Shown piece by piece: positions 1 to 64,000 of a DNA stretch of 64,000 bases. The position numbers were made by a program, and so were the translations under genes. The notes below the pieces were generated by a model that searched no databases, was not told the DNA's origin, and worked only from the letters and a program-made list of their open reading frames with translations. Location of the stretch: assembly GCA_964023275.1 (NCBI GenBank), contig OZ029914.1:12134341-12198340 (forward strand). Direction: 5' to 3'. Numbering within the stretch: position 1 is the first letter of the stretch; each line of letters starts with the position of its first letter. Origin of the DNA: Norana najaformis. Taxonomy: Eukaryota > Annelida > Clitellata > Crassiclitellata > Hormogastridae.

Positions 1-87
1 TCATAACCATAGTGGGTCTATATGATGTCTAGCCGTTTTCCTGTCTAATTAAGTTTTATCACGTATATAAGTGCTTTGAATGAGTGA

Positions 88-468
88 ATGAATGGCTTTT
101 TCAGTTCTGCTACGCATTTGCACGACTTTTTAAGAGTTAATTTTGAAAAGCCAAATCTATTTGAATCGTATTGCTACGAGATTTTACTTCTATATATGCG
201 GTTGGCTCCCCATTCTGCAAGCAAACACGACAGAAACAGGTTGCTCATACAGAGGAGGCTGAGAAACTGCTTCAGGCACATTCAGACAATGAATTGGAAC
301 AAGCGACTGAATGTGGAAAATATGAAAATATTCATTGGACAGGAACGTAGAGCAGTTGGTGTTATTCAAGATTATATTGATCAGCTGAAGACAATCTTAC
401 GTAGCATGTATCGAAACCAAAATACTCTAAAATTTGAACACTCGGCTTCTCGTGAATTTGTGTTTTAA
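88..468 (+). CDS. Unrecognised 126-aa ORF
   Basis: An open frame of 126 residues starts at an ATG and is rich in Leu, Arg and Asn with predicted helical character. No signal peptide, membrane segment or cysteine motif is visible. It ends about 60 bp before the left target-site duplication of the neighbouring LINE, so it lies in the sequence the LINE inserted beside. I do not recognise the family. It could be a real single-exon gene, one exon of a larger gene starting outside the window, or chance; no splice signals decide the matter. Confidence 0.25.
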   Translation: MNGFFSSATHLHDFLRVNFEKPNLFESYCYEILLLYMRLAPHSASKHDRNRLLIQRRLRNCFRHIQTMNWNKRLNVENMKIFIGQERRAVGVIQDYIDQLKTILRSMYRNQNTLKFEHSASREFVF

Positions 469-529
469 CCTTTAGAGCTAAAGAGAAACTTTTTGTCCTA
501 AGCTGATATCGTCTATTGTAAAGCCTTAA

Positions 530-542
530 ATAACCATTTGTT
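530..542. repeat. Left target-site duplication of the LINE
   Basis: The 13-mer ATAACCATTTGTT occurs here and again at 5266-5278, exactly flanking the LINE. Duplications of this size are what LINE target-primed integration leaves. This copy sits next to the 3' end of the minus-strand element. Confidence 0.85.
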
Positions 543-551
543 CTTTGACTC

Positions 552-557
552 TTTATT
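552..557 (-). promoter_or_regulatory. LINE polyadenylation signal
   Basis: AATAAA on the minus strand lies about 10 bases before the LINE 3' junction with its target duplication. This is where the 3' end of the element's transcript is expected. Confidence 0.6.
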
Positions 558-836
558 GATCCCAAAATTCAACATATCAGGTTACACATAAAACATACAG
601 TTTGCCAGGATGCAAAAGGCAAACCCAGAAGGGACACAGTCCCGCTTAAATAGGGTCACCTATTAACATCAGTAATGTAGGATGGCAATCGAAATGTAAA
701 CAAAGCAAGTATCATTACATAAGTAAACTAAATAAGTTATGTACAATCCGTACACAAATGAAACTAAAAATAAGAGGATATAGAAGTCCGATGCAATACA
801 CAGTCCTATATATATAAAAAAAAAGAAAATTAGCAG

Positions 837-3800
837 TCAAACAAGTGTTATTAAATAGTGGCGCATCTGCCTTTTAAACAATTTCAAACTTGGCAACATA
901 CGATTGCTCAGTGGTAAAGCGTTCCAAATCGAAGGGCCAGTACATTTAATATTGAATAATCGAGTGTTGGTACGAGCAAAACTGGCATAATAATTACCGT
1001 GAATCCTGGTAAAATATGAGTGATGATCGATGATGTTGAAGTAGCCATCAAACTTCGATGGCAATAATTTATGTTGATATTGGTACATAAATACAGAGAT
1101 CTGAAACTTATTAATGGAATTAATTTTTAAAATATTTAGATTGGCAAAACAGGGCTCAATATCATTCACTTGGAAAGTTTTTGTAATTATCCTAAGAACA
1201 CGGCGCTGTAAAACAGATAAACATTTTATAAGCGAAGGATAATTAGAGGCCCATAAAAGGTTACAGTAGGATAAGTAAGGATAAATCAATGAATAATACA
1301 AATTAATTAATATCTGTTGGGGTAGGATATGACGAATACGTGACAATATACCAGAACATTTAGCAATTTTACTTGATATATGAGATATATGCTCTTTCCA
1401 CATTAAATGAGAGTCAATATAGACTCCCAAGAAATTTACATGAATTTACTTGAGTAATCTGTTGATTATCAATAAAAATATTAATAGCTGATTTACAAAG
1501 AACCTTCCGATGTGATCTAAATAATATAAAATTAGTCTTAAGTAAATTCAAGGATAGCCTATTAGCACGAAACCAGTCAGCAACTGATACAAGTTCGTTA
1601 TTGACAGACTCAATCAGAGCATCTAACGATTTATTAGATAAGAAAACATTCGTATCGTCGGCAAACAGTATAAAATGAAGTGACTTAGATGAGGTCGGAA
1701 GGTCATTTATGTACAACAGAAACAAAAGTGGGCCTAGAATAGAGCCTTGCGGAACTCCACAACGGATGGATCTGATGCTAGACAGGGCCCCATTACACAA
1801 GACTTGCTGATGCCTGTCATGGAGGTAGCTCTTAAACCAACAGAGTGGGAGTCCTCGTACTCCATAAAATTCAAGCTTCCTCATCAAGATAGCATGATCT
1901 ACAGTATCAAAAGCTTTTGCCAAGTCAAGAAAAATTCCAACAGAGAACAGATTGTCGTCAATAGCCTGGGAAATGTTATCGTGTAGATCCAAAAGCGCCA
2001 TTGAGGTAGATAGGCCCGTTTGGAATCCAAATTGGTTAGGATATATTATGTTCATTTTTTGGATATAGTTATAAAAGCGTTCGTACATCAATTTTTCAAA
2101 ATATTTTGAAAAAAAAGGAAGAATCGAAATAGGCCTATAGTTGCTGACATTATCTTTGGTTCCCGATTTAAAAATAGGTATTACCTTGGCAATTTTGATA
2201 CCAGTAGGAACCATCCCTGTGGCAAACGAGCAATTAATTATTTCAGCTAACGGTGACGCAATAATATGGATAGTAGGGCCAGCAATACATGGATCGACAC
2301 CATCTGGACCAGCACTATGTGTAATTCTTAGAGAACGGGAAATAGCGATGATTTCATCGGCTGAGGTTGGACAAAGACCAAATGACTGAGAGGGGGAATT
2401 CCTTAAAAAGGATTCATAAGAAGTTTTAGTTTTTGGAATGGCTTGCGCTAGTGACTGCCCAACACCAGTGAAGAACTCATTAAACTTATTAGAGATAGAA
2501 TTAGAGTCAGTATACGTACTTCCATCTATACTAAGCGCATCAACAGATTTAACCAGATCACCTGATCCGACCAGTGATCGCACAATACTCCAAGTTTTTT
2601 TAATGTTATTTTTACAAGCATTAAATTTATCGGCAAAATACTGTTGTTCAGCTTTAATTCTGATTTGTTTAAATTTATTTCTATAACTGATGAATTTGGA
2701 TTTATTAATATCAGAAGGATTTTTTAAATATTTAAGGTACAAATTAGATTTTTTCTTGCAGGATATGAACACAGCAGGTGTCATCCAAGGTTGCTTTATA
2801 CGATTATGCTTAGAATGGTTGACAGGGACCAGAGGGAGTGCCGTATCGTACGCATTCTTATACAGGTCAATTAACAATGTATAAGCTAGTGAAGGGTCAC
2901 GATTTTCACAAGCATTAGTTATGGGTGTCCAGTCAATCCTACCCAATATAGAATGGAAATGTTTGATCGACTCATCAGTAATTAGTCGCTTAGTATGCAA
3001 ATTATGACTGCTTACTATAACAGGGTTTAAGCAGCCCCAAGCAATGACAGGTAAATGGTCAGATATTTCACTTATAAGAATTGATGAATCGAATGAACTT
3101 TCGTAAACATTAGTGTAAATATTATCAATTAAAGTGGCAGAGGTATCAGTTATTCGTGTAGGTTTAAGTATTAATGGGATGAAATGGTAGGAGTAAAGGT
3201 TGTTGTAGAAATTTTGGGTATGAACATGATTCTCAATTTTGAAAAGATCAACATTAAAATCACCCCCAATAAATACTTTTTTCCCAGTAAGCGACAGATG
3301 AGATAACAATTGTTCCATTTCTACATTGAAAAGTTCAAGAGGTGACCCAGGCGGACGATAGACTACACCATATATACAGTCTTTTCCTTTGTCTTGAGGT
3401 ATAGTTATAAATATACACTCATAGGCTACATGGTCAGACAACAGTTTTCCTAAATCCAGTATTTTAAATTTGACACCTGTCTTTATAAGAAATGCTACAC
3501 CACCTCCTTTGCCAGAAGTTCTACATTTGGATACGAACTGATAACCTGGAATGCTTATGGTGGGCTCAGTAACAGAGTCGAGCCATGTTTCCGTTAAAGC
3601 TAACACGGTAACTGGAATCTGTGACAACAGAATCAGAATCTCGGGGATTTTGGGATAAAGGCTTCTTCAGTTTAAGTGCATAAATTTAAACGCGTCATAG
3701 GATAAGGAAGAAAATTTTGCAGCTAAAGAATCAACAGTGAGATATGAGCTGTTACAAGAACCGGCGGTAAAATAATTTTCATCAGGGTCCAAATCTCTGT

Positions 3801-4182
3801 TATTTAAAAGAGCACGCTTCTCTTCTCCAACAAATGGGTCAAATTTCAATTTGTCATATTGTTTAGATAAACTCAATGGAGAGTCACCCAAAGCAGAAAT
3901 AGCAACAAGGAAAAGAAATTTATCATTTATATGATTGAATGGAAAGATTGACTCAATGCACTGTAAACAGTACCAGGACTCAGTTTGAGCCTTAACCCTA
4001 TCTGGGTCCAAGTCAATACATCTTAAATGAACAGTATTGTTGCAGATTGCACATATTGCATATTGATGAGTAGATTTTATACGACTGCTACAAACAAAAC
4101 ATGATGGAGGAACTAGAGATTCAATCGTTGGTGACAACTGGCATCTGGTGAGGTTTGTACATGTAAATATGCTATTTAGCAT
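837..4182 (-). pseudogene. LINE ORF2: PHD finger-endonuclease-reverse transcriptase, two lesions
   Basis: The LINE replication polyprotein. Transcription runs from 4182 down. The first 171 codons hold a PHD-like zinc finger (CFVC, CAIC, HLRC, WYCLQC spacing). They end at a TGA (3667-3669) exactly where the endonuclease consensus HLNxRSL begins, and the same frame continues as RSLYPK. The APE-type endonuclease follows (LTETWLD, GGDFNVD, ISDHLPV), then the RT with LDLAKAFDTVDH, GVPQGSILGPLLF and the catalytic FADD. Near 1430 one extra base shifts the frame, and the C-terminal thumb region (LGVYIDSHLMW to WNALP) continues in 837-1430. Apart from these two lesions the frame is open. Endonuclease and RT perform target-primed reverse transcription; in related LINEs the PHD finger is a putative chromatin or nucleic-acid contact. 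Confidence 0.9.
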
Positions 4183-4269
4183 ATGTCACACACAGTTGCC
4201 GAAAAAAAGAATGAAGAGATAAGTACATACATATACACACAGTGCAAATACCTAGTACATATGTAGAGT

Positions 4270-5082
4270 TCAGGGCTTTTCTAAGTCATTCAATGTTGAG
4301 ATTCTTAGAGGTTTCTCTTCCGTGGAGTTTGATCGCATGACGTATACTATGCCGCCCATTGTCCAAGTTCTAGTGACCTTCTTCGCCTTGAGCATTGATC
4401 GGGCATGAGCAAAGATTTCTGCGTTTCTCTTTGTCAGATACTCATTGACGAAGACAGGATGCTCCGATGATTGACGGGTGCCTCGAAGTGACTTTCTGGC
4501 TCGATAAACGTCATCTCGTACCCGACGGGATGCGAAGCGGACAACGATGGGCCTGTGACTGTCCTTGTTTCCTCGCGAAATTCTGTAGGCAGAAGAAATG
4601 TCATGAGGCTGTAGTTGCAACCCGAGGCGTTCGTTACAATAGCCAATGACCGCACGTTCGGTCTGTAGGTAAGACTGTGTAGGTGGGAGACGAGGTGCAG
4701 CGCCAGGACCAGCCGCCTTTGCAGAGGCGTCAGCGTTTTCATGTCTACCAGAAACGATTTCGGAGAACGACGACTCAGGCAAGCCATGGATGAGTAAACA
4801 GTCCTGTCGAAGTTCATTTTCGACGGAATCCAAGCGCGCTTTTAGAGCGTTATTCTCGTCCGTTACAACGCGTAATTTCTCGTTTATCGGCCTACATTGT
4901 GCTTCAATCATTCCTGCAACCAGGTTTTGTACAGTTTGTTCAAACGCGGTAGTAAATTTCGTGAACATCTGTTCAATGGACGGTGACAGGCGGGCTGTGA
5001 GACGGGAAACTAAGGCGTCCACTACACGGTCGTCCGTAATTAGGTCAACAAGTTCGTCGACTTTCACGCCTTTTTTCGCCAT
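4270..5082 (-). CDS. LINE ORF1 protein (coiled-coil RNA-binding type)
   Basis: A 270-residue ORF with an ATG start lies 87 bp upstream of ORF2 on the same strand. Residues about 10-100 form a heptad-like helical region (QMFTKFTTAFEQ to LDSVENELRQD). This is followed by LLIHGLPES and a C-terminal basic domain with RPIVVRFASRR and KSLRG, as seen in L1-like and CR1 ORF1 proteins that coat the element RNA. The insert between them (about 115-140) is Ala/Pro-rich. The frame is intact, unlike ORF2. Identification is from architecture, not a database match. Confidence 0.8.
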   Translation of the reverse strand: MAKKGVKVDELVDLITDDRVVDALVSRLTARLSPSIEQMFTKFTTAFEQTVQNLVAGMIEAQCRPINEKLRVVTDENNALKARLDSVENELRQDCLLIHGLPESSFSEIVSGRHENADASAKAAGPGAAPRLPPTQSYLQTERAVIGYCNERLGLQLQPHDISSAYRISRGNKDSHRPIVVRFASRRVRDDVYRARKSLRGTRQSSEHPVFVNEYLTKRNAEIFAHARSMLKAKKVTRTWTMGGIVYVMRSNSTEEKPLRISTLNDLEKP

Positions 5083-5233
5083 TATTACCGTATAAATATC
5101 CCAGAGTTAAACTCAGAGTTTGTTACTAACTTTGTTTTAATAAGTTTCAGCTTAAAATAAATCCTGCAGTGACATGAAAAATTAACAAGAAACGGAATTT
5201 TTTCACCAACACCAACGGAAACGAACTACTCGA

Positions 5234-5243
5234 CCGCCATCTT
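5234..5243 (-). promoter_or_regulatory. YY1-like AAGATGGCGG at LINE 5' end
   Basis: On the minus strand AAGATGGCGG lies about 20 bases inside the 5' junction of the LINE. AAGATGGCGG is the YY1 site that positions transcription at the start of human L1, so this is a plausible internal promoter element here. The function is inferred by analogy. Confidence 0.5.
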
Positions 5244-5265
5244 GCATAGATTTATTCAACCATTT

Positions 5266-5278
5266 ATAACCATTTGTT
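5266..5278. repeat. Right target-site duplication of the LINE
   Basis: ATAACCATTTGTT matches 530-542 exactly. It abuts the 5' end of the minus-strand LINE. Confidence 0.85.
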
Positions 5279-5449
5279 TCCAACGAATATGAAGTCGATG
5301 TTCTAGTTCGATCGCATTATGGACTCTAAACGTAATTAAAATATACATTGAGTACTTTCATGCGTTGTGCTTGAATTTTTTATATTTTTTTGACTTTATT
5401 CTTTTTAACTGTATCTAGTTTTCACACCAGCCTCAAAGTTTGGCGCGGA

Positions 5450-6015
5450 AACAATCACTGAAAATTTCTCATATAGAAGTTTGAACATGAAAAGTTAAAA
5501 TGAAGTGGAGTACAGTTTTGGCAATTATGGGTACCTCTCAATTTTTTAATCAAAAACTAGATAGATGATTTGAAAGAGAATATAAAATGCTAAAGAATGA
5601 TGTTAACCTCAAGTCTGTTTGTCAAAAATTGACTAAGATCTAAGATCTATGATTTTAAAATTTCTTATTTTCAGGCATTTTCTTGTACTTCCTTCAATCT
5701 TTATGACTTCGGTTTACATACTAAAAATATTCTACCTCCTTCATTTATAAAATTATTTTCAAAATTTCTTTTGGGTTTTGTCGGAATTGATATTTGCACA
5801 GGTTTTATGCTGATACTACATATGTTATCACTGAAAATGTTTTTATATAGGGGCTTGAACATGAAATAAGTAAAAAAGGGGTGGGGTACAGTTGGGGTAA
5901 CTTTGAATACCCCAATTTTTTATCGAAAACTAGAAGATGGAAAGAGGAGATAAAATGCTAAAGAATGATGTTAACCTTATGCCTGTAGGTCAAGAACTGA
6001 CAAAGATACAACAAA
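5450..6015 (+). repeat. Two diverged tandem copies of a ~190-bp unit
   Basis: The segments 5450-5643 and 5826-6015 align along their length. Shared strings include TATAAAATGCTAAAGAATG and GATGTTAACCT, separated by about 375 bp. No coding potential is seen in either copy. The rest of 5279-6240 is AT-rich with no gene that I can support. Confidence 0.7.
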
Positions 6016-6549
6016 TTGAAAAAATTTGACAGGGCGTTTTCCGGTGAAATCGCTAGTCATCAGGGCCTAGGCGGAAAAATTCTTTCGTCAGTATTGGGTT
6101 AATCCATATTCCGTGACTTTCACGTTGAGTTCTGTTATGTTTTCTTTCACGTTTATACATCGCCAAACTCATAATCCTCATATATAGTGGCGTCTCTAAT
6201 CTTCAAAAGAAACTAAGACTGCGAAATCAAGTTTACCTTTTATGTGTTCAGTTCATTTTAAGAACCTCTCTTTAAAAAGCTGTGAACACAGCTTGGCTCT
6301 CTATTCCGACAAGTTTACCTTTTTATTTCGAAACCTTGCATGCATATTTGCATATGTATATTTTTTACATTACACCTGTTCCGAAAAGTCTCTACACGCT
6401 GCGAGTACGCTAGAGGATCATTTTCATGCTTCGTGGCTGGTTTACAAGTTTCTGCAGGGACTGTCACCATCGCAAGATTGTGTGCTAATCTCATTTGTTC
6501 CTCGAGGGTCTCAACAGCGTTCTGCCAAGAATAACGATTTTGTATGGAC

Positions 6550-6710
6550 GGAAAAGCCATCAAATCTAGAGCAAGGGCATTAAGAATATGTGGCCCAACA
6601 TTATGGAATGCTCTGCCTTCACATTTTGTTGTTCCGATAAATTGCCAGAGAGCTTAGGAAAAATGCTATTGATTCATCGATTTATATCATCTTATAAGTG
6701 TCTAGCTACG
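6550..6710 (+). pseudogene. LINE reverse-transcriptase C-terminal fragment
   Basis: Translation on + gives ALRICGPTLWNALPSHF, the 'GP.LWN.LP' block that closes many LINE ORF2 proteins, followed by stops. Only this tail is recognisable. The 113-aa frame at 6242-6583 just upstream has no recognisable similarity. Confidence 0.6.
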
Positions 6711-6845
6711 TTGGCGTATCTGCATTGAATTTAGTTACAATGTATGGGACTTTAGAAATCGACTTAAATAATAACTACTAGACAAAAGTACTGCAACAAA
6801 AGGTTTGGGTATCAAATTGAATATTTCTTCTGACCCTTTGCACAC

Positions 6846-7070
6846 GGTATAAGACCGTAATCGTAATTCCGAGATTTCTACAGCGCCCAACGAAAGCCAC
6901 GCCGCGGGAACCAGCTTATTCACAGGCGCTGAGTCAAAACAAAATCGATAGGCAAAAGGGTTCGGTTCCAGGTCAAGATTCAAGAGTCAGGCAGAGAGAC
7001 AGCGTGGCAGCTACGGTGGATGATGTTTGGGGTTGGAGAGGAGAGACAGATAAGAGAAAGAAGGGGTGTT
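6846..7070 (-). repeat. LINE 3'-end repeat, GATTACG-tailed family, copy 1
   Basis: This segment recurs at 41531-41760, 42776-42915, 52210-52450 and 53441-53680. It shares GAGATTTCTACAGC, GGGAACCAGCTTATTCACA and CAAAACAAAATCGATAGG. In two of the copies (41531 and 53441 regions) the adjacent sequence encodes a LINE C-terminal tail on the minus strand, so the unit is read as a minus-strand LINE 3' UTR ending at (TAATCGTAAT). It is also similar in layout to the 3' ends at 32905 and 55870. Confidence 0.7.
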
Positions 7071-7249
7071 ATATCATATCTGTTATTATGCCAGTGTCAG
7101 CATGTAAAATAGTGTTAGATAGATCATCTCTGGTATCCAACGACATGCCTAACATACGCACACCTAACAGACTGCCAAGCATCCTACGACTTGAACATCA
7201 GAGTAAGATTCGCGAGGTAATTTTTGCGTATTTTTTGTTTTGTTGATCC

Positions 7250-8010
7250 TGCATGGGCATATATTATGGTCGAGCCTTCTCTATATAAACTAATTATGGT
7301 TGAGATTTTTCCATTTATGCTAAAAACGTATTGGTAGTAGGTTCTGAACTGTATACTCACTCAAAACATGCACAGATTTTAGACCTATCCCTTGACCCCA
7401 AATCTGAACTTAGGCACACCAAAGTTATGATCTTTAAAATTTAGGGCAAAGGAATCTCTTTACCAAAATTTTGAGTGCGATATGGCTGCCTGATTTGACT
7501 ATAGCGCCGGTAAATAAAAATTACCAAAGATCAACCCGATTAAATAAAATATACAGCTGTAAACGCATAGAAAATGTAGAAATTTATAAAGCGTTTCTAC
7601 CAGAACACCAGTTGAAGGTAGGAAATTTATATAGCACCTTTGCCATAAAAATGCAGCCTAAAAATACATTTTTATTTCCCTCTTCCACGATGCAGTCTTA
7701 GTTCGATTACTTTCGCAAGATAGCACTTGATATTACGGAGTTATGTATTTAGTAAGAAATGTGCAATCTGGCGAATTCACTTGTATCATGTGAAAGAGTC
7801 TGTGGCCATCTGCCGAATCAGCCGAGAAAATTTTAAAAAACTTAAATTCAGGTTTTTCGTGCATGAATTAATCTAAACCTTACAACTTTTGTATATTTGT
7901 AATCAATGCTTTTATAAGTTTTTGATCATTTTTGGCATTTTATAACGCCGTTGCTGCTTCAATAAAGGTGATGAAGATGATAATGTTGTTGTTGTTGATG
8001 ATGATAACAA
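7250..8010. other. No gene recognised
   Basis: Unique-looking AT-rich sequence. A 76-codon frame at 7471-7701 has no motif, and I see no repeat relationship inside the window. Confidence 0.5.
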
Positions 8011-8089
<79 letters not shown>

Positions 8090-8142
8090 GCTACTACCAC
8101 TACTACTACTACTACTACTACTAATAATAATAATAATAATAA
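8011..8142. repeat. (ACT)n/(AAT)n microsatellite
   Basis: About 110 bp of nearly pure ACT triplets are followed by about 20 bp of AAT triplets. The poly-Val and poly-Leu reading frames across it are artefacts of the repeat. Confidence 0.95.
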
Positions 8143-8189
8143 GAATACTAAAAATTATAATAACAAAAATTCGCTAAAACAATAATGAT

Positions 8190-8320
8190 AATAATAAGAT
8201 GATTTATAGAGCGCCGTAGTATGGCCGAGGCCTAGAAAGAGAGCTGTACATGTAGAGGTACTCGCTGCCTGCAGCCACACGCGGCGCAAGTGACAGCAGA
8301 TGGACTGTAAAACAATTAAT
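8190..8320 (+). repeat. SINE/LINE-like repeat end with TTTATAGAGCGCC
   Basis: Begins GATTTATAGAGCGCCGTAGT after an AAT-rich tract. The string TTTATA(K)AGCGCC is a recurrent 3'-end motif in this window (also 9690 and 29238) and resembles retroposon ends common in marine invertebrate genomes. Boundaries are approximate. Confidence 0.45.
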
Positions 8321-8329
8321 AAACAAACA

Positions 8330-9689
8330 AAATGTGAGATATGCATATCGGTTTTAAACTTCCGACACGATACACTTACATGCACATCATATACACCCAA
8401 AGAAACAACTGGATTTGTATACTGGTGTTGAAAATTTCAACCGCGTGTCTGCTCTGGACCGCTGATAATCTAGAACAAACAAGGTGGTGTTATACAATGA
8501 ACTAAACTATGCTTGTATGTATATAATATCATATTATAAAATCGATTCGTCTGCTTATTTTGGCTTGATTGCCCCCAAGATACGTTGGAATTAGTAGCGA
8601 TCGCGACTGTCACGATTCATCGATTGGTCCATTCGCCTACTCCTTGAAGATGGACGAATAATAACCCAGTTTGTTCAGTATACTTGTTTTATCAAACACA
8701 CGTGCTCCGATGGATGGTGGCAGGAATGTGACAAGCACTCATAAAACAGCAAACCTACATAATTATTTTTCGTCATGAAAGGGAAGCCAAATTTACTTAA
8801 TTGTATCCAGTGACTTGCATGTTCACATGAACATCGTAAACGTTTACTACCAAAACCTTGAATGTACTTCTTTTTGCGAAGACTAAAAATTGAAACTTTG
8901 CATCTCTGTGCACGACGGACGCGAAGTCTTGTAAATTTCTGCCTATTTTTAAAGCAAAGACTATACATAATGGCAAGTACAGCGTTTATAACTACGTCAT
9001 TACTGTCACAATAAGAAAGTTCTTGACTTGTGGTCAGTCAACCATGCACTATGCCACGAGTCACATGAACAAGGTGTTTTAAAAATAATGCCCCGTAATA
9101 TAACATCGCAGTATTTCTCTCTGTATATAGTATTAAAGAGATTAACAGCAAAACAATAATCGCAATTTATTTCAGAAATCTATTATCGGAGGTAGTTTTC
9201 TGATATGTCATGAACATGTCACAACAAATGTGGACGCGCCTGAGAAAACCCTCATAAAGTCGGAAAAGATAATTTGCGAGAATTCATGTAGGATTCAAAT
9301 GAGTCAAATAGAGTAATCGGTTGTTTTAGAATACTTGTTGTGTTAGCTATCAAGCTCAAAATTTTTATGTGGAGTTTTGTTGTACAAGTATTTTTCTTTG
9401 CAAATTTATTATGATACCGTGCAACAAAACTCAATTTAGCATGTCTCCTGGGAGCTCTAATTTGAAGTCGTGTACATCAGTTATTACACAAATGAGCAAG
9501 TCATATAAATATTCGTCTTAACCAGAATCTAGGCAGCTTTTAAAGCGATGGCAGCTTCAAAGAAATGCTCCATTATATTACATTCATGAACATTAACAAA
9601 CTATAGGCACAACGGCTTATGTCGGATCATAGTTATCATAGTTGAAGAGTTTTATACTAAAGGGTTCTGACCATGTTATGTAATATAAC
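8330..9689. other. Gene-free region with dispersed repeats
   Basis: Two repeat relationships are visible. The block 9030-9116 matches 10066-10146 (CAGTCAACC, CCCGTAATATAA), and 9383-9525 matches 53937-54085 (GTACAA.TATTTTT, GAAGTCGTG.ACATC, TCTTAACCAGA). CCTCATAAAGTCGG at 9250 recurs at 13833. No ORF here carries a recognisable domain. Confidence 0.55.
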
Positions 9690-9790
9690 AACATTTATAA
9701 AGCGCCTTTCGGGCACCTTCCAAAAGCGCGGGTCACACGGCTGTCCAACCGATCTAGACAAGTGCGCCTTAAGGTGAACAGAAAATGAAT
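9690..9790 (+). repeat. TTTATAAAGCGCC repeat end
   Basis: The string ACATTTATAAAGCGCCTTTCGG, split by my reading into ACATTTATAAAG and CGCCTTTCGG, matches the retroposon-end style seen at 8199 and 29238. The flanks are not conserved enough to set boundaries. Confidence 0.4.
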
Positions 9791-10261
9791 GTTGAGTTAA
9801 ACTAGGAGGTAATAAACAAATGTTTAAAGGGAGGCATAATCAGCTCACTTACTGACGTGAAATTTTCGAATTCTCGACAAGATTTGCTGCTTCCCAGTTA
9901 ATGTTAGGTGGCGCAAGTCCTAGCAATGACGTGGCCATTTGGATGTTGACTGCGTACTGGCGTCTAGGAACTCTTCACAGCGTTTAGCACGCACTACTGA
10001 CACTGTCTTGTAATTTGTGGCTATTTATTTTTAAAGTAAGACAAAATGGATGTGGTTGGCATGTGTTCAGTCAACCGCGCACCATACCACGTGTCATACA
10101 TACAAGGTGCTTGAAAAATCATATCCCGTAATATAAAATCACAACAGATACCAGTGCATCGCAGGACTGGTCACTTACTTTCCAGTTTATACCAGTACCA
10201 AATTGAGTACTTGGTGATAGAGAAAAGTGCGGGCAAAAACAATGCTACATTGAGTACGCTC

Positions 10262-10316
10262 AGCAGGCTCGAACCCGCAATCGTTGGATTACAAAACAAT
10301 TGCGCTACCGAAAATA
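10262..10316 (-). tRNA. tRNA-derived pseudogene or SINE head
   Basis: The minus strand reads GGTAGCGCAATTG (A-box-like), then an anticodon-like loop TTTGTAA, then GCGGGTTCGAGCCTGC (perfect B box and T arm). The D arm is shortened by roughly ten bases and no paired acceptor stem is visible, so this is not a working tRNA. The loop would read TGT (Thr) if real. It most likely represents a tRNA-derived SINE promoter. Confidence 0.45.
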
Positions 10317-10329
10317 CCAACTTGTCGAG

Positions 10330-11385
10330 CCCATTAGACCATATAAACGAATGGTTATTTGTTAGTTGTATTATTTCAATAGCAGCAATGTACACGTATG
10401 AAGTAGGTTGATACTTCAAAGCCTTTGGTTTTTAATTCAATTCAGTCAAGCCTCAGAGGAGGATCTGTCGCCACTCGCAGTACTTCATTTTCAAGACAGA
10501 GATCAAAAGATAGGAATGGGAGATCGTTGAGCCAGAAACCAGAGTTTTTACTTCCTCGTTTCTCTCTGAATTTTGGGTCTTTAGACGCATAGGGTCGACC
10601 AAGGCATTCAGAATAATAGCATGTAAACTAAATAGCTTTGTACAATATGCGCTGAGGCTCACTAACACATGACCAAGACACAGACAGCGCTAATCAGACC
10701 GTGAAACAGTTATACATAAATTGGTAGCAGTCATGCATTATTATTATTGGTCTATCTATGGCCATCTTAGTTAACTCAATGAAATATAGCAAGCCTTTAT
10801 AATCGACGAATATTGTGTGTGAGCACCCTTGCCGATCCAAAAAGCGTGCTTTTGCTTTCGCAGTTGACAAGAATTCATTTGGAACGACAGAGACACATTA
10901 CGATCTCCTTTCTTGGATATCATAATGTGTGTCGGCCTCTTCGCACATAGAACTTGAGATACCCGATCACGGTAAATAAGCGGTCAAACTTACTGTAAAC
11001 TTACTGTGATTGTCAAAGAATATTTGTACATTTGTATGTATTTTAGCATCGTTTGCTGGAGATCTAAAGAATATTATCCAGGTGAGGTTTGTTTTGAACA
11101 TAAAGTCATTATAATATCAGAACCTGCTGTTTGATTCGCATCGGCTTATCTTATCTAATGTAATTACTTTCATTGTGAAGATTTGGATGCAGAGCTATTT
11201 TGAATTGAGTTGAGAAATTGTGTTGGAAGCGCTTACTATTGAATTCTGCACCTTTTGCAACGTTATCAACTTTCACTTTCTCTTTTCTCACCAATGCATT
11301 TCGCAGTTCAAGGCCTATCTTAAGCATCCATCCCATATTTGAGGCGAAGTCAAAAATAAACACGATATGAATATCTGATTAATAA
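10330..11385. other. No gene recognised
   Basis: Mixed AT-rich sequence ending in an (AAT)n run at about 11382-11410. The ORFs here are short and have no motif. Confidence 0.5.
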
Positions 11386-11399
11386 TAATAATAATAGTA

Positions 11400-11730
11400 A
11401 TAATAATATTCAGGGTCGCTGGCGAAATGGGTTTGCAACTTAATGTCAGTAAGTGCGAAGCGCAATCTAATAACCTACCATCTCCTATGGACTGTTTCAC
11501 GGTCACCCCCTCTGATAATGCCTTTTGGGTGCACTTCTTTCTACGGGCGGAGCTCTAAGGGATGCGCTGGAAAATCGATGTGCAAAAATTTCACTAGGGA
11601 TTGACCGTCTGGCTTTCATATCTAGGCATGATGCTCTAATTCTTCTTCGCAACACACTAAACTCTTGCACCCTGCTCCACACTCTCCGCTGCACACCATG
11701 CATGGACAATCCGGCTCTTGACACAATCTT
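11400..11730 (+). pseudogene. Non-LTR reverse transcriptase C-terminal fragment
   Basis: Translation gives GEMGLQLNVSKCEAQ near 11425, then, after a frame change, GALLSTGGALRDALENRC and SRHDALILLRN, LLHTLRC. This is the post-catalytic region typical of one group of invertebrate LINE RTs (LNVSKCE block followed by a GAPL.PG.AL..AL block). The catalytic centre is absent. The frame from 11525 runs straight into the NHL fragment at 11732. Confidence 0.7.
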
Positions 11731-11731
11731 G

Positions 11732-11908
11732 TTACTGGATTCAAATTTGGAATTTAAGAGAGAAATTCTCTCAAACGGAAAAAACGGATTACGAGATCTA
11801 CGGAGAATTCTCCTGGATGAGTCACATGATCGACTGTTTATGGCTGACAACAAATGGAACGGTGGACGAATTTTGATTTTTCAGTTCAACCTCACTTTTC
11901 TTAATTAA
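11732..11908 (+). pseudogene. Last-repeat fragment of an NHL beta-propeller gene
   Basis: Residues LLLDSNLEFKREILS, RRILLDESHDRLFMADN and GRILIFQF match the terminal blade of the NHL exon at 29792-30715 (LLLGSDLEFKREIIS, SRILLDQTHARLFVANN, HTILIFKF). Nothing of the earlier blades lies upstream; instead the frame is continuous with a LINE RT remnant. It is a decayed or rearranged paralogue tail rather than a gene. Confidence 0.7.
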
Positions 11909-12619
11909 GATGTAGTAATTAAAGTTAGTTCACACGTCTGTAGCTGAACGATGTCAGAGAAGATGACAATCGGAGAAGCCCGAATATCGATTTTAAGCAG
12001 CGAAATGAAATATAATAATTTCTTATGCTTAAATTTAAAGATAATCGCATTTTTCTCACCAGTACGGGATTGAAAGTGAAGTTTATAATTAAACGGTTAT
12101 GAATATTATTTCAATTCTTTAGGAGAATATTAAGCAAAGGTTTTTCCACTTTAATTATTGTTTCCCAGATTTTCTTCAGACTCAAATTCATAATCCTAGC
12201 TGTGTACATGGCACTGTTATCACGTATGGGCGGTATATAAATGCTCAGATTGAATAATAAATAAAATTTATTGTTTGAAGGAATGGCGAATTTGTGTTGA
12301 ATCTACAGCTATTAAGTATTTGCAAGACTTCTGAAGTCTAACACTGTGTAACCCCTCCTTAGCTATTCAACACGATACGATACATGTAGATTCTATCTTA
12401 CTAGCAAGTGGATATCAATACAAACTTGGGGTTTATCACCTATTATGATCATTAGTAGTCTGACTTAAGCTCGTATTTGATATCTAGTGGAATGTGCAAA
12501 GGTTTTGCAATAGCCCGTTAAGTCCACTATCCACGATATTTATTTATATTTGATTTCATGAAGTATTCAATGTTCTTCAATACAACTTAATTCTAATATA
12601 ATCGAATGTCAGATTCTTA

Positions 12620-13560
12620 ACTAGCTCTTAACTAGGTCAGCTTCTTATTTAAGCCTGTTATCATAATTATAACCTCCCACGTTGAACTATGTCCATTTAC
12701 TACCCTTGAATTCAGACTTTTACTTGCAGCAGATGTCTTGCAATTATCTCGTTTCTCTGACATTTATCTTTAGAATGTCCTCGAAGAAATGGTGTTTGAA
12801 CCGTTATCACTCATCAAGTCCAGACACTCTTCACGACCGTCTCAACACGATGCGTTGACAGATTACGTAGAAGTTGCGTTCATCTCCTGCTCTCCGTTCA
12901 TATTCAAGACTTTCTAGTTTTAGTCCAAAGAATGGCTCTTTGACGACACACAGATAAATCTGTTTCGCAACTCGCGTGGATTAGATCCACGACCGTTCGA
13001 CGACAGTTCTTAACTCTGTCGTAACGCAACAGCTACGGTAGACTAAGCAACTCTACCCATGACCTACTTCCAGTTCATCCACAAGAACGCAGTCGACAAG
13101 ACGAAAAATCCGACTAAACTGCCAGACATCTTGGAGTTACGCTGAAATCCACTTGAAACTTTCCAGTCCAACATCCAGCCGTAAACTAAACTCGTAATCT
13201 GTCAACACATTCGCCTCTTATTGCACCGAAGATTCGACACAGATGCAACACTACTATTGAATCAATCGTCTGCATATTTCGCTTCACTTTAATGTGTTGA
13301 CGATTGGATCGTCTTCCGATTATCGTCTGCTACCTTACATACATTAGATTCGCAGTCGCCACATAGACGCCTTCTCATTGGTTCCGGACCTCTCTGCAGC
13401 AATAAATCATTCGCGACGTCATTGGTCATTATTCCAACAATGTAATTCTGTTATTGGCTAAAAATCCAAGCGTCCGTTTGTCAACAAGGCAAAATCGACT
13501 CTCAAACTCTTTCAAAATGTCACCAAATTAATCCGTTGCCATCCAGAATAAATAGCCATA
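12620..13560. other. CpG-containing, stop-dense tract of unknown nature
   Basis: Compared with its AT-rich flanks this tract has many CG dinucleotides (CACGACCGT, TTCGACGACAG, GTCGACAAGACG) and C exceeding G on the + strand. Reading frames are short. A similar-looking tract occurs at 61200-62060, and both contain CTCGAAGAAATG near their start. No known element is recognised. The flanking 11910-12619 holds no gene that I can see. Confidence 0.35.
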
Positions 13561-16485
13561 AAATAAGTTCAAACATAACTCTAAATTTTCCCCAGCTTAG
13601 TTGATTTTTACCATCTACGCTGGGACTGCTATGTTAAATATCAGTATATTCTAATGCTGGCCGCGAATCTTATTTTAATAAATGCGTTAGTGAACTCAAA
13701 TCTTATGTTAAAAATACCCACAAGCACATCAATAATAAATACATCTCATACAAGAGAAATTACCACTAAAATTACTACACAATGTGAGGATGTTCCTTAG
13801 ACTTAGTCTACACTGTGACCGTGCCTAGGAAATCCTCATAAAGTCGGACAAATCAAAATGCGAGAAATTGACTCAGAAGGTCATTCAATCAAGCATTTAC
13901 TCACTCATTCACTTACTAATTCACTCACTCGTGTATAAACAACACTAAATAGCACTGTAAGTATAGCCAATGGACCTTTTGCCGAAATCTGTTTAACCCC
14001 TTCCCCTCCAGTCCCCGTAGATTCTTGTTCCTGTCCCCTCACCATCATCGGAACGTTGTTCCCATTCCCTCATCATCCCACATTATGGATTTTCATCCAT
14101 GCACTGTTCCCTCATCTTAAAGGCAAGAACAAATCAATGTGTAATATCATCATTGAAAGCATATGTGATCGTGCATTAGAAAACCTCACGTCGGTATTCA
14201 GCTGCGATCAGCGATCCTTTAATATGTTTGGCACTGCTCAAAAAAGCCCATTCTGATGATGTATCTGTTTGTGAAATGACCAGATGGCGCAGACAGCTGA
14301 AGCTACTAGCTAAGGCCACACAGTTGATTTCTGATTCCAGAAGGCCATTTTATTGTCAGATGATCCGGGACAGGATTATGTAGGGGTCTCACTCATTGTC
14401 CTTGTGGGAATCAGCCTTTGCGAAGAATAGTGTCTGAAGAATGTTCTCGTTCTTCAGACGTACCATGTTTTCAGCAGAATAGCAGTTTTTGTGATTGACT
14501 AAATGCACTTTGTCCGTCAGTTTTCGGATAATCTCAACTACCACCATGTTAGATTAGTTATGCATTTGTCAACGTCTCTGTAAACTATTTACTTCAATTT
14601 CTACACGAAGATAGTAAGCAAGATAGGCCTACTTTAGAGCGCTTCGATCAATCAGTTGTCAGCACTTGAGCGCAAACACAATTGCTCAATGAAGCAAATA
14701 TAAATTTAGCAAATGCATTATTAATATTATGCAGCTCAGGTTGAACAGGTTATGATAAAGACTGAGTTATAAATTGCTGTTTTATCTCAACAGAGCAATT
14801 TAACTTATTAGTCCATTGCCTGGTGAAAGTGATAACGAAAATTAACGTCGCAGCCTTTTCTAAGAAGGCTAGAATAGATAAACATATAAATGTCGTAGTT
14901 GCGCAAGACTCAGTTAAATTATACATAATTAAAAATTGGTTAATTTTGCCTAATTGGTTAGATGTACCAATATCATTGCATTCGTATCATTAGCAACATC
15001 ATAAGATAAAATGTTTGCGAGAGATGGTGCAAAAGTGAAAATGCAAACAGCATTTACAGTTTAGATGTAAAACCCATTGGTAATACTGCACTCGTTTAAG
15101 AAAGTCGGTTAGCTGTTCGTTGACTGATGTAAAAGCCGCCATAATCCACGGCAAAAGAACGGTAAAAATAAAGGTATATCTAAAAACGGTAAGAAAAAGT
15201 AAGTGTTAAGCTGTAAGAGAGAAGTATGGTTAACAGCAAGCTCAACCTGTTTAAGTGATGTTACTGCATCATGTGTGGAGAAAGCAGGTCGATCGATTAT
15301 GTGGGCCGATTAAGTGGATTTTGTCGTGAGATACAGTGAACACAGCACCTACGCTGTTCAACCCAACTGTGAGGTATGAGCTCTCAGTTGTCATATTATT
15401 CACTTAAATGCATTCCTCTTTAATTTCGCAGACTGCTGCACATTCATTAAAAACAATTCATGTCTTGTCTTCAGCCGTCCTCAACCCGAGGATTGGCTGC
15501 ACCATGGACAATTTTGTGTCAGCTGCTTTTGTTCCTTCTCTCCTGTAATAACTGGTCGAACAATAATTATAATTCAATCCGCGACTTGATGTTATCGATT
15601 CATGTCACCTTGGGTCTTCCCCGAGCTCGGGATCCAGGAATTGTGCCTTGGATGATCTTGCAATTTATGTATAGAGCTTATAATACAAGATAAGTAATTT
15701 GTAATAATATAATAAGAAATAATAAGCAACTGAACCGGTGCATTCAAACAGTTGTCAGATGCTTATAGTTTAGTTTCAACTTAGAATCACCTCCAGTTCT
15801 TAGATTCTCCGTTCTTTCTCACAATAACAGCATTATTCTGCTCTCGTGTGATCACATTAGCAATTTGAAACCTGCATTCCTATTTAGTTCCGGATTTAAC
15901 GTGGGAAAATAATTCGATGGAGTATAGGTGTCAGTCAGATCGCCGATGGTCCCAAACGACATAGAAACTAGCACGGTCCGTGAACGGGGACCTTAAATGA
16001 CGTGGTGCCCATTCAAACGGGCTGCGGTTGCGAACGATTTCTCCCGATCAATTCCTTGGAAAATGAGCAGAGTGGAGGCCATATGGACGTTATACTTTAG
16101 AACATATCGTCTGCGCCTTGTTAGTTCCATTATACAAGACTCCAGAAAAATTGACCAGATTTCTCCTGCGGCTGATCATTCAACAAGCAGTTCTCTAAAC
16201 CCAGACGTTGAGAGGGCCCAATATCAGTCCAACGAACGTGACCGTTAGTTATTTACATTGATAATTCAACAAAGGAGAATTTTCCAAATCGATTTTTGAT
16301 AATCGAGAATTCGCAAGATCGATTCCATTTCTGCACGATATTTGTATTGTTAGCACCAAATTTTCACTTTGTCCAAAATTTTGACTGAGTTTTAGTTATT
16401 TCTCAGCGAAACAACAAAAATGAAAGGTTGTAATCACGTATTGATCAGGCGCCTCTACCAAAAACACTCATCAGAGTCGCCATAT
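13561..16485. other. No gene recognised
   Basis: AT-rich sequence with an imperfect CACTCATT run near 13905-13930 and scattered ORFs of 60-83 codons without motifs. I see no LINE RT or transposase block here. Confidence 0.45.
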
Positions 16486-16489
16486 CGGC

Positions 16490-16541
<52 letters not shown>

Positions 16542-16574
16542 CATCATCATCATCGTCATCATCATCATCATCAT
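16490..16574. repeat. (ATT)n(ATC)n microsatellite
   Basis: About 50 bp of ATT triplets grade into ATC triplets. The poly-Ile frame through it is an artefact. Confidence 0.95.
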
Positions 16575-16899
16575 TCACATTTTAGGCAATATCGTCAACT
16601 CACCAGTCTGACTATTTAATCACAATGTAGTATGATATACAGTCGTGATTGAAATAACCTAAGTTTAGTCGAATTGTGTGTTAATCCCAAATCGCCAGCT
16701 ATTTCGTATGTTATTCTATCATCTGCTACCAGATTTTACTATGTAGCGTTGCCGACTAACTCACCCAGATGTAGTTGTCATGAAATCTGTCACGAGACAT
16801 ATTACATCGTAATTTGCATTAGCTTCAGTCTGTAACAATCGTTTGATTTTCATTCACAATAAGACTTAAGCTGAGTTTGACGCAAGACATTGGTGATCT

Positions 16900-17379
16900 T
16901 TTGACTGCGCTATGCATTGTTCACCAAGTCATAAGACAGGCAAATTAAGGTCTTCATCGACAAGAATAAAATGAAGAAGAAGGCGCCTACAGCCGAAATC
17001 AAAGAAGGAGAGTCGGCGGTGCTGTAACCAAGATTAAAGAAACGGAGAGAGCCTGGAGCTGTTCGACGAGACCCTGCCGACGGATCCCAACCGGTCCTCA
17101 AGGTCAAAGAGTCGCAACGCCTGACCTAGGTCAGCCGGCGAGTCAAGGTCGAGGAGACGCCGACGCTCGGATCAGCGAAGCCCACGACGCAGGCGCCATC
17201 GAAGCAGGCGACGGCGACGACGAAGATGAGGGAGTTGGAGGAGCAGGATGTTCGTCCGATCCGCACCAGTCACGGTCCATCGAAGGCAATTTTCGCCACT
17301 TCATAGTGTCGACTCCCGACGACTGAGTTCCCGTTGATCTTCTCGATGTGATCACCAACGCTGATCCCTTGAACTTTGC

Positions 17380-17406
<27 letters not shown>
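16900..17406 (+). repeat. GC-richer remnant ending in (TAA)n
   Basis: About 16950-17380 is richer in GC than its surroundings. On + it has an acidic frame (EAGDGDDEDEGVGG) broken by stops. It ends in eight TAA triplets, which looks like a retroposon 3' tail. Transposon copy 1 inserted into that tail. The family is not recognised. Confidence 0.35.
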
Positions 17407-17410
<4 letters not shown>

Positions 17411-17518
17411 GGTCAACATAGAAATCGTTACTGACTGGAAAAGGCCCTAATGTGTACCATCTTGGTGTGCTGAACACGAATATAACCATAAAAATTTTTT
17501 ATTGGCTCTCGTTTTGAA
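17407..17518 (+). repeat. Left terminal inverted repeat, copy 1
   Basis: About 112 bp. It pairs with 19637-19758 through three conserved islands: the 12-base tip, the TGTGCTGAACACGAATAT core and the ATTGGCTCT block. The spacer sequence between the islands is not conserved. Confidence 0.85.
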
Positions 17519-17716
17519 AATATTTCATATAGTTCATTTTTTATGTTTCACCATGTAAATTTATGCAGTAGGACTGCGACAATATCCTAAATAAGTCTAG
17601 AATGATGTAATATTCCACCTCATTGCATAATCCCATCATGGACACATCATGCACAGTTGATTACGTCATTTTCTGATGCAATGTAAAACTACAGCCAGTC
17701 GGCTGCTGACGTAAGA

Positions 17717-17741
17717 TGACGTCAGCAGTGTACTATATAAA
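17717..17741 (+). promoter_or_regulatory. Transposon promoter: TGACGTCA plus TATATAAA
   Basis: A perfect CRE (TGACGTCA, 17717-17724) followed by GC and a TATA box (17734-17741), 116 bp before the ORF. The same pair, TGAMGTCAGC then TATATAA, lies in front of the ORF in the other two copies even though their surrounding non-coding sequence has diverged. That conservation argues that this is the element's own promoter, possibly responsive to CREB/ATF factors. Confidence 0.75.
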
Positions 17742-17856
17742 GCGAGTCGGAACGGTTGAGCATTTACAATATTACAGACTTTGTGCGAGACAGTTTAAGT
17801 TACTGTTTTATAAAACTATTATTACTTTATCCATTTAGATACAATACAGAACAGTA

Positions 17857-19554
17857 ATGTCTCGGAAGTGCGTAAATACTGTGGACAACTTTTGTTACAT
17901 TTGTGGGGAAGTGACATTTGCCAACCATCGGAAAAGTATCACTTATCAAGTCAAGAAGGCATATCATGCTTACTTCGAATGCAAGGTTGGTGACCAAGAC
18001 AAGCCATGGGCCCCGCATATATGCTGTGCTACATGTACAACACAGCTTTCACAGTGGTTGAATGGCAAAAGACCATCAATGCCGTTTGCAGTTCCCATGG
18101 TGTGGAGAGAGCAAAGCAACCACGTAGATGACTGTTACTTCTGCTTGGTTCCTTCTCTTTCCGGTGGAATAACGAAGCAAAAGAAGTCGACAATAGTCTA
18201 CCCAAACATTCCGTCAGCATTGAGACCAGTTCCACATGGTGATGGACTTCCTATTCCAGAACCTCCAGCAGAATATATTTTCCTTGATTCATCTGATGAG
18301 GACAAGGGTGAGCCGACATGTTCTTCTCCTGGTCCGTCAGCGTGCAGTGATCCCGATTTTCACTGTGGTGCATCATCAACCCCACACAGAATAACACAGG
18401 AAGAACTAAATGACCTTGTTCGTGATTTGGACTTATCCAAAAACAAGGCAGAATCTCTAGGATCAAGACTCCAACAATGGAATCTTCTAGAAGAAGATGT
18501 CACAATTACTTCATATAGAAAGCGCCATCAGCAGTTGGAACCTTTCTTTATGAAGGAAGGTAATCTGGTATTCTGTTCCAATACTGACGACCTCATGAAT
18601 GCCTTACAGATCACTCATGACCCACAAGAATGGAGACTCTTTGTAGACTCTTCAACACTGAGTCTTAAGGCTGTGCTTTTGCACAATGGAAACCGTCTTC
18701 CATCTATACCATTAGCGCATGCTGTCCACATGAAAGAGACATACGATAACCTAAAACAGCTACTGCATTCCATTGACTATAACAGGCACAAATGGCACCT
18801 GTGTGGTGATTTGAAGGTAGTTGCCATTTTAATGGGACTGCAGCAAGGATATACAAAATATATGTGTTTCTTGTGTGAGTGGGATAGCCGAGCAAGAGAG
18901 TTGCACTACGTGCGGAAGGAATGGACTCCCAGACAAAACATGGCAGTTGCACAGAAGAATATCCAGCACCCAGCTCTGGTCGAGGCTCACAAAATCCTAC
19001 TACCACCCCTTCACATCAAACTAGGTTTGGTGAAGAACTTCGTGAAAGCCATGGACCGCACTTCGCCAGCTTTCCGATACCTGCATGAAAAATTCCCTCG
19101 ACTCAGCGAAGCAAAGATTAAAGAGGGAGTTTTTGTGGGTCCTCAGATTAGAGAACTCTTCAAAGATGACCGCTTCAACAACTTGCTGGAGGGTGATGCG
19201 AAACAAGCATGGAATGCTTTTCGTCTAGTGTCTACAGACTTTCTGGGGAATGTTAGGGCAGAAAACTACAAGGAACTAGTAGAAGACATGCTCAAGCAGT
19301 ACCAGAAATTTCGCTGCAATATGTCTCTGAAGATGCATTTCCTTCATTCCCATCTGGATTTCTTCCCTGACAACTGTGGTATGGTTAGTGACGAGCATGG
19401 CGAACGTTTTCATCAAGATATCGCAACAATGGAGCAAAGGTACCAGGGAAAATGGTCCACTACAATGTTGGCTGACTACTGCTGGACACTCCGCAGAGAT
19501 GCTCCCGAACAGCTGTACAAGAGACAGCAAAAAAATCTAAGAACTAGTCTATGA
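17857..19554 (+). CDS. Putative DDE transposase of the CACTGG family (565 aa)
   Basis: The sole protein of the element. Residues 1-100 form a Cys-rich module (C5, C13, C16, C56, C57, C60, H89, C93, C96; FCYICGE, PFAVPMVWRE, DDCYFC), probably zinc-binding and DNA-recognising. An acidic linker (145-175) follows, then a helical region with LNDLVRDLDLSKNKAE. The candidate RNase H-like core has D264 (RLFVDSS), D318 (CGDLK), CFLC at 337-340, LPPLHIKLGL at 382-391, HFLHSH at 494-499 and an acidic pair E513/E516 in SDEHGERFHQD. D, D, then a C(2)C...H(4)H insert, then E is the layout reported for CMC, hAT, Transib and related transposases. No introns. The frame is intact with ATG in good context (GTAATGT). 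Function is inferred; no catalytic residue has been tested. Confidence 0.8.
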   Translation: MSRKCVNTVDNFCYICGEVTFANHRKSITYQVKKAYHAYFECKVGDQDKPWAPHICCATCTTQLSQWLNGKRPSMPFAVPMVWREQSNHVDDCYFCLVPSLSGGITKQKKSTIVYPNIPSALRPVPHGDGLPIPEPPAEYIFLDSSDEDKGEPTCSSPGPSACSDPDFHCGASSTPHRITQEELNDLVRDLDLSKNKAESLGSRLQQWNLLEEDVTITSYRKRHQQLEPFFMKEGNLVFCSNTDDLMNALQITHDPQEWRLFVDSSTLSLKAVLLHNGNRLPSIPLAHAVHMKETYDNLKQLLHSIDYNRHKWHLCGDLKVVAILMGLQQGYTKYMCFLCEWDSRARELHYVRKEWTPRQNMAVAQKNIQHPALVEAHKILLPPLHIKLGLVKNFVKAMDRTSPAFRYLHEKFPRLSEAKIKEGVFVGPQIRELFKDDRFNNLLEGDAKQAWNAFRLVSTDFLGNVRAENYKELVEDMLKQYQKFRCNMSLKMHFLHSHLDFFPDNCGMVSDEHGERFHQDIATMEQRYQGKWSTTMLADYCWTLRRDAPEQLYKRQQKNLRTSL

Positions 19555-19636
19555 CCTGGTTTTTACAAATATTAACTGTGAGTGTATCACTATTGGCATG
19601 CATTGTGCGACATAAAATTACTTCATTTCAGATTAC

Positions 19637-19758
19637 AAAAAAACTAGAGCCAATTCGGCATTTTCACTGTCATATTCGTGTTCAGCACATACAAATTGAT
19701 AAGAACTGACTAATTTCATTTTAGTAACATGACTTTTGTAAACATTTGTTGTCCAGTG
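19637..19758 (-). repeat. Right terminal inverted repeat, copy 1
   Basis: Inverted partner of 17407-17518, ending TTGTCCAGTG. It is followed by AAATAATAATAA, the continuation of the interrupted TAA tract. Confidence 0.85.
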
Positions 19759-22270
19759 AAATAATAATAATAATAATAACAATAAGACAGGTTATTAAAT
19801 TTTAAGGTGATTCTATTGCAGTCTATCTTTCTACCTACCTCTCTCTGTCTGTCTATCTACCTACCTAACTATCTAGCTAATTAGGTGCATAGAGAGATGG
19901 ATGGATTGGTGGATGAACCTCTTTGATAACTCAAAGGTAAGAAAACATGACCTTATATATAGCGAGCAGCGTCGAACGAGGCGCAGTGTGCAAAGTCGGC
20001 CAAAGTGTCTGGGCTGCAGGAGAGCCAGATATGTACCCTTAAAGTGTGTAAAATTTGTACGTCAGAGAGAGCGCCATTGGTAATCCGACCGCTTTAAAAC
20101 TTTTTATGAGCAGACAACATAATTATTCTTTTCAAATTTCGTGCCAATCGGTTAAAGGGTTTCTAATTCGCAGAAGGTCAAGAACCTTATTTCCTCTGTT
20201 TCAACCATCTACCCTCTAACTGGACACTAGCTTTACTACCGCGTAGAATTTGGTAATGTGTGCGCAGTGTCGCAAAGCGAAAAGTTCTAAAAAATAACAT
20301 TGGGCATTACCAAGTCCTTGTTTGATTAGAGAGTAATCCACATTTTTTACCTATACTACTTTCTCTTAAACTTTAACTGCATATAATGCAGTGCTCAGAA
20401 ATGATCGTCTGGACATACCCTTATTGCCGACTTAGCAATATATGTATATATATATAATATTTGGCCTCATGGTCCAACATCACTGTGTGAAACCCAATCA
20501 GCAAAATGACCTGAAAGAATGGTGCTATGCATCTGTAGACCTACATCCATGGTTCCCAAACTATGGGAGCGCCTAAACTGTTAAAAACGTTGTGTTGAAA
20601 TGCGAAGCTTGAAATTTAACTTTGTTCAAAGAAATTTGAAAAGTACTTGTTATTCCTACGCCCTTACTCTTAACCAAAAGAGACAAAACGAAACAAGAAA
20701 AACAAAAACAGGGAACATGCTAACAATCTGTCACTTTCATTTGTAACATTTTCTACTCGCAATAGTAAGGTAATTGTTTGTACAATAAGAATGTGGTCAG
20801 GATGACTAGATAAGCTACAGTATCATCTCCTTATAACCTAACTTGCATTAACTTATACTTTTACTGCATTTGAATGTATATAAACGACTTCATCTGTATT
20901 ACATGCAAAAACTCATTTCCTACGTTCAAGTCATGTCACCGTTAACGCCAAGCTGTATTTCTGCATTTGCATATGATTGGTTTTTAACTCTACGAGGGCA
21001 AGAAGTAACATAATCTCTGACTTTCAGATAAGAGAGCATAAAAAACATGCATGGCTTGTAGAACTCAAAATTATCAGTTGTACTTATTATCAGAGAGTAC
21101 ATCTGTCGGACTTTGCTTCCTTAAGATAAGTAGGCATATTTATAAGAAGTCTGATAATAGGCAAGGTACGTAAGCATTATCGTAAGTTCTGATAATCAGC
21201 AACATCACAATGTCTGAATAGCAAATCCAGGGACTAACTTATGCAGGTAGAATTTTTAACGAAACCAATTCGCATGAAAAGGTCAGTATAATTTTCTTAT
21301 AAAACTGATTCTATTGACTCTGAGAAAAATTATTTTATGTCGTAATATGTGTATCTGATGCTTAACAATTCTGCAGAGACGTATATTATGTCTTCAACTG
21401 ATGAATATTAATTACATTATTGACCCGCAACATACCTGTAACGCAGCCACTTGTAAACAGTTGACTGTTGTAATTGAATTAAATACGCCAAGTCTGATGC
21501 GTCAAAGACAAAAACATTATTGCTCAAAGCATCATATCTTCTGCAGCAATTCTACTCAGTAGTAAAGTACTGAAAGTAATTAGAAGCTAAACAGTGGACC
21601 TATCTTCAGCGAACTTTATTAAGCTTTAATGTCACTCCTAACAAGTTTTTCTACAGGATAAGTTACAGTTAGATCAATTAGGTGATCTTTTAGCCTAAAA
21701 AGTACAATAATACAAAGCTAACTATTTTAGCAATCCACTCCTTAGCTTTCCAATTTGTTCAAATAGACAGAGACAATAAGCCTAAGTCTCGAAGAAATAC
21801 CTCAAAGGAACTCCGAGTTATTTTGGGTTTTAGTAGTCTGCTGGAATGATTGAAACGACTTGTTGGGCGCCAATTTCTGTTTTTTTTTGTTTAAAAAATT
21901 ACTTACAAAGTTGTCCTTCTGCGGCGAAGCTCTAAAATTTTCGTGTATTATGTCGCTCTGAGTACGATTCTGTGGATTTGAAGTAAGTCGTCGTTTTCTA
22001 AGGATTTTGTGCCGATGTTTAGACAGTAGTAATGTCGTCGGCCACTATGATCCACGGATTCATTTATTATATATCATCACCCGTGGATTTTATTCGTGTC
22101 ATCCGGAGCCAAGCCCGTTTGAACAATGATGGCCCTGAAGCCATATACCATTTGAGCTGAGAAATCATGGATTCGGTTCTTCTATGGCGAGTTTCAAATT
22201 AGCATCGCCGGTCCTTGTCGAGTTTGTTATGGTAATCTTAATCTCTAAAATTTCTAAAGCGCTACTTAAA
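19759..22270. other. No gene recognised
   Basis: After a short (AAT)n run there is a CTAC/CTGT-rich pyrimidine stretch at 19825-19880, then AT-rich sequence with a TATA run at 20440-20458. No ORF of note. I see no transposon or RT block before 22275. Confidence 0.5.
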
Positions 22271-22274
22271 AGCT

Positions 22275-24007
22275 AATCGCAAGGCACCAACAGCTGACAA
22301 ACCAGACGAGGAGATCGAACAGTTCTACAGGGAGATGAATCAGGTCGTTGCAGAGGTGCCCAGACAGAACTTGCTTGTGATCACAGGAGATTTTAATGCA
22401 CGAGTCGGAGAAGGGGCAGAAGAAACTGATGTCCTTGGAAGATACGGTCATGGCGAAAGAAACGACAGGGGTCAGGCATTGGTGGACTTTTGTGCAGAAG
22501 ACAAGTTGGTCATTGCCAACACACTTTTTCGGCTGCACAGTCGACACCGATATACTTGGAAGAGTCCAGACGGAGTAACCAGAACTCAGATTGACTACAT
22601 ACTGATCAACAAACAGTGGAAACAGACGATCAACAATGCACGCACATGCCTCAGTGCAGACTGTGATTCTGACCATAATCTGGTAATACTGACTATGAAA
22701 TTAAGATTCAAAAAGAAGCGAGTTACTACACCTCTCCTTCTGGACCTCGAAAAGCTTAAAACCGATCAGGTTGGGCGGCAGTTCCAACTGGAGGTAACAA
22801 ACAGGTTTGAGGAATTGGGTAGAGTCGACGAGCCGCGTACACCTGATGAACTGTGGCAGCAACTGAAAGACATCACTCTGGAAGCTGCTAGGGAGACAAT
22901 ACGAAAGAGTCACAATAAGCGCAAGAATTGGATGTCCAATGACACCTTCGAACTGATACAGAAAAAACGTGAGGCAAAGGCAAGGTCAGCGGACGAATAC
23001 AGAAAGCTGATTGGTGAAGTGCAGAGGATGCTACGAAAGGACAAGCAGGCAGAAATGGAGACTTTGTGCAGTGAGTTGGAGGAAAATACGAGGAAGGGTA
23101 ATAGTAGTCCAGTTTTCCAAACGGTAAAAAACCTCACTAAGTATTTCCTACCCCGCACAACAGCCATCAAAGGCAGGGACGATAGGAAACTTGTAGAACC
23201 AGAGAAGGTGAATCAGAGATGGAAGGAGTACTGCAAAGAACTGTACGACGGAGATGATCAGAACATAGAGATTGATGTACACGAAAGGGAACCTCCACCA
23301 CTGAAGGAAGAGATCAGACGAGCCATGCTCAAATCAGCCGCAAGAAAGACGCCAGGCCCAGATGGAATAGCCGTCGAACTGTTAAGGTTTGGCGGGGAGA
23401 TGACCTTGACCAGGTTGCATGAAATCTGTGTAAAGGTGTGGGAGACAGGAAAGTGGCCAGAGGAATGGACTCAGTCGGTGTTCATTCCTCTCCGCAAGAA
23501 AGGTGACTTGCTCCACTGCGAGAATACAGAACCATTGCATTGGTCTCACATGCGAGCAAAATTTTGCTGAGAGTCATATTGGAGCGGATACAAACTAAGC
23601 TCGAAGATGAGATCGCTCAGGAACACCCTGGATTTAGACCAAGAAGAGGCACAAAGGATCAGATTGTAAACCTCAGGATCATACTAGAGAAAGCAAGGGA
23701 AAGAAATCAACCACTGTACTTTTGTTTCATCGACTTCACAAAGGCTTTCGATATGGTACAACACGATCAACTTTGGCTAACTATGCTCGAGATGGGTTTC
23801 CCAACTCATCTGGTTCAACTTTTGCAAAACCTGTATAGACAGCAGCGCGCCGCCGTTAGGACAGACAATCTCGTGTCTGCATGGTTCAGTGTTAAAAAGG
23901 GATTCCGGCAAGGATGCAATCTTTCTCCGTGCCTGTTCAACATGCTGGCAGAACAAGTGATGCGAAAAGCACTGCAGGGATTTGCTGGAGGCTTCAGTTA
24001 CCTTTAG
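22275..24007 (+). pseudogene. RTE-type LINE fragment: endonuclease and reverse transcriptase
   Basis: Reads on + from APTADKPDEE through the APE-type endonuclease (VITGDFNARVG, TQIDYILINKQW, DCDSDHNLVI). A linker and the RT follow (ARKTPGPDGIAVELL, FIDFTKAFDMVQH, GFRQGCNLSPCLFN). The first third of the endonuclease is missing. A one-base shift near 23527-23545 moves the frame from 22335-23570 to 23540-24007, and the match stops before the catalytic YADD. The endonuclease and RT blocks are of the RTE/BovB kind. Loss of the 3' half, unusual for LINE insertion, puts its end directly against the satellite that hosts transposon copy 2. Confidence 0.85.
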
Positions 24008-24023
24008 CGGCCACAATGCATTA

Positions 24024-24140
24024 CACTGGATCACACGAAAAAATTTTTCGCCTGCTACTAGGCATATGTTATGTGTACTACACTAAGTCGAATCTGCTGA
24101 TTCCAAATCTGAAGTCAGATCTTGCGTAGCACGTCAGGAT
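24024..24140 (+). repeat. Left terminal inverted repeat, copy 2
   Basis: Pairs with 26335-26441. The tips are identical for 12 bases, and an inner block GCTGATTCCAAAT.TGAAG then TCAGA is shared almost base for base. TGCTGA is also present in copy 1 and GCTGATTC in copy 3 at a similar depth. Confidence 0.88.
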
Positions 24141-24372
24141 CTTAAGATATGCAGCATACATGCTAATAATTATGCAAACTCTTTACAGAACTAGTATTTC
24201 CTTATAACTGTGTAATTATGCAAACTCAGAGTATTCATAACAAGAAACAAAATGTTATTCTTTTATAACTTGAAATTAAAATATGTTTTAAAATGTCATA
24301 TAAATATATGTATGTTACTCAGATGAAAGCATACATTTCGAAATTTTGTCTCTAGCTTAACTCTATACGAGT

Positions 24373-26068
24373 TCAAAAGTGCTTTAGACACTTGCTCTTG
24401 CGCTTGTGAGTGACCGCTGTTGCCCGCTGCAGAAACCAGCAGTAATCGCCCATCATGTTGGAATTGCAGTGGCCCTGATATCTTGCTTCAAAGGTGGAGA
24501 TGTCTTGATGGAATCTCTCTCCATGCTCATCGCTTACATCACCCAAGTTTGGTGGGAAAAAATCCAGATGGGAATGTAAGAAATGTATTTTTAGTGACAT
24601 CCGGCAGCCGAGTTGCTTATATGCTGTTAGCATGTTGCTAACGAGTTCAGCATAGTTCTCAGCTCGGTGATTCCCAAGGAAGTTTTGCACCACCAACGTA
24701 CATGCATCCCAAGCGGCAAATTCCAGTGGGTTGAGCTTGGTTCTAAATACAGTATCACGCATTGGTTCGGGGATTTCTGGCCCAATAAAAATTCCAGCCT
24801 TCAGCTTAGCATCAGTTTTGACGGGTCCAAATTTATCTCTCAGATACTGGAAGCCTTGTCCAGTACGATCCATTGCCACTGCGAAATTACTCATGAGGCC
24901 CAGTTTAATGTGAAGTGGTGGTAAGTACACTTTCAATGGATCAACCAATGGTTCGTGTTGCACGTTGTGCCGACCAACAATGTGCTCAGATCTAGGAGGC
25001 CACAGTTTCACTTTGTAATGGTTGCTGTCATCACGACTGTTCCACAAGCACAAAAAGCACATATGTTTTGTGTACCCCAGCTGTAGGCCTAGAATAAGTG
25101 CTACCACTTTGAGGTCCGCACAGATGTTCCATTTGTGGTCTGAGTAGTTGATCACTTTCAAAATGAGTTTCATTGAATCATATGTCTCTTTGAGGCCTAC
25201 AGCGTGGGCTATAGGAACAGACGGCTTTTCGTTACCATTGTGCACCAACACAGCTTTCAAGCTCGCTTGAAAGCTGGAATCTATGAACAGTCTCCACTGA
25301 TCAGGAACGTATTCGCAACCTAAATTCAGCATGAGACCGTTCACGTCAGTACAGAAACAGATATATTTTCCAGTGGCTGTAATATGTAGCTAACTGTTTG
25401 TGACGATAACGGAAGTGTGATGTTGTGGTACCTTTTTGAAGCAAGTTCCACTCCCCTAGTCTGGAGGCTAACAGTTCAGATTTCTCCTTTGACAAAGATA
25501 GGTCCCTCACCAGATCATCTAACTCACCTTGCCTTATCAAATGCGGCCTACCCTCTTCCCAATCTTGATCACTGGATTCATAAAGAGTAACGTCATCTTC
25601 TGTATTACCATCAGAACTGTCCGTTTCATCAGCATCCGCAGCAGGCGGAAATGGTACTGGATTCTCTTCATCATGCGGCACTGGCTTTAGAGCGGACTCG
25701 CAATCAGGATAAACGATTTTAGACTTATTTTTCTTTGAAAATCCAGCAACTTTAGTCATGCAGAAATAACAGTCTGCATGATGATTTCTTGGCTCGCGCC
25801 ACACCATAGGCACAGCAAACGGCATTGAATTCCTTTTGCCATTCAGCCACTGTGTAAGCCCAGAGTAGCACACGGTGCAGCAGACATGAGGTGCCCAACT
25901 TTTATCCTCGTCTCCGATTTGACATCCAAAATAATACTTGTAAGCAATCATCACTCTCTTAGTTAACTTCTTGCGCTGGTCACAAAGAGTATATTTACCA
26001 CAAACATAGCAAAAATTGTCTGGATGGTTAACACAGCCTCGCCTATTCATTTCAAAATTAAATCTCAC
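24373..26068 (-). pseudogene. CACTGG-family transposase, copy 2, single frameshift
   Basis: Collinear with the copy-1 protein along its whole length. The first 240 residues (26068-25346) carry the Cys module (FCYVCGKYT, PHVCCTVC, MPFAVPMVWREP, ADCYFC) and the LDDLVRDLSLSKEK helix. The frame shifts by one base near 25380, and 25344-24373 continues with RLFIDSS, CADLKVV, MCFLCLWNSR, LPPLHIKLGL, HFLHSHLDFFP and SDEHGERFHQD. All candidate catalytic residues are retained. Upstream the ORF could start at either of two in-frame ATGs (26068 or 18 bases later). One indel is the only visible lesion, so the copy was lost recently or carries a sequencing error. Confidence 0.85.
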
Positions 26069-26122
26069 ACACTAGCTACAGCTATATAAGAAAACTTCAC
26101 CTTCGTTCTACGCAATCTCGCC

Positions 26123-26150
26123 TTATATACTGGTATTGATGCTGACGTCA
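26123..26150 (-). promoter_or_regulatory. Transposon promoter module, copy 2
   Basis: On the minus strand GCTGACGTCAGC (palindromic, containing the CRE TGACGTCA at 26143-26150) is followed after 11 bases by TATATAA (26123-26129), 55 bp before the ORF. Same arrangement as copies 1 and 3. Confidence 0.75.
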
Positions 26151-26334
26151 GCTCGCTGACATGCCCAATCATGTCTAGCGGCTGCTGCAGGCTTGCTGTT
26201 AGGAATATTTTAGGCGACACTTACAGGCATGCACGTATCACTGGCAGCAATCGTGGAGACACATACAACAGAATGTACAGACATAACCGAAAACGAGTCC
26301 TTACGTCATTACTTGAATGCATGCATAACTTAAA

Positions 26335-26441
26335 ATCTAGACGTGGTGGGCAGATTCTGACTTCATATTTGGAATCAGCACATTTGAATCAATATAAGGC
26401 ACATGTATAACTTTCAGTAGCAAAATCGTTGTGATCCAGTG
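26335..26441 (-). repeat. Right terminal inverted repeat, copy 2
   Basis: Inverted partner of 24024-24140, ending GTGATCCAGTG and followed by the TTA duplication. Confidence 0.88.
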
Positions 26442-27010
26442 TTATAAGCGTAGAATGCGATTGATAGGGTCATGCGTCCAAATGGGTATTTGTAACAAGT
26501 AGCCTGTGGGCATTTGGAGCAGACCTATGTACGTAGTTTGTTTTGATAATGGGTAAGAGATTTGAGTGCAAATAACTTTAAAATGGAGCCAGAACTTGGC
26601 GTATTTTGACGTTGCCCCAATTCATCATTAGGTCAAAACGGGGAGAGTTACTGCGTCAGAATGGGCGTTTGTACCAATTAGCCGAGCTATTTGGAGTAGA
26701 TCTGTATATGTAGTTTTTATGACATTGAGGGAAGGAGTACAAATATATTTACAGTGGAGGTCAGATTTTGGTATAAATCGCCGTTGACAGCCACAATGCA
26801 TTATAAAGGTAGAGTGCGGTGGGGTACTGCGTCCAAATGAGCGTTTATAACAGTTAACCTGTGAGTATTTAGAGTAGATCTATGTATGTGGTTTTGACGG
26901 TATGTACGGGATTTTCGGGAGAGGTACAGATAATTTTACAGTGGATGTCTGAACTTGTCGTATACTGGAGTAGACGGTCACATTGCGTTTTTGGGATCGA
27001 TTCCATTTTA
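26442..27010 (+). repeat. ~180-bp tandem repeat (satellite-like), interrupted by copy 2
   Basis: At least three diverged units, with starts near 26611, 26783 and 26971, preceded by one unit whose head (24004-24023) is cut off by the transposon and resumes at 26442. Units share TACTGCGTC, AATGNGCGTTTRTAAC, GGAG(C)AGA(T)CT and a GTTGACNGCCACAATGCATTA head. No ORF. The spacing varies from about 172 to 188 bp. Confidence 0.8.
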
Positions 27011-27819
27011 ACTAGACCTGTCGAATGTAAATATAAAAAATTTCAATATGAGTCTCAATCTTCTCTCTAACTTGGGGACATTTGTGGAGTCTTTTGTGAA
27101 TATGAAAATCGAATGTGAATACTGGTATAGGCTTGCAACAAAGGAGCAACAATAGTAGATTTCTAATGATGCCAGCTTTGTTTGTGATTTAACTATAAAG
27201 CCACAGTATTTTGTCTACAGTGCACTGTTGATACTGATGCTGGCAGGCTTAGTGAAGTTAAGCTATGTCAAGTTTTTGGACCTTTTGGGGTTCTGTAAAT
27301 GAGAAAATTGAGAGCAAGTTGAGAGGGTGGATAGAGAAAGATGTCCTGTTGTTGGATGGTGATGGTTGTTTGCAACTCGGCTGAATGATCCTTTGACCTT
27401 GGAACCATGCGCATAATATAAGCATGCAAAAAATAACTCGAAACAAATAAAATAGGTCATTCTATATATTCTATATATGAGAATTCCATATACTGGGAAC
27501 ATAGATGTTCAACTCATATAGCTGTAGAAGTTGTTAGTTTTTTAATACACTTGGGTTTGGGATTGAGTTTAGAAAGACCAAAAATCTTAATATCGATTGG
27601 ATGGGCAAACTTAATAACATTGACGCGAGGTAGTGCCTTAATTGCTATGAACCTATCTCACTGACATTTTTGTAGGCGTGTTTTTAAATACATAATAACT
27701 GGCAATTGATCGTGTTTCCTAAACATTAATGGTCTTGGGGTCGTCCATAAAGGACGTCCACAAGAAAATTAAGTACTTTATACCCCTTCTCCTTGTCCGC
27801 GCATTTGGCATTACCCTCC
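27011..27819. other. No gene recognised
   Basis: AT-rich sequence. Two overlapping minus-strand frames at 27258-27502 have no motif. Confidence 0.5.
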
Positions 27820-28515
27820 TGTAGTAAAAATTTGGAAAACAATGAGGGCTTTATTTTTTGCATATTGTGAACTGTATTATGTCAGATAATTTAGCTTATA
27901 TATCTGTGTAATTAATTTGTATGGAACACTGGGGAACAGTTAGGCGAGGCCATCACTAGCGCGAAGCGGACAGGACGCCCGTGATTGACAGGTGGAGGTA
28001 AACGAGAGAGAGAGAGAGTGAGAGAGAGAAAGAGAGAGAGAGATAGGCGGAAAAGAGGGACGCCGATCGGATGGCGAAAGGGAGAAGTTGGATGATTGAC
28101 AGACGAAGGAGAAAGTTAAGGAAGGGTGCAAAGCGAGGAAGGCATTCGCTAAACAACGGTCGAAGGAGGCGTTAGGTTCAGGAGAACAGAAGAAATATAA
28201 TAAAACTGTATCTCTTAAACGGACCTCGCTAGACTAATAGGCCGACGCGTATCATAGACTTTGACATTGCTGAATTTGCTGTATATACGTTGTACATATT
28301 TGTAATACACGTGTGAAATAAATAATCGTCGTTACGTCTCTGTACGGTCGGACTGATCCATTCACGAACCTGCGTGCTGTTAAAGGCCTAAAGTCCCCCG
28401 AAGAATTAAGCCTCTGATCAATAGCATCGCTCGCCACCATATCCTGAAAGGAGATTTGTCTTCGCCAGCGACCCTTGATGCGCAGGACTCACAAGCAATC
28501 CCTTCTTTCAGTACA
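27820..28515 (+). mobile_element. Solo LTR of the Gmr1-like Gypsy element
   Basis: A 696-bp segment starting TGTAGT and ending AGTACA that matches, in opposite orientation, the LTR at 46905-47593. Shared landmarks are GGAACACTGGGGAACAG, a GA-rich run, CGTACAGAGACG-type sequence and GGAGATTTGTCTTCGCCAGC-like sequence near the end. AATAAA at about 28317 could be its poly(A) signal. The flanking bases (CCTCC / CTTGG) do not form a convincing duplication, so either the target copy has decayed or the LTR arose by recombination between elements. Confidence 0.85.
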
Positions 28516-29790
28516 CTTGGGCATTACAGTAGCTGCTCTATAGAAGTTTCCTGATGGAAAATTTAGATGGATTAGAAAGCAAGTCGCTCCTCATAACACA
28601 CAGGATTGAGGCTTGCTCAGATGTATAACAAATGCCAAATGCACATTATAGATGGTATGTGGATCACATAGAAACATTTAGTAAAACAAAACAAAATGAT
28701 AAAAATATTTTAATTGAGCTTGGATTTATTTTCAGCATTTCAATGTATTTTGAAACCAACTGCGACTTTCTGGTGCTTGTTGGGCACACTTATTTTTGAA
28801 TTCCTCGAAAAATCATGCTGCCGATCATAATAAGCTTGGATTACACCAACTGCTTGAGGGAGGGGGTGTCACTTAACGTGTCGTCGTCACAGCTGGTGCG
28901 TCCACTGGTGCTCCACAGGTGCCCTCTGGTGATCGTGGATGGTAGCTGAAGGTACACCATCGGCGCACCAAAAAGGACACTTACCTGACTCTAGGGAGTG
29001 TCGGACAAGTTTAAATAGAAGAGAAAGAGACTCTTTAGGTGAGACAGAACCGAATTCTGCAGACGACATCAAACTCTGAAGAAGAATGAGCTATTTTTCA
29101 ATCTAATTTCTCCTGGCCTTACGTTTCATTTTAATTAATAAAGAATATTCAGTTCTTGTTGCTCGGCCCCGTGACACTTAGCTGCTGCCAAAGCAAATTT
29201 CTTTGGCACTATAAAATCTTTAATTTGTAATTGCTTTTATATAGCGCCTCGTCAGTAAATTGCTTCCGACCTGACAATACAAGATCACGATGGAATAGAA
29301 TGGTTTCAACCGCTGGCGAAATATAGGCAGAGAAAGGAGAAGAAACTTGCAGAATGAGTAGCCGACCACACATGGAAGTCATATTTCGTAGCAGTGCGAT
29401 TAAAATAGATTTGGCGCTTCGTAAGTGACTCTCTTAAAAGTTGTGCAAGTACTTGATAGAACTGAAAAGATCATTCATTCACTCAGCGCCCTTTTGAGAT
29501 AAAACTTAATGAGAAGTGAACACAGCTAGACATCACTTTGACCAATTATGGTTATGATTTCGAGTCTGAAGTAGTTGTGAGCAAATTATGATCAGCTTTG
29601 CTTATAACTTCTCCAACAGATTTATAATTAATTATTAAAACGTTACTTATAAAATGTTCAAATTATCTGATTTTTGAGTAAAAATTTATATCTCAATTAT
29701 TTAATATCGCAGACAAAAGTCTGTCTATTTTTAGAGTCCCGTTCACAGTTAGCCACAAAGATGTAAAGTAACTAATTATTATTATTATAT
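28516..29790. other. No gene recognised
   Basis: Contains a TTTATATAGCGCC repeat-end motif at about 29238. The remainder is not related to other parts of the window as far as I can see. Confidence 0.5.
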
Positions 29791-29791
29791 A

Positions 29792-30715
29792 TCACTTAGT
29801 AAACTTGAAAATCAAAATGGTGTGATCGCCCAATTCGTTGTTAGCCACAAACAGTCGAGCATGTGTCTGATCCAGAAGAATCCTCGAAGGAAGTTTTAAG
29901 TTGCATTTTTCCTTTGAGATAATTTCTCTCTTAAATTCCAAATCTGAACCCAATAACAAAACTCGTCTGTTAAAACGATCAGCGACCATCACAAATCCAT
30001 CCCCATCGACGGCCAAATAGACCGGATTATACATTGTCCGTTGGCCGATCCACGATTTCCACCGAATGACCTCAAGTTTTCCTTCTGCATCCACTGCGCA
30101 CACTCTATGCAGATCATCATCTTTATTGCCATGATCTTTATTGCCATAACTGACCACGAAATGACCATTGGTCAGTTTTATAGCATGCAATGGATGATGA
30201 ATACCTGAGTCTGATGATAGTTTCATTTCATGGATCATTTGTCCATCTGACAAATATTCATTTAATTTATTTGTTTCGGAAACAGCTAAAATGACATTTG
30301 ATTCAGTTATAACAGACAAACGGCCATAATCGTCTCCCGTCGGCCAATTCGTTAGTAATTTTCCATTTGAATCAACTTTCAAGATTTCACTCGACTGAAC
30401 TCTGTTACTGGAGAGGTAGAGACATTTATTTATGTCGCAGGATACTAAGTCCTTTGGATCAATTAAATCGTTCAAATTCCATCGACGACTGAAACTGAAA
30501 TTCATCGAATTGTTAACTTCAACTTCTGAACTCATTTCGCTCACAACAAACAATTCCTTGTCCAAGATCGTCAATCCCTTGATCAATTTTTTCCGCTCTT
30601 CCGTGGCTTTTGTTTTGATCTTCTCAACTAAATCTGGATCTGATTTGTATTTCTCTGGAAGTGTATAAGAAAATTCAGACAAATCCGATAAGTACTTAAA
30701 GTATAATAGTATATT
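29792..30715 (-). CDS. NHL-repeat beta-propeller protein, C-terminal exon
   Basis: About 300 residues on the minus strand form consecutive NHL-like blades. Examples are NPVYLAVDGDGFVMVADR then RRVLLLGSDLEF, SRILLDQTHARLFVANN then HTILIFKF, and earlier HAIKLTNGHFVVSYG with RVCAVDAEGKLEVI. This fold mediates protein or RNA contacts in TRIM-NHL ubiquitin ligases and relatives. No ATG opens the frame; it is open back to a stop near 30716, with an AG acceptor candidate just inside, so this is probably the last exon of a gene whose 5' exons lie above 30720. A RING or B-box is not seen here. The coding frame is undamaged. A fragment of a paralogue is at 11732-11908. Confidence 0.7.
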   Translation of the reverse strand, partial: NILLYFKYLSDLSEFSYTLPEKYKSDPDLVEKIKTKATEERKKLIKGLTILDKELFVVSEMSSEVEVNNSMNFSFSRRWNLNDLIDPKDLVSCDINKCLYLSSNRVQSSEILKVDSNGKLLTNWPTGDDYGRLSVITESNVILAVSETNKLNEYLSDGQMIHEMKLSSDSGIHHPLHAIKLTNGHFVVSYGNKDHGNKDDDLHRVCAVDAEGKLEVIRWKSWIGQRTMYNPVYLAVDGDGFVMVADRFNRRVLLLGSDLEFKREIISKEKCNLKLPSRILLDQTHARLFVANNELGDHTILIFKFTK

Positions 30716-30719
30716 TCAA

Positions 30720-31330
30720 AATAATAACCTTGGTCCAAACTTATAGAATGAGATAGTTTCTTTAACTGTTTAGTTCGAATATTTGATATCGATTGAGAGA
30801 AAGGTGGTGGTGACCATCATAACTGCGAAAGAGACAAAGTCAGTGAAGGGAAATGCAACGATGGACAAGCACACAGAGACGGCAACTGAGGCAGAGATTG
30901 AGATACAATGACAGAAAAAGAGACGCGATTATGTCGACAATGTAATTCAAAGATATATACACAAGAATAGACAGAGACTGCGATCATGTGCATTTTCAAG
31001 ACCATTGCCAGGAAAGTGTGGAGAGCCGTTACTTTCAGAATTTCGTCTTCAAAACGCCACAGCACAACATCACCATCATCTGTGGCACGTTCCTCTCTGG
31101 AGCGTTGCCGTTTCCATAACGTGTACCCAGCCGTCTCTGTTCTATGCTCGTATCCACAACACAGCACCACACAATCTCAAATACTATTGACTAGATACAC
31201 AAATTTTGCAAAGTTATCGACCTTATTTTATGGGCATAGTATCGTTACAAATAATAAAACGAGGACACTTCCAGGGCAAATAGTTCTAGGCTTCGACCCC
31301 CATTATTTATATGATAAACTTGACATGGTT
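30720..31330. other. No gene recognised
   Basis: Moderately AT-rich. A + strand frame at 30986-31375 (129 codons) and a minus frame at 30817-31170 overlap each other and carry no domain. An upstream exon of the NHL gene may be here, but I could not identify one. Confidence 0.4.
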
Positions 31331-31334
31331 TCAG

Positions 31335-31925
31335 TCATGCAAAGGTTTTCATCAATTAGTTTCAAAATGGGGTAGATTGAACAATGCATTGGATAAGGTA
31401 AAATGATAAATAGCAAAATCGTAGACAAAAATACTGAAAATATTATATAAACTTGATAGGAACATTAGATAAATTATAGACTAATTAATTACAGCATAGT
31501 TAGCCATTAGGTTTTTGATAGGTTTAATCTATACCGAATAGTCTTTGCTGCTTTGGTTCCTTTTTTCGCTCCACTTCTTCTAGTTTTTCTAACGGAATAG
31601 ACATTGGTGTTTCGGTTCCTATAAAACAGAAACATGCGGAAAATGTTGCTGTAATCAATCCCTTTGCAACGAAAGATAACCTAAACTCATTCTTGATAAA
31701 ACAAGACATGGCTAAAACTGAATCTCTAGGCGTTATCTGGTCGTTTCTCTTATTTCTCAAACTGAAATGCTAAATTTAATGAACAAATTAAATAAAACTT
31801 TGTCAATTTGAAACAAACGTATAGACATATATACAGAAAGCTATATCTTACGCATTAGTTTGAAAAAACATTGGGAATGTATAAGGCAACTGTCTGACAT
31901 TGCCTGCTCATACCCATGGAATCAA
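31335..31925 (+). repeat. Direct repeat D, copy 1
   Basis: Aligns with 34052-34640. Both share TTTTCATCAATTAGTTTCAAAA, broken here as TTTTCATCAATTAG and TTTCAAAA, then AAGGTAAAATGATAA.TAGCA, TAATTACA.CAT.GTTAGCCAT and a tail GGCAACT.TCTGACATT. A 78-codon minus-strand frame (31524-31760) lies in this copy only, so it is unlikely to be a gene. Confidence 0.75.
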
Positions 31926-32039
31926 TGTTGGTGTTGGCGATGACGATGATTATAATGAAAGAGAAACACAGAAGACGATAAAACCACAGGTAGACAAAGA
32001 GGCAAAGAATGAGAAACAATCACTAAAAGACAAACATTC

Positions 32040-32335
32040 CCTTAACCTCACTCTTGCCCAACCCCCTGTAACCATTTATCTTAAGTTCTCTAACCGATCC
32101 ATTTACCATACCGCACCACGACTCTGGAAACACCATACACCATTGCCGTCTGGCTGTCTGCATACCGGACTCTTGGATGTTGACCTGGATTAGAATTACG
32201 ATCTCCCTTCTGAACTTCGCAAATTCTTCTTTCCTCTATCATCTGTCTCAAGTACCTCTATCTATTACTCCCCACTCATTTAATTATACACTGAAGTCGC
32301 ACGTTTCAAGATATCTTGCCCTGATTCATCCAATC
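32040..32335 (+). pseudogene. LINE RT C-terminal fragment
   Basis: Frames on + give LKFSNRSIYHTAPRLWKH then, after shifts, LRKFFFPLSSVSS. This is the end of an L2/CR1-like ORF2 of the same kind as at 56099-56539 (IFSNRSIYHIT...). It lies inside the interval between the two D repeats. Confidence 0.6.
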
Positions 32336-32904
32336 CGCCGCCTTCCCATTTTGTGAGGTTTGAGTTAGAAGGTCGTAGCAACGATTTTTTTGCGAAATAA
32401 AGGGTTTTGACAGGTGTTGGATTGACTGAAGTCAATGAAGCCAGTGCAAGAAGGACGTAACGTCTTCATTAATCATTAAAGACTAGTTGGTGCGAAGATA
32501 CACCATAAATTATGCCAGAATGATGTAAAACTATGGATACCGTGTTTATTATTTCATTTGCAGCTAGCAGTCCTGCCAGATATACGTTGGTTGCATCTTG
32601 AAGATACATCCATGTAGAAAAAATTATTGCCAAATTTTCTGATTAATTCGTGTCAAATTGCTGTATGTTTAAGAGAGGGGCCTACGTCTCTTGTTTACAG
32701 AGAGCATCTTGTCAAATTTTGTCAAAGTTCACCTAATTATCACGTTATATGTAAACAATACAATGCATGCTTTAATGCATTTTGAATAGAATTGTCATTA
32801 TTCAGCATTTTTATAGAAATAATTTGTTTAAGACAAAAATGATTAATGCAGATTTTTCTACTAAATTTTTCTGTTTCTTTGTTTTTCTTAAAATGATGTA
32901 AAAC

Positions 32905-33150
32905 TTAGATACGACGTTCTGGCTTAAACCCCTCGATTTCTCTCAACCTAAACACAACCCCCCGTAATAGCTCGTCTGTCCTCTTTTTCTGGTCTTCTGG
33001 CAACCGGACTTTGTTCTTCCTATGGCATCTCTGGATAACCCATCTGACTTGAAGCAGCGCTGGTGAATGAGCGGGTGCTCTGCGCTTATAGCAGCTATAG
33101 AAATTCTTAAGGTTACGAATTCGATTAAATATAAGTCTAAGCGACAACAG
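32905..33150 (-). repeat. LINE 3' UTR repeat
   Basis: Matches 55900-56110 in the same orientation relative to its LINE and 55590-55740 in the other. Shared strings are GGTTGTGTTTAGGTTGAGAGA, split as GGTTGTGTTTAG and GTTGAGAGA, and TTGCCAGAAGACCAGA. The 80-codon frames across it are not genes. Confidence 0.65.
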
Positions 33151-33389
33151 TGCATTTCTAAGGTGATCTTAGAATATGGATCGCCTTTCGGTTGCAAAAT
33201 GGCTTTTCAAAATTTAGTCTCTTTCAACGGAAAGTAGTTTCTCTCAGTGTTCAATTGATGCAGAAGAAATATTGTAATTTAAAAATCCCTGAAGAAAGGC
33301 CAACATTTTAACAATGACTTTTCACGAGACAAAGGCCTTGAGTAAAATATAATTACAAAAAGCTTTATCTAAATTAATATCCCCGAAAA

Positions 33390-33870
33390 AGGTGGATATG
33401 GAAGATTGGCGTCTAAAAGTTAAACAAATGGAAATTAAGGCCCAAAACGAAAAAGAGGAGGCGGAAAAACAACAGAAAAGAGGAGAGAGAATTTGAGTTG
33501 GCTAAATTTAAATTAGAGGCTGAGGACAGAAAGTTAAAAGCTGAAGATGAGGCTGCAATAAGAAAGTTACAGCCAGAAGCAGAAGATAGAAGGGTAAAAG
33601 CTGAGACAGAAGAAAGTTACAGTTGGAGGAAAGGAAATTATTGGCTGAAATGAAAGAGAAACAGAGACATTACTGTATTTTTTTCGAACTCAGACGTTTG
33701 GAGGGCACTGAGACAGCAACAGGCCGGACCAAATTAATACAACATTTTCTTGCCTATCAGATTTTAATATTTGGAGGAAACGACGCTCAGTTCGTTTTAA
33801 TGTACATTAAGCTCCTGTATTGTATGCCTTATTTAAATCGTTTGATGCCAGAGCGTCCGATTTGAAAGAA
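33390..33870 (+). pseudogene. Retrotransposon gag-like coiled-coil remnant
   Basis: Lys/Glu-rich heptad sequence on + is spread over shifted frames: QMEIKAQNEKEEAEKQQK, EFELAKFKLEAEDRKLKAE, KLQLEERKLLAEMKEK. Repeated K(L)xxE units of this sort open the gag of many Gypsy and BEL elements, including the one at 46385. No protease or RT follows. It could instead be a decayed host coiled-coil exon. Confidence 0.5.
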
Positions 33871-34051
33871 GACTCTAAAAGTGTATTCTAAGAGAGGGTA
33901 TTTTACATTGTACTTAAATAATAATATGAAGCTTGGAGGCTTGTGAGCCACCTACAGTAAAACGCAACGTGGCTATACAAAGACCAGACTCATATGAACC
34001 TACCACAATCAGGCGCAGGGAAATGAAATGCAGTGCCCCCGGGAATATCCG

Positions 34052-34640
34052 AGAGTTTTCATCAATTAGTTTCAAAACTGGGATAGTTTAAACAATGCTG
34101 TTAAATATTGCACTGCATCGAAAAGGTAAAATGATAACTAGCATAATCGTAGACAAGAAAACTGGACAATGTTGAATAACCTTGATGAGAACTTTTCTGA
34201 TATAACAGGCTAATTAATTACAACATCGTTAGCCATAATTAATTTATAGGTTTAACCGGTATCTTTGTAGCTCTTGGTCGTTTCGTTCTAGTTCTAACAA
34301 TAAAATGCGGAAATTGTTATTAGTATCAGTCACTGTGCATGGAAAGAATATTACATATCAACTCGATAAGAGGAGATATGTCTACAACAGGATTATAAAG
34401 GCATATTTTACACGACTTTCTCTAGGCCTTATCTGTTCATTTCTCTTGATTTTCAAACTGAAATACTAAATATAATGAACAGATTAAACAAAAATATGTC
34501 GATCTGGAAATGTGTAGAATTATGCAGAAAAAATCTACAGTATTTTATAAGTAAACATTGAGGATTTATGAGGCAACTATCTGACATTAGCTGCTCACAA
34601 TCATCGAACGAAGCAATCAATGTTGGTTCATTATATGCTC
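34052..34640 (+). repeat. Direct repeat D, copy 2
   Basis: Partner of 31335-31925, about 2.7 kb downstream in the same orientation. It has accumulated small indels and holds no ORF. Confidence 0.75.
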
Positions 34641-35975
34641 AGCAAAAGAAGAATCCAGAATTTCAAGGATGAAACTAGGCTTGGTCACTTCCGGATAACC
34701 GAACACCCAACGTGGCTATATTCGTTACAACCCTATATTAACCTACCACAATCAAGTGCAGAAATGTAGAATGTAGAGAAGTAGATAGTGTCCCCAAGAT
34801 AGAAGTTAAATAATGCTTCAAAAACTATTTCTAAATAGGTCGCTATATTAGTAACTAGTGCAGATTGTGCTTGTCGGATCCTGGGCAAGACTGAAGTAGA
34901 CTGAGCATCAAATCTTCAGCGTAGAGTAGCTGAGTTCGTCATTCGCCAGCTGTCTATATTGCACTACCAAACTGTCTTCCTTCCATACCAACCTCCTAAG
35001 TACGTCACGCAAAGATGCAAAAAGAGACACGCACACTTTCAGAATGGTAAAAAGAGAAAGTGGCTAAGGTGTTAAGATTGGTAACTCTCTAGTTTGTGGT
35101 GGCTGTGTTATGAAAACTACTAAAAGCATTATCCAAGAAGTTTAATGTCTAAGTAATTGAGCATCTACATACTCTTTTTCCTCCAGCAATTATTGCAATA
35201 GCTGTGGGATTGTTGTCATTAGCAAACTATTTCTTATGCTTTGTTCTGCTTTAAACTTGAAAAGAAAATGGAATAGACAGCTTTAAACTGTTTCTTTAAG
35301 TGCACACAATTTGTTGCTGACAGTAGCCAGAGTATTTGATCACAATGAAGAATCTCTTGAAGCGATTTCTTAGAGAGGGGTTTGTAGTTTGTCATCAATG
35401 CAGGCTATTACTAATTGGCCTTTTGAGTTGAATGTTTTGCTCAAAAGTTACCGAACACCTTGCTCTGCATAGTATATCTATTTCATGAAACTGTCTTCGT
35501 AACATTTAGTCAATTGCTGAAGATACTTGTTTTTATTGTGCGCTTTTATGACAGTACTTTTGAAATTCCTTAATAGTATCATGCAAATTTTTAAATGTAG
35601 GCCTAGGCGTCATGCACATCTAATCATGTGCGCATCTCTTTTAGCTGTGATGCTAAAGTCCTATAATGCACTGGCCCTGTTTCCAAGACCTTAAAAATTG
35701 TCCATTGGCATCTCAAAGGCCTAGGGACAAGAAATGAGCACCTCCCTATGACCAACTATGAGATATGGGACACTTAATTTTAAACTTATTTAGGTAAAAT
35801 TGTAATTGAAATTTGTAACTTTTATCGCGCCAGTGTCTAATGCACAAGGCATCAACAGATTGTGCACCAAAGCCAAAACCGCAACCAGGTCAATACCCAC
35901 AAAGTAGTCTTCCTGGAAGGTCCATTAAAAAATCAGTTGTTTGTTCATGAGTTGAGTGAATAGATTTTTCTGCAG
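34641..35975. other. No exon recognised upstream of FAF2 exons
   Basis: A hydrophobic open stretch follows CTCCAG at about 35195 (AIIAIAVGLLSLANYFL), but it is short and does not match FAF2. The UBA and UAS exons expected upstream of the UBX exons were not found, so they are outside this interval, very diverged, or absent. Confidence 0.4.
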
Positions 35976-38000
35976 GAAAGACTCAGGCAAGAGGCGCAGG
36001 AAAGGGAACGAAAGATTGCGGAAGAAGAACGAAATAAAGATCGTGGCCAGAAGCGATCTCTTGAGATGAGATTTGGCAGCATTCAGTAACAACCGATCAG
36101 AGATGCTTGCAAACATTTCAGATCCTGGTTTGAAAATCTATGGTTGTAGATTCTTTTATGCATGGTGAGTAGCATGGTTCTCTAATGCAGAACCATTAAA
36201 CAACTATGGTTGCCTCCTATACAGCAATGGTTGTCCGCTGTACAACCACTTGCTCAAAACTAGTTTTCAATTGAAGCGATCATCGATTGATGCCTTTTGC
36301 TTTTAATGATAGTGCTGCAGAAGTCATTATGTTAGAGATACAATGCTATATGGACAATATAAAGGTTATGGGTTCAACTTAAAACCAGGACAGATGGTGA
36401 TATTGGTGAAACAGAAGTTTTCAGCAATGCCATATAGTGAACACAGCTTTTTGTATTGTATTGTATTGTATTTATGAATTTATATGGCACCCCTTACAGG
36501 ACAAACTATGAGAGGCTTATCCTAGAGATACAAGAAGCTTGTTATTCTGTCGCTGAAGAAACAATGCAAAAACAAAAAGAAAAACAAATATAAATTTGTT
36601 AAAGCAGAAGCTTGCTTCAACTAATTTTATAATATTAACTATTTTATGTATTAACTACTTTATATATTAACTACTTTATATGTAAGTTTGCACCTAAGTA
36701 TGGTGTATGTTATCTCAAGGTATTGACACCCTGAAAGTAGATCATTGGCCAGTCTTTACTTTGAGTCCATGTTGTTATTTAATTTAATGTTAGATGTCAC
36801 TTTACTTATTTCTTCAAGAAACTAGAATATGTAGTTGTGTTGGGTGATGAATGTGAATGTTTTAGAACAGTCAATAAAACGGAAAAAGGAGGACGTTCGT
36901 AAACATCTTCCTCCAGAGCCTGAGCCAAATGACCCAGACGCCATTAAGGTCCTGATGAAACTGCCAAACGGAGTAATACTTGAACGAAGATTTTACAAAA
37001 CGGACTCTCTAGCAGTAAGTTTTTGACTCCATCTGCAATGCTTTATGGTTTAAATCTTTATGTGGTGGTAAAGTTGGATCACTTTTCTAATGACTTTATT
37101 GTGAGTTAATTTGTTTACTTTTGACTGCAGGACTGCACGTTAAGTCAAGCATTGCTGCAAAAATCCTGTTTTTAATTATGTGTTCTGAATAGAGTAGAAG
37201 CTAAGCCAGCATGTGGAAGCCATGACTAAATAGGCTCCAATCTTTGAAATAAATCTTTAAGTTTTGAAAGAGGAAATCAAAGTTTAATAAACTATGATAT
37301 AAAAATTGAATAAGTATAGCATTCTAAGAGAAACTTCTTGGAGCTTCCTTTATTAATGAAAATTTCAGCCATAGTTCTTCTGACTAGCATGGCCAGGTTT
37401 AGATATTTTAGTTGATTTCACTTGACACACTGAGACTAAAACCCATTTGCTCTTGTGAAAGGTAAATACATCAGCAATCTGCCAACCGTGGCCTTCAGCC
37501 ACAGTGTGTATTTATGTATGTATGTGTCTGAACATTTATATAACCCTTTGAGCACTTATTAAAAGCACTGGACCATGACTATCTACACGAGTACTAAAAC
37601 GGTGTGCATTGTCGCGCATAGTGACATAAGCCATTCTGTGTAATATTGTGCATACTGGTCTCAAAGAGACCATGCATATTTATAACTACTGTACTTTCCT
37701 ATTCATCAGAATCATGCGAGTGTCCTCTGGTCTTGGTCCATCTGCACCTACGACATCATTCACGTTCACAGGACACATTGACTTCTTAATGTTTTAAAGT
37801 TTCTTTTGCATCTTTCTCAGATTCTCTGTTATTACCTGTTTGTGCATGAGGCAGCTCCAGATGATTTCTTGATTGTTACCAACTTTCTGCGTAGAACTCT
37901 TTCTCGCCAACCGACTGAGTACAATGCGAACCCCCCAACATTTGAAGAAGCTGGAATCAAGAAAGCGGAAATGTTCTTTGTTCACGACAATCAAGCGTAG
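35976..38000 (+). CDS. FAF2: FAF2/UBXD8-type gene, last three coding exons
   Basis: Three exons with GT/AG borders and consistent phases: 35976-36042 (acceptor TTTTTCTGCAG; Glu/Arg coiled coil ERLRQEAQERERKIAEEE), 36866-37014 (LPPEPEPNDPDAIKVLMKL then GVILERRFYKTDSLA, donor GTAAGT) and 37821-38000 (YYLFVHEAAPDDFLIV, LRRTLSRQ, PPTFEEAGIKKAEMFFVHD, stop TAG). Together they give the coiled coil and UBX domain ending that closes FAF2, an ER and lipid-droplet protein that recruits p97/VCP through its UBX domain in ERAD. The first exon's donor (ATC|GTGGCC) is weak. UBA, hairpin and UAS exons are not visible upstream, so only the 3' end is annotated. FAF1 is a less likely alternative. Confidence 0.85.
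36255..36335 (+). repeat. LINE 3'-end fragment inside FAF2 intron
   Basis: CAATTGAAGCGATCATCGATTG and the following GATGCCTTT, AAGTCATTA match the 3' ends at 54770-54858 and 62780-62861. It lies in the intron between the first two annotated FAF2 exons. A (GTATT)n run at 36452-36472 nearby begins another TTTATATGGCACCCC repeat end. Confidence 0.55.
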
Positions 38001-39019
38001 TTTCGGCTCGATAAAACTAATTCAGTTGCTCGAAAAGACACAGGTGGATTCGCTTGACGAAATTGTTACCTCGTTTGACAATTTGAGAAGAAATTGCCTT
38101 CTTTACTGTCATTCCACATCTCTGCATCTTTAAGACCATTTGGTTTTAGGTTTTGTGGTATGTGAGATTGATAGGGTACCACTTGAAACATAATCATCAA
38201 GTGGTACTGTTTTGTCATCCGAGGGATTGGAAAGTTTTGGGCTATTTTTAAAGTTGCATCTAACGACCAGAGTTTTTACATTTTCTGTTCTAGAGATCAT
38301 GGACACAAAAATGAAATCTGATAACATATTTTGCATTACCTACTAGTGTCATCCTTCAATCATAAAAGTTACACTCACCAAGACAAGCAGATACCCGACG
38401 TCACTTTAAGCGTCAGTCACTGTCCTCTCCTCTGCAGCAAGACCATGAATGTTCTAGCAACAGTGCAAACATTCGCGGCCAGTTTTAACATACCTTTTTG
38501 GGAACTTCCAGATAGCCATGCTGTATGCCTTTGTGAGTTTCTTAAAACGTGCTATACAAATTCTGGAATACATGCATACATACCCACAAGACTACGTGTA
38601 TTAATGGTAATGTTTCGATTAATTATCAGGCATTATGTACTTAGAAACATGCTTACAAGCAATGTCTGACTTATCAAATTAGACACGTTTGTGGGATTTA
38701 ATGCCCTACCTCATGTCGGTGTATTTAAATTTGCCCAAGTTGATTTTGGCCTTTCTAAGCTCAATTTTACATCCTTGTGGATTAAAAAGACAGCTAGATA
38801 TATAAATGTTCATTTCATTTAACAAATTTTTACAGCCAAAGGAGTTGAAGAGCTATGTTCCCCAGTATACGGAAGTCTCAGCTAGATGATCTACTTTGTT
38901 TCCACGTCAATTTGTATTCAAAACCTTGGCAAACGAATTTACATGTTCTAACTTCCACCGTTTTGTAAAAAGGTAAAGTTAACACACTTATTTACATGCT
39001 TCTATTTTAGCTACAAGTG
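38001..39019. other. FAF2 downstream region, no gene recognised
   Basis: Probable 3' UTR then intergenic sequence. Frames at 37873-38133 and 38331-38669 have no domain and are not supported. Confidence 0.45.
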
Positions 39020-39880
39020 AGTATGATCCCAAGGTCAAAAGTTCATTTGGCACTTCTCTCCCGTTTCAAAAGAATTTCTGAATGATTCGTTAAAAAATGA
39101 CACAAATGTCTATCAGCCTTGCTCTTAATGTCATCTAACCATGCTTAACTGTTCTTGAAAGTGCAATATATTTTTATTTTGCACCAATTTCTTCCCACTG
39201 CACATGCAAATCTTTCTGGACTAATATATGATATCTGCAACAACTCAATACAAAATGGAAAATCTTGTGCTGATTACAAAGCAGGCAGTTTTAAGGGAAT
39301 ATTATGTTTTCAGTGTGACTTAATTCAAGATACTAGTTACTGTAAAACGGATGTAAAGTTAATTTAAAGAACACAAAACTCGTCACTGCATGAACATTTA
39401 AAGGTGGTTACAGAGGAGTATTTGTAGATTTATAGGACGGTAGGCCTACATTGATGACATATGCACAGGGATGGGGTCTCAAGACCATGGTCTGGGCCTC
39501 AAGACAGTTTTGACACCAAAAATGTGGTCTTAGAATTGGTCTCGAATGTGCCGGTCTCAGCCTTGGTCTTGACACTGTGGTCTGATCTTAGTCTTGAACC
39601 CTGTAGTCTTGGTTTTAGTTTTCAACCCTGTGGTCCTGATATCCAATCACGTGGTCTTAATTTTGGTCTTGTTTACAGCACTGCAAGTTTCTTGTGGAAT
39701 GCTATCATGAGCACAACCCAAAAAATCTGAAAAAAAACTTACGGTACTCTCGCATCACCCGTTTGGGGTCTTGTAGCTATGCATTATTCTCCCTAGAGTG
39801 TGGACATTAGGACAAACAATGAGAGTGAACTTTCTGGATTTTCTTTACCGCTGTCGGAAGTAGAAAACCCCAGCTAACTT
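39020..39880 (+). repeat. Duplicated FAF2-downstream segment, copy 1
   Basis: Aligns with 63250-63890. Shared strings include ATCTTTCTGG.CTAATATATGAT, ACAAAATG.AAAAT and ATGAACATTTAAAGG. Copy 1 contains about 195 bp (39465-39660) not in copy 2. The 70-codon frame at 39155-39367 is not kept open in the other copy, so it is not called a gene. Confidence 0.7.
39465..39660 (+). repeat. GGTCTTG-rich insertion
   Basis: Many imperfect copies of GTGGTCTTGA and GGTCTCAAGACC fill this stretch. It is absent from the matching copy at 63.7 kb, so it was inserted or expanded after the duplication. Confidence 0.65.
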
Positions 39881-40442
39881 CATGGCAAATCCAGCCTTCT
39901 TACCAAAACATCTATAAGCTATATTTCATGTCTTAGCAGCAATTCAATTGGAAATGATGTCTGAATTGGAATTCAGGGCTGTTATCGATTAAAAATTTAA
40001 TCTGTTAAGAGCCATTGATCAATAGATTAATTTTGAACAAAATGGCAATTCCTTAAAAATATAACTTTTGAAGGCAGTTTTAAAACAGTTTCTTAATAGC
40101 GCATACGCTGGAAAAAGGTTGTCGCCAGTTTAGCTAGTCTCGGCGAAACACAAATATAGTTACAAGTTCTAATTGTAAAGCCGTTCGCGTTTAGCTAACT
40201 CAACTTAGCTGTACTCAGATGAAAGTTTACTCGATTAAAATGTTTACGATTAATTGATTAATTTAATCGTTACATATCGCAGTCCAAAACTTAAGGAGTA
40301 GTCTGCATAATAATAGACTTTTAGACGATTGACCCGAGTAAGCCTTGGCAATGTTCCCTTTAAGCTGTGCGCGTGGGGCACGCGCGCGGTTTGAGGATAG
40401 CGCGCACAACAATTTTCTGCTAGCGCACACATTTGTGAACGT
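39881..40442. other. No gene recognised
   Basis: Unique-looking sequence with a short CG-rich run (GCACGCGCGCGG) near 40378. No ORF with a motif. Confidence 0.45.
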
Positions 40443-42915
40443 GCCGATTACTTAAAATTTAAATTAGAGCACTGTTACAGCTTCGAACATATTTGTCTTA
40501 CTATTCTAAGACAGCAAAACTTTCCACACACTATAAGGTATAGCTATACGATCCGCCTAGCATGTGAAATTCCTTCCCGCCTGGTCCTATAATACATTGC
40601 GCCAAATAGATTGTCAACGATATTACAATGCGCGCTGTCTTATTATTTCTACATTTATTAAGCGCCACTCTCTAATGACTAAGCATCAATCGATGGCGCT
40701 AAGCAAATTGTGAGCGAAGGACTTGCTCATGGTCCCTATGCAGTAAACGCCTTTGTGAGGCTCGATACCGTAATCTCCGCGTTACGTGCCTAGAGCTCTA
40801 ACCAATCAGCGGCCGTGCCCCTCACCGAATATATCGTCATCGTTTCATGTATGTTGCATAATGGGCCATCACCTTGGTAATAAATGCTTCCAAAATTTCA
40901 ATAAATAATAGCAACAACTCATAGACATCTTGAATATTCTTGATGTCTCTGCAACGACTCCGCCACTGCCGTATTCGGGTGGTGCCAGTGTCAAGTCTGG
41001 ATAACGGAGGAGGGGGACGCTAATCATCTTCATTATGACACAGCGTCGTTAAACAGCAACTACGAACATCACCAAGCAGTAATTAATGTTCCCCTGGACG
41101 CCTTTACCTGGGACAGTCTACGCTGATCACTGAACAGCATCTTCACCTTGGGTGGTCTATTTGGGTGGTTGCTGAACTTGTCCGCCCTCTTCTTTCCAGT
41201 GGACATTTACGTAGCGTGGCCGTAAAAGGCCTTAAAACTGCAAAGGCTAGGCCGTACTCATACAGAATATACAGTAAATATTGTCAACACCAAGTTCGTC
41301 TCAGTTGACACCCCTGTGGGGCGTTTAATGTTAACAGATTGCCTTCGCATAATGCGAACTCATCAGCACCCCACGCCTTGCAATCTCTGTGCAGGTCTTC
41401 ACTCAAAAATGAAACTGCTCTTTCACAGATCCTATCGTGATTCTTCTTCCCTTAGGCCTATCTCTCTGACCGCCCCAATTCCAATAGGCCTACCATCCAC
41501 CGTAGCCGTTTGACTGTCTGCTTGCCAGACTCATGGAGCGTAATCGTAATCTCGAGATTTCTACAGCGCCCAGCGAAAGCCAATTTGCGGGAACCAACTT
41601 ATTCACATGCGCTCAGTCAAAATAAAATTGATAGGCAGAAATGGCTCGGTTCCAGGTCAAGAGTCAGGCAGGCAGACAGTCGTACGGTTACGGTGGATTG
41701 TGTTTTAAAATTGGAGCGGGAAGAGATATAAGAAGAGGAAGAATCAGGATAGGATTTTGGGAAAAGTAATGATTTATTCACTTTTGAGTTAAAGATCTGC
41801 CCAGAAATTGCAAGAGGTGAAGTGTTGGTGAGTTCATATGATGGGTCAGATACTTGTCATAATTCTTGCGGGAGTTTATTTCAGAGGGACGGAGCAGATG
41901 TGGCTTTGGAGTAATTTCCAAATTTTAAGGATGAGGTTTCAAAGATGAATCTTTACCTGGAACCGATTTGACACTCTGCCATGTCGATTTTGTTTTGACT
42001 GAGCGCTTGTGAAAACACTGGTTCACCGCGACATGGCTTATGTTGGACAGTGTAGAAATGCCGTGTTTACGATTATGATTAGAGGCCTATGTTTAACCTC
42101 CTTCATCAGATATTCTTAGACGGAAAAACCACGAATAAACCATGGACAAACCCACGACGCATACACGCAATAGCTTTAGGTCTACAACATTGTGTTAGGA
42201 CAAAACTGTAAACAGATTTTTCGACAATAACTTTCGAATTTATCAAATATGTAAGTGCTCACGATTTCGTTTCATATTTTGTGTTATTTCGATACGTGTA
42301 TCCGCAGTTTTAAGTAGACGCAAATACAATTATATTGGCATATTTGAGCAACTCCGGCATCCTGTTTCATTTTCACGATAGAAGGCATAACCACATTGTA
42401 AAGAAAATGAACATAAAAATCACCTCCATCGCTTGAATCTACGCTTTTAAGAAGTTACGAGAGGCATGCAATATTGATGATCGGATACATGATTTTTTGA
42501 AAGTCGGAAAAGTAAATTTTCGAGAAACACGCTCAGATGCAGGGGCGTAGCAATAGATTGTGCAGGTTGTCCAAAGTACAAGGGCCCACGAAGCCAGGGG
42601 CCGCCCGGGCCCGCAAAGGGTCAAGGCCTGGTTACTTAATTACTTTAAGCAAAACAGCCAAAGTTCAGTTTACATAAGGACCCTTCGGAAGGATATCTAC
42701 GCCGCTGCTCAGAAGTCAGGTAGGCATGAAATGGGTCAAACTTACCTCTTTGCATATTTATAGGCCATTTCCCTGTTGTAATCGTAATCGAAATACCGAG
42801 ATTTCTACAGCCAAACGAAAGCCACGTCACGGGGACCAGCTTACTCACAGGCGCTCAGTCAAAACAAAATCGATAGGCAAAAGGGTTCGGCTCTAGGTCA
42901 AGATCCAAAAGTCAG
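40443..42915 (+). repeat. 2.4-kb repeat R, copy 1
   Basis: Matches a second copy that is split into 47594-47877 and 51475-53575. Parts include a tRNA-like or SINE-like stretch (CGATACCGTAATCTCCGCGTT; GGTTCGATCCCG in copy 2), a GTGGTGCCAGTG.CAAGTCTGGATAA block, and two GATTACG-tailed LINE 3' ends (41531-41960 and 42776-42915). This copy stops at 42915, where LTR-element RT sequence begins. Confidence 0.8.
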
Positions 42916-43643
42916 ATTGGTGACGCAAATGGAGATTCTGATGGTTCAATAATTTGATCTTCGATCATCTGCTCGATCTGTCTGTGCACCTGTTCACGCA
43001 AGCTCTCTGGAATTTTATAGAATTTTGGGGCAATGGGCTTGTCCGTGTTTACCCTGATCGTATGTTTCATCAGTTTCGTCCTGCCCAACCTCCCTATGAA
43101 TCTATCCTTAAACTCATTCAAAATGTCGTCCAGCTGCTCCTTCTGGTCTTTTGAAAGACCCTCGGCATTGTAGTGTAACTCTTCTGCTTTCTCTTCTTCA
43201 TCGTCCATGCATCCTAAGCTTTCGAATTGGTCTTCGCATGGTTCTGCAGTTAAGATGACATTTACCTGAGGAATGCTGGGGTCTGATTTCCGGGCATGCC
43301 ATAATTTTAACAGGTTTATGTGATAAATGTTTGGGCCTTTTTCTGTCATTATTTCGTAATTCACACTAGATAATTTTCTGCTCACTACGTAAGGTCCTTC
43401 CCACTTGGCCAATAATTTGTTCTCTGTGGAATGTCGTAAGAGTAACACTTCTTGTCCAGTTTCTAATGTTCGATCGGACGAATTCTTATCATAATACGCT
43501 TTTTCAGCCTGACGCGCTTTCTTAGCATTCTCAGTGGCCAGCTCCACACATTGCCTTAGATGATTTTGAGTCGTTGTTAAGTAGTCTACGACACTTCTTT
43601 TTGTTGCTATGGTGCTCAGCTTACCTGTCCATGTGTCCTGCAT
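42912..43643 (-). pseudogene. LTR element: integrase C-terminus joined to truncated RT start
   Basis: The frame opens in the integrase C-terminal region (ATKRSVVDYL, AYYDKNSSDRTLETGQEVLL) with a GPY/F-like module (LLAKWEGPYVVSRK, YHINLLKLW). After an acidic linker it goes directly into the Gypsy RT N-terminus (MKHTIRVNTDKPIAPKFYK, IIEPSESPFASPI). The reading frame is continuous through the INT-to-RT junction. It is cut at SPFASPI by repeat R, so the RT palm, RNase H and the 3' LTR are missing. Confidence 0.85.
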
Positions 43644-43683
43644 TACCTGTAACGGTCCTCTGACGTCGTGCGAATATAGAAGT

Positions 43684-45180
43684 TCAAACGCTGAGAAGCC
43701 GGTGACTGAAGATGGAACCTAGTAGCGGAAGAGCTCTCTCCCATGAACGCGGATCATCATCAATCACCTTCCTCAGCATTTCTCTTAGGACTCTTATCAT
43801 TCGCTCTGCGCTGCCTGCAGTCTCATGATGCTCTACTGTGGCAAACGCTGGAGATATCCCTAGCATGTCTTCCAGGCCTCTTATCAACTGGTTCTTGAAG
43901 TGAGTACCATTATCTGATTTGATTATCCGTGGAATTCCGGTCCGAGCAAACGTCTCGATTAATGCCTTGGCCACGCTTTTAGCAGTTATGTTAGAAAGTG
44001 GGATGAATTCTGGCCAGTGTGTTGTTTGTTCCACGATGATTAAAATGAATTTCTTACCCGATGATGACTTTTGGTTTATTGGCCCTAAGACGTCCATTAC
44101 GATGGTCTCGAAAGGCGTATCGATTACTGGCACTTCGACTAATGGCGCTCTATCAGCCTTCTTAATAGTAGCTGTCTTCTGGCAAATGGGACATGTTCTA
44201 ACATATCCCTGAATATCAACTGTCAATCCAGGCCAACAAAATGCTTTGCGTACGATGTTAGAAGTAGATCTAATTCCACGATGACCTGCCCAAAGAGAAT
44301 CATGCGCTAATTCGAGTGTCTTTGATCTATATTTCACGGGCAAAACAAGCTGCTTGTTCTCTCTCCCATTATCGTCATCACTTTGATCTGAACAACTCTG
44401 CCGAAACAACAGACCACCTATTATCAGATACCCGTTATCGCCAGAGCGGGCCCGTTTCCACCATTCTGATAATGTTGGATCCTGTTCTTGTGCTGTTTTG
44501 AATTCAGTGACTTCTTCGTTAATTAGGGTATTAATCGTTTCCTTTGAATTTTCCTCCGGGCTTTCGCTCTCACTAATGACGCTTTGCTGTGCGGTTTCGG
44601 ATCGCGCAGACGTCGTTAAGTTAATTACCTTATCTTCCTCACCTGAGATTCGTTTATCTTCCGCCTCAGAGCTATCACTTCCAGTGCCATATGTTTCCAC
44701 TTCGTGATCGTCACTAATTACCCCTACGTCGCTGGGCTCATCGGTCGCTTCGTCGTTTGCCGTGACAGCGCTAGGTGGCTTCCTCGGGTTTACGGTTTTA
44801 CTTTGATCCTTAATGTCGTAATTACGGATGCGGGTAGCTATACATGCTTGGGGTAAGCTAACGGGATCCCAATTACATGCACCCACCGGGTCGACCAAGT
44901 CTGGATTATTTACAAATAGATCATGGCCTATTAGCAGGTCTGTTTGAAGTCCAGGGACCACACCCGCTTTGATCGTTATCCTTCTGTCTGTACCAAAATG
45001 TGGCGAGGAAATTTCAATGTCTTGTGTTGAAATATATTTCACAAGCCCAAAAGCACACTGCACGGTTACTGGCTTCCCCTTCCTGGCAGATGAACTATCT
45101 TTTACAAGTTCTGAATTTACCAACGTAACCTGGGCTCCTGTATCCCTCAGGGCCTCGACAGAAATATTATTTACAAACAA
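43684..45180 (-). pseudogene. LTR element: aspartic protease and integrase
   Basis: About 500 residues. The retropepsin active site is ALRDTGAQVTLV near residue 10. An acidic spacer follows, then an H2C2 zinc finger (HRGIRS..., TCPICQK) and the integrase core with first Asp in VMDVLGP, second in KSDNGTHF and the Glu in AGSAERMIRV. The protease frame is open upstream of 45180 into the gag 3' end and is offset by one base from gag (-1), so frameshifted translation would be needed. A small deletion near 43717 breaks the frame before the integrase C-terminus, where a FAYRE-like block is expected. Confidence 0.85.
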
Positions 45181-45245
45181 AGGTACAACGAATCGTTTTT
45201 GGTAATCTACAATTTTGTCTAAGTTGGACTTTTGCTTAACGAATT

Positions 45246-46385
45246 TTACTTGGGCATTTCCCTGTCCTTGAGAATTGTTTTGTTAAACTTGCTGTTGTAG
45301 AAATGATTTTTTTGGTCCGTTCGATGATGGCCATTCCCAAAATGCATTGGTCTTGCAATTTGCTCTAGGTTTTTGTCCTGGGCCTTTTGTTCCGCCGTAT
45401 CGTGGTGTGTGGAATGGGTTTGTTTACTTTCCCACTGAATACCATTATGGTTTGCATTAAAAGGCCTTGGCTTATAACCCTGCTTTTGCTCGAGGTGGTT
45501 TACCTTCCTTCCCTCTTGCGTGCATTCATAGTGGAGATTGGCAAAGTCAGCCACTTCAGCAGCAGTTCGGGGCTTTCTCGCCTCCACAAAATATCGAGTA
45601 TCACTTGGCAAAGACTCTTTAAGTCTTTCCAAAATTACATCATCTTTAAGAGCATCAAAATTAGTAATATCCTTTGACTCTAAATAATATTGAAACACAT
45701 CACGCAACTGATCTAAAAACTGTGGGTATGACTGTTTGCCTGTTCTGTGCATGGATCTAAATTTATCCAGATAGAACTTTGCGTTCATCCTACATGCGCT
45801 CATCAATGACGATTTCGTTTGCCTGTAATCGGCACAGATTTCCATAGGCAATCTGTTGTAATGCATTCTAAGGGAGGAATTTAACAAAGATGGAAGAAGC
45901 CTAGCCCGTCGAGCTTCCTCAATACCATGCAAAAACGCAACCTTCTCGAAAGAATGGAAATAGGAAACCGGATCTTCAGATTCATGCATGTTGGGTAGTT
46001 TTGCATAAGCAGACATAGCAGTAGCATCTACATCAACTCTTGCGTTATTAGATTGCAACAGACCCAACTGTGCTTTCTCACACAGTAAAACGAGTTCTAA
46101 TTCCATCCTCTCTCTTTCAGCCTGCACTTTCTCTTTCTCAGCCTGCACTTTCTCTTTCTCAGCCTGCGTACGTTCTTTCTCAGCTTGAATCAGTTTCAGC
46201 CTCATCTGGCCTTCGCTGATACTAGCTTCGCCTGTCTCAACTTCTTCCACTCTATCTTCGCCTCCCTCTACATCTCCATTTCCCTTCAGCAATCGTATCA
46301 TTTCACGTTTATCTAAACCCTCTGGGTTGATATTTCTCCGTCTGCACTCTTCTTCCAGATCCTTCTTTTTCATTTTGTCAAACAT
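45246..46385 (-). CDS. LTR element gag-like protein
   Basis: 379 residues, ATG start. It opens with a SAP-like helix (KKKDLEEECRRRNINPEGL), then a strongly charged coiled coil of repeated QAEKEKVQAEKE units (about 75-100). The capsid-type region follows (YAKLPNMHESEDPVSYFHSF, FLDQLRDVFQYYLESKDI, LKESLPSDTRYFVEARK), of the sort found in many animal Gypsy gag proteins. No CCHC knuckle is evident at the C-terminus. The frame is intact. It packages the element RNA. Confidence 0.75.
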   Translation of the reverse strand: MFDKMKKKDLEEECRRRNINPEGLDKREMIRLLKGNGDVEGGEDRVEEVETGEASISEGQMRLKLIQAEKERTQAEKEKVQAEKEKVQAERERMELELVLLCEKAQLGLLQSNNARVDVDATAMSAYAKLPNMHESEDPVSYFHSFEKVAFLHGIEEARRARLLPSLLNSSLRMHYNRLPMEICADYRQTKSSLMSACRMNAKFYLDKFRSMHRTGKQSYPQFLDQLRDVFQYYLESKDITNFDALKDDVILERLKESLPSDTRYFVEARKPRTAAEVADFANLHYECTQEGRKVNHLEQKQGYKPRPFNANHNGIQWESKQTHSTHHDTAEQKAQDKNLEQIARPMHFGNGHHRTDQKNHFYNSKFNKTILKDREMPK

Positions 46386-46904
46386 TTCAATATAAAATTC
46401 TTCCAGTTAATACAGTGCGACAAATGACAAATCTCTATAAGTTTCACGTATACCAACAGACACGCTAAGATAATTCAATAATATAACGTAACAATAATAG
46501 TAATGGTTTAGCGGCTTCTGCCTTCACACTCTCAAAAATCACAAATCGCAGTGCTTCTCTGAAACACAGAAAAAATGACGAATGATCAGTTATTAACGAC
46601 TCGGAATGCATTCACCAGATTTCGTTCCAGATTTGTCGAATGTGTAGTTTTGGGTAAACTGCCGCATCCGCTGGAGAATGATTTCTTGTTGAGCTCCGAC
46701 CTCCGTTACACTGCGTCACTTGTTGCTGGCTTTTCCAGACTCCTCCTTTGGTTGCTGAAATGGTAGTTGTTTGTTGAAACGGTTGTTCCCTTGGTTGTTC
46801 TTATCGGCTTAGTTCGTCTCAGCACATCGGTCGAATCCTGTAGATGTCGGCGTCACGTTGTAGGTATCCGTTGACACACGAAATCAAGTCCTTCACTGTC
46901 ACAA

Positions 46905-47360
46905 TGTACTGAAAGAAAAGATTTTGCTTGCGAGTCCTGCGATGCGATGGATCGCTGGCGAACACAAGTCTCCTTTCAGGATATGGTGGCGAGCGGTGCT
47001 ATTGATATGGCTTTATCTTCGGGGGACTTTAGGCCTTTAACAGCACGCGGGTTCGTGAATGGATCAGTCCGACCGTACAGAGACTTAACACCGATTCTTT
47101 CTTTCACACGTATACTACACGTATTTACACCGTATTTACAACAAATTCAGCAAACTCAGAGTCTATGATTCACATCGGCCTATTAGTCTAGCGAGGTCCG
47201 TTTAAGAGATATAGGTTTATTATCTTTCTTCTGTTCTCCGGAACCTAACGCCTCTTTCGACCGTTGTTTAGCGAATCCCTTCTTCGCTTCGCACCCTTCC
47301 TTAACTTTCCCCTTCGTCTGTCAATCACCCAGCTTCTCCCTTTCGCCATCCGATCAGCTC

Positions 47361-47395
<35 letters not shown>

Positions 47396-47593
47396 CTCTC
47401 CCTCTCCCTCTCTCTCGTTTACTTCTGCCTGTCAACTACGGGCGTCCTATCCGCCTCTCGTTAATTACATCCGCTGTTCCCCAGTGTTCCATGCAAATTA
47501 ATTACACACACAATAGCTAAATTATCCGACGTAATACAATCTACAAGATGCAAAACCCTAAAATCCTCATTGTCTTTACAACTTTTCACTACA
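46905..47593 (-). repeat. 5' LTR of the Gmr1-like element
   Basis: 689 bp, TGTAGT...AGTACA on the minus strand, matching the solo LTR at 27820-28515. Contains a (CT)n run at about 47365-47410. The internal sequence starts TTGTGACAGTGAAGGACTT, where the primer-binding site should be; I cannot name the tRNA. Outside the LTR the sequence is the start of repeat R copy 2. Confidence 0.85.
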
Positions 47594-47877
47594 GGCCGAT
47601 TACTTAAAATTTATATTTAGCTCTCTGTTACAGCCTCTGGGATATTTTGCTTACTATGCTAAGACAGTGAAAGTTTCCATACACTATGTGGCAAAGCCAT
47701 ACGACCGTCTAGGATGTGAAAATTCCTTCCGACTGATCCGCATAATACATTGCGTCAAATAGATGGTCACCAGTTGTCACCGGTATCATAGTGTGCGCTG
47801 TCTTATTATTTATTAAACATTTATTAAGCGCCACTATCTAGTGATTAAGCATCAACTGATGGCGCTGAGCAAATGTG
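47594..47877 (+). repeat. Repeat R, copy 2, left part
   Basis: Matches 40443-40715: CGATTACTTAAAATTTA, AAATTCCTTCC, ATAATACATTGCG, GCGCTGTCTTATTATTT, AAGCGCCACT.TCTA. It is separated from its continuation at 51475 by an inserted LINE. Confidence 0.75.
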
Positions 47878-47879
47878 AT

Positions 47880-48515
47880 GATTTGGTAACCCCTTTCAAG
47901 CAGAATTTGAATGATGAGCTTAACGTTTACCATCTGAATAACAACTTAATACCTGCTGAACAATTTGTATATCGACATTTTCACTCAACTGAGACTGTCG
48001 TCTCGAAGGTTTTATCAGACGTCTATTCAGCCGCTGATAGAAAGAAAGTAACACTCCTTGTCATGCTTGACTTAGATTCTGCCTTTTATACCGTCGATGA
48101 TCGGATTGCGCTTAAGAGGCTACATCCCAGATTTGGTCTGACAGACACTGTGCTGCAGTGGTTCGTTTCTTACTTATCTGACAGTTCGCAGCGAGTACGG
48201 TATGGCGGACTGACTTCGGAAGTTGTGCACCTTACCTGTGGAGTACCCTGTGGCAGCGTATTTGGACCTGTAGTATTTGTCTTGTATACATCTGATGTTG
48301 TCACTGTCCTCACGCATTTGAGGTTTTTGGCCCATGCGTATGCTGACGATTTGCAGATTCATCAACATTCTGACCTATCACCCAGTCCTGCGTTATAGTA
48401 CCTCAACTATGGATCTGTGTACAGGAAGTACTGAAGTGGATGGCCAGCAAACAGACTCTGTTTAAATCCATCAAAAACAGAAATAAACTGGCTTACCTCT
48501 TGACGCTATCTTAAC
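47880..48515 (+). pseudogene. Split LINE, part 1: reverse transcriptase
   Basis: NLNDELNVYHLNNNLIPAEQ, HSTETVVSKVL, VMLDLDSAFYTVDD (motif A), CGVPCGSVFGPVVFVLYTSD and AYADDLQIHQH (catalytic motif C). After a stop at 48398 the frame limps on to WMASKQTLF and NKLAYLLT-like residues around 48440-48510. 5' truncated: no endonuclease. Its continuation, PPNPVLLSDVHIAPSTCVR, is at 50595, so about 2.1 kb of other DNA now divides the gene. Confidence 0.8.
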
Positions 48516-48590
48516 CCTCATCCACATTGGTCATGAAAGTCACGTTATTGCATACCTGGGGTCCGTCTGGACCCCAAAGGGTTATAATGC
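48511..48590 (+). repeat. Possible piggyBac-type terminus
   Basis: At the point where the LINE breaks off the sequence is TTAACCCTCATCC, i.e. a TTAA target followed by CCCT as in piggyBac ends. It is followed by the short palindrome GGGGTCCGTCTGGACCCC and AAAGGGTTATAA. No transposase is attached. If right, a non-autonomous piggyBac-like insertion opened the LINE here. Confidence 0.35.
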
Positions 48591-48746
48591 ATGCTTCGAG
48601 TGATATTTGCATTCCGACATCAAAACGGCCTAAGTTCTTCTAGAAACATAGTAACACATAATAGTTTTCATTAAGTAGGTCCTAACTAGTCACGGAAAGA
48701 ATATTTTTATTACACAAATCAGGTACCCGTCAAATGTTATATATAA

Positions 48747-50594
48747 CACTGGCCAACAGAAAAATTTTTTTTCTTGTTGCCTTCGGTTTTAGACCTGTTC
48801 TTGGGGTAATTTTGGGCGCTGATTCAGAAAATGTCATTGGATTGAGTGCATCAGGTCTAGTTTCTGAGATATCGTCGATTTTGTAAAGAAAACCCAGTCC
48901 ACTCTTTAAACGATGTCTTTGGCAAAACTAAAATGTCATAATAAGCTTTATTTATGGCTAATTATAATTCTTGCTGATTCATATAATGCCTACATCCTTA
49001 TAATGTAAAATCAGCATATCTTGCCGCGTGCTGAGATATTGCTGATTCAACGAAATAACTATTCCGTAGCCTACAGCTTACTCAGCACTAAATTCATGGC
49101 CTCATTTAGAATTTATTTGTGCTTATACAGCGTTTCATGGTTTCGAACTATGTAAATAGATTATGCTGAAGTCAGCATTTATAGCCTATATAAACCGCCT
49201 CCTGAAAGCTAGAGCAGCCGCAGTCGTCTTAGGGCATATTAAGAGTTGGTCGCAAGAACAATCTGTGAATGTGAACATTAAATAACTACATGTTCTTACT
49301 ATTTTTTAGGTTAGTCACTTAATTCCTCAGATGCGAACATCCTTAAGGTTATGGCTACTTCCAGACGGAGCTGCATTAACCATCCAGACATATTCTGCTA
49401 CATTTGTGGGGAATACACACTAGAAGCAAACAGGAAACCGATTTCAGAGTTTGTAAAAAGAGCATATGTAGGTTATTTTGGTGTCAAACTTGGAGATCAA
49501 GATAAGCAATGGGCTCCTCATACAGTATGCAAAACTTGTATTGAACAATTGCGCCACTGGACAACTGGAAAGAGAAGCTGCCTGAAATTTGGTGTACCGA
49601 TGGTTTGGAGGGAACAGATAAACCACTTCGACGACTGTTACTTTTGTATGGTTAATATCATAGGCATCAATCGAAATAATCGTCACAAGTTGTCTTACCC
49701 TGATATACCTTCAGCCAGGAGACCTGTTCCGCATTCGGATATTGTACCAGTTCCACCTTTTCGCGAACTACCTCAGCTCTCAGACGATGACACTTGCATG
49801 TCCAATATCGGACAAGATGACGAAAGTGAAGAAAGTGGGGGCAGTGACAGTGATTTTCAATCAACTTCACACAGTGAACGTTTTGACCAAAAAGAGTTGA
49901 GTGATCTGATCAGGGACTTAAATCTTTCCAAAGAGTCCTCTGAATTGCTTGCGTCCAGACTAAAGGAAAAGAATGCACTTCAGCCTGGAACGAAAATTAC
50001 AATTTATAGAAACAGAGAAAAGGATTTGCTGCCATTCTTTACCGAAGACAACAACCTAGTATTCTGTAATGATATCAGCAACTTATGGAAGAAAATTGGT
50101 CTGTCGGATTACAGCCCAGATGAGTGGCGTCTTTTTATCGACAGTTCAAAACGTAGTCTGAAATGTGTGCTTTTAAATAACGGCAACAAATTTGGTTCTA
50201 TTCCAATCGGTCACTCGACCAGGATGAAAGAAGAGTACAATGCCATCTCTTTAGTACTGGAAAAGATAAAATACAAAGAACATCAATGGGTAATTTGTGT
50301 AGACTTGAAGATGGTAAATTTCCTCCTTGGTCGAGAAAGTGGCTACACAAAGTATCCCTGCTTTTTGTGTCAGCTTTGGGACAGTAGAGCCAAGCATGAA
50401 CATTGGACAAGAAAAGATTGGCCTTCGAGGAAAGACATGGTGGTTGGAGCTCAAAATGTAATCAAGGAATCTTTGGTGGCACGAGATAGGATCATACTGC
50501 CACCACTACATATAAAGCTAGGCCTGATGAAAGAATTTGTCAGGGCTTTGAATAAAGAAGGTTCATGCTTCGAATACATAGTACACAAGTTACC
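48747..50594 (+). mobile_element. CACTGG DNA transposon, copy 3 (right end lost)
   Basis: Starts CACTGGCCAACAG after TATATAA, so the flanking triplet is again TAA. It has GCTGATTC about 100 bp in, as in copy 2, then the CRE/TATA promoter and the transposase ORF. The coding match stops near 50594, where LINE sequence resumes; there is no right inverted repeat. A ~230-bp stretch lies between the LINE break (48515) and the transposon start. Confidence 0.8.
49167..49194 (+). promoter_or_regulatory. Transposon promoter module, copy 3
   Basis: GCTGAAGTCAGC, one change from the palindromic CRE of copy 2, is followed after 10 bases by TATATAAA (49187-49194). The ORF begins 157 bp further on. Confidence 0.7.
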
Positions 50595-50598
50595 AGGA
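49351..50598 (+). pseudogene. CACTGG-family transposase, copy 3, C-terminus missing
   Basis: Open for about 415 codons and collinear with copy 1: FCYICGEYTL, FGVPMVWREQINHFDDCYFC, LSDLIRDLNLSKES, RLFIDSSKRSLK (first Asp), CVDLKMVNFLLG (second Asp), CFLCQLWDSR, LPPLHIKLGLM. After FEYIVHKLPGR the sequence becomes LINE-derived and the frame runs on without meaning to 50679. The HFLHSH and SDEHGERF blocks, and so the presumed catalytic Glu, are absent. The protein has drifted from both other copies, so it is a third subfamily, not a recent duplicate. Confidence 0.85.
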
Positions 50599-51309
50599 AG
50601 GGTTGTCCGCCTAATCCAGTGCTGCTGTCTGATGTCCATATTGCTCCGTCAACGTGCGTACGTGACCGCGGAGTTCTAGTTGACAACCACCTATCACTAT
50701 CCTCGCATATCAATCACTTGACCAGCGTCTGCTACTACCACATTCGTCAACTGCGTGCTGTTCGTCGCTCGCTTACTCAGGAGACTGCGCATGCCTTGGT
50801 GCGAGCTTTGGTTATGTGTCGACTTGATTACTGTAATGGTGTTCTAGCGGGTTTACCACGATACTTATACAACAAACTTCAATCTGTCTTGTGTACTGGC
50901 GCGCGCGACTCGTACTCCGTCTGCCAAGTTCAGCCAGTGTGTCAGATCTGATGAGGCAGCAATTACATTGACTGTCTTTTCCACAAGGAGTTGACTATAA
51001 ACTATCTATGATTGACTACAAATGCCAGCATGGACTGGCTCCATCCTATATATCCAGGTTTTACATTCCGGTTGCGACAGTTCCTGGTCGATCCCGATTA
51101 CGTTCTGCGCCAACCGAAATATCATAGTTTCAAAGATTTATAATGCATCTGGCTCCCGTGGATTTTTTTACTCTTGCCCCACAGTGTGGAATGCCTTACC
51201 AACTAGCATCAGAGATGACACTCTTCCAATGACAAGTTTTAAAAAGAACTTAAAACTGACATGTTTAATAGGTCTGCCTAGTTTCCTGTGCATTCCTATC
51301 GATCTATAA
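50595..51309 (+). pseudogene. Split LINE, part 2: RT C-terminal region
   Basis: CPPNPVLLSDVHIAPSTCVRD, then LSSHINHLTSVCYYHIRQLR, ALVMCRLDYCNGVLAGLPR and, after a frame change, RGFFYSCPTVWNALPTSIR. This is the thumb and tail of an L2/CR1-type ORF2. The 3' UTR ends in the (TTAATAA)n run at 51412-51471. The order and orientation agree with 47880-48515 as the first part. Confidence 0.8.
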
Positions 51310-51411
51310 ACCGTGATGTTACTTAATATTTCTCGCTGGGACTTTTTAGGGTCGTTGAACGCGCCTTTGAGGCTGTTGCTAATTGCGCGCGTTATAAATG
51401 TCTGTTTAATA

Positions 51412-51471
51412 ATAATAATATTAATAATATTAATAATATTAATAATATTAATAATATTAATAATATTAAAA
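51412..51471 (+). repeat. (AATATT/AAT)n tail of the split LINE
   Basis: AATAATAATA followed by repeated TTAATAATA units. Simple-sequence tails are typical of L2/CR1 3' ends. Confidence 0.8.
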
Positions 51472-51474
51472 ATA

Positions 51475-53575
51475 ATAGCATAGTAAGCGCGTTGGGGAGG
51501 TTCGATCCCGTATTCTCCGCGTTAAGGCCTGAGCCCTCTTACCAATCGGCCACCGTGCCCCACACAATATATCATATCATATATGTTGCGTAAGAGGCCA
51601 TCATCTTGGTAATAAATGATCCCCAAATTTAAGTAAATCACAATAACTCCGCCACAGACGTATTCGAGTGGTGCCAGTGCCAAGTCTGGATAAAGGAAGA
51701 GGGTGACTAATCATCTTCATTATGACACACAGCTACTACGAACATCACCAAGCAGTAATTAATGTTCCACTGAACGCCTTCACCTGGGACAGTCTACGCT
51801 GATCACTGAACGCCTCCAACTTTGGGCGAGCTTTGCCTCCTTGTCCGCCTTCTTCATCTCGGACTTTCCAATAGACACTTAAGTAGCGAGGCCGTAAAAG
51901 ACCTGAGCCGCAAAGGCTAGGCTATACCCACATAGAATATACGGTAAATATTGCCAATACTTCAAGTTCGTCTCAGTTGGCACCCATGTGGGGCGTTTAA
52001 TGTTAACCAATTGTCTTCAAACCCATCATGTAAACTCATCATCACTTCACGCCTTGCAATCTCTGTGCAGTTCTTCACTCAAAAATGAAACACTGCTCTT
52101 TCACATATCCTATCGTGATTCTTCTTCCCCTAAGCCTATCTCTCTAACCGCCTCCATTCCAATAGGCCTACCATCCACCGTAGCCGTTTGACTGTCTGCT
52201 TGCCAGACTCATGGAGCGTAATCGTAATCTCGAGATTTCTACAGCGCCCAGCGAAAGCCAATTTGCGGGAACCAACTTATTCACATGCGCTCAGTCAAAA
52301 CAAAATCGATTGGCAGAAATGGTTGGGTTCCAGCTCAAGGTCCAAGAGTCGGGCAAGCAGACAGTCGTACGGCTATGGTGGATGGTGTTTGAAATTGTAG
52401 CGGGAATAAAGATAAGGAGAAGAGGAATAATCAGGGTAGGATTTTTGGAAAAGTAATGTTTTCACTTTTAAGTGAAAGATCTGCCCAGAAATTGCAAGAG
52501 TTGAAGTGTTGGTGAGTTCGTAAGATGTGTCAGATATTTGTCATAATTCTGAAGGGAGTTTATTTCAGAGGGACGGAGCAGCTATGACTTTGGAGCGATT
52601 TCCAAATTTTAAGGATGATGTTTCAAAGATGGATCTTTACCTGGAACTGATTTGACTTTCTGCCTATCGTTTTTGTTTTGACTGAGCGCTTGTAAACAAA
52701 CTGGTTCCCCGCGACATGGCTACGTTAGCCAGTGCAGAAATTTCTTGTTTACGATTATGATTAGAGACCTATGTTTAACCTCCATGATCAAATATTCTTA
52801 GTCGGAAAAACCATACTTTGACGGAAAAACCAAGACCAAAACCATGGACAAACCAATGACGCATAGGTTCATTATCTATAGGCCTACAAAATTGTGTTAG
52901 GACAAAACTGTAAACAGAATTTTCGACAAGAACGTTCGAATTCATCAAATATGTAAGTGCTCACGATTTCATTTCAATGTTGTGTTATTTCTATGCGAGT
53001 ATCTGCGGTATTAAGTAAAGACCAAGACAATTTTTTTGGGCACCTTTTAGCAAGTCCAGCATCCTGTTTCATTTTCACGATAAATGGCACAACTAACTTG
53101 TAAAGAAAATGAACATAAAAATCACCTCCATCGCTTGAATCTACGCTTTTAAGAAGTTACGAGAGGCATGCAATATTGATGATCGGATACATGATTTTTT
53201 GAAAGTGGGAAAAGTAAATTTTTGAGAAACACGCTCAGATGCAGGGGCCCACGAAGCCAGGGGCCGCCCGGGCCCGCAAAGGGCCAAGGCCTGGTTACTT
53301 AATTACTTAAAGCAAAACAGCCAAAGTTCAGTTTGCATAAGGACCCTTCGGAAGGATAGCTACGCCGCTGCTCAGAAGTCAGGTAGGCATGAAATGGGTC
53401 AAAATTACTTCTTTGCATATTTATAGGCCATTTCCCTGTTGTAATCGTAATCGGAATTCCGAGATTTCTACAGCCCAACGAAAGCCACGTCACGGGGACC
53501 AGCTTACTCACAGGCGCTCAGTCAAAACAAAATCGATAGGCAAAAGGGTTCGGCTCTAGGTCAAGATCCAAAAGT
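51475..53575 (+). repeat. Repeat R, copy 2, main part
   Basis: Continuation of 47594-47877 after the LINE insertion and collinear with 40731-42915. It contains the same GTGGTGCCAGTG block, the two GATTACG-tailed LINE 3' ends (52210 and 53441) and AAAATCACCTCCATCGCTTG. Its ORFs (51988-52456, 53299-53511) echo those of copy 1 and are not genes. Confidence 0.8.
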
Positions 53576-53900
53576 CAGTCGGAGAGACAGCGTGGCAGCT
53601 ACGGTGGGTGGTGTTTGGTATTAGAGGAGAGAGAGATAGAGATAAGAGGAAGAAGGGGTGTCAAGACAGGATCCGTGAAAGAGGAATGTTTTCAGTTTTG
53701 AGTGAAAGGCCGATGCAGAAATTGCAAGAAGTGGCGCATGAATGAGTTGTATGATGGGCCAGATAACTGTCGCAGTTCTGGCGGAATTTATTCCAGAGTC
53801 GTGAGGCAACTATGGTTATGGAGCCATTACCAAAATTTTAAGGATGAGACGAGGGGCGGGCGGAGAAGTGTTATAGCAGAAGAGGAGCGGGTTTAGCTGA
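53576..53900 (-). pseudogene. LINE ORF2 C-terminal tail
   Basis: On the minus strand FHSKLKTFLFHGSCLDTPS closes a LINE ORF2, followed toward lower coordinates by the GATTACG-tailed 3' UTR at 53441-53575. This shows that the dispersed 6846/41531/42776/52210/53441 units are LINE 3' ends. Confidence 0.65.
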
Positions 53901-53936
53901 TTGTGTTAGCTGTCGGAGCTTACGAAGAGTTTCGCT

Positions 53937-54085
53937 GTACAAATATTTTTATTATCAATTTTATTACAATGCCCTGCAACAAAATTTAATTTCGCATGTC
54001 CCTTGGTGCCCACAATTGAAGTCGTGCACATCGATAATTATGCAAATGTACAGGTCATGTTAATATTTTTCTTAACCAGATTTTT
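53937..54085. repeat. Dispersed repeat shared with 9383-9525
   Basis: Shared: TTATTA..AT(A)CC.TGCAACAAAA, GCATGTC.C.TGG and GAAGTCGTG.ACATC. Nature unknown. The following 54086-54590 holds no gene that I recognise. Confidence 0.5.
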
Positions 54086-54589
54086 ACGAAGATTTCATTT
54101 ATAACAGCCTCGTTTGCGTGTGAATACGCTCCAGTTCACTACTTTTTGTAAATATTCACGACCCATAGCCGCAACGATTTAGATCTACTCATAATTATGG
54201 TAAATTTTAACTCGCGATTTTCTCAACAGTAGCCGTGAGGATATCTACATCTCTAAAAATTGTAGCTGTTTACTATTTGTGATAGAAACATGGGTGTTTC
54301 ACCTAATAATTATTCAGTAATACCAGCCTGATGCAATGTTACACCGAACTCAGTTTTGATTTTTGCCCATTTTGTGAGGGCATGGTCACATATATTCGCG
54401 AAAGCCAACGTTCATGACTTTCACCTCTGGAGCCGTGGTAAACGATGTGATGTACAGAAATTGAATTATTTGAAGCTACATCTGACCCAAACATACATGT
54501 CGAATCTGTTTTAGAAAAAAGAGGCAGTTTCTGCATTGACTTCTGTTAACTGAAACTGTATTTCTGTTGTTCCTAACACTGCTAACACA

Positions 54590-54858
54590 TCATTTCTGTT
54601 CGTTCATTCATGCCATTCGTTCTATCAGTTCTTTGATGTCATTCATATCTGATCTCCTTGATTACCCACCATAGCCTAAAATCTGATTTTTCTGACCTGT
54701 TGGAATTCGACTTGGCTTGTCCAGTGAATTAGAGTAGGCCTAATCAATCGTAATAAGCTCTCCAATTGATTACGATTTCTCTTGAATTGACTCTTGATTG
54801 ATGCCTTGGGCATTTTGATAACGTCACTACAGAAGTCATCAGATCAGATCAGATATTT
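54590..54858 (+). repeat. LINE 3' end with (ATCAG)n tail
   Basis: A decayed ORF2 tail (GTTCGTTCATTCATGCCATTCG region) and TTGATTGATGCCTTGGGCATT lead to GTCATCAGATCAGATCAG. Same family as 62520-62861 and the fragment in the FAF2 intron. The 80-codon frame at 54794-55036 is not supported. Confidence 0.6.
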
Positions 54859-54859
54859 A

Positions 54860-55399
54860 AGATGCTCCAGGAATCGACTATGCAATCTTTCATATTCTAA
54901 TAGACTTGCATTGGCAGAAATGAAGCTGGATCATAGGCAGGCCTACGCTCTTAGGCAATCGCACAAAGGGGTCGTCCATTATGGACGATCGAAAAGGGTC
55001 GAGAGAAGGGTCACTCAAATGCAGACAAGGGGATAAATAAATAAATGTATATGGGAGGGGTTATGCCCAATGAGGACCGCCTAATCGGAATTTGGTGCAT
55101 AATGCTAATTAATCATAGCCTGTGACTTAAACACCTACTTCAGTTAACCCAACCATAGTTAGTTACAGTATCAGTTAACCCTTCCATAGCCGATTCGACC
55201 TACATTCCCTGTGTTTATGTTACTTGATAAGAATACTTCGCATACGGAATACAGACGTATCTCTAGGAGTGCATATTGTATGTAAGATTTTCGTGTAAAT
55301 TATGCTAAAATGTGGAATTGACTTAGCATCTGACGTGAAAAGACTGTTAAAATTAAACGTTGTAGCCTAATTATATTTTATATTGGAAACAGAATTTTA
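54860..55399. other. No gene recognised
   Basis: Contains two TTAACCC strings (55144 and 55176) in a locally repeated CAGTTAACCC..CCATAG context. No attached element is visible. Confidence 0.4.
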
Positions 55400-55760
55400 A
55401 GATTTAAATGGAAAACTCCTGAATTTCGCAAATTCTCTGCTCTTTTATCTCTTCCGTCGTTCACTCTATCTAAAACTCCTCAGGTAATCCATTCAAGACT
55501 GAAGTCTCACCTTTTCAAGAAATCCACTCTGATCAGTGTTCCCATATCTCTGAGCGTAAACACTATCCACCCTAACCTTCTCTTCCTTCCTTCTTCGGTC
55601 TCCTGGGTACCGGACTATATTCTTGAAATGGCATCTATGGACAACCCCACGAACTTGACGCAGCGTTTGTGAAAAAGCTGGTGCAGTGAGCTTAGCTTTT
55701 GAATAGCGCTTTAGACATTTCGAGTTTACGATTACGATTTCTTGTATATAGACTGCTCGT
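55400..55760 (+). pseudogene. LINE ORF2 tail and 3' UTR, plus orientation
   Basis: EFRKFSALLSLPSFTLS, VIHSRLKSHLFKKSTLI and then 3' UTR sequence (GGTACCGGACTATATTCTTG, TGGCATCT.TGGA) shared with 32905-33150 and, inverted, with 55900-56110. With the next LINE it forms a tail-to-tail pair. Confidence 0.65.
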
Positions 55761-55869
55761 TGACCTTAAATAATACTCAGGTAAGTGAACGAAAGGGAAT
55801 ACCAAGTCTGGTTGAACAATAGGCTGTTCGCTTACAAATTCATGGGAACCAGGGTTGCTTACAGCAATC

Positions 55870-56796
55870 GTGGTCGTGAAAATTCTTCAAGCGTTGCATT
55901 AAAGCTCAACGCAAGGCGCCAGCTTATTCACGAGCGTTGAATGAAGTCAGTGGAGTTTTCCAAAGATGCCACGTGAAGAACAAAATCCGGTCCAGTTGCC
56001 AGAAGACCAGAGGGGAAACAGAGGTGCTGTCACGGTGGGTTGTGTTTAGGTTGAGAGAAATGGAAAGGCGGCGGGTTGGATGGGTCAGGGTAAGATTTCT
56101 ACAAAAGGTATGGCTTTAATTTGAATGGAACGCCTGTGGAGTAATAGAAAGAGGTACCAGAGACAGATACTAGTGAGTGAACGACAGAGGGGAAAGAAAA
56201 ACGGTTAACTGAGAGAGATCTTTTCCGAATTGAGGTAATGTGGTATATGGATCGGTTAGAGAAGATAAGACGAGTTGAAACTAAAGGACGGCAAATGTGA
56301 GGTAAGAGGAAGAACGGGCAGAGCTGGATGATTGGATGGTAAAGAGTTAGCGAAGATAACTTGGCTTGGAGTATTGCAAAGAGATATGAATGAACTTTGA
56401 AATGAATGCATTCTACAAATTTCAGCCAGTGTTGTGATAGAACTGATATGGTGATGCTTGAGTGTTTTGGTGAGAGTTCGGGCAAGTGAATTTTTGATGA
56501 ATTGAAGACGTTTAATTTGACTGGATTAAAGGTTAGCAAAGAAATGGAATCAAAATCGTCATGGTTGGAATATAATATATAGTAAAACCGGTAGAGACAT
56601 TTTTGAAATCGAGAATAGACCGAACAAGACGAAGGTCACGAATGTGATTGAAATAAGTGCGCAAGATGTGATGGGATTTAAAATCCAGAGATGTGGGTCA
56701 AAAATTGATGCCAAGTTTGTGAACAGTCGATTTAGACATGGAAATGAGAGTGGAAGAATTAGTTGATATAGGAGGATGGAAGAGTCAGAGATTTCC
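55870..56796 (-). pseudogene. LINE split by piggyBac, part 2: RT tail and 3' UTR
   Basis: On the minus strand EISDSSILLYQLILPLSFP, KMSLPVLLYIIFQP, VLSQHWLKFVECIHFKVH and IFSNRSIYHIT form the C-terminal half of an L2/CR1-like ORF2, in a few frames. The 3' UTR runs to about 55870. This part resumes the gene that breaks off at 59517. Confidence 0.75.
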
Positions 56797-56800
56797 TGAA

Positions 56801-59512
56801 CCCATATCAACCCATGATAGAAATTAATAGTTTCCTTCGCATATTTATGTGTGTCTAGACCCAAGACCACAGTAGTCATCAATATTCTCTAAAATGTTGA
56901 CAAATTATGAAAGAAGTGGTCAAAAATATGACCGTCAGTTTAAACTCACCCAAGCCACAACAGAATACGGACATGAACCTTGACTACAAAATAAAAATTC
57001 ACCCGGAACAGTTAAATCACTGTATGAAATGTTCTGAAAACAGTTTATATTTGAAATTATTTGAATTTGTTGCATGTCTACATAGACTTGTAGACCCGAG
57101 TTAATGCTAATTAAATGCATTATAAATGTTCAGACTTTGTTATGTCCAAGCGCTAACCACACTACTCACGGTCCAAAATTACTGGCAGTGGTATGCCTTG
57201 AAGCATCCCAGATGCTGCCCGACATTGCACTTCCCACAAGGAAAGACAGATGTGCCTTTGCACCCAGATGCAACGCATCGTCGTTGCGAGTCTTGGATGC
57301 TCCGGTGGCCACTAGCGTCGGTGCGGACTTCATGGTGGACATGATGATCAGCAGGAATGCGGGGAGGAGGAAGAGCTGTACAACACAGCATTTTTGACGC
57401 GACAAGGTTTGCATGTAGGCTATACCTGAAAAATTTTGCGCTGGAATAAAAGAAAATTATGCTCCGAAATTCCAGGAATTTTCTTCTGCGGATGGTAAAG
57501 CTGGAAAGCATTCTGAACAGCCTAATCGACGCAAAATTCGAAGGATGGGTCAATACCACTTTATAGAGTAATGTGGTATCATGTAGCAGGACAGATTTTG
57601 ATCGAAACGATCAACGCCACCCATGACTTGGTTGTATCGCTATACTTTAGGTTGGCTGGTGTCAAGTCTTTGTTTATGTCTTGTGGAAAATTGCATGTTT
57701 TTTTGTTTTTTCGCGCATATGTTGAAGCAACATAACAACCTTGCTGTCAGTCCAGCGAACCACACAGACTGCGGCTTTGAGGCCTAATACCACGTCACAA
57801 GAACCACGAGGCTCTTTCCTCATGTCTTCACTGCTTCGCAGAGGAGCTCCTTCAGTGCCATGTTTTCCTCCGCAACTAAGCGCAACAATCGGGGCTGGTG
57901 AACAGGTTAACAGATAATAATGTGATATGAACCACTAGGAAGCTTTGGCAAATCTTCGATAAGACTGCTGTCCACTTAACCACCGAGACCTAGATCTTTG
58001 TCAGTTGTGCCAGCATCTTGATATAGAAAGAAGCTTACGACATAGCCCACACGAGTGGCTAATACCCACATCTTGTAGCCGAACGTGAAGTGTTTGTCGT
58101 GAATGTTCTGTTTAGCGCCATGGCGGCCATAGTATGGCACCATACTTTCGTCAACACTAAGCATCTGTTCCGGTTGAAAGTTGGCGATGAACGCAGCATT
58201 GATGAAATCCAATAGAGGGCGGACCATCGCATATTTGATCCTCGAATCTGAGGCGTTTTTGTTGGCAAAGTGGATATTGCTCATGATGGAACTTAACCGG
58301 TTGCGAGACATTGCTCCAGATACCATCGTATTGTGAACATCACCATTGGCTTCCCAATGGCCGGTTGGGTAGAGGAGGCTTAGAGGCTTAAAGGCTTAGA
58401 TGAGGCTTGGGCAGAGGAGGCTTCCCATTGGCCGGTTTGTAAGAGAGCATATCTACTTATAAGAAGTATGGAAATAAAAAACTTGAGGGTCGGAACATGT
58501 AAATGAAGGTTCCCCTGGCCATGTCGAGAGGCATAGGCTCTGCTCTCCTTGCATTTTGATCCATCAACTCAGATGTGAAGAACAGTTCGAACAACTATAT
58601 TGAAGACAGCCGCATCGCAACTTTGGAGGAGGAACTTTCTGCGGAACTGAAATGGAATCAGTGTTCATAGTAGAGGTAATAGGTTTTGCTTTCGATTTCC
58701 TTTTTGACTACTTCGCAAGAGGAGGTTAAGCAAGTGGATTCTCTTCACCGTCCTCAACTGATTTGGAATCAGTGTTCTTGGTAGAGATTGTAGGTTTTGA
58801 TTTCAATATCCTCTTCTCTTCAGCGCTCTAAGTACTTTCCAATTCTTCCCCAGACCGAGTCTAATATCCCATCATGCCCTGCTAGAAGTTGGTTTCAACT
58901 GAGGTTATTAGGATCTCCACTAGCAACAAAATCATCGCCAGAATCCTCATCTGCTTCAGTACTGATGTTGATGGGAGGAAGTATTGAGATGTCGGTAACC
59001 AAAAACCTTTCGTCGTCTGAATCCTCCAACATTTGAAGGACTTCATGCAACTTGTTCCTGAAACAAACTCTGCTACCATTAGAGTATGTTCAAACCATAA
59101 TATAGGTAATTAATTAATATATTATGAACTTTTTCAGTATTTTATAATCTTCACCGCCAGGTAAATACAATAAAATTTCATGCTCGTTAACAGACAAGGT
59201 TGGAAAACCACCACCCTCCTGGGTCAGTTTAAACTGAGGGGACGAAATTTCTTATATTGTTCAATGTGGAAATTCTCGTTAAAATAACCACAATCACTAC
59301 CTTTATAAGCTTTATGCCAAAGTTTTTTCTTAACATACTAGTAAAATATCAGTTAGTACTTCTTATGTTTTCTTTGTTGAACTAAGTATGTGGATAATCA
59401 TACAAGCCAAGGAGTTACAGATAAAATAGCTAAGAATATAATGTGTAATACTACTGCCTAGAAAAAATCATTTTCTGTGTGTAAGTTTAAACTGACGCCA
59501 GCCACATATGGG
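56801..59512 (-). mobile_element. Decayed piggyBac-like transposon
   Basis: Ends read CCCATAT inward on both sides. The right flank is TTAA (59513-59516) and the left TGAA (56797-56800), i.e. the TTAA target of piggyBac with one mutation. Inside is a broken transposase on the minus strand. The two outer flanks are adjoining parts of one LINE (FLGLSD | EISDSS), which proves the insertion and fixes its limits. Length about 2.7 kb. Confidence 0.88.
57179..59079 (-). pseudogene. piggyBac transposase, multiple lesions
   Basis: Recognisable in order. N-terminal acidic region (DDERFLVTDISILPP, DSGDDFVASGDP) ends in a premature TGA at 58895-58897. The core at 58326-57976 has NRLSSIMSNIHFANKN, LSVDESMVPYYGRHG (first catalytic Asp) and FTFGYKMWVLATRVGYV. 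A later block MGGVDRFDQN lies at about 57600 (third Asp region). The C-terminal Cys-rich finger at 57290-57179 reads CKGTSVFPCGKCNVG...CFKAYHCQ. Several frame changes and stops separate these. A short local duplication (GAGGAGGCTTAGAGGCTTAA, GGCTTCCCA.TGGCCGGTT twice) lies at 58350-58440. It cannot make a working enzyme. Confidence 0.88.
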
Positions 59513-59516
59513 TTAA

Positions 59517-60175
59517 CTAATCTGATAGACCTAGAAAAATGAATTCAGTTTTGACATGGTCGAGGCAAAATAGGTTGCCTTTAGGGATCTGGCTGACATC
59601 ATCTAGCATATAATTGATGAATGAGAAGAATATGAAGAGTTGAGTGTCATCAGCATGAAGAATGCGATCTACTGAAAAGGAATCTTTGAAATGGCTCAAC
59701 GGCGTGGTGCACAAAGTGAAGAGAAATGGCCCTAGGAAGGAACCTCGAGGAAAACATAAGAGAGTGGGATTGGTTGCGAACAATAACTTGCAGTTTATAA
59801 AGAAAAGGAGCGGCGTGAAAAGTAAAGCTGAAATCAACAAATAGCAGTATCAGAGATGTCAAACCAGAAAGATAGTCGTTGAAGAAATAACTTGTGATCG
59901 ATGGTATCAAAAGCAGCAGAAATGTCTAGAAGACCGAAACCAGAGACTACCTGATAAGGCCTACTAATGGCAGATACTGTTTTATTGTGTAGAGAGACAA
60001 GCAGTGGAATGGTTTTAGTGAATTCAGATTTACATGTATTGAAAAGCGAGTTAGGAGAAAGGTAATCTTTCATTCGGGCAAGGACAATAAGTTCAGTTAC
60101 CTTCGGTAATAAATTAAGATTGGCGATAGGACACTTTTAGAAAGGTTTCTGAGGCAAACTTTGGAAGGCGTTGTA
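59517..60175 (-). pseudogene. LINE split by piggyBac, part 1: reverse transcriptase
   Basis: Minus-strand blocks LLPKVTELIVLARMKDYLSP, SLHNKTVSAIS, LLDISAAFDTIDHKLFL (motif A), PRGSFLGPFLFTLCTTPLSHF and ADDTQLF (catalytic), ending KTEFIFLGLSD at the TTAA. It is 5' truncated near 60175. Frames shift several times, so the LINE was old even before the piggyBac insertion or has decayed with it. Confidence 0.8.
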
Positions 60176-60179
60176 ATCA

Positions 60180-61199
60180 AAATGACCCTAACTCTTTCCA
60201 CAATAACCAGATGCAATCGACGTGTACTTTAGACCCTTCACTTGTCCTTGTCTGAGTTTGGCATTACCCTCTCATATCTCTTTGCAGACGTCCGCATTTC
60301 ATTGGAGTATGAAGGCTTAGATTAGACTACTTGTTGATTTTGCAGTGCTAGAGGTGATGCGGGGTGGGGTATTTTGATACTGCCGCATTGAGCAAATGGA
60401 CTGTAATTAATTCTGTTTGCCTTCTGACTGGAGCTGGTGTTTAAGGCACAAGCTATGAGCTAAAGCCTGTTTGTACCAAATTTAGATGCAAACTTAAGCA
60501 TTGAGCATAACCCTTCCTCTCTTGTCCGCATTTGTTTGCATTTTTGGTGACCCCCTCTCTATCTCTCCTTTGTCTTTGCTCAGCAGATATATATATATAT
60601 ATAACATGTTAACAAATGCATTACTTATTTATTTAATCACTTAGGATATCCTTAACTGACTACCCTTTAATATATAATAATATTAGGAAATGGGCAATGT
60701 TTACAGAAGAGGACGTGCAGTAGAGGACAGTGACTGAGGCTTACAGTGACGTTGTGCATCTGCTTGTATTGGTGAGTATAACTTTTGATGATTGAATGAT
60801 GACACAAGTAGGTTATGCAAAAAGATTTTGTTGTTTATATTATGTCTTAGCAGATTTCATTTTTCTTTCCATGGTCTCTGTACCGGCTTCTTATAAATGT
60901 ATCAATTCTTTCGGGCTACCACCGGCTGTACCCTTTGAAATATCTACCTTTGTGCCAGATTGTAACTTAAATCACTATCCCTAGAGGGCATGAACTCTTC
61001 TTCAAGTATAAGTCCTTGGGAAAGGGTACTTGTAAATGACTAAAAGTCTCTGTCAATATACATCTATCCCAAGTTTTATCTTATCAATCTCAAATGATGA
61101 ATTTGATCTTGATGAACAGATGGCTAGTTCAAACTAACTGTAAAGTTTAAAACAGTTTTATTATTGAAATAAACTATTAATTCAAGTGTTTCAGCTCGA
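60180..61199. other. No gene recognised
   Basis: Includes a short (AT)n run at 60585-60603 and TGCATTTGGCATTACCCTC-like words also found near 27805. The 62-codon frame at 60796-60984 has no motif. Confidence 0.45.
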
Positions 61200-62060
61200 T
61201 TTTACTAGCATCACTCTATAAATACCTCATACTACGACTGCTCAAGTCAACTACTAGGCTAGCTAAGTTAATTAAAAGAAGTAATTTAATTTCTTCCCTC
61301 CCGTCGATGAGCTCTTGACTTTCTAGGTCTCAATCCTTGTAAAGAATCGTTGATCTCGATTTATCGCTCTCGAAGAAATGCGCTTTACCAAAGCCCATCT
61401 CCAGTCCATCTCAAACGCTCAGAATGCAGATATGCAGACGATGGATATTCGCCATTTTCTTCATGTAACTTTCCGACTTCATTTTACGAAAGTTCGACGT
61501 AATTCCAGTTCACCCTATCCACCAACCGACGAAACAAAAGTGGCGTTGGTTTACTCTATCGTCAAAGCGCAAACGCATGTTGCAGTTCGCCTAATTAACT
61601 TTATCGAACAAAAGTTTCGTTGATACAAGTACATTCCGTTACGTGGATTACGAGTTTCTCAGTCCGATACGACAATCGCCGCTTCCGAGAACAGGTAACT
61701 TCCAAATTCTTTCGAAGTTCCTAAGCGCTAAAGAAACTTCTTACACGAATGACGACCGAAGTTAATGAACGTTCGTGCTCAAACACGCACGCACGCATAA
61801 CAAACGCATGTACGGAGATTTCGAAGGTGTTTTTCGACGTCTACACCAACATGCACTAAAAAACGTATCTCACTGACGGAACTCAGGAAAGCTCTTCTAA
61901 TACCGTAAAAGTCATTTTCCGCTAACCGTCTTCGCTGAACAGCGCATGACCATTTCCAAACGTCCATTTCAATCGTCGTCTGCTCGTGATATCAACAAAT
62001 GTTTAATTTTTAAATCTCCTCTGCCATATCAGATTAATCCTTTGTGAAATCGTTATATAG
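61200..62060. other. CpG-containing tract similar in style to 12620-13560
   Basis: Many CG dinucleotides (TTCGACGTAATTCC, CGATACGACAATCGCCG, ACGCACGCACGC) in an AT-rich setting, with CTCGAAGAAATGCGC near its start as at 12783. An 81-codon frame (61378-61623) is open but has no recognisable motif and no counterpart in the other tract. Function unknown. Confidence 0.35.
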
Positions 62061-62519
62061 GCTATAATCTGTAGTGCTGACGTGGCATAGTCCCATACGA
62101 TTTATTAGACCCATGTTCCTACTTAAGTTGGGCATGTTCTATAGTCTAGCTAATACACTTATATGTTGGTCTGCCTACCGAACTATACTAACTACAGCCT
62201 CTGCTCACAAATCTACTACTACAAACAAACAACACTAAACTACTATACACTAACTAAATAGGTAATTAAGCTTTTCTAAGCTTAGTTTAACAGATACAAA
62301 CGCGAATTAAAGGGAGGATCGCTACAGTCTCCAGAACATAAAATGCAAAAAATCTGGTCCTTTGAAAGAAACTGAAAAACTTGATAGATGTATATATCGA
62401 AATTCCGTGTTAATAGTAATATATTTGACGGTAACGATTTTTGTAATACGACTTAGAGGAATCTTGGTCGGTTAGCCTAATCTATTCTAATGCATTAGGC
62501 CTATCACCTTGAGAAGGGT

Positions 62520-62861
62520 TGACACTACAACTCTTGTTCTGTCTCGTACAAGGAGAGTGTTGGGTTCCGGAGCGTTATCGGTGCTGGTCCATGGCTTTGC
62601 AATTTGTTTTCAAGATCTACTCGTTCGGTCAGTTCTGTGATGCCATTCAGGTCTAAGCTAAAGAAGACACATCTCTTTCAACTGGCTTCCCTACCGTAGT
62701 CTGGTTTCTAGTTTCTCTGAGCCATCGGAATTCGACCCGGCTTCTCAAACGGTATATGGTTTTTGACTGCGATTTTCACTTCAAGCGACCATCGATCGAT
62801 GCCTTGAGCATTATGATGACGGCGCTATACAAGTCATTAGATTAGATTAGATTAGATTAGG
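62520..62861 (+). repeat. LINE 3' end with (ATTAG)n tail
   Basis: CGACCATCGATCGATGCCTTG, AGCATTATGATGACGGCGC and AAGTCATTAGATTAGATTAG at the end match 54770-54858 and 36281-36335. The preceding 300 bp carry decayed ORF2 tail residues (WSIFQFVFKIYSF, KKTHLFQL-like). Confidence 0.65.
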
Positions 62862-63249
62862 TGCTGAGCAGAAGATTGGGGCAAATGGTGAAGGAACGCT
62901 ACAGAAACCAAATGGAAATGCAAGGTTTGGTAGAAAGGATTAAAAGTTGTTCAATTTTAAATCATTTATAAGCAGCATAATGTGGCAGAGAATTTTTGAC
63001 AGCCAATTGCTATGATTGTTGTGTCTTGATAATGTACTGCCAGTTTCCAGTGGCATGAAAAGTTTCAAAGATTAGAGTCAACTATGAATGTATGGCTTTT
63101 CATTAAGTTTTTTGTGTGTCGCCTGAGTTGATTTTTATGAGAAACTGCTTGATATTTGTTGGAGTTTTGTTTTTCATTAGTAGTTTACTATTTGGATTTG
63201 GATTTTAGCTGCAATTTTGAGATTGTTTTCTCTGTCATTACTCCGTTGG

Positions 63250-63890
63250 CTTCTTGTCGCCAAAAGTTTATGAATAGTTAAAGCATATCTCTCTCGTTTC
63301 AAACAAAATTTCCTGTATGATTTGCTAAGAAACTGACAGAATGTGTACTAACTTTTCTCTTAAAATCACCTAAACATGATTTAGCTTTTCTTGAAAGTAT
63401 AATATAGTTTTATGCTGCAGCCAATTTTCTACCACTGAGTTGTCTACACTCACACACACATCTTTCTGGGCTAATATATGATGTCAGCAACAACGAATTA
63501 CAAAATGAAAAATTTTATGCTTATTACAAAGCAGCCTGTTTTTTGGAGTTATTATATTTTCAGTGTCATTTGCAATTCAAGGGATCTGATAACGTAAAAC
63601 AAATGTAAATTTAACGTAAATAACACAAAACCTGTCAGTGGATGAACATTTAAAGGGGGCTGCATTGGAGTGGTTGTGGATTTATGGGACTCTAGGCTTG
63701 CAGTGATCACAAGTGTCTCGTGCAATGTTGTCCTGAGCACCACCCAGACAAATTGAAAAACTTGGGTACTTTCACTCAGCCGTTTATGGCTAAATCTTAC
63801 AGCTGTTCATTATTCACTCTAAGATATGGACATAAGGCTAAACATTGGAACTGAACTTTCCGAAAATTTTCTCACGGCCGGTGCTAGAAT
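63250..63890 (+). repeat. Duplicated FAF2-downstream segment, copy 2
   Basis: Partner of 39020-39880 in the same orientation, 24 kb away, without the GGTCTTG-rich insertion. The sequence to the window end at 64000 shows no gene. Confidence 0.7.
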
Positions 63891-64000
63891 TAGTTAGCAG
63901 GTGGCAGGTTATTGTCATTTTAGCCAGTCTCTGAGAAACATTCATGGTTACATCTGTCGGTTTTGTTAACTGTGCTAATCAGTTATAATTTCTACGATTA

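What the first reader, a model, noticed from the sequence alone, without database searches (positions are those of the whole stretch)
17407..19758. A DNA transposon family (CACTGG ends) encoding an apparently uncharacterised transposase-like protein
Three collinear but diverged single-ORF genes (17857-19554, 24373-26068, 49351-50598) each sit in a 2.35-2.4 kb unit starting CACTGG, and the two complete units have inverted termini. The protein has an N-terminal Cys module and a D...D...C(2)C...H(4)H...E series compatible with an RNase H-like DDE core. CAC ends, short target duplication and the C(2)C/H(4)H insert recall the CMC superfamily, but the N-terminal module and the SDEHGERFHQD block are not ones I can assign to a named CACTA, Mirage or Chapaev family. 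Proteins like this are easily left as 'uncharacterized' in gene sets; here the boundaries show they are mobile.
Basis: partly seen in the sequence, partly recalled or inferred. Interest (0 to 1): 0.92.

Follow-up and report, generated by a model that had tools for sequence, protein, structure and literature searches.

The report
Chapaev3-type cut-and-paste DNA transposon
The window holds copies of three young, abundant jumping genes whose ends, target site and enzyme motifs match a known animal transposon group called Chapaev3, distantly tied to the enzyme that rearranges antibody genes.

Summary
The core observation is real. Element A (17407-19758, 2352 bp) is a mobile unit: all 40 scored genome copies, itself included, are at least 99% identical with the same ends; its left tip occurs 911 times and its right tip 847 times, reversed controls 0. 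Element B (24024-26441, minus) is complete but its gene is frameshifted. Element C (48747-50599) is a 3'-truncated copy of a third family with 1123 tips.

CAC/GTG tips, a TWA target duplication preferring A before and T after, one ORF of about 565 codons, and the D-D-C(2)C-LH-H(4)H-E series are the published marks of Chapaev3 (PMC4079192). The N-terminal Cys module fits, but is not proven to be, the Chapa zinc finger reported for Chapaev3 and RAG1 (PMC4411706).

Not shown: comparison with a Repbase Chapaev3 protein, a confident fold (mean pLDDT 47.9), activity. The RAG1 comparison was not significant, though motifs fall in register. 29 of 64 intact copies lack an exact duplication.

Verdict: new member of a known kind, recently active; modest interest.

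The parts
17407..19758 (+). Element A, complete Chapaev3-type transposon, 2352 bp, CACTGG...CCAGTG
17404..17406 (+). TAA left of element A, inside a (TAA)n microsatellite; right side reads AAATAA, so the duplication is not readable in this copy
17407..17418 (+). Left terminal inverted repeat tip CACTGGTCAACA (11 of 12 match the right tip)
17466..17515 (+). Inner left inverted repeat (50 bp, 80% to 19640-19689), contains GTGCTGA
17734..17740 (+). TATATAA, possible TATA box 5' of the ORF
   Evidence: position 328 of the element; function inferred
17857..19554 (+). Transposase ORF, 565 aa: N-terminal Cys module (C13/C16, C57/C60, C93/C96), D264, D318, C337/C340, L385-H386, H494/H499, E513/E516
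19640..19689 (-). Inner right inverted repeat
19747..19758 (-). Right terminal inverted repeat tip CACTGGACAACA (read on the minus strand)
24024..26441 (-). Element B, complete 2418-bp Chapaev3-type unit, flanks ATAA/TAAT
25346..26068 (-). B transposase, N-terminal piece before the frameshift
24373..25344 (-). B transposase, C-terminal piece after the frameshift
26790..26818 (-). Related unoccupied copy of B's target repeat (29 bp ungapped, 89.7%), with one TAA where B has two
48747..50599 (+). Element C, 3'-truncated copy; full genome copies 2625-2637 bp
49351..50598 (+). C transposase coding part (the ORF runs on to 50679 in unrelated DNA)

Best explanation
The three units are separate families of Chapaev3 (CMC/CMCT group) DNA transposons in a 608-Mb eukaryotic genome, most likely an animal (inferred). 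Shown: bounded units, inverted tips, TWA target preference and duplication, many near-identical copies, and protein-level conservation between families. Inferred: the transposase binds the two-part inverted ends (tip CACTGG plus the inner GCTGA repeat, probably through the N-terminal Chapa-type zinc module), cuts the element out with an RNase H-like DDE centre (D264, D318, E513 or E516) braced by a C(2)C/H(4)H zinc site as in RAG1 and Transib, and joins the ends to a TWA site with a 3-bp stagger that is filled in as the duplication.
For: Tips: CACTGG/CCAGTG in all three families, with a second inner inverted repeat carrying GCTGA. Target: -4 A 50/71, -3 T 57/71, -2 A or T 70/71, -1 A 59/71; genome-wide, ATWA before 511 of 911 left tips and TWAT after 386 of 847 right tips, reversed controls 0. 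Exact 3-bp duplication in 35 of 64, 27 of the 35 TTA or TAA, 22 of the 35 with A before and T after. C: 5 of 6 full copies with exact TWA. B: TAA twice, against once in a related empty site. PMC4079192 gives TWA, A/T neighbours, CAC/GTG tips, C(2)C, LH, H(4)H, mostly one exon; Garfield_BM 2289 bp and 556 aa, Merrow_PM 2451 bp and 78+484 aa. Core: D318 to C337 is 19 residues and C(2)C follows, as RAG1 D708-C727-C730, and LH386 aligns with RAG1 ALH. Selection: pS 0.84-0.89 against pN 0.32-0.40 between families. Local AlphaFold: strand 259-266 (holds D264), strands 269-276 and 284-290, helix 296-305, strand 314-317 then D318, the order at the start of an RNase H fold, ten-residue pLDDT means 53-82 there.
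Against: No Chapaev3 reference protein could be compared; membership rests on structural marks. hhalign to mouse RAG1: E 0.068, score 21.6, and 3 of 30 shuffled RAG1 sequences scored higher. AlphaFold poor overall (mean pLDDT 47.9, pTM 0.34); residues 277-281 and the stretches with C(2)C, LH, H(4)H and E are under 50; the fold search never ran. 29 of 64 intact copies lack the exact 3-bp duplication and 13 of 35 exact ones lack the A/T neighbours. The window copy shows no clean duplication. The Chapa domain is not demonstrated. No activity was tested.
Confidence: 0.92

Rival explanations
1. A separate, unnamed CMC lineage, sister to Chapaev3, that shares its ends and target choice.
For: No direct comparison with Repbase proteins was possible; no Pfam, NCBIfam or PDB match above threshold.
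Against: The tested marks of Chapaev3 agree: TWA with a preference for A/T neighbours, size, one ORF, C(2)C, LH, H(4)H, N-terminal cysteine pairs.
Confidence: 0.06
2. A CACTA/EnSpm element of animals (3-bp duplication, CACTR tips; traits recalled).
For: C(2)C/H(3-4)H and CA..TG tips are shared by the wider group (PMC12730594, passages).
Against: TWA-preferring target, one ORF of 565 aa, and no CACTA transposase family hit in Pfam.
Confidence: 0.02
3. A PIF/Harbinger element, which also duplicates TWA (recalled).
For: TWA target duplication.
Against: CAC rather than G-rich tips (recalled trait), no second ORF above 100 aa in the unit, no Harbinger-type Pfam match, and the C(2)C/LH/H(4)H series.
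Confidence: 0.005
4. A host gene family or domesticated transposase rather than mobile elements.
For: Long intact ORF under protein-level constraint between families.
Against: 911 left, 847 right (A) and 1123 (C) exact tips; shared boundaries in copies found by whole-element search, not by tip (39 of 40 from base 1); different flanks except one pair, L034/L035; target duplications.
Confidence: 0.005

Closest known systems
Chapaev3 (Merrow, Garfield, Conan; Chapaev3-1_PM, Chapaev3-1_ET in Repbase)
   Same: CAC/GTG tips, TWA duplication with A before and T after (here a preference), C(2)C, LH and H(4)H, similar size (2289-2455 bp and 556-562 aa for the full elements seen in the paper), mostly one exon, N-terminal Chapa zinc finger reported (PMC4079192, PMC4411706)
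   Different: Direct protein identity not measured. Merrow and Garfield have two exons; A has one ORF. C is somewhat longer (2625 bp). Tip counts here (911, 1123) exceed the copy numbers in the part of table 1 that I saw (above 7 to above 254), counted by another method
Chapaev (sensu stricto)
   Same: CMC core, CAC tips, Chapa domain
   Different: Chapaev as a whole has 3- to 4-bp duplications, the 4-bp form belonging to Chapaev proper (recalled); two subgroups carry a RING finger after Chapa
Transib / RAG1
   Same: D-D-C(2)C-H(4)H-E order; D to C spacing of 19 equals RAG1 D708-C727
   Different: Transib has a 5-bp duplication (recalled); sequence comparison with RAG1 not significant
CACTA/EnSpm and Mirage
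   Same: C(2)C and H(3-4)H motifs, CAC-type tips (recalled)
   Different: Other target choice and gene organisation (recalled)

Membership tests
Chapaev3 | 5'-CAC...GTG-3' inverted termini | tested here: met
   A, B, C all CACTGG...CCAGTG
Chapaev3 | 3-bp TWA target duplication | tested here: met
   35 of 64 intact copies have an exact 3-bp duplication (shuffled mean 12.9), 27 of the 35 TTA or TAA; 29 of 64 have none; C 5 of 6; B with empty site
Chapaev3 | A immediately before and T immediately after the duplicated TWA | tested here: met
   As a preference, not 'always' as in the paper: both in 22 of 35; ATWA before 511 of 911 left tips, TWAT after 386 of 847 right tips
Chapaev3 | C(2)C, LH and H(4)H motifs between second D and E | tested here: met
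   C337/C340, L385-H386, H494/H499 in A; invariant in A2 (two A, two C rows) and present in B's piece
Chapaev3 | One ORF of about 550-570 aa in an element of about 2.3-2.5 kb | tested here: met
   A 565 aa/2352 bp; B 2418 bp; C 567 aa but 2625 bp, a little longer than the elements seen in the paper
Chapaev3 | N-terminal Chapa zinc finger | tested here: inconclusive
   Three conserved CxxC pairs; zf-AD hits below Pfam's cut-off in both C rows (L043 E 0.0022, residues 16-77; L046 E 0.009), none in the two A rows or in B; no Chapa model on hand
Chapaev3 | Protein falls in the Chapaev3 clade of a transposase tree | not testable with these tools
   No Repbase protein on hand; viral, phage, plasmid and prokaryote collections gave no relative
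CMC/Transib RNase H-like DDE transposase | RNase H fold holding D, D, E | tested here: inconclusive
   Local strand-strand-strand-helix-strand order with D264 and D318 in place, but mean pLDDT 47.9; fold search could not be run
PIF/Harbinger | Harbinger DDE family and second Myb-like gene (recalled) | tested here: not met
   No Harbinger-type Pfam match; the only other ORFs of 60 aa or more lying inside the unit are 61-100 aa, all on the opposite strand

The most novel reading that the evidence does not exclude
The genome holds at least three Chapaev3 families, two of them with about a thousand exact tips, that spread very recently and keep intact transposase genes, so at least one is still moving and would give a biochemically accessible Chapaev3 system, a distant comparison point for RAG1 and the Chapa zinc finger. 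I know of no biochemical study of a Chapaev3 enzyme; the 20 titles listed of 54 show none, which is not proof of absence.
Probability: 0.4. Interest if true: 0.4.

Novelty: new member of a known kind. Interest (0 to 1): 0.2.

Why it matters
It shows that the protein is not a mystery family: it carries the marks of a Chapaev3 transposase, which the family libraries used here (Pfam, NCBIfam) do not name. That helps clean gene sets, and young, abundant, ORF-intact families are good material for studying how RAG1-related CMC enzymes cut and join DNA.

Tried and rejected
Relatives outside eukaryotes: none. Protein scans of viral contigs, plasmids and phages found nothing; alignment scans matched 54 viral and 27 prokaryote stretches, none a relative; motif patterns gave 0, 3 and 15 stretches, best tblastn E 0.21.

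Extra bases between the right tip and a second TWA looked like a special junction (A, AA, AAA, TA), but 13 of 64 such cases against 11.9 expected (a fraction 0.402 of 2000 shuffles reach it) is chance.

Peptide motifs in full texts: 0 papers. RAG1 hhalign: not significant. AlphaFold: low confidence. Fold search not run: busy, pdb_via library absent. The window's exact right 18-mer gave 3 places; opening the one base at which this copy differs from most of 68 copies gave 847. The B-tip count did not complete.

Full report
What is there. Element A spans 17407-19758 (2352 bp) with one long ORF, 17857-19554, 565 aa; the only other ORFs of 60 aa or more that lie inside it have 61-100 aa on the opposite strand. 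The window lies in a 608-Mb genome of 17 contigs. Of 1156 first-look candidates the tool scored 40; these, the window copy included, are 99-100% identical, 39 of 40 start at base 1 and 40 of 40 end at 2350-2352. The exact left tip occurs in 911 places, the right tip (with one base left open) in 847, reversed patterns in none. In 40 of the 911 places, chosen by hand on contig C1, 40 of 40 carry element sequence after the tip and 33 of 40 reach within 5 bp of the right end. Flanks differ from copy to copy, except one pair, L034 and L035, that shares its left flank and was not removed from the counts.

Target site. Eighty copies were examined: the 40 and the 40. In 65 the alignment starts at the left tip and the right tip reads CCAGTG; leaving out the window copy, which sits in a (TAA)n run, 35 of 64 have the same 3 bases on both sides. 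Shuffling left against right flanks gives 12.9 on average, and 0 of 2000 shuffles reach 35. Of the 35, 17 are TTA and 10 TAA, and 22 have A before and T after. Before the left tip the bases run A (50/71), T (57/71), A or T (70/71), A (59/71). Genome-wide, ATWA precedes 511 of 911 left tips and TWAT follows 386 of 847 right tips. The 29 of 64 without an exact duplication are not explained.

The other two. B is a complete 2418-bp unit at 24024-26441 on the minus strand with ATAA/TAAT flanks; 30 of the 40 scored genome copies (670 candidates, window copy included) span 1-2418, the others of these at 96-98% identity. A related repeat nearby (26790-26818) holds the same site with a single TAA, so the duplication can be read directly. 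B's gene is frameshifted. C starts at 48747 and is cut at 50599; 39 other copies match its part 48900-50599 at 99% (40 scored of 1756 candidates). Of seven of these fetched, six have both ends, 2625-2637 bp, and 5 of the 6 have exact TWA duplications; 5 of the 7 keep an ORF of 567-568 aa. C's tip occurs 1123 times, reversed control 0. The ends of all three share a two-part design: the CACTGG tip and an inner inverted repeat with GCTGA.

Age and selection. 68 full copies of A are 99.42% identical on average (minimum 98.59%); an ORF of 560 aa or more survives in 36 of 38 best-scoring copies, a set picked for closeness, and in 8 of 29 tip-sampled ones. Between families synonymous sites are saturated (pS 0.84-0.89) while pN is 0.32-0.40, so the protein has been under selection.

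The protein. No Pfam, NCBIfam or PDB match passes a threshold. The series D264, D318, C337/C340, L385-H386, H494/H499, E513/E516 is invariant between the A and C rows of A2 and present in B's piece. D318 to C337 is 19 residues, the same as RAG1 D708 to C727, and hhalign puts D318, the C(2)C and the LH on their RAG1 counterparts; but the score is not significant (E 0.068; 3 of 30 shuffled RAG1 sequences score higher). AlphaFold from four window rows is poor overall (mean pLDDT 47.9), yet between 259 and 318 it gives strand-strand-strand-helix-strand with D264 in the first strand and D318 just after the last, the order of an RNase H core. The fold search could not be run.

Name. PMC4079192 (passages and section 14 seen) describes Chapaev3: CAC/GTG tips, TWA duplications between A and T, C(2)C, LH and H(4)H, mostly one exon, full elements of 2289-2455 bp and 556-562 aa in the part of its table that I saw. 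PMC4411706 (passages and section 6) reports a complex N-terminal zinc finger, Chapa, in Chapaev and Chapaev3, and as the N-terminal part of RAG1. A, B and C agree with the marks that could be tested, the A/T neighbours as a preference. The Chapa domain could only be matched by its cysteine pairs and sub-threshold zf-AD hits in C. So the finding is best read as a set of Chapaev3 families. Whether these exact families are already in Repbase was not testable.

Mechanism. Shown: mobility, ends, target choice, duplication. Inferred from family knowledge: cut-and-paste by a zinc-braced RNase H-like DDE centre with 3-bp staggered joining. Whether flanks are hairpinned, as RAG1 does to coding ends (recalled), is not known from these data.

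Noticed in passing
window 837-5082, minus: LINE-like element: reverse transcriptase and endonuclease ORF (737 aa), a separate PHD-finger ORF, and a 270-aa ORF without a Pfam match that could be ORF1.
   Followed up: partly
window 42912-46385, minus: Gypsy-type retroelement pieces with integrase and protease domains and an ORF with a SCAN domain match, gag-like by position; described only.
   Followed up: partly
window 22335-24007 and 47841-48398, plus: Two more non-LTR retrotransposon pieces, beside element B (endonuclease match just under Pfam's cut-off) and upstream of element C (reverse transcriptase).
   Followed up: no
L034 and L035 (G000:C10 near 7.18-7.20 Mb): Two inverted copies of element A share their left flank but not the right one, as after a duplication or rearrangement at the element.
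   Followed up: no
L014, L015, L032, L052 right ends: Right tip reads CCAGTA instead of CCAGTG in four of 71 copies (two more end CCAGTT and CCAGAT), with a TTA or TAA at the tip or within two bases of it; cause unknown.
   Followed up: partly
window 19743: The window copy of A differs from most of 68 full copies at a base 16 from its right end and is about 1% apart from the others on average: a diverged copy, not a typical one.
   Followed up: partly
window 26441-26900 and near 24023, minus: A host repeat with TGCATTGTGG seen by eye on the right flank of B and again near 26800 supplies the empty site; Tandem Repeats Finder lists no array there.
   Followed up: partly
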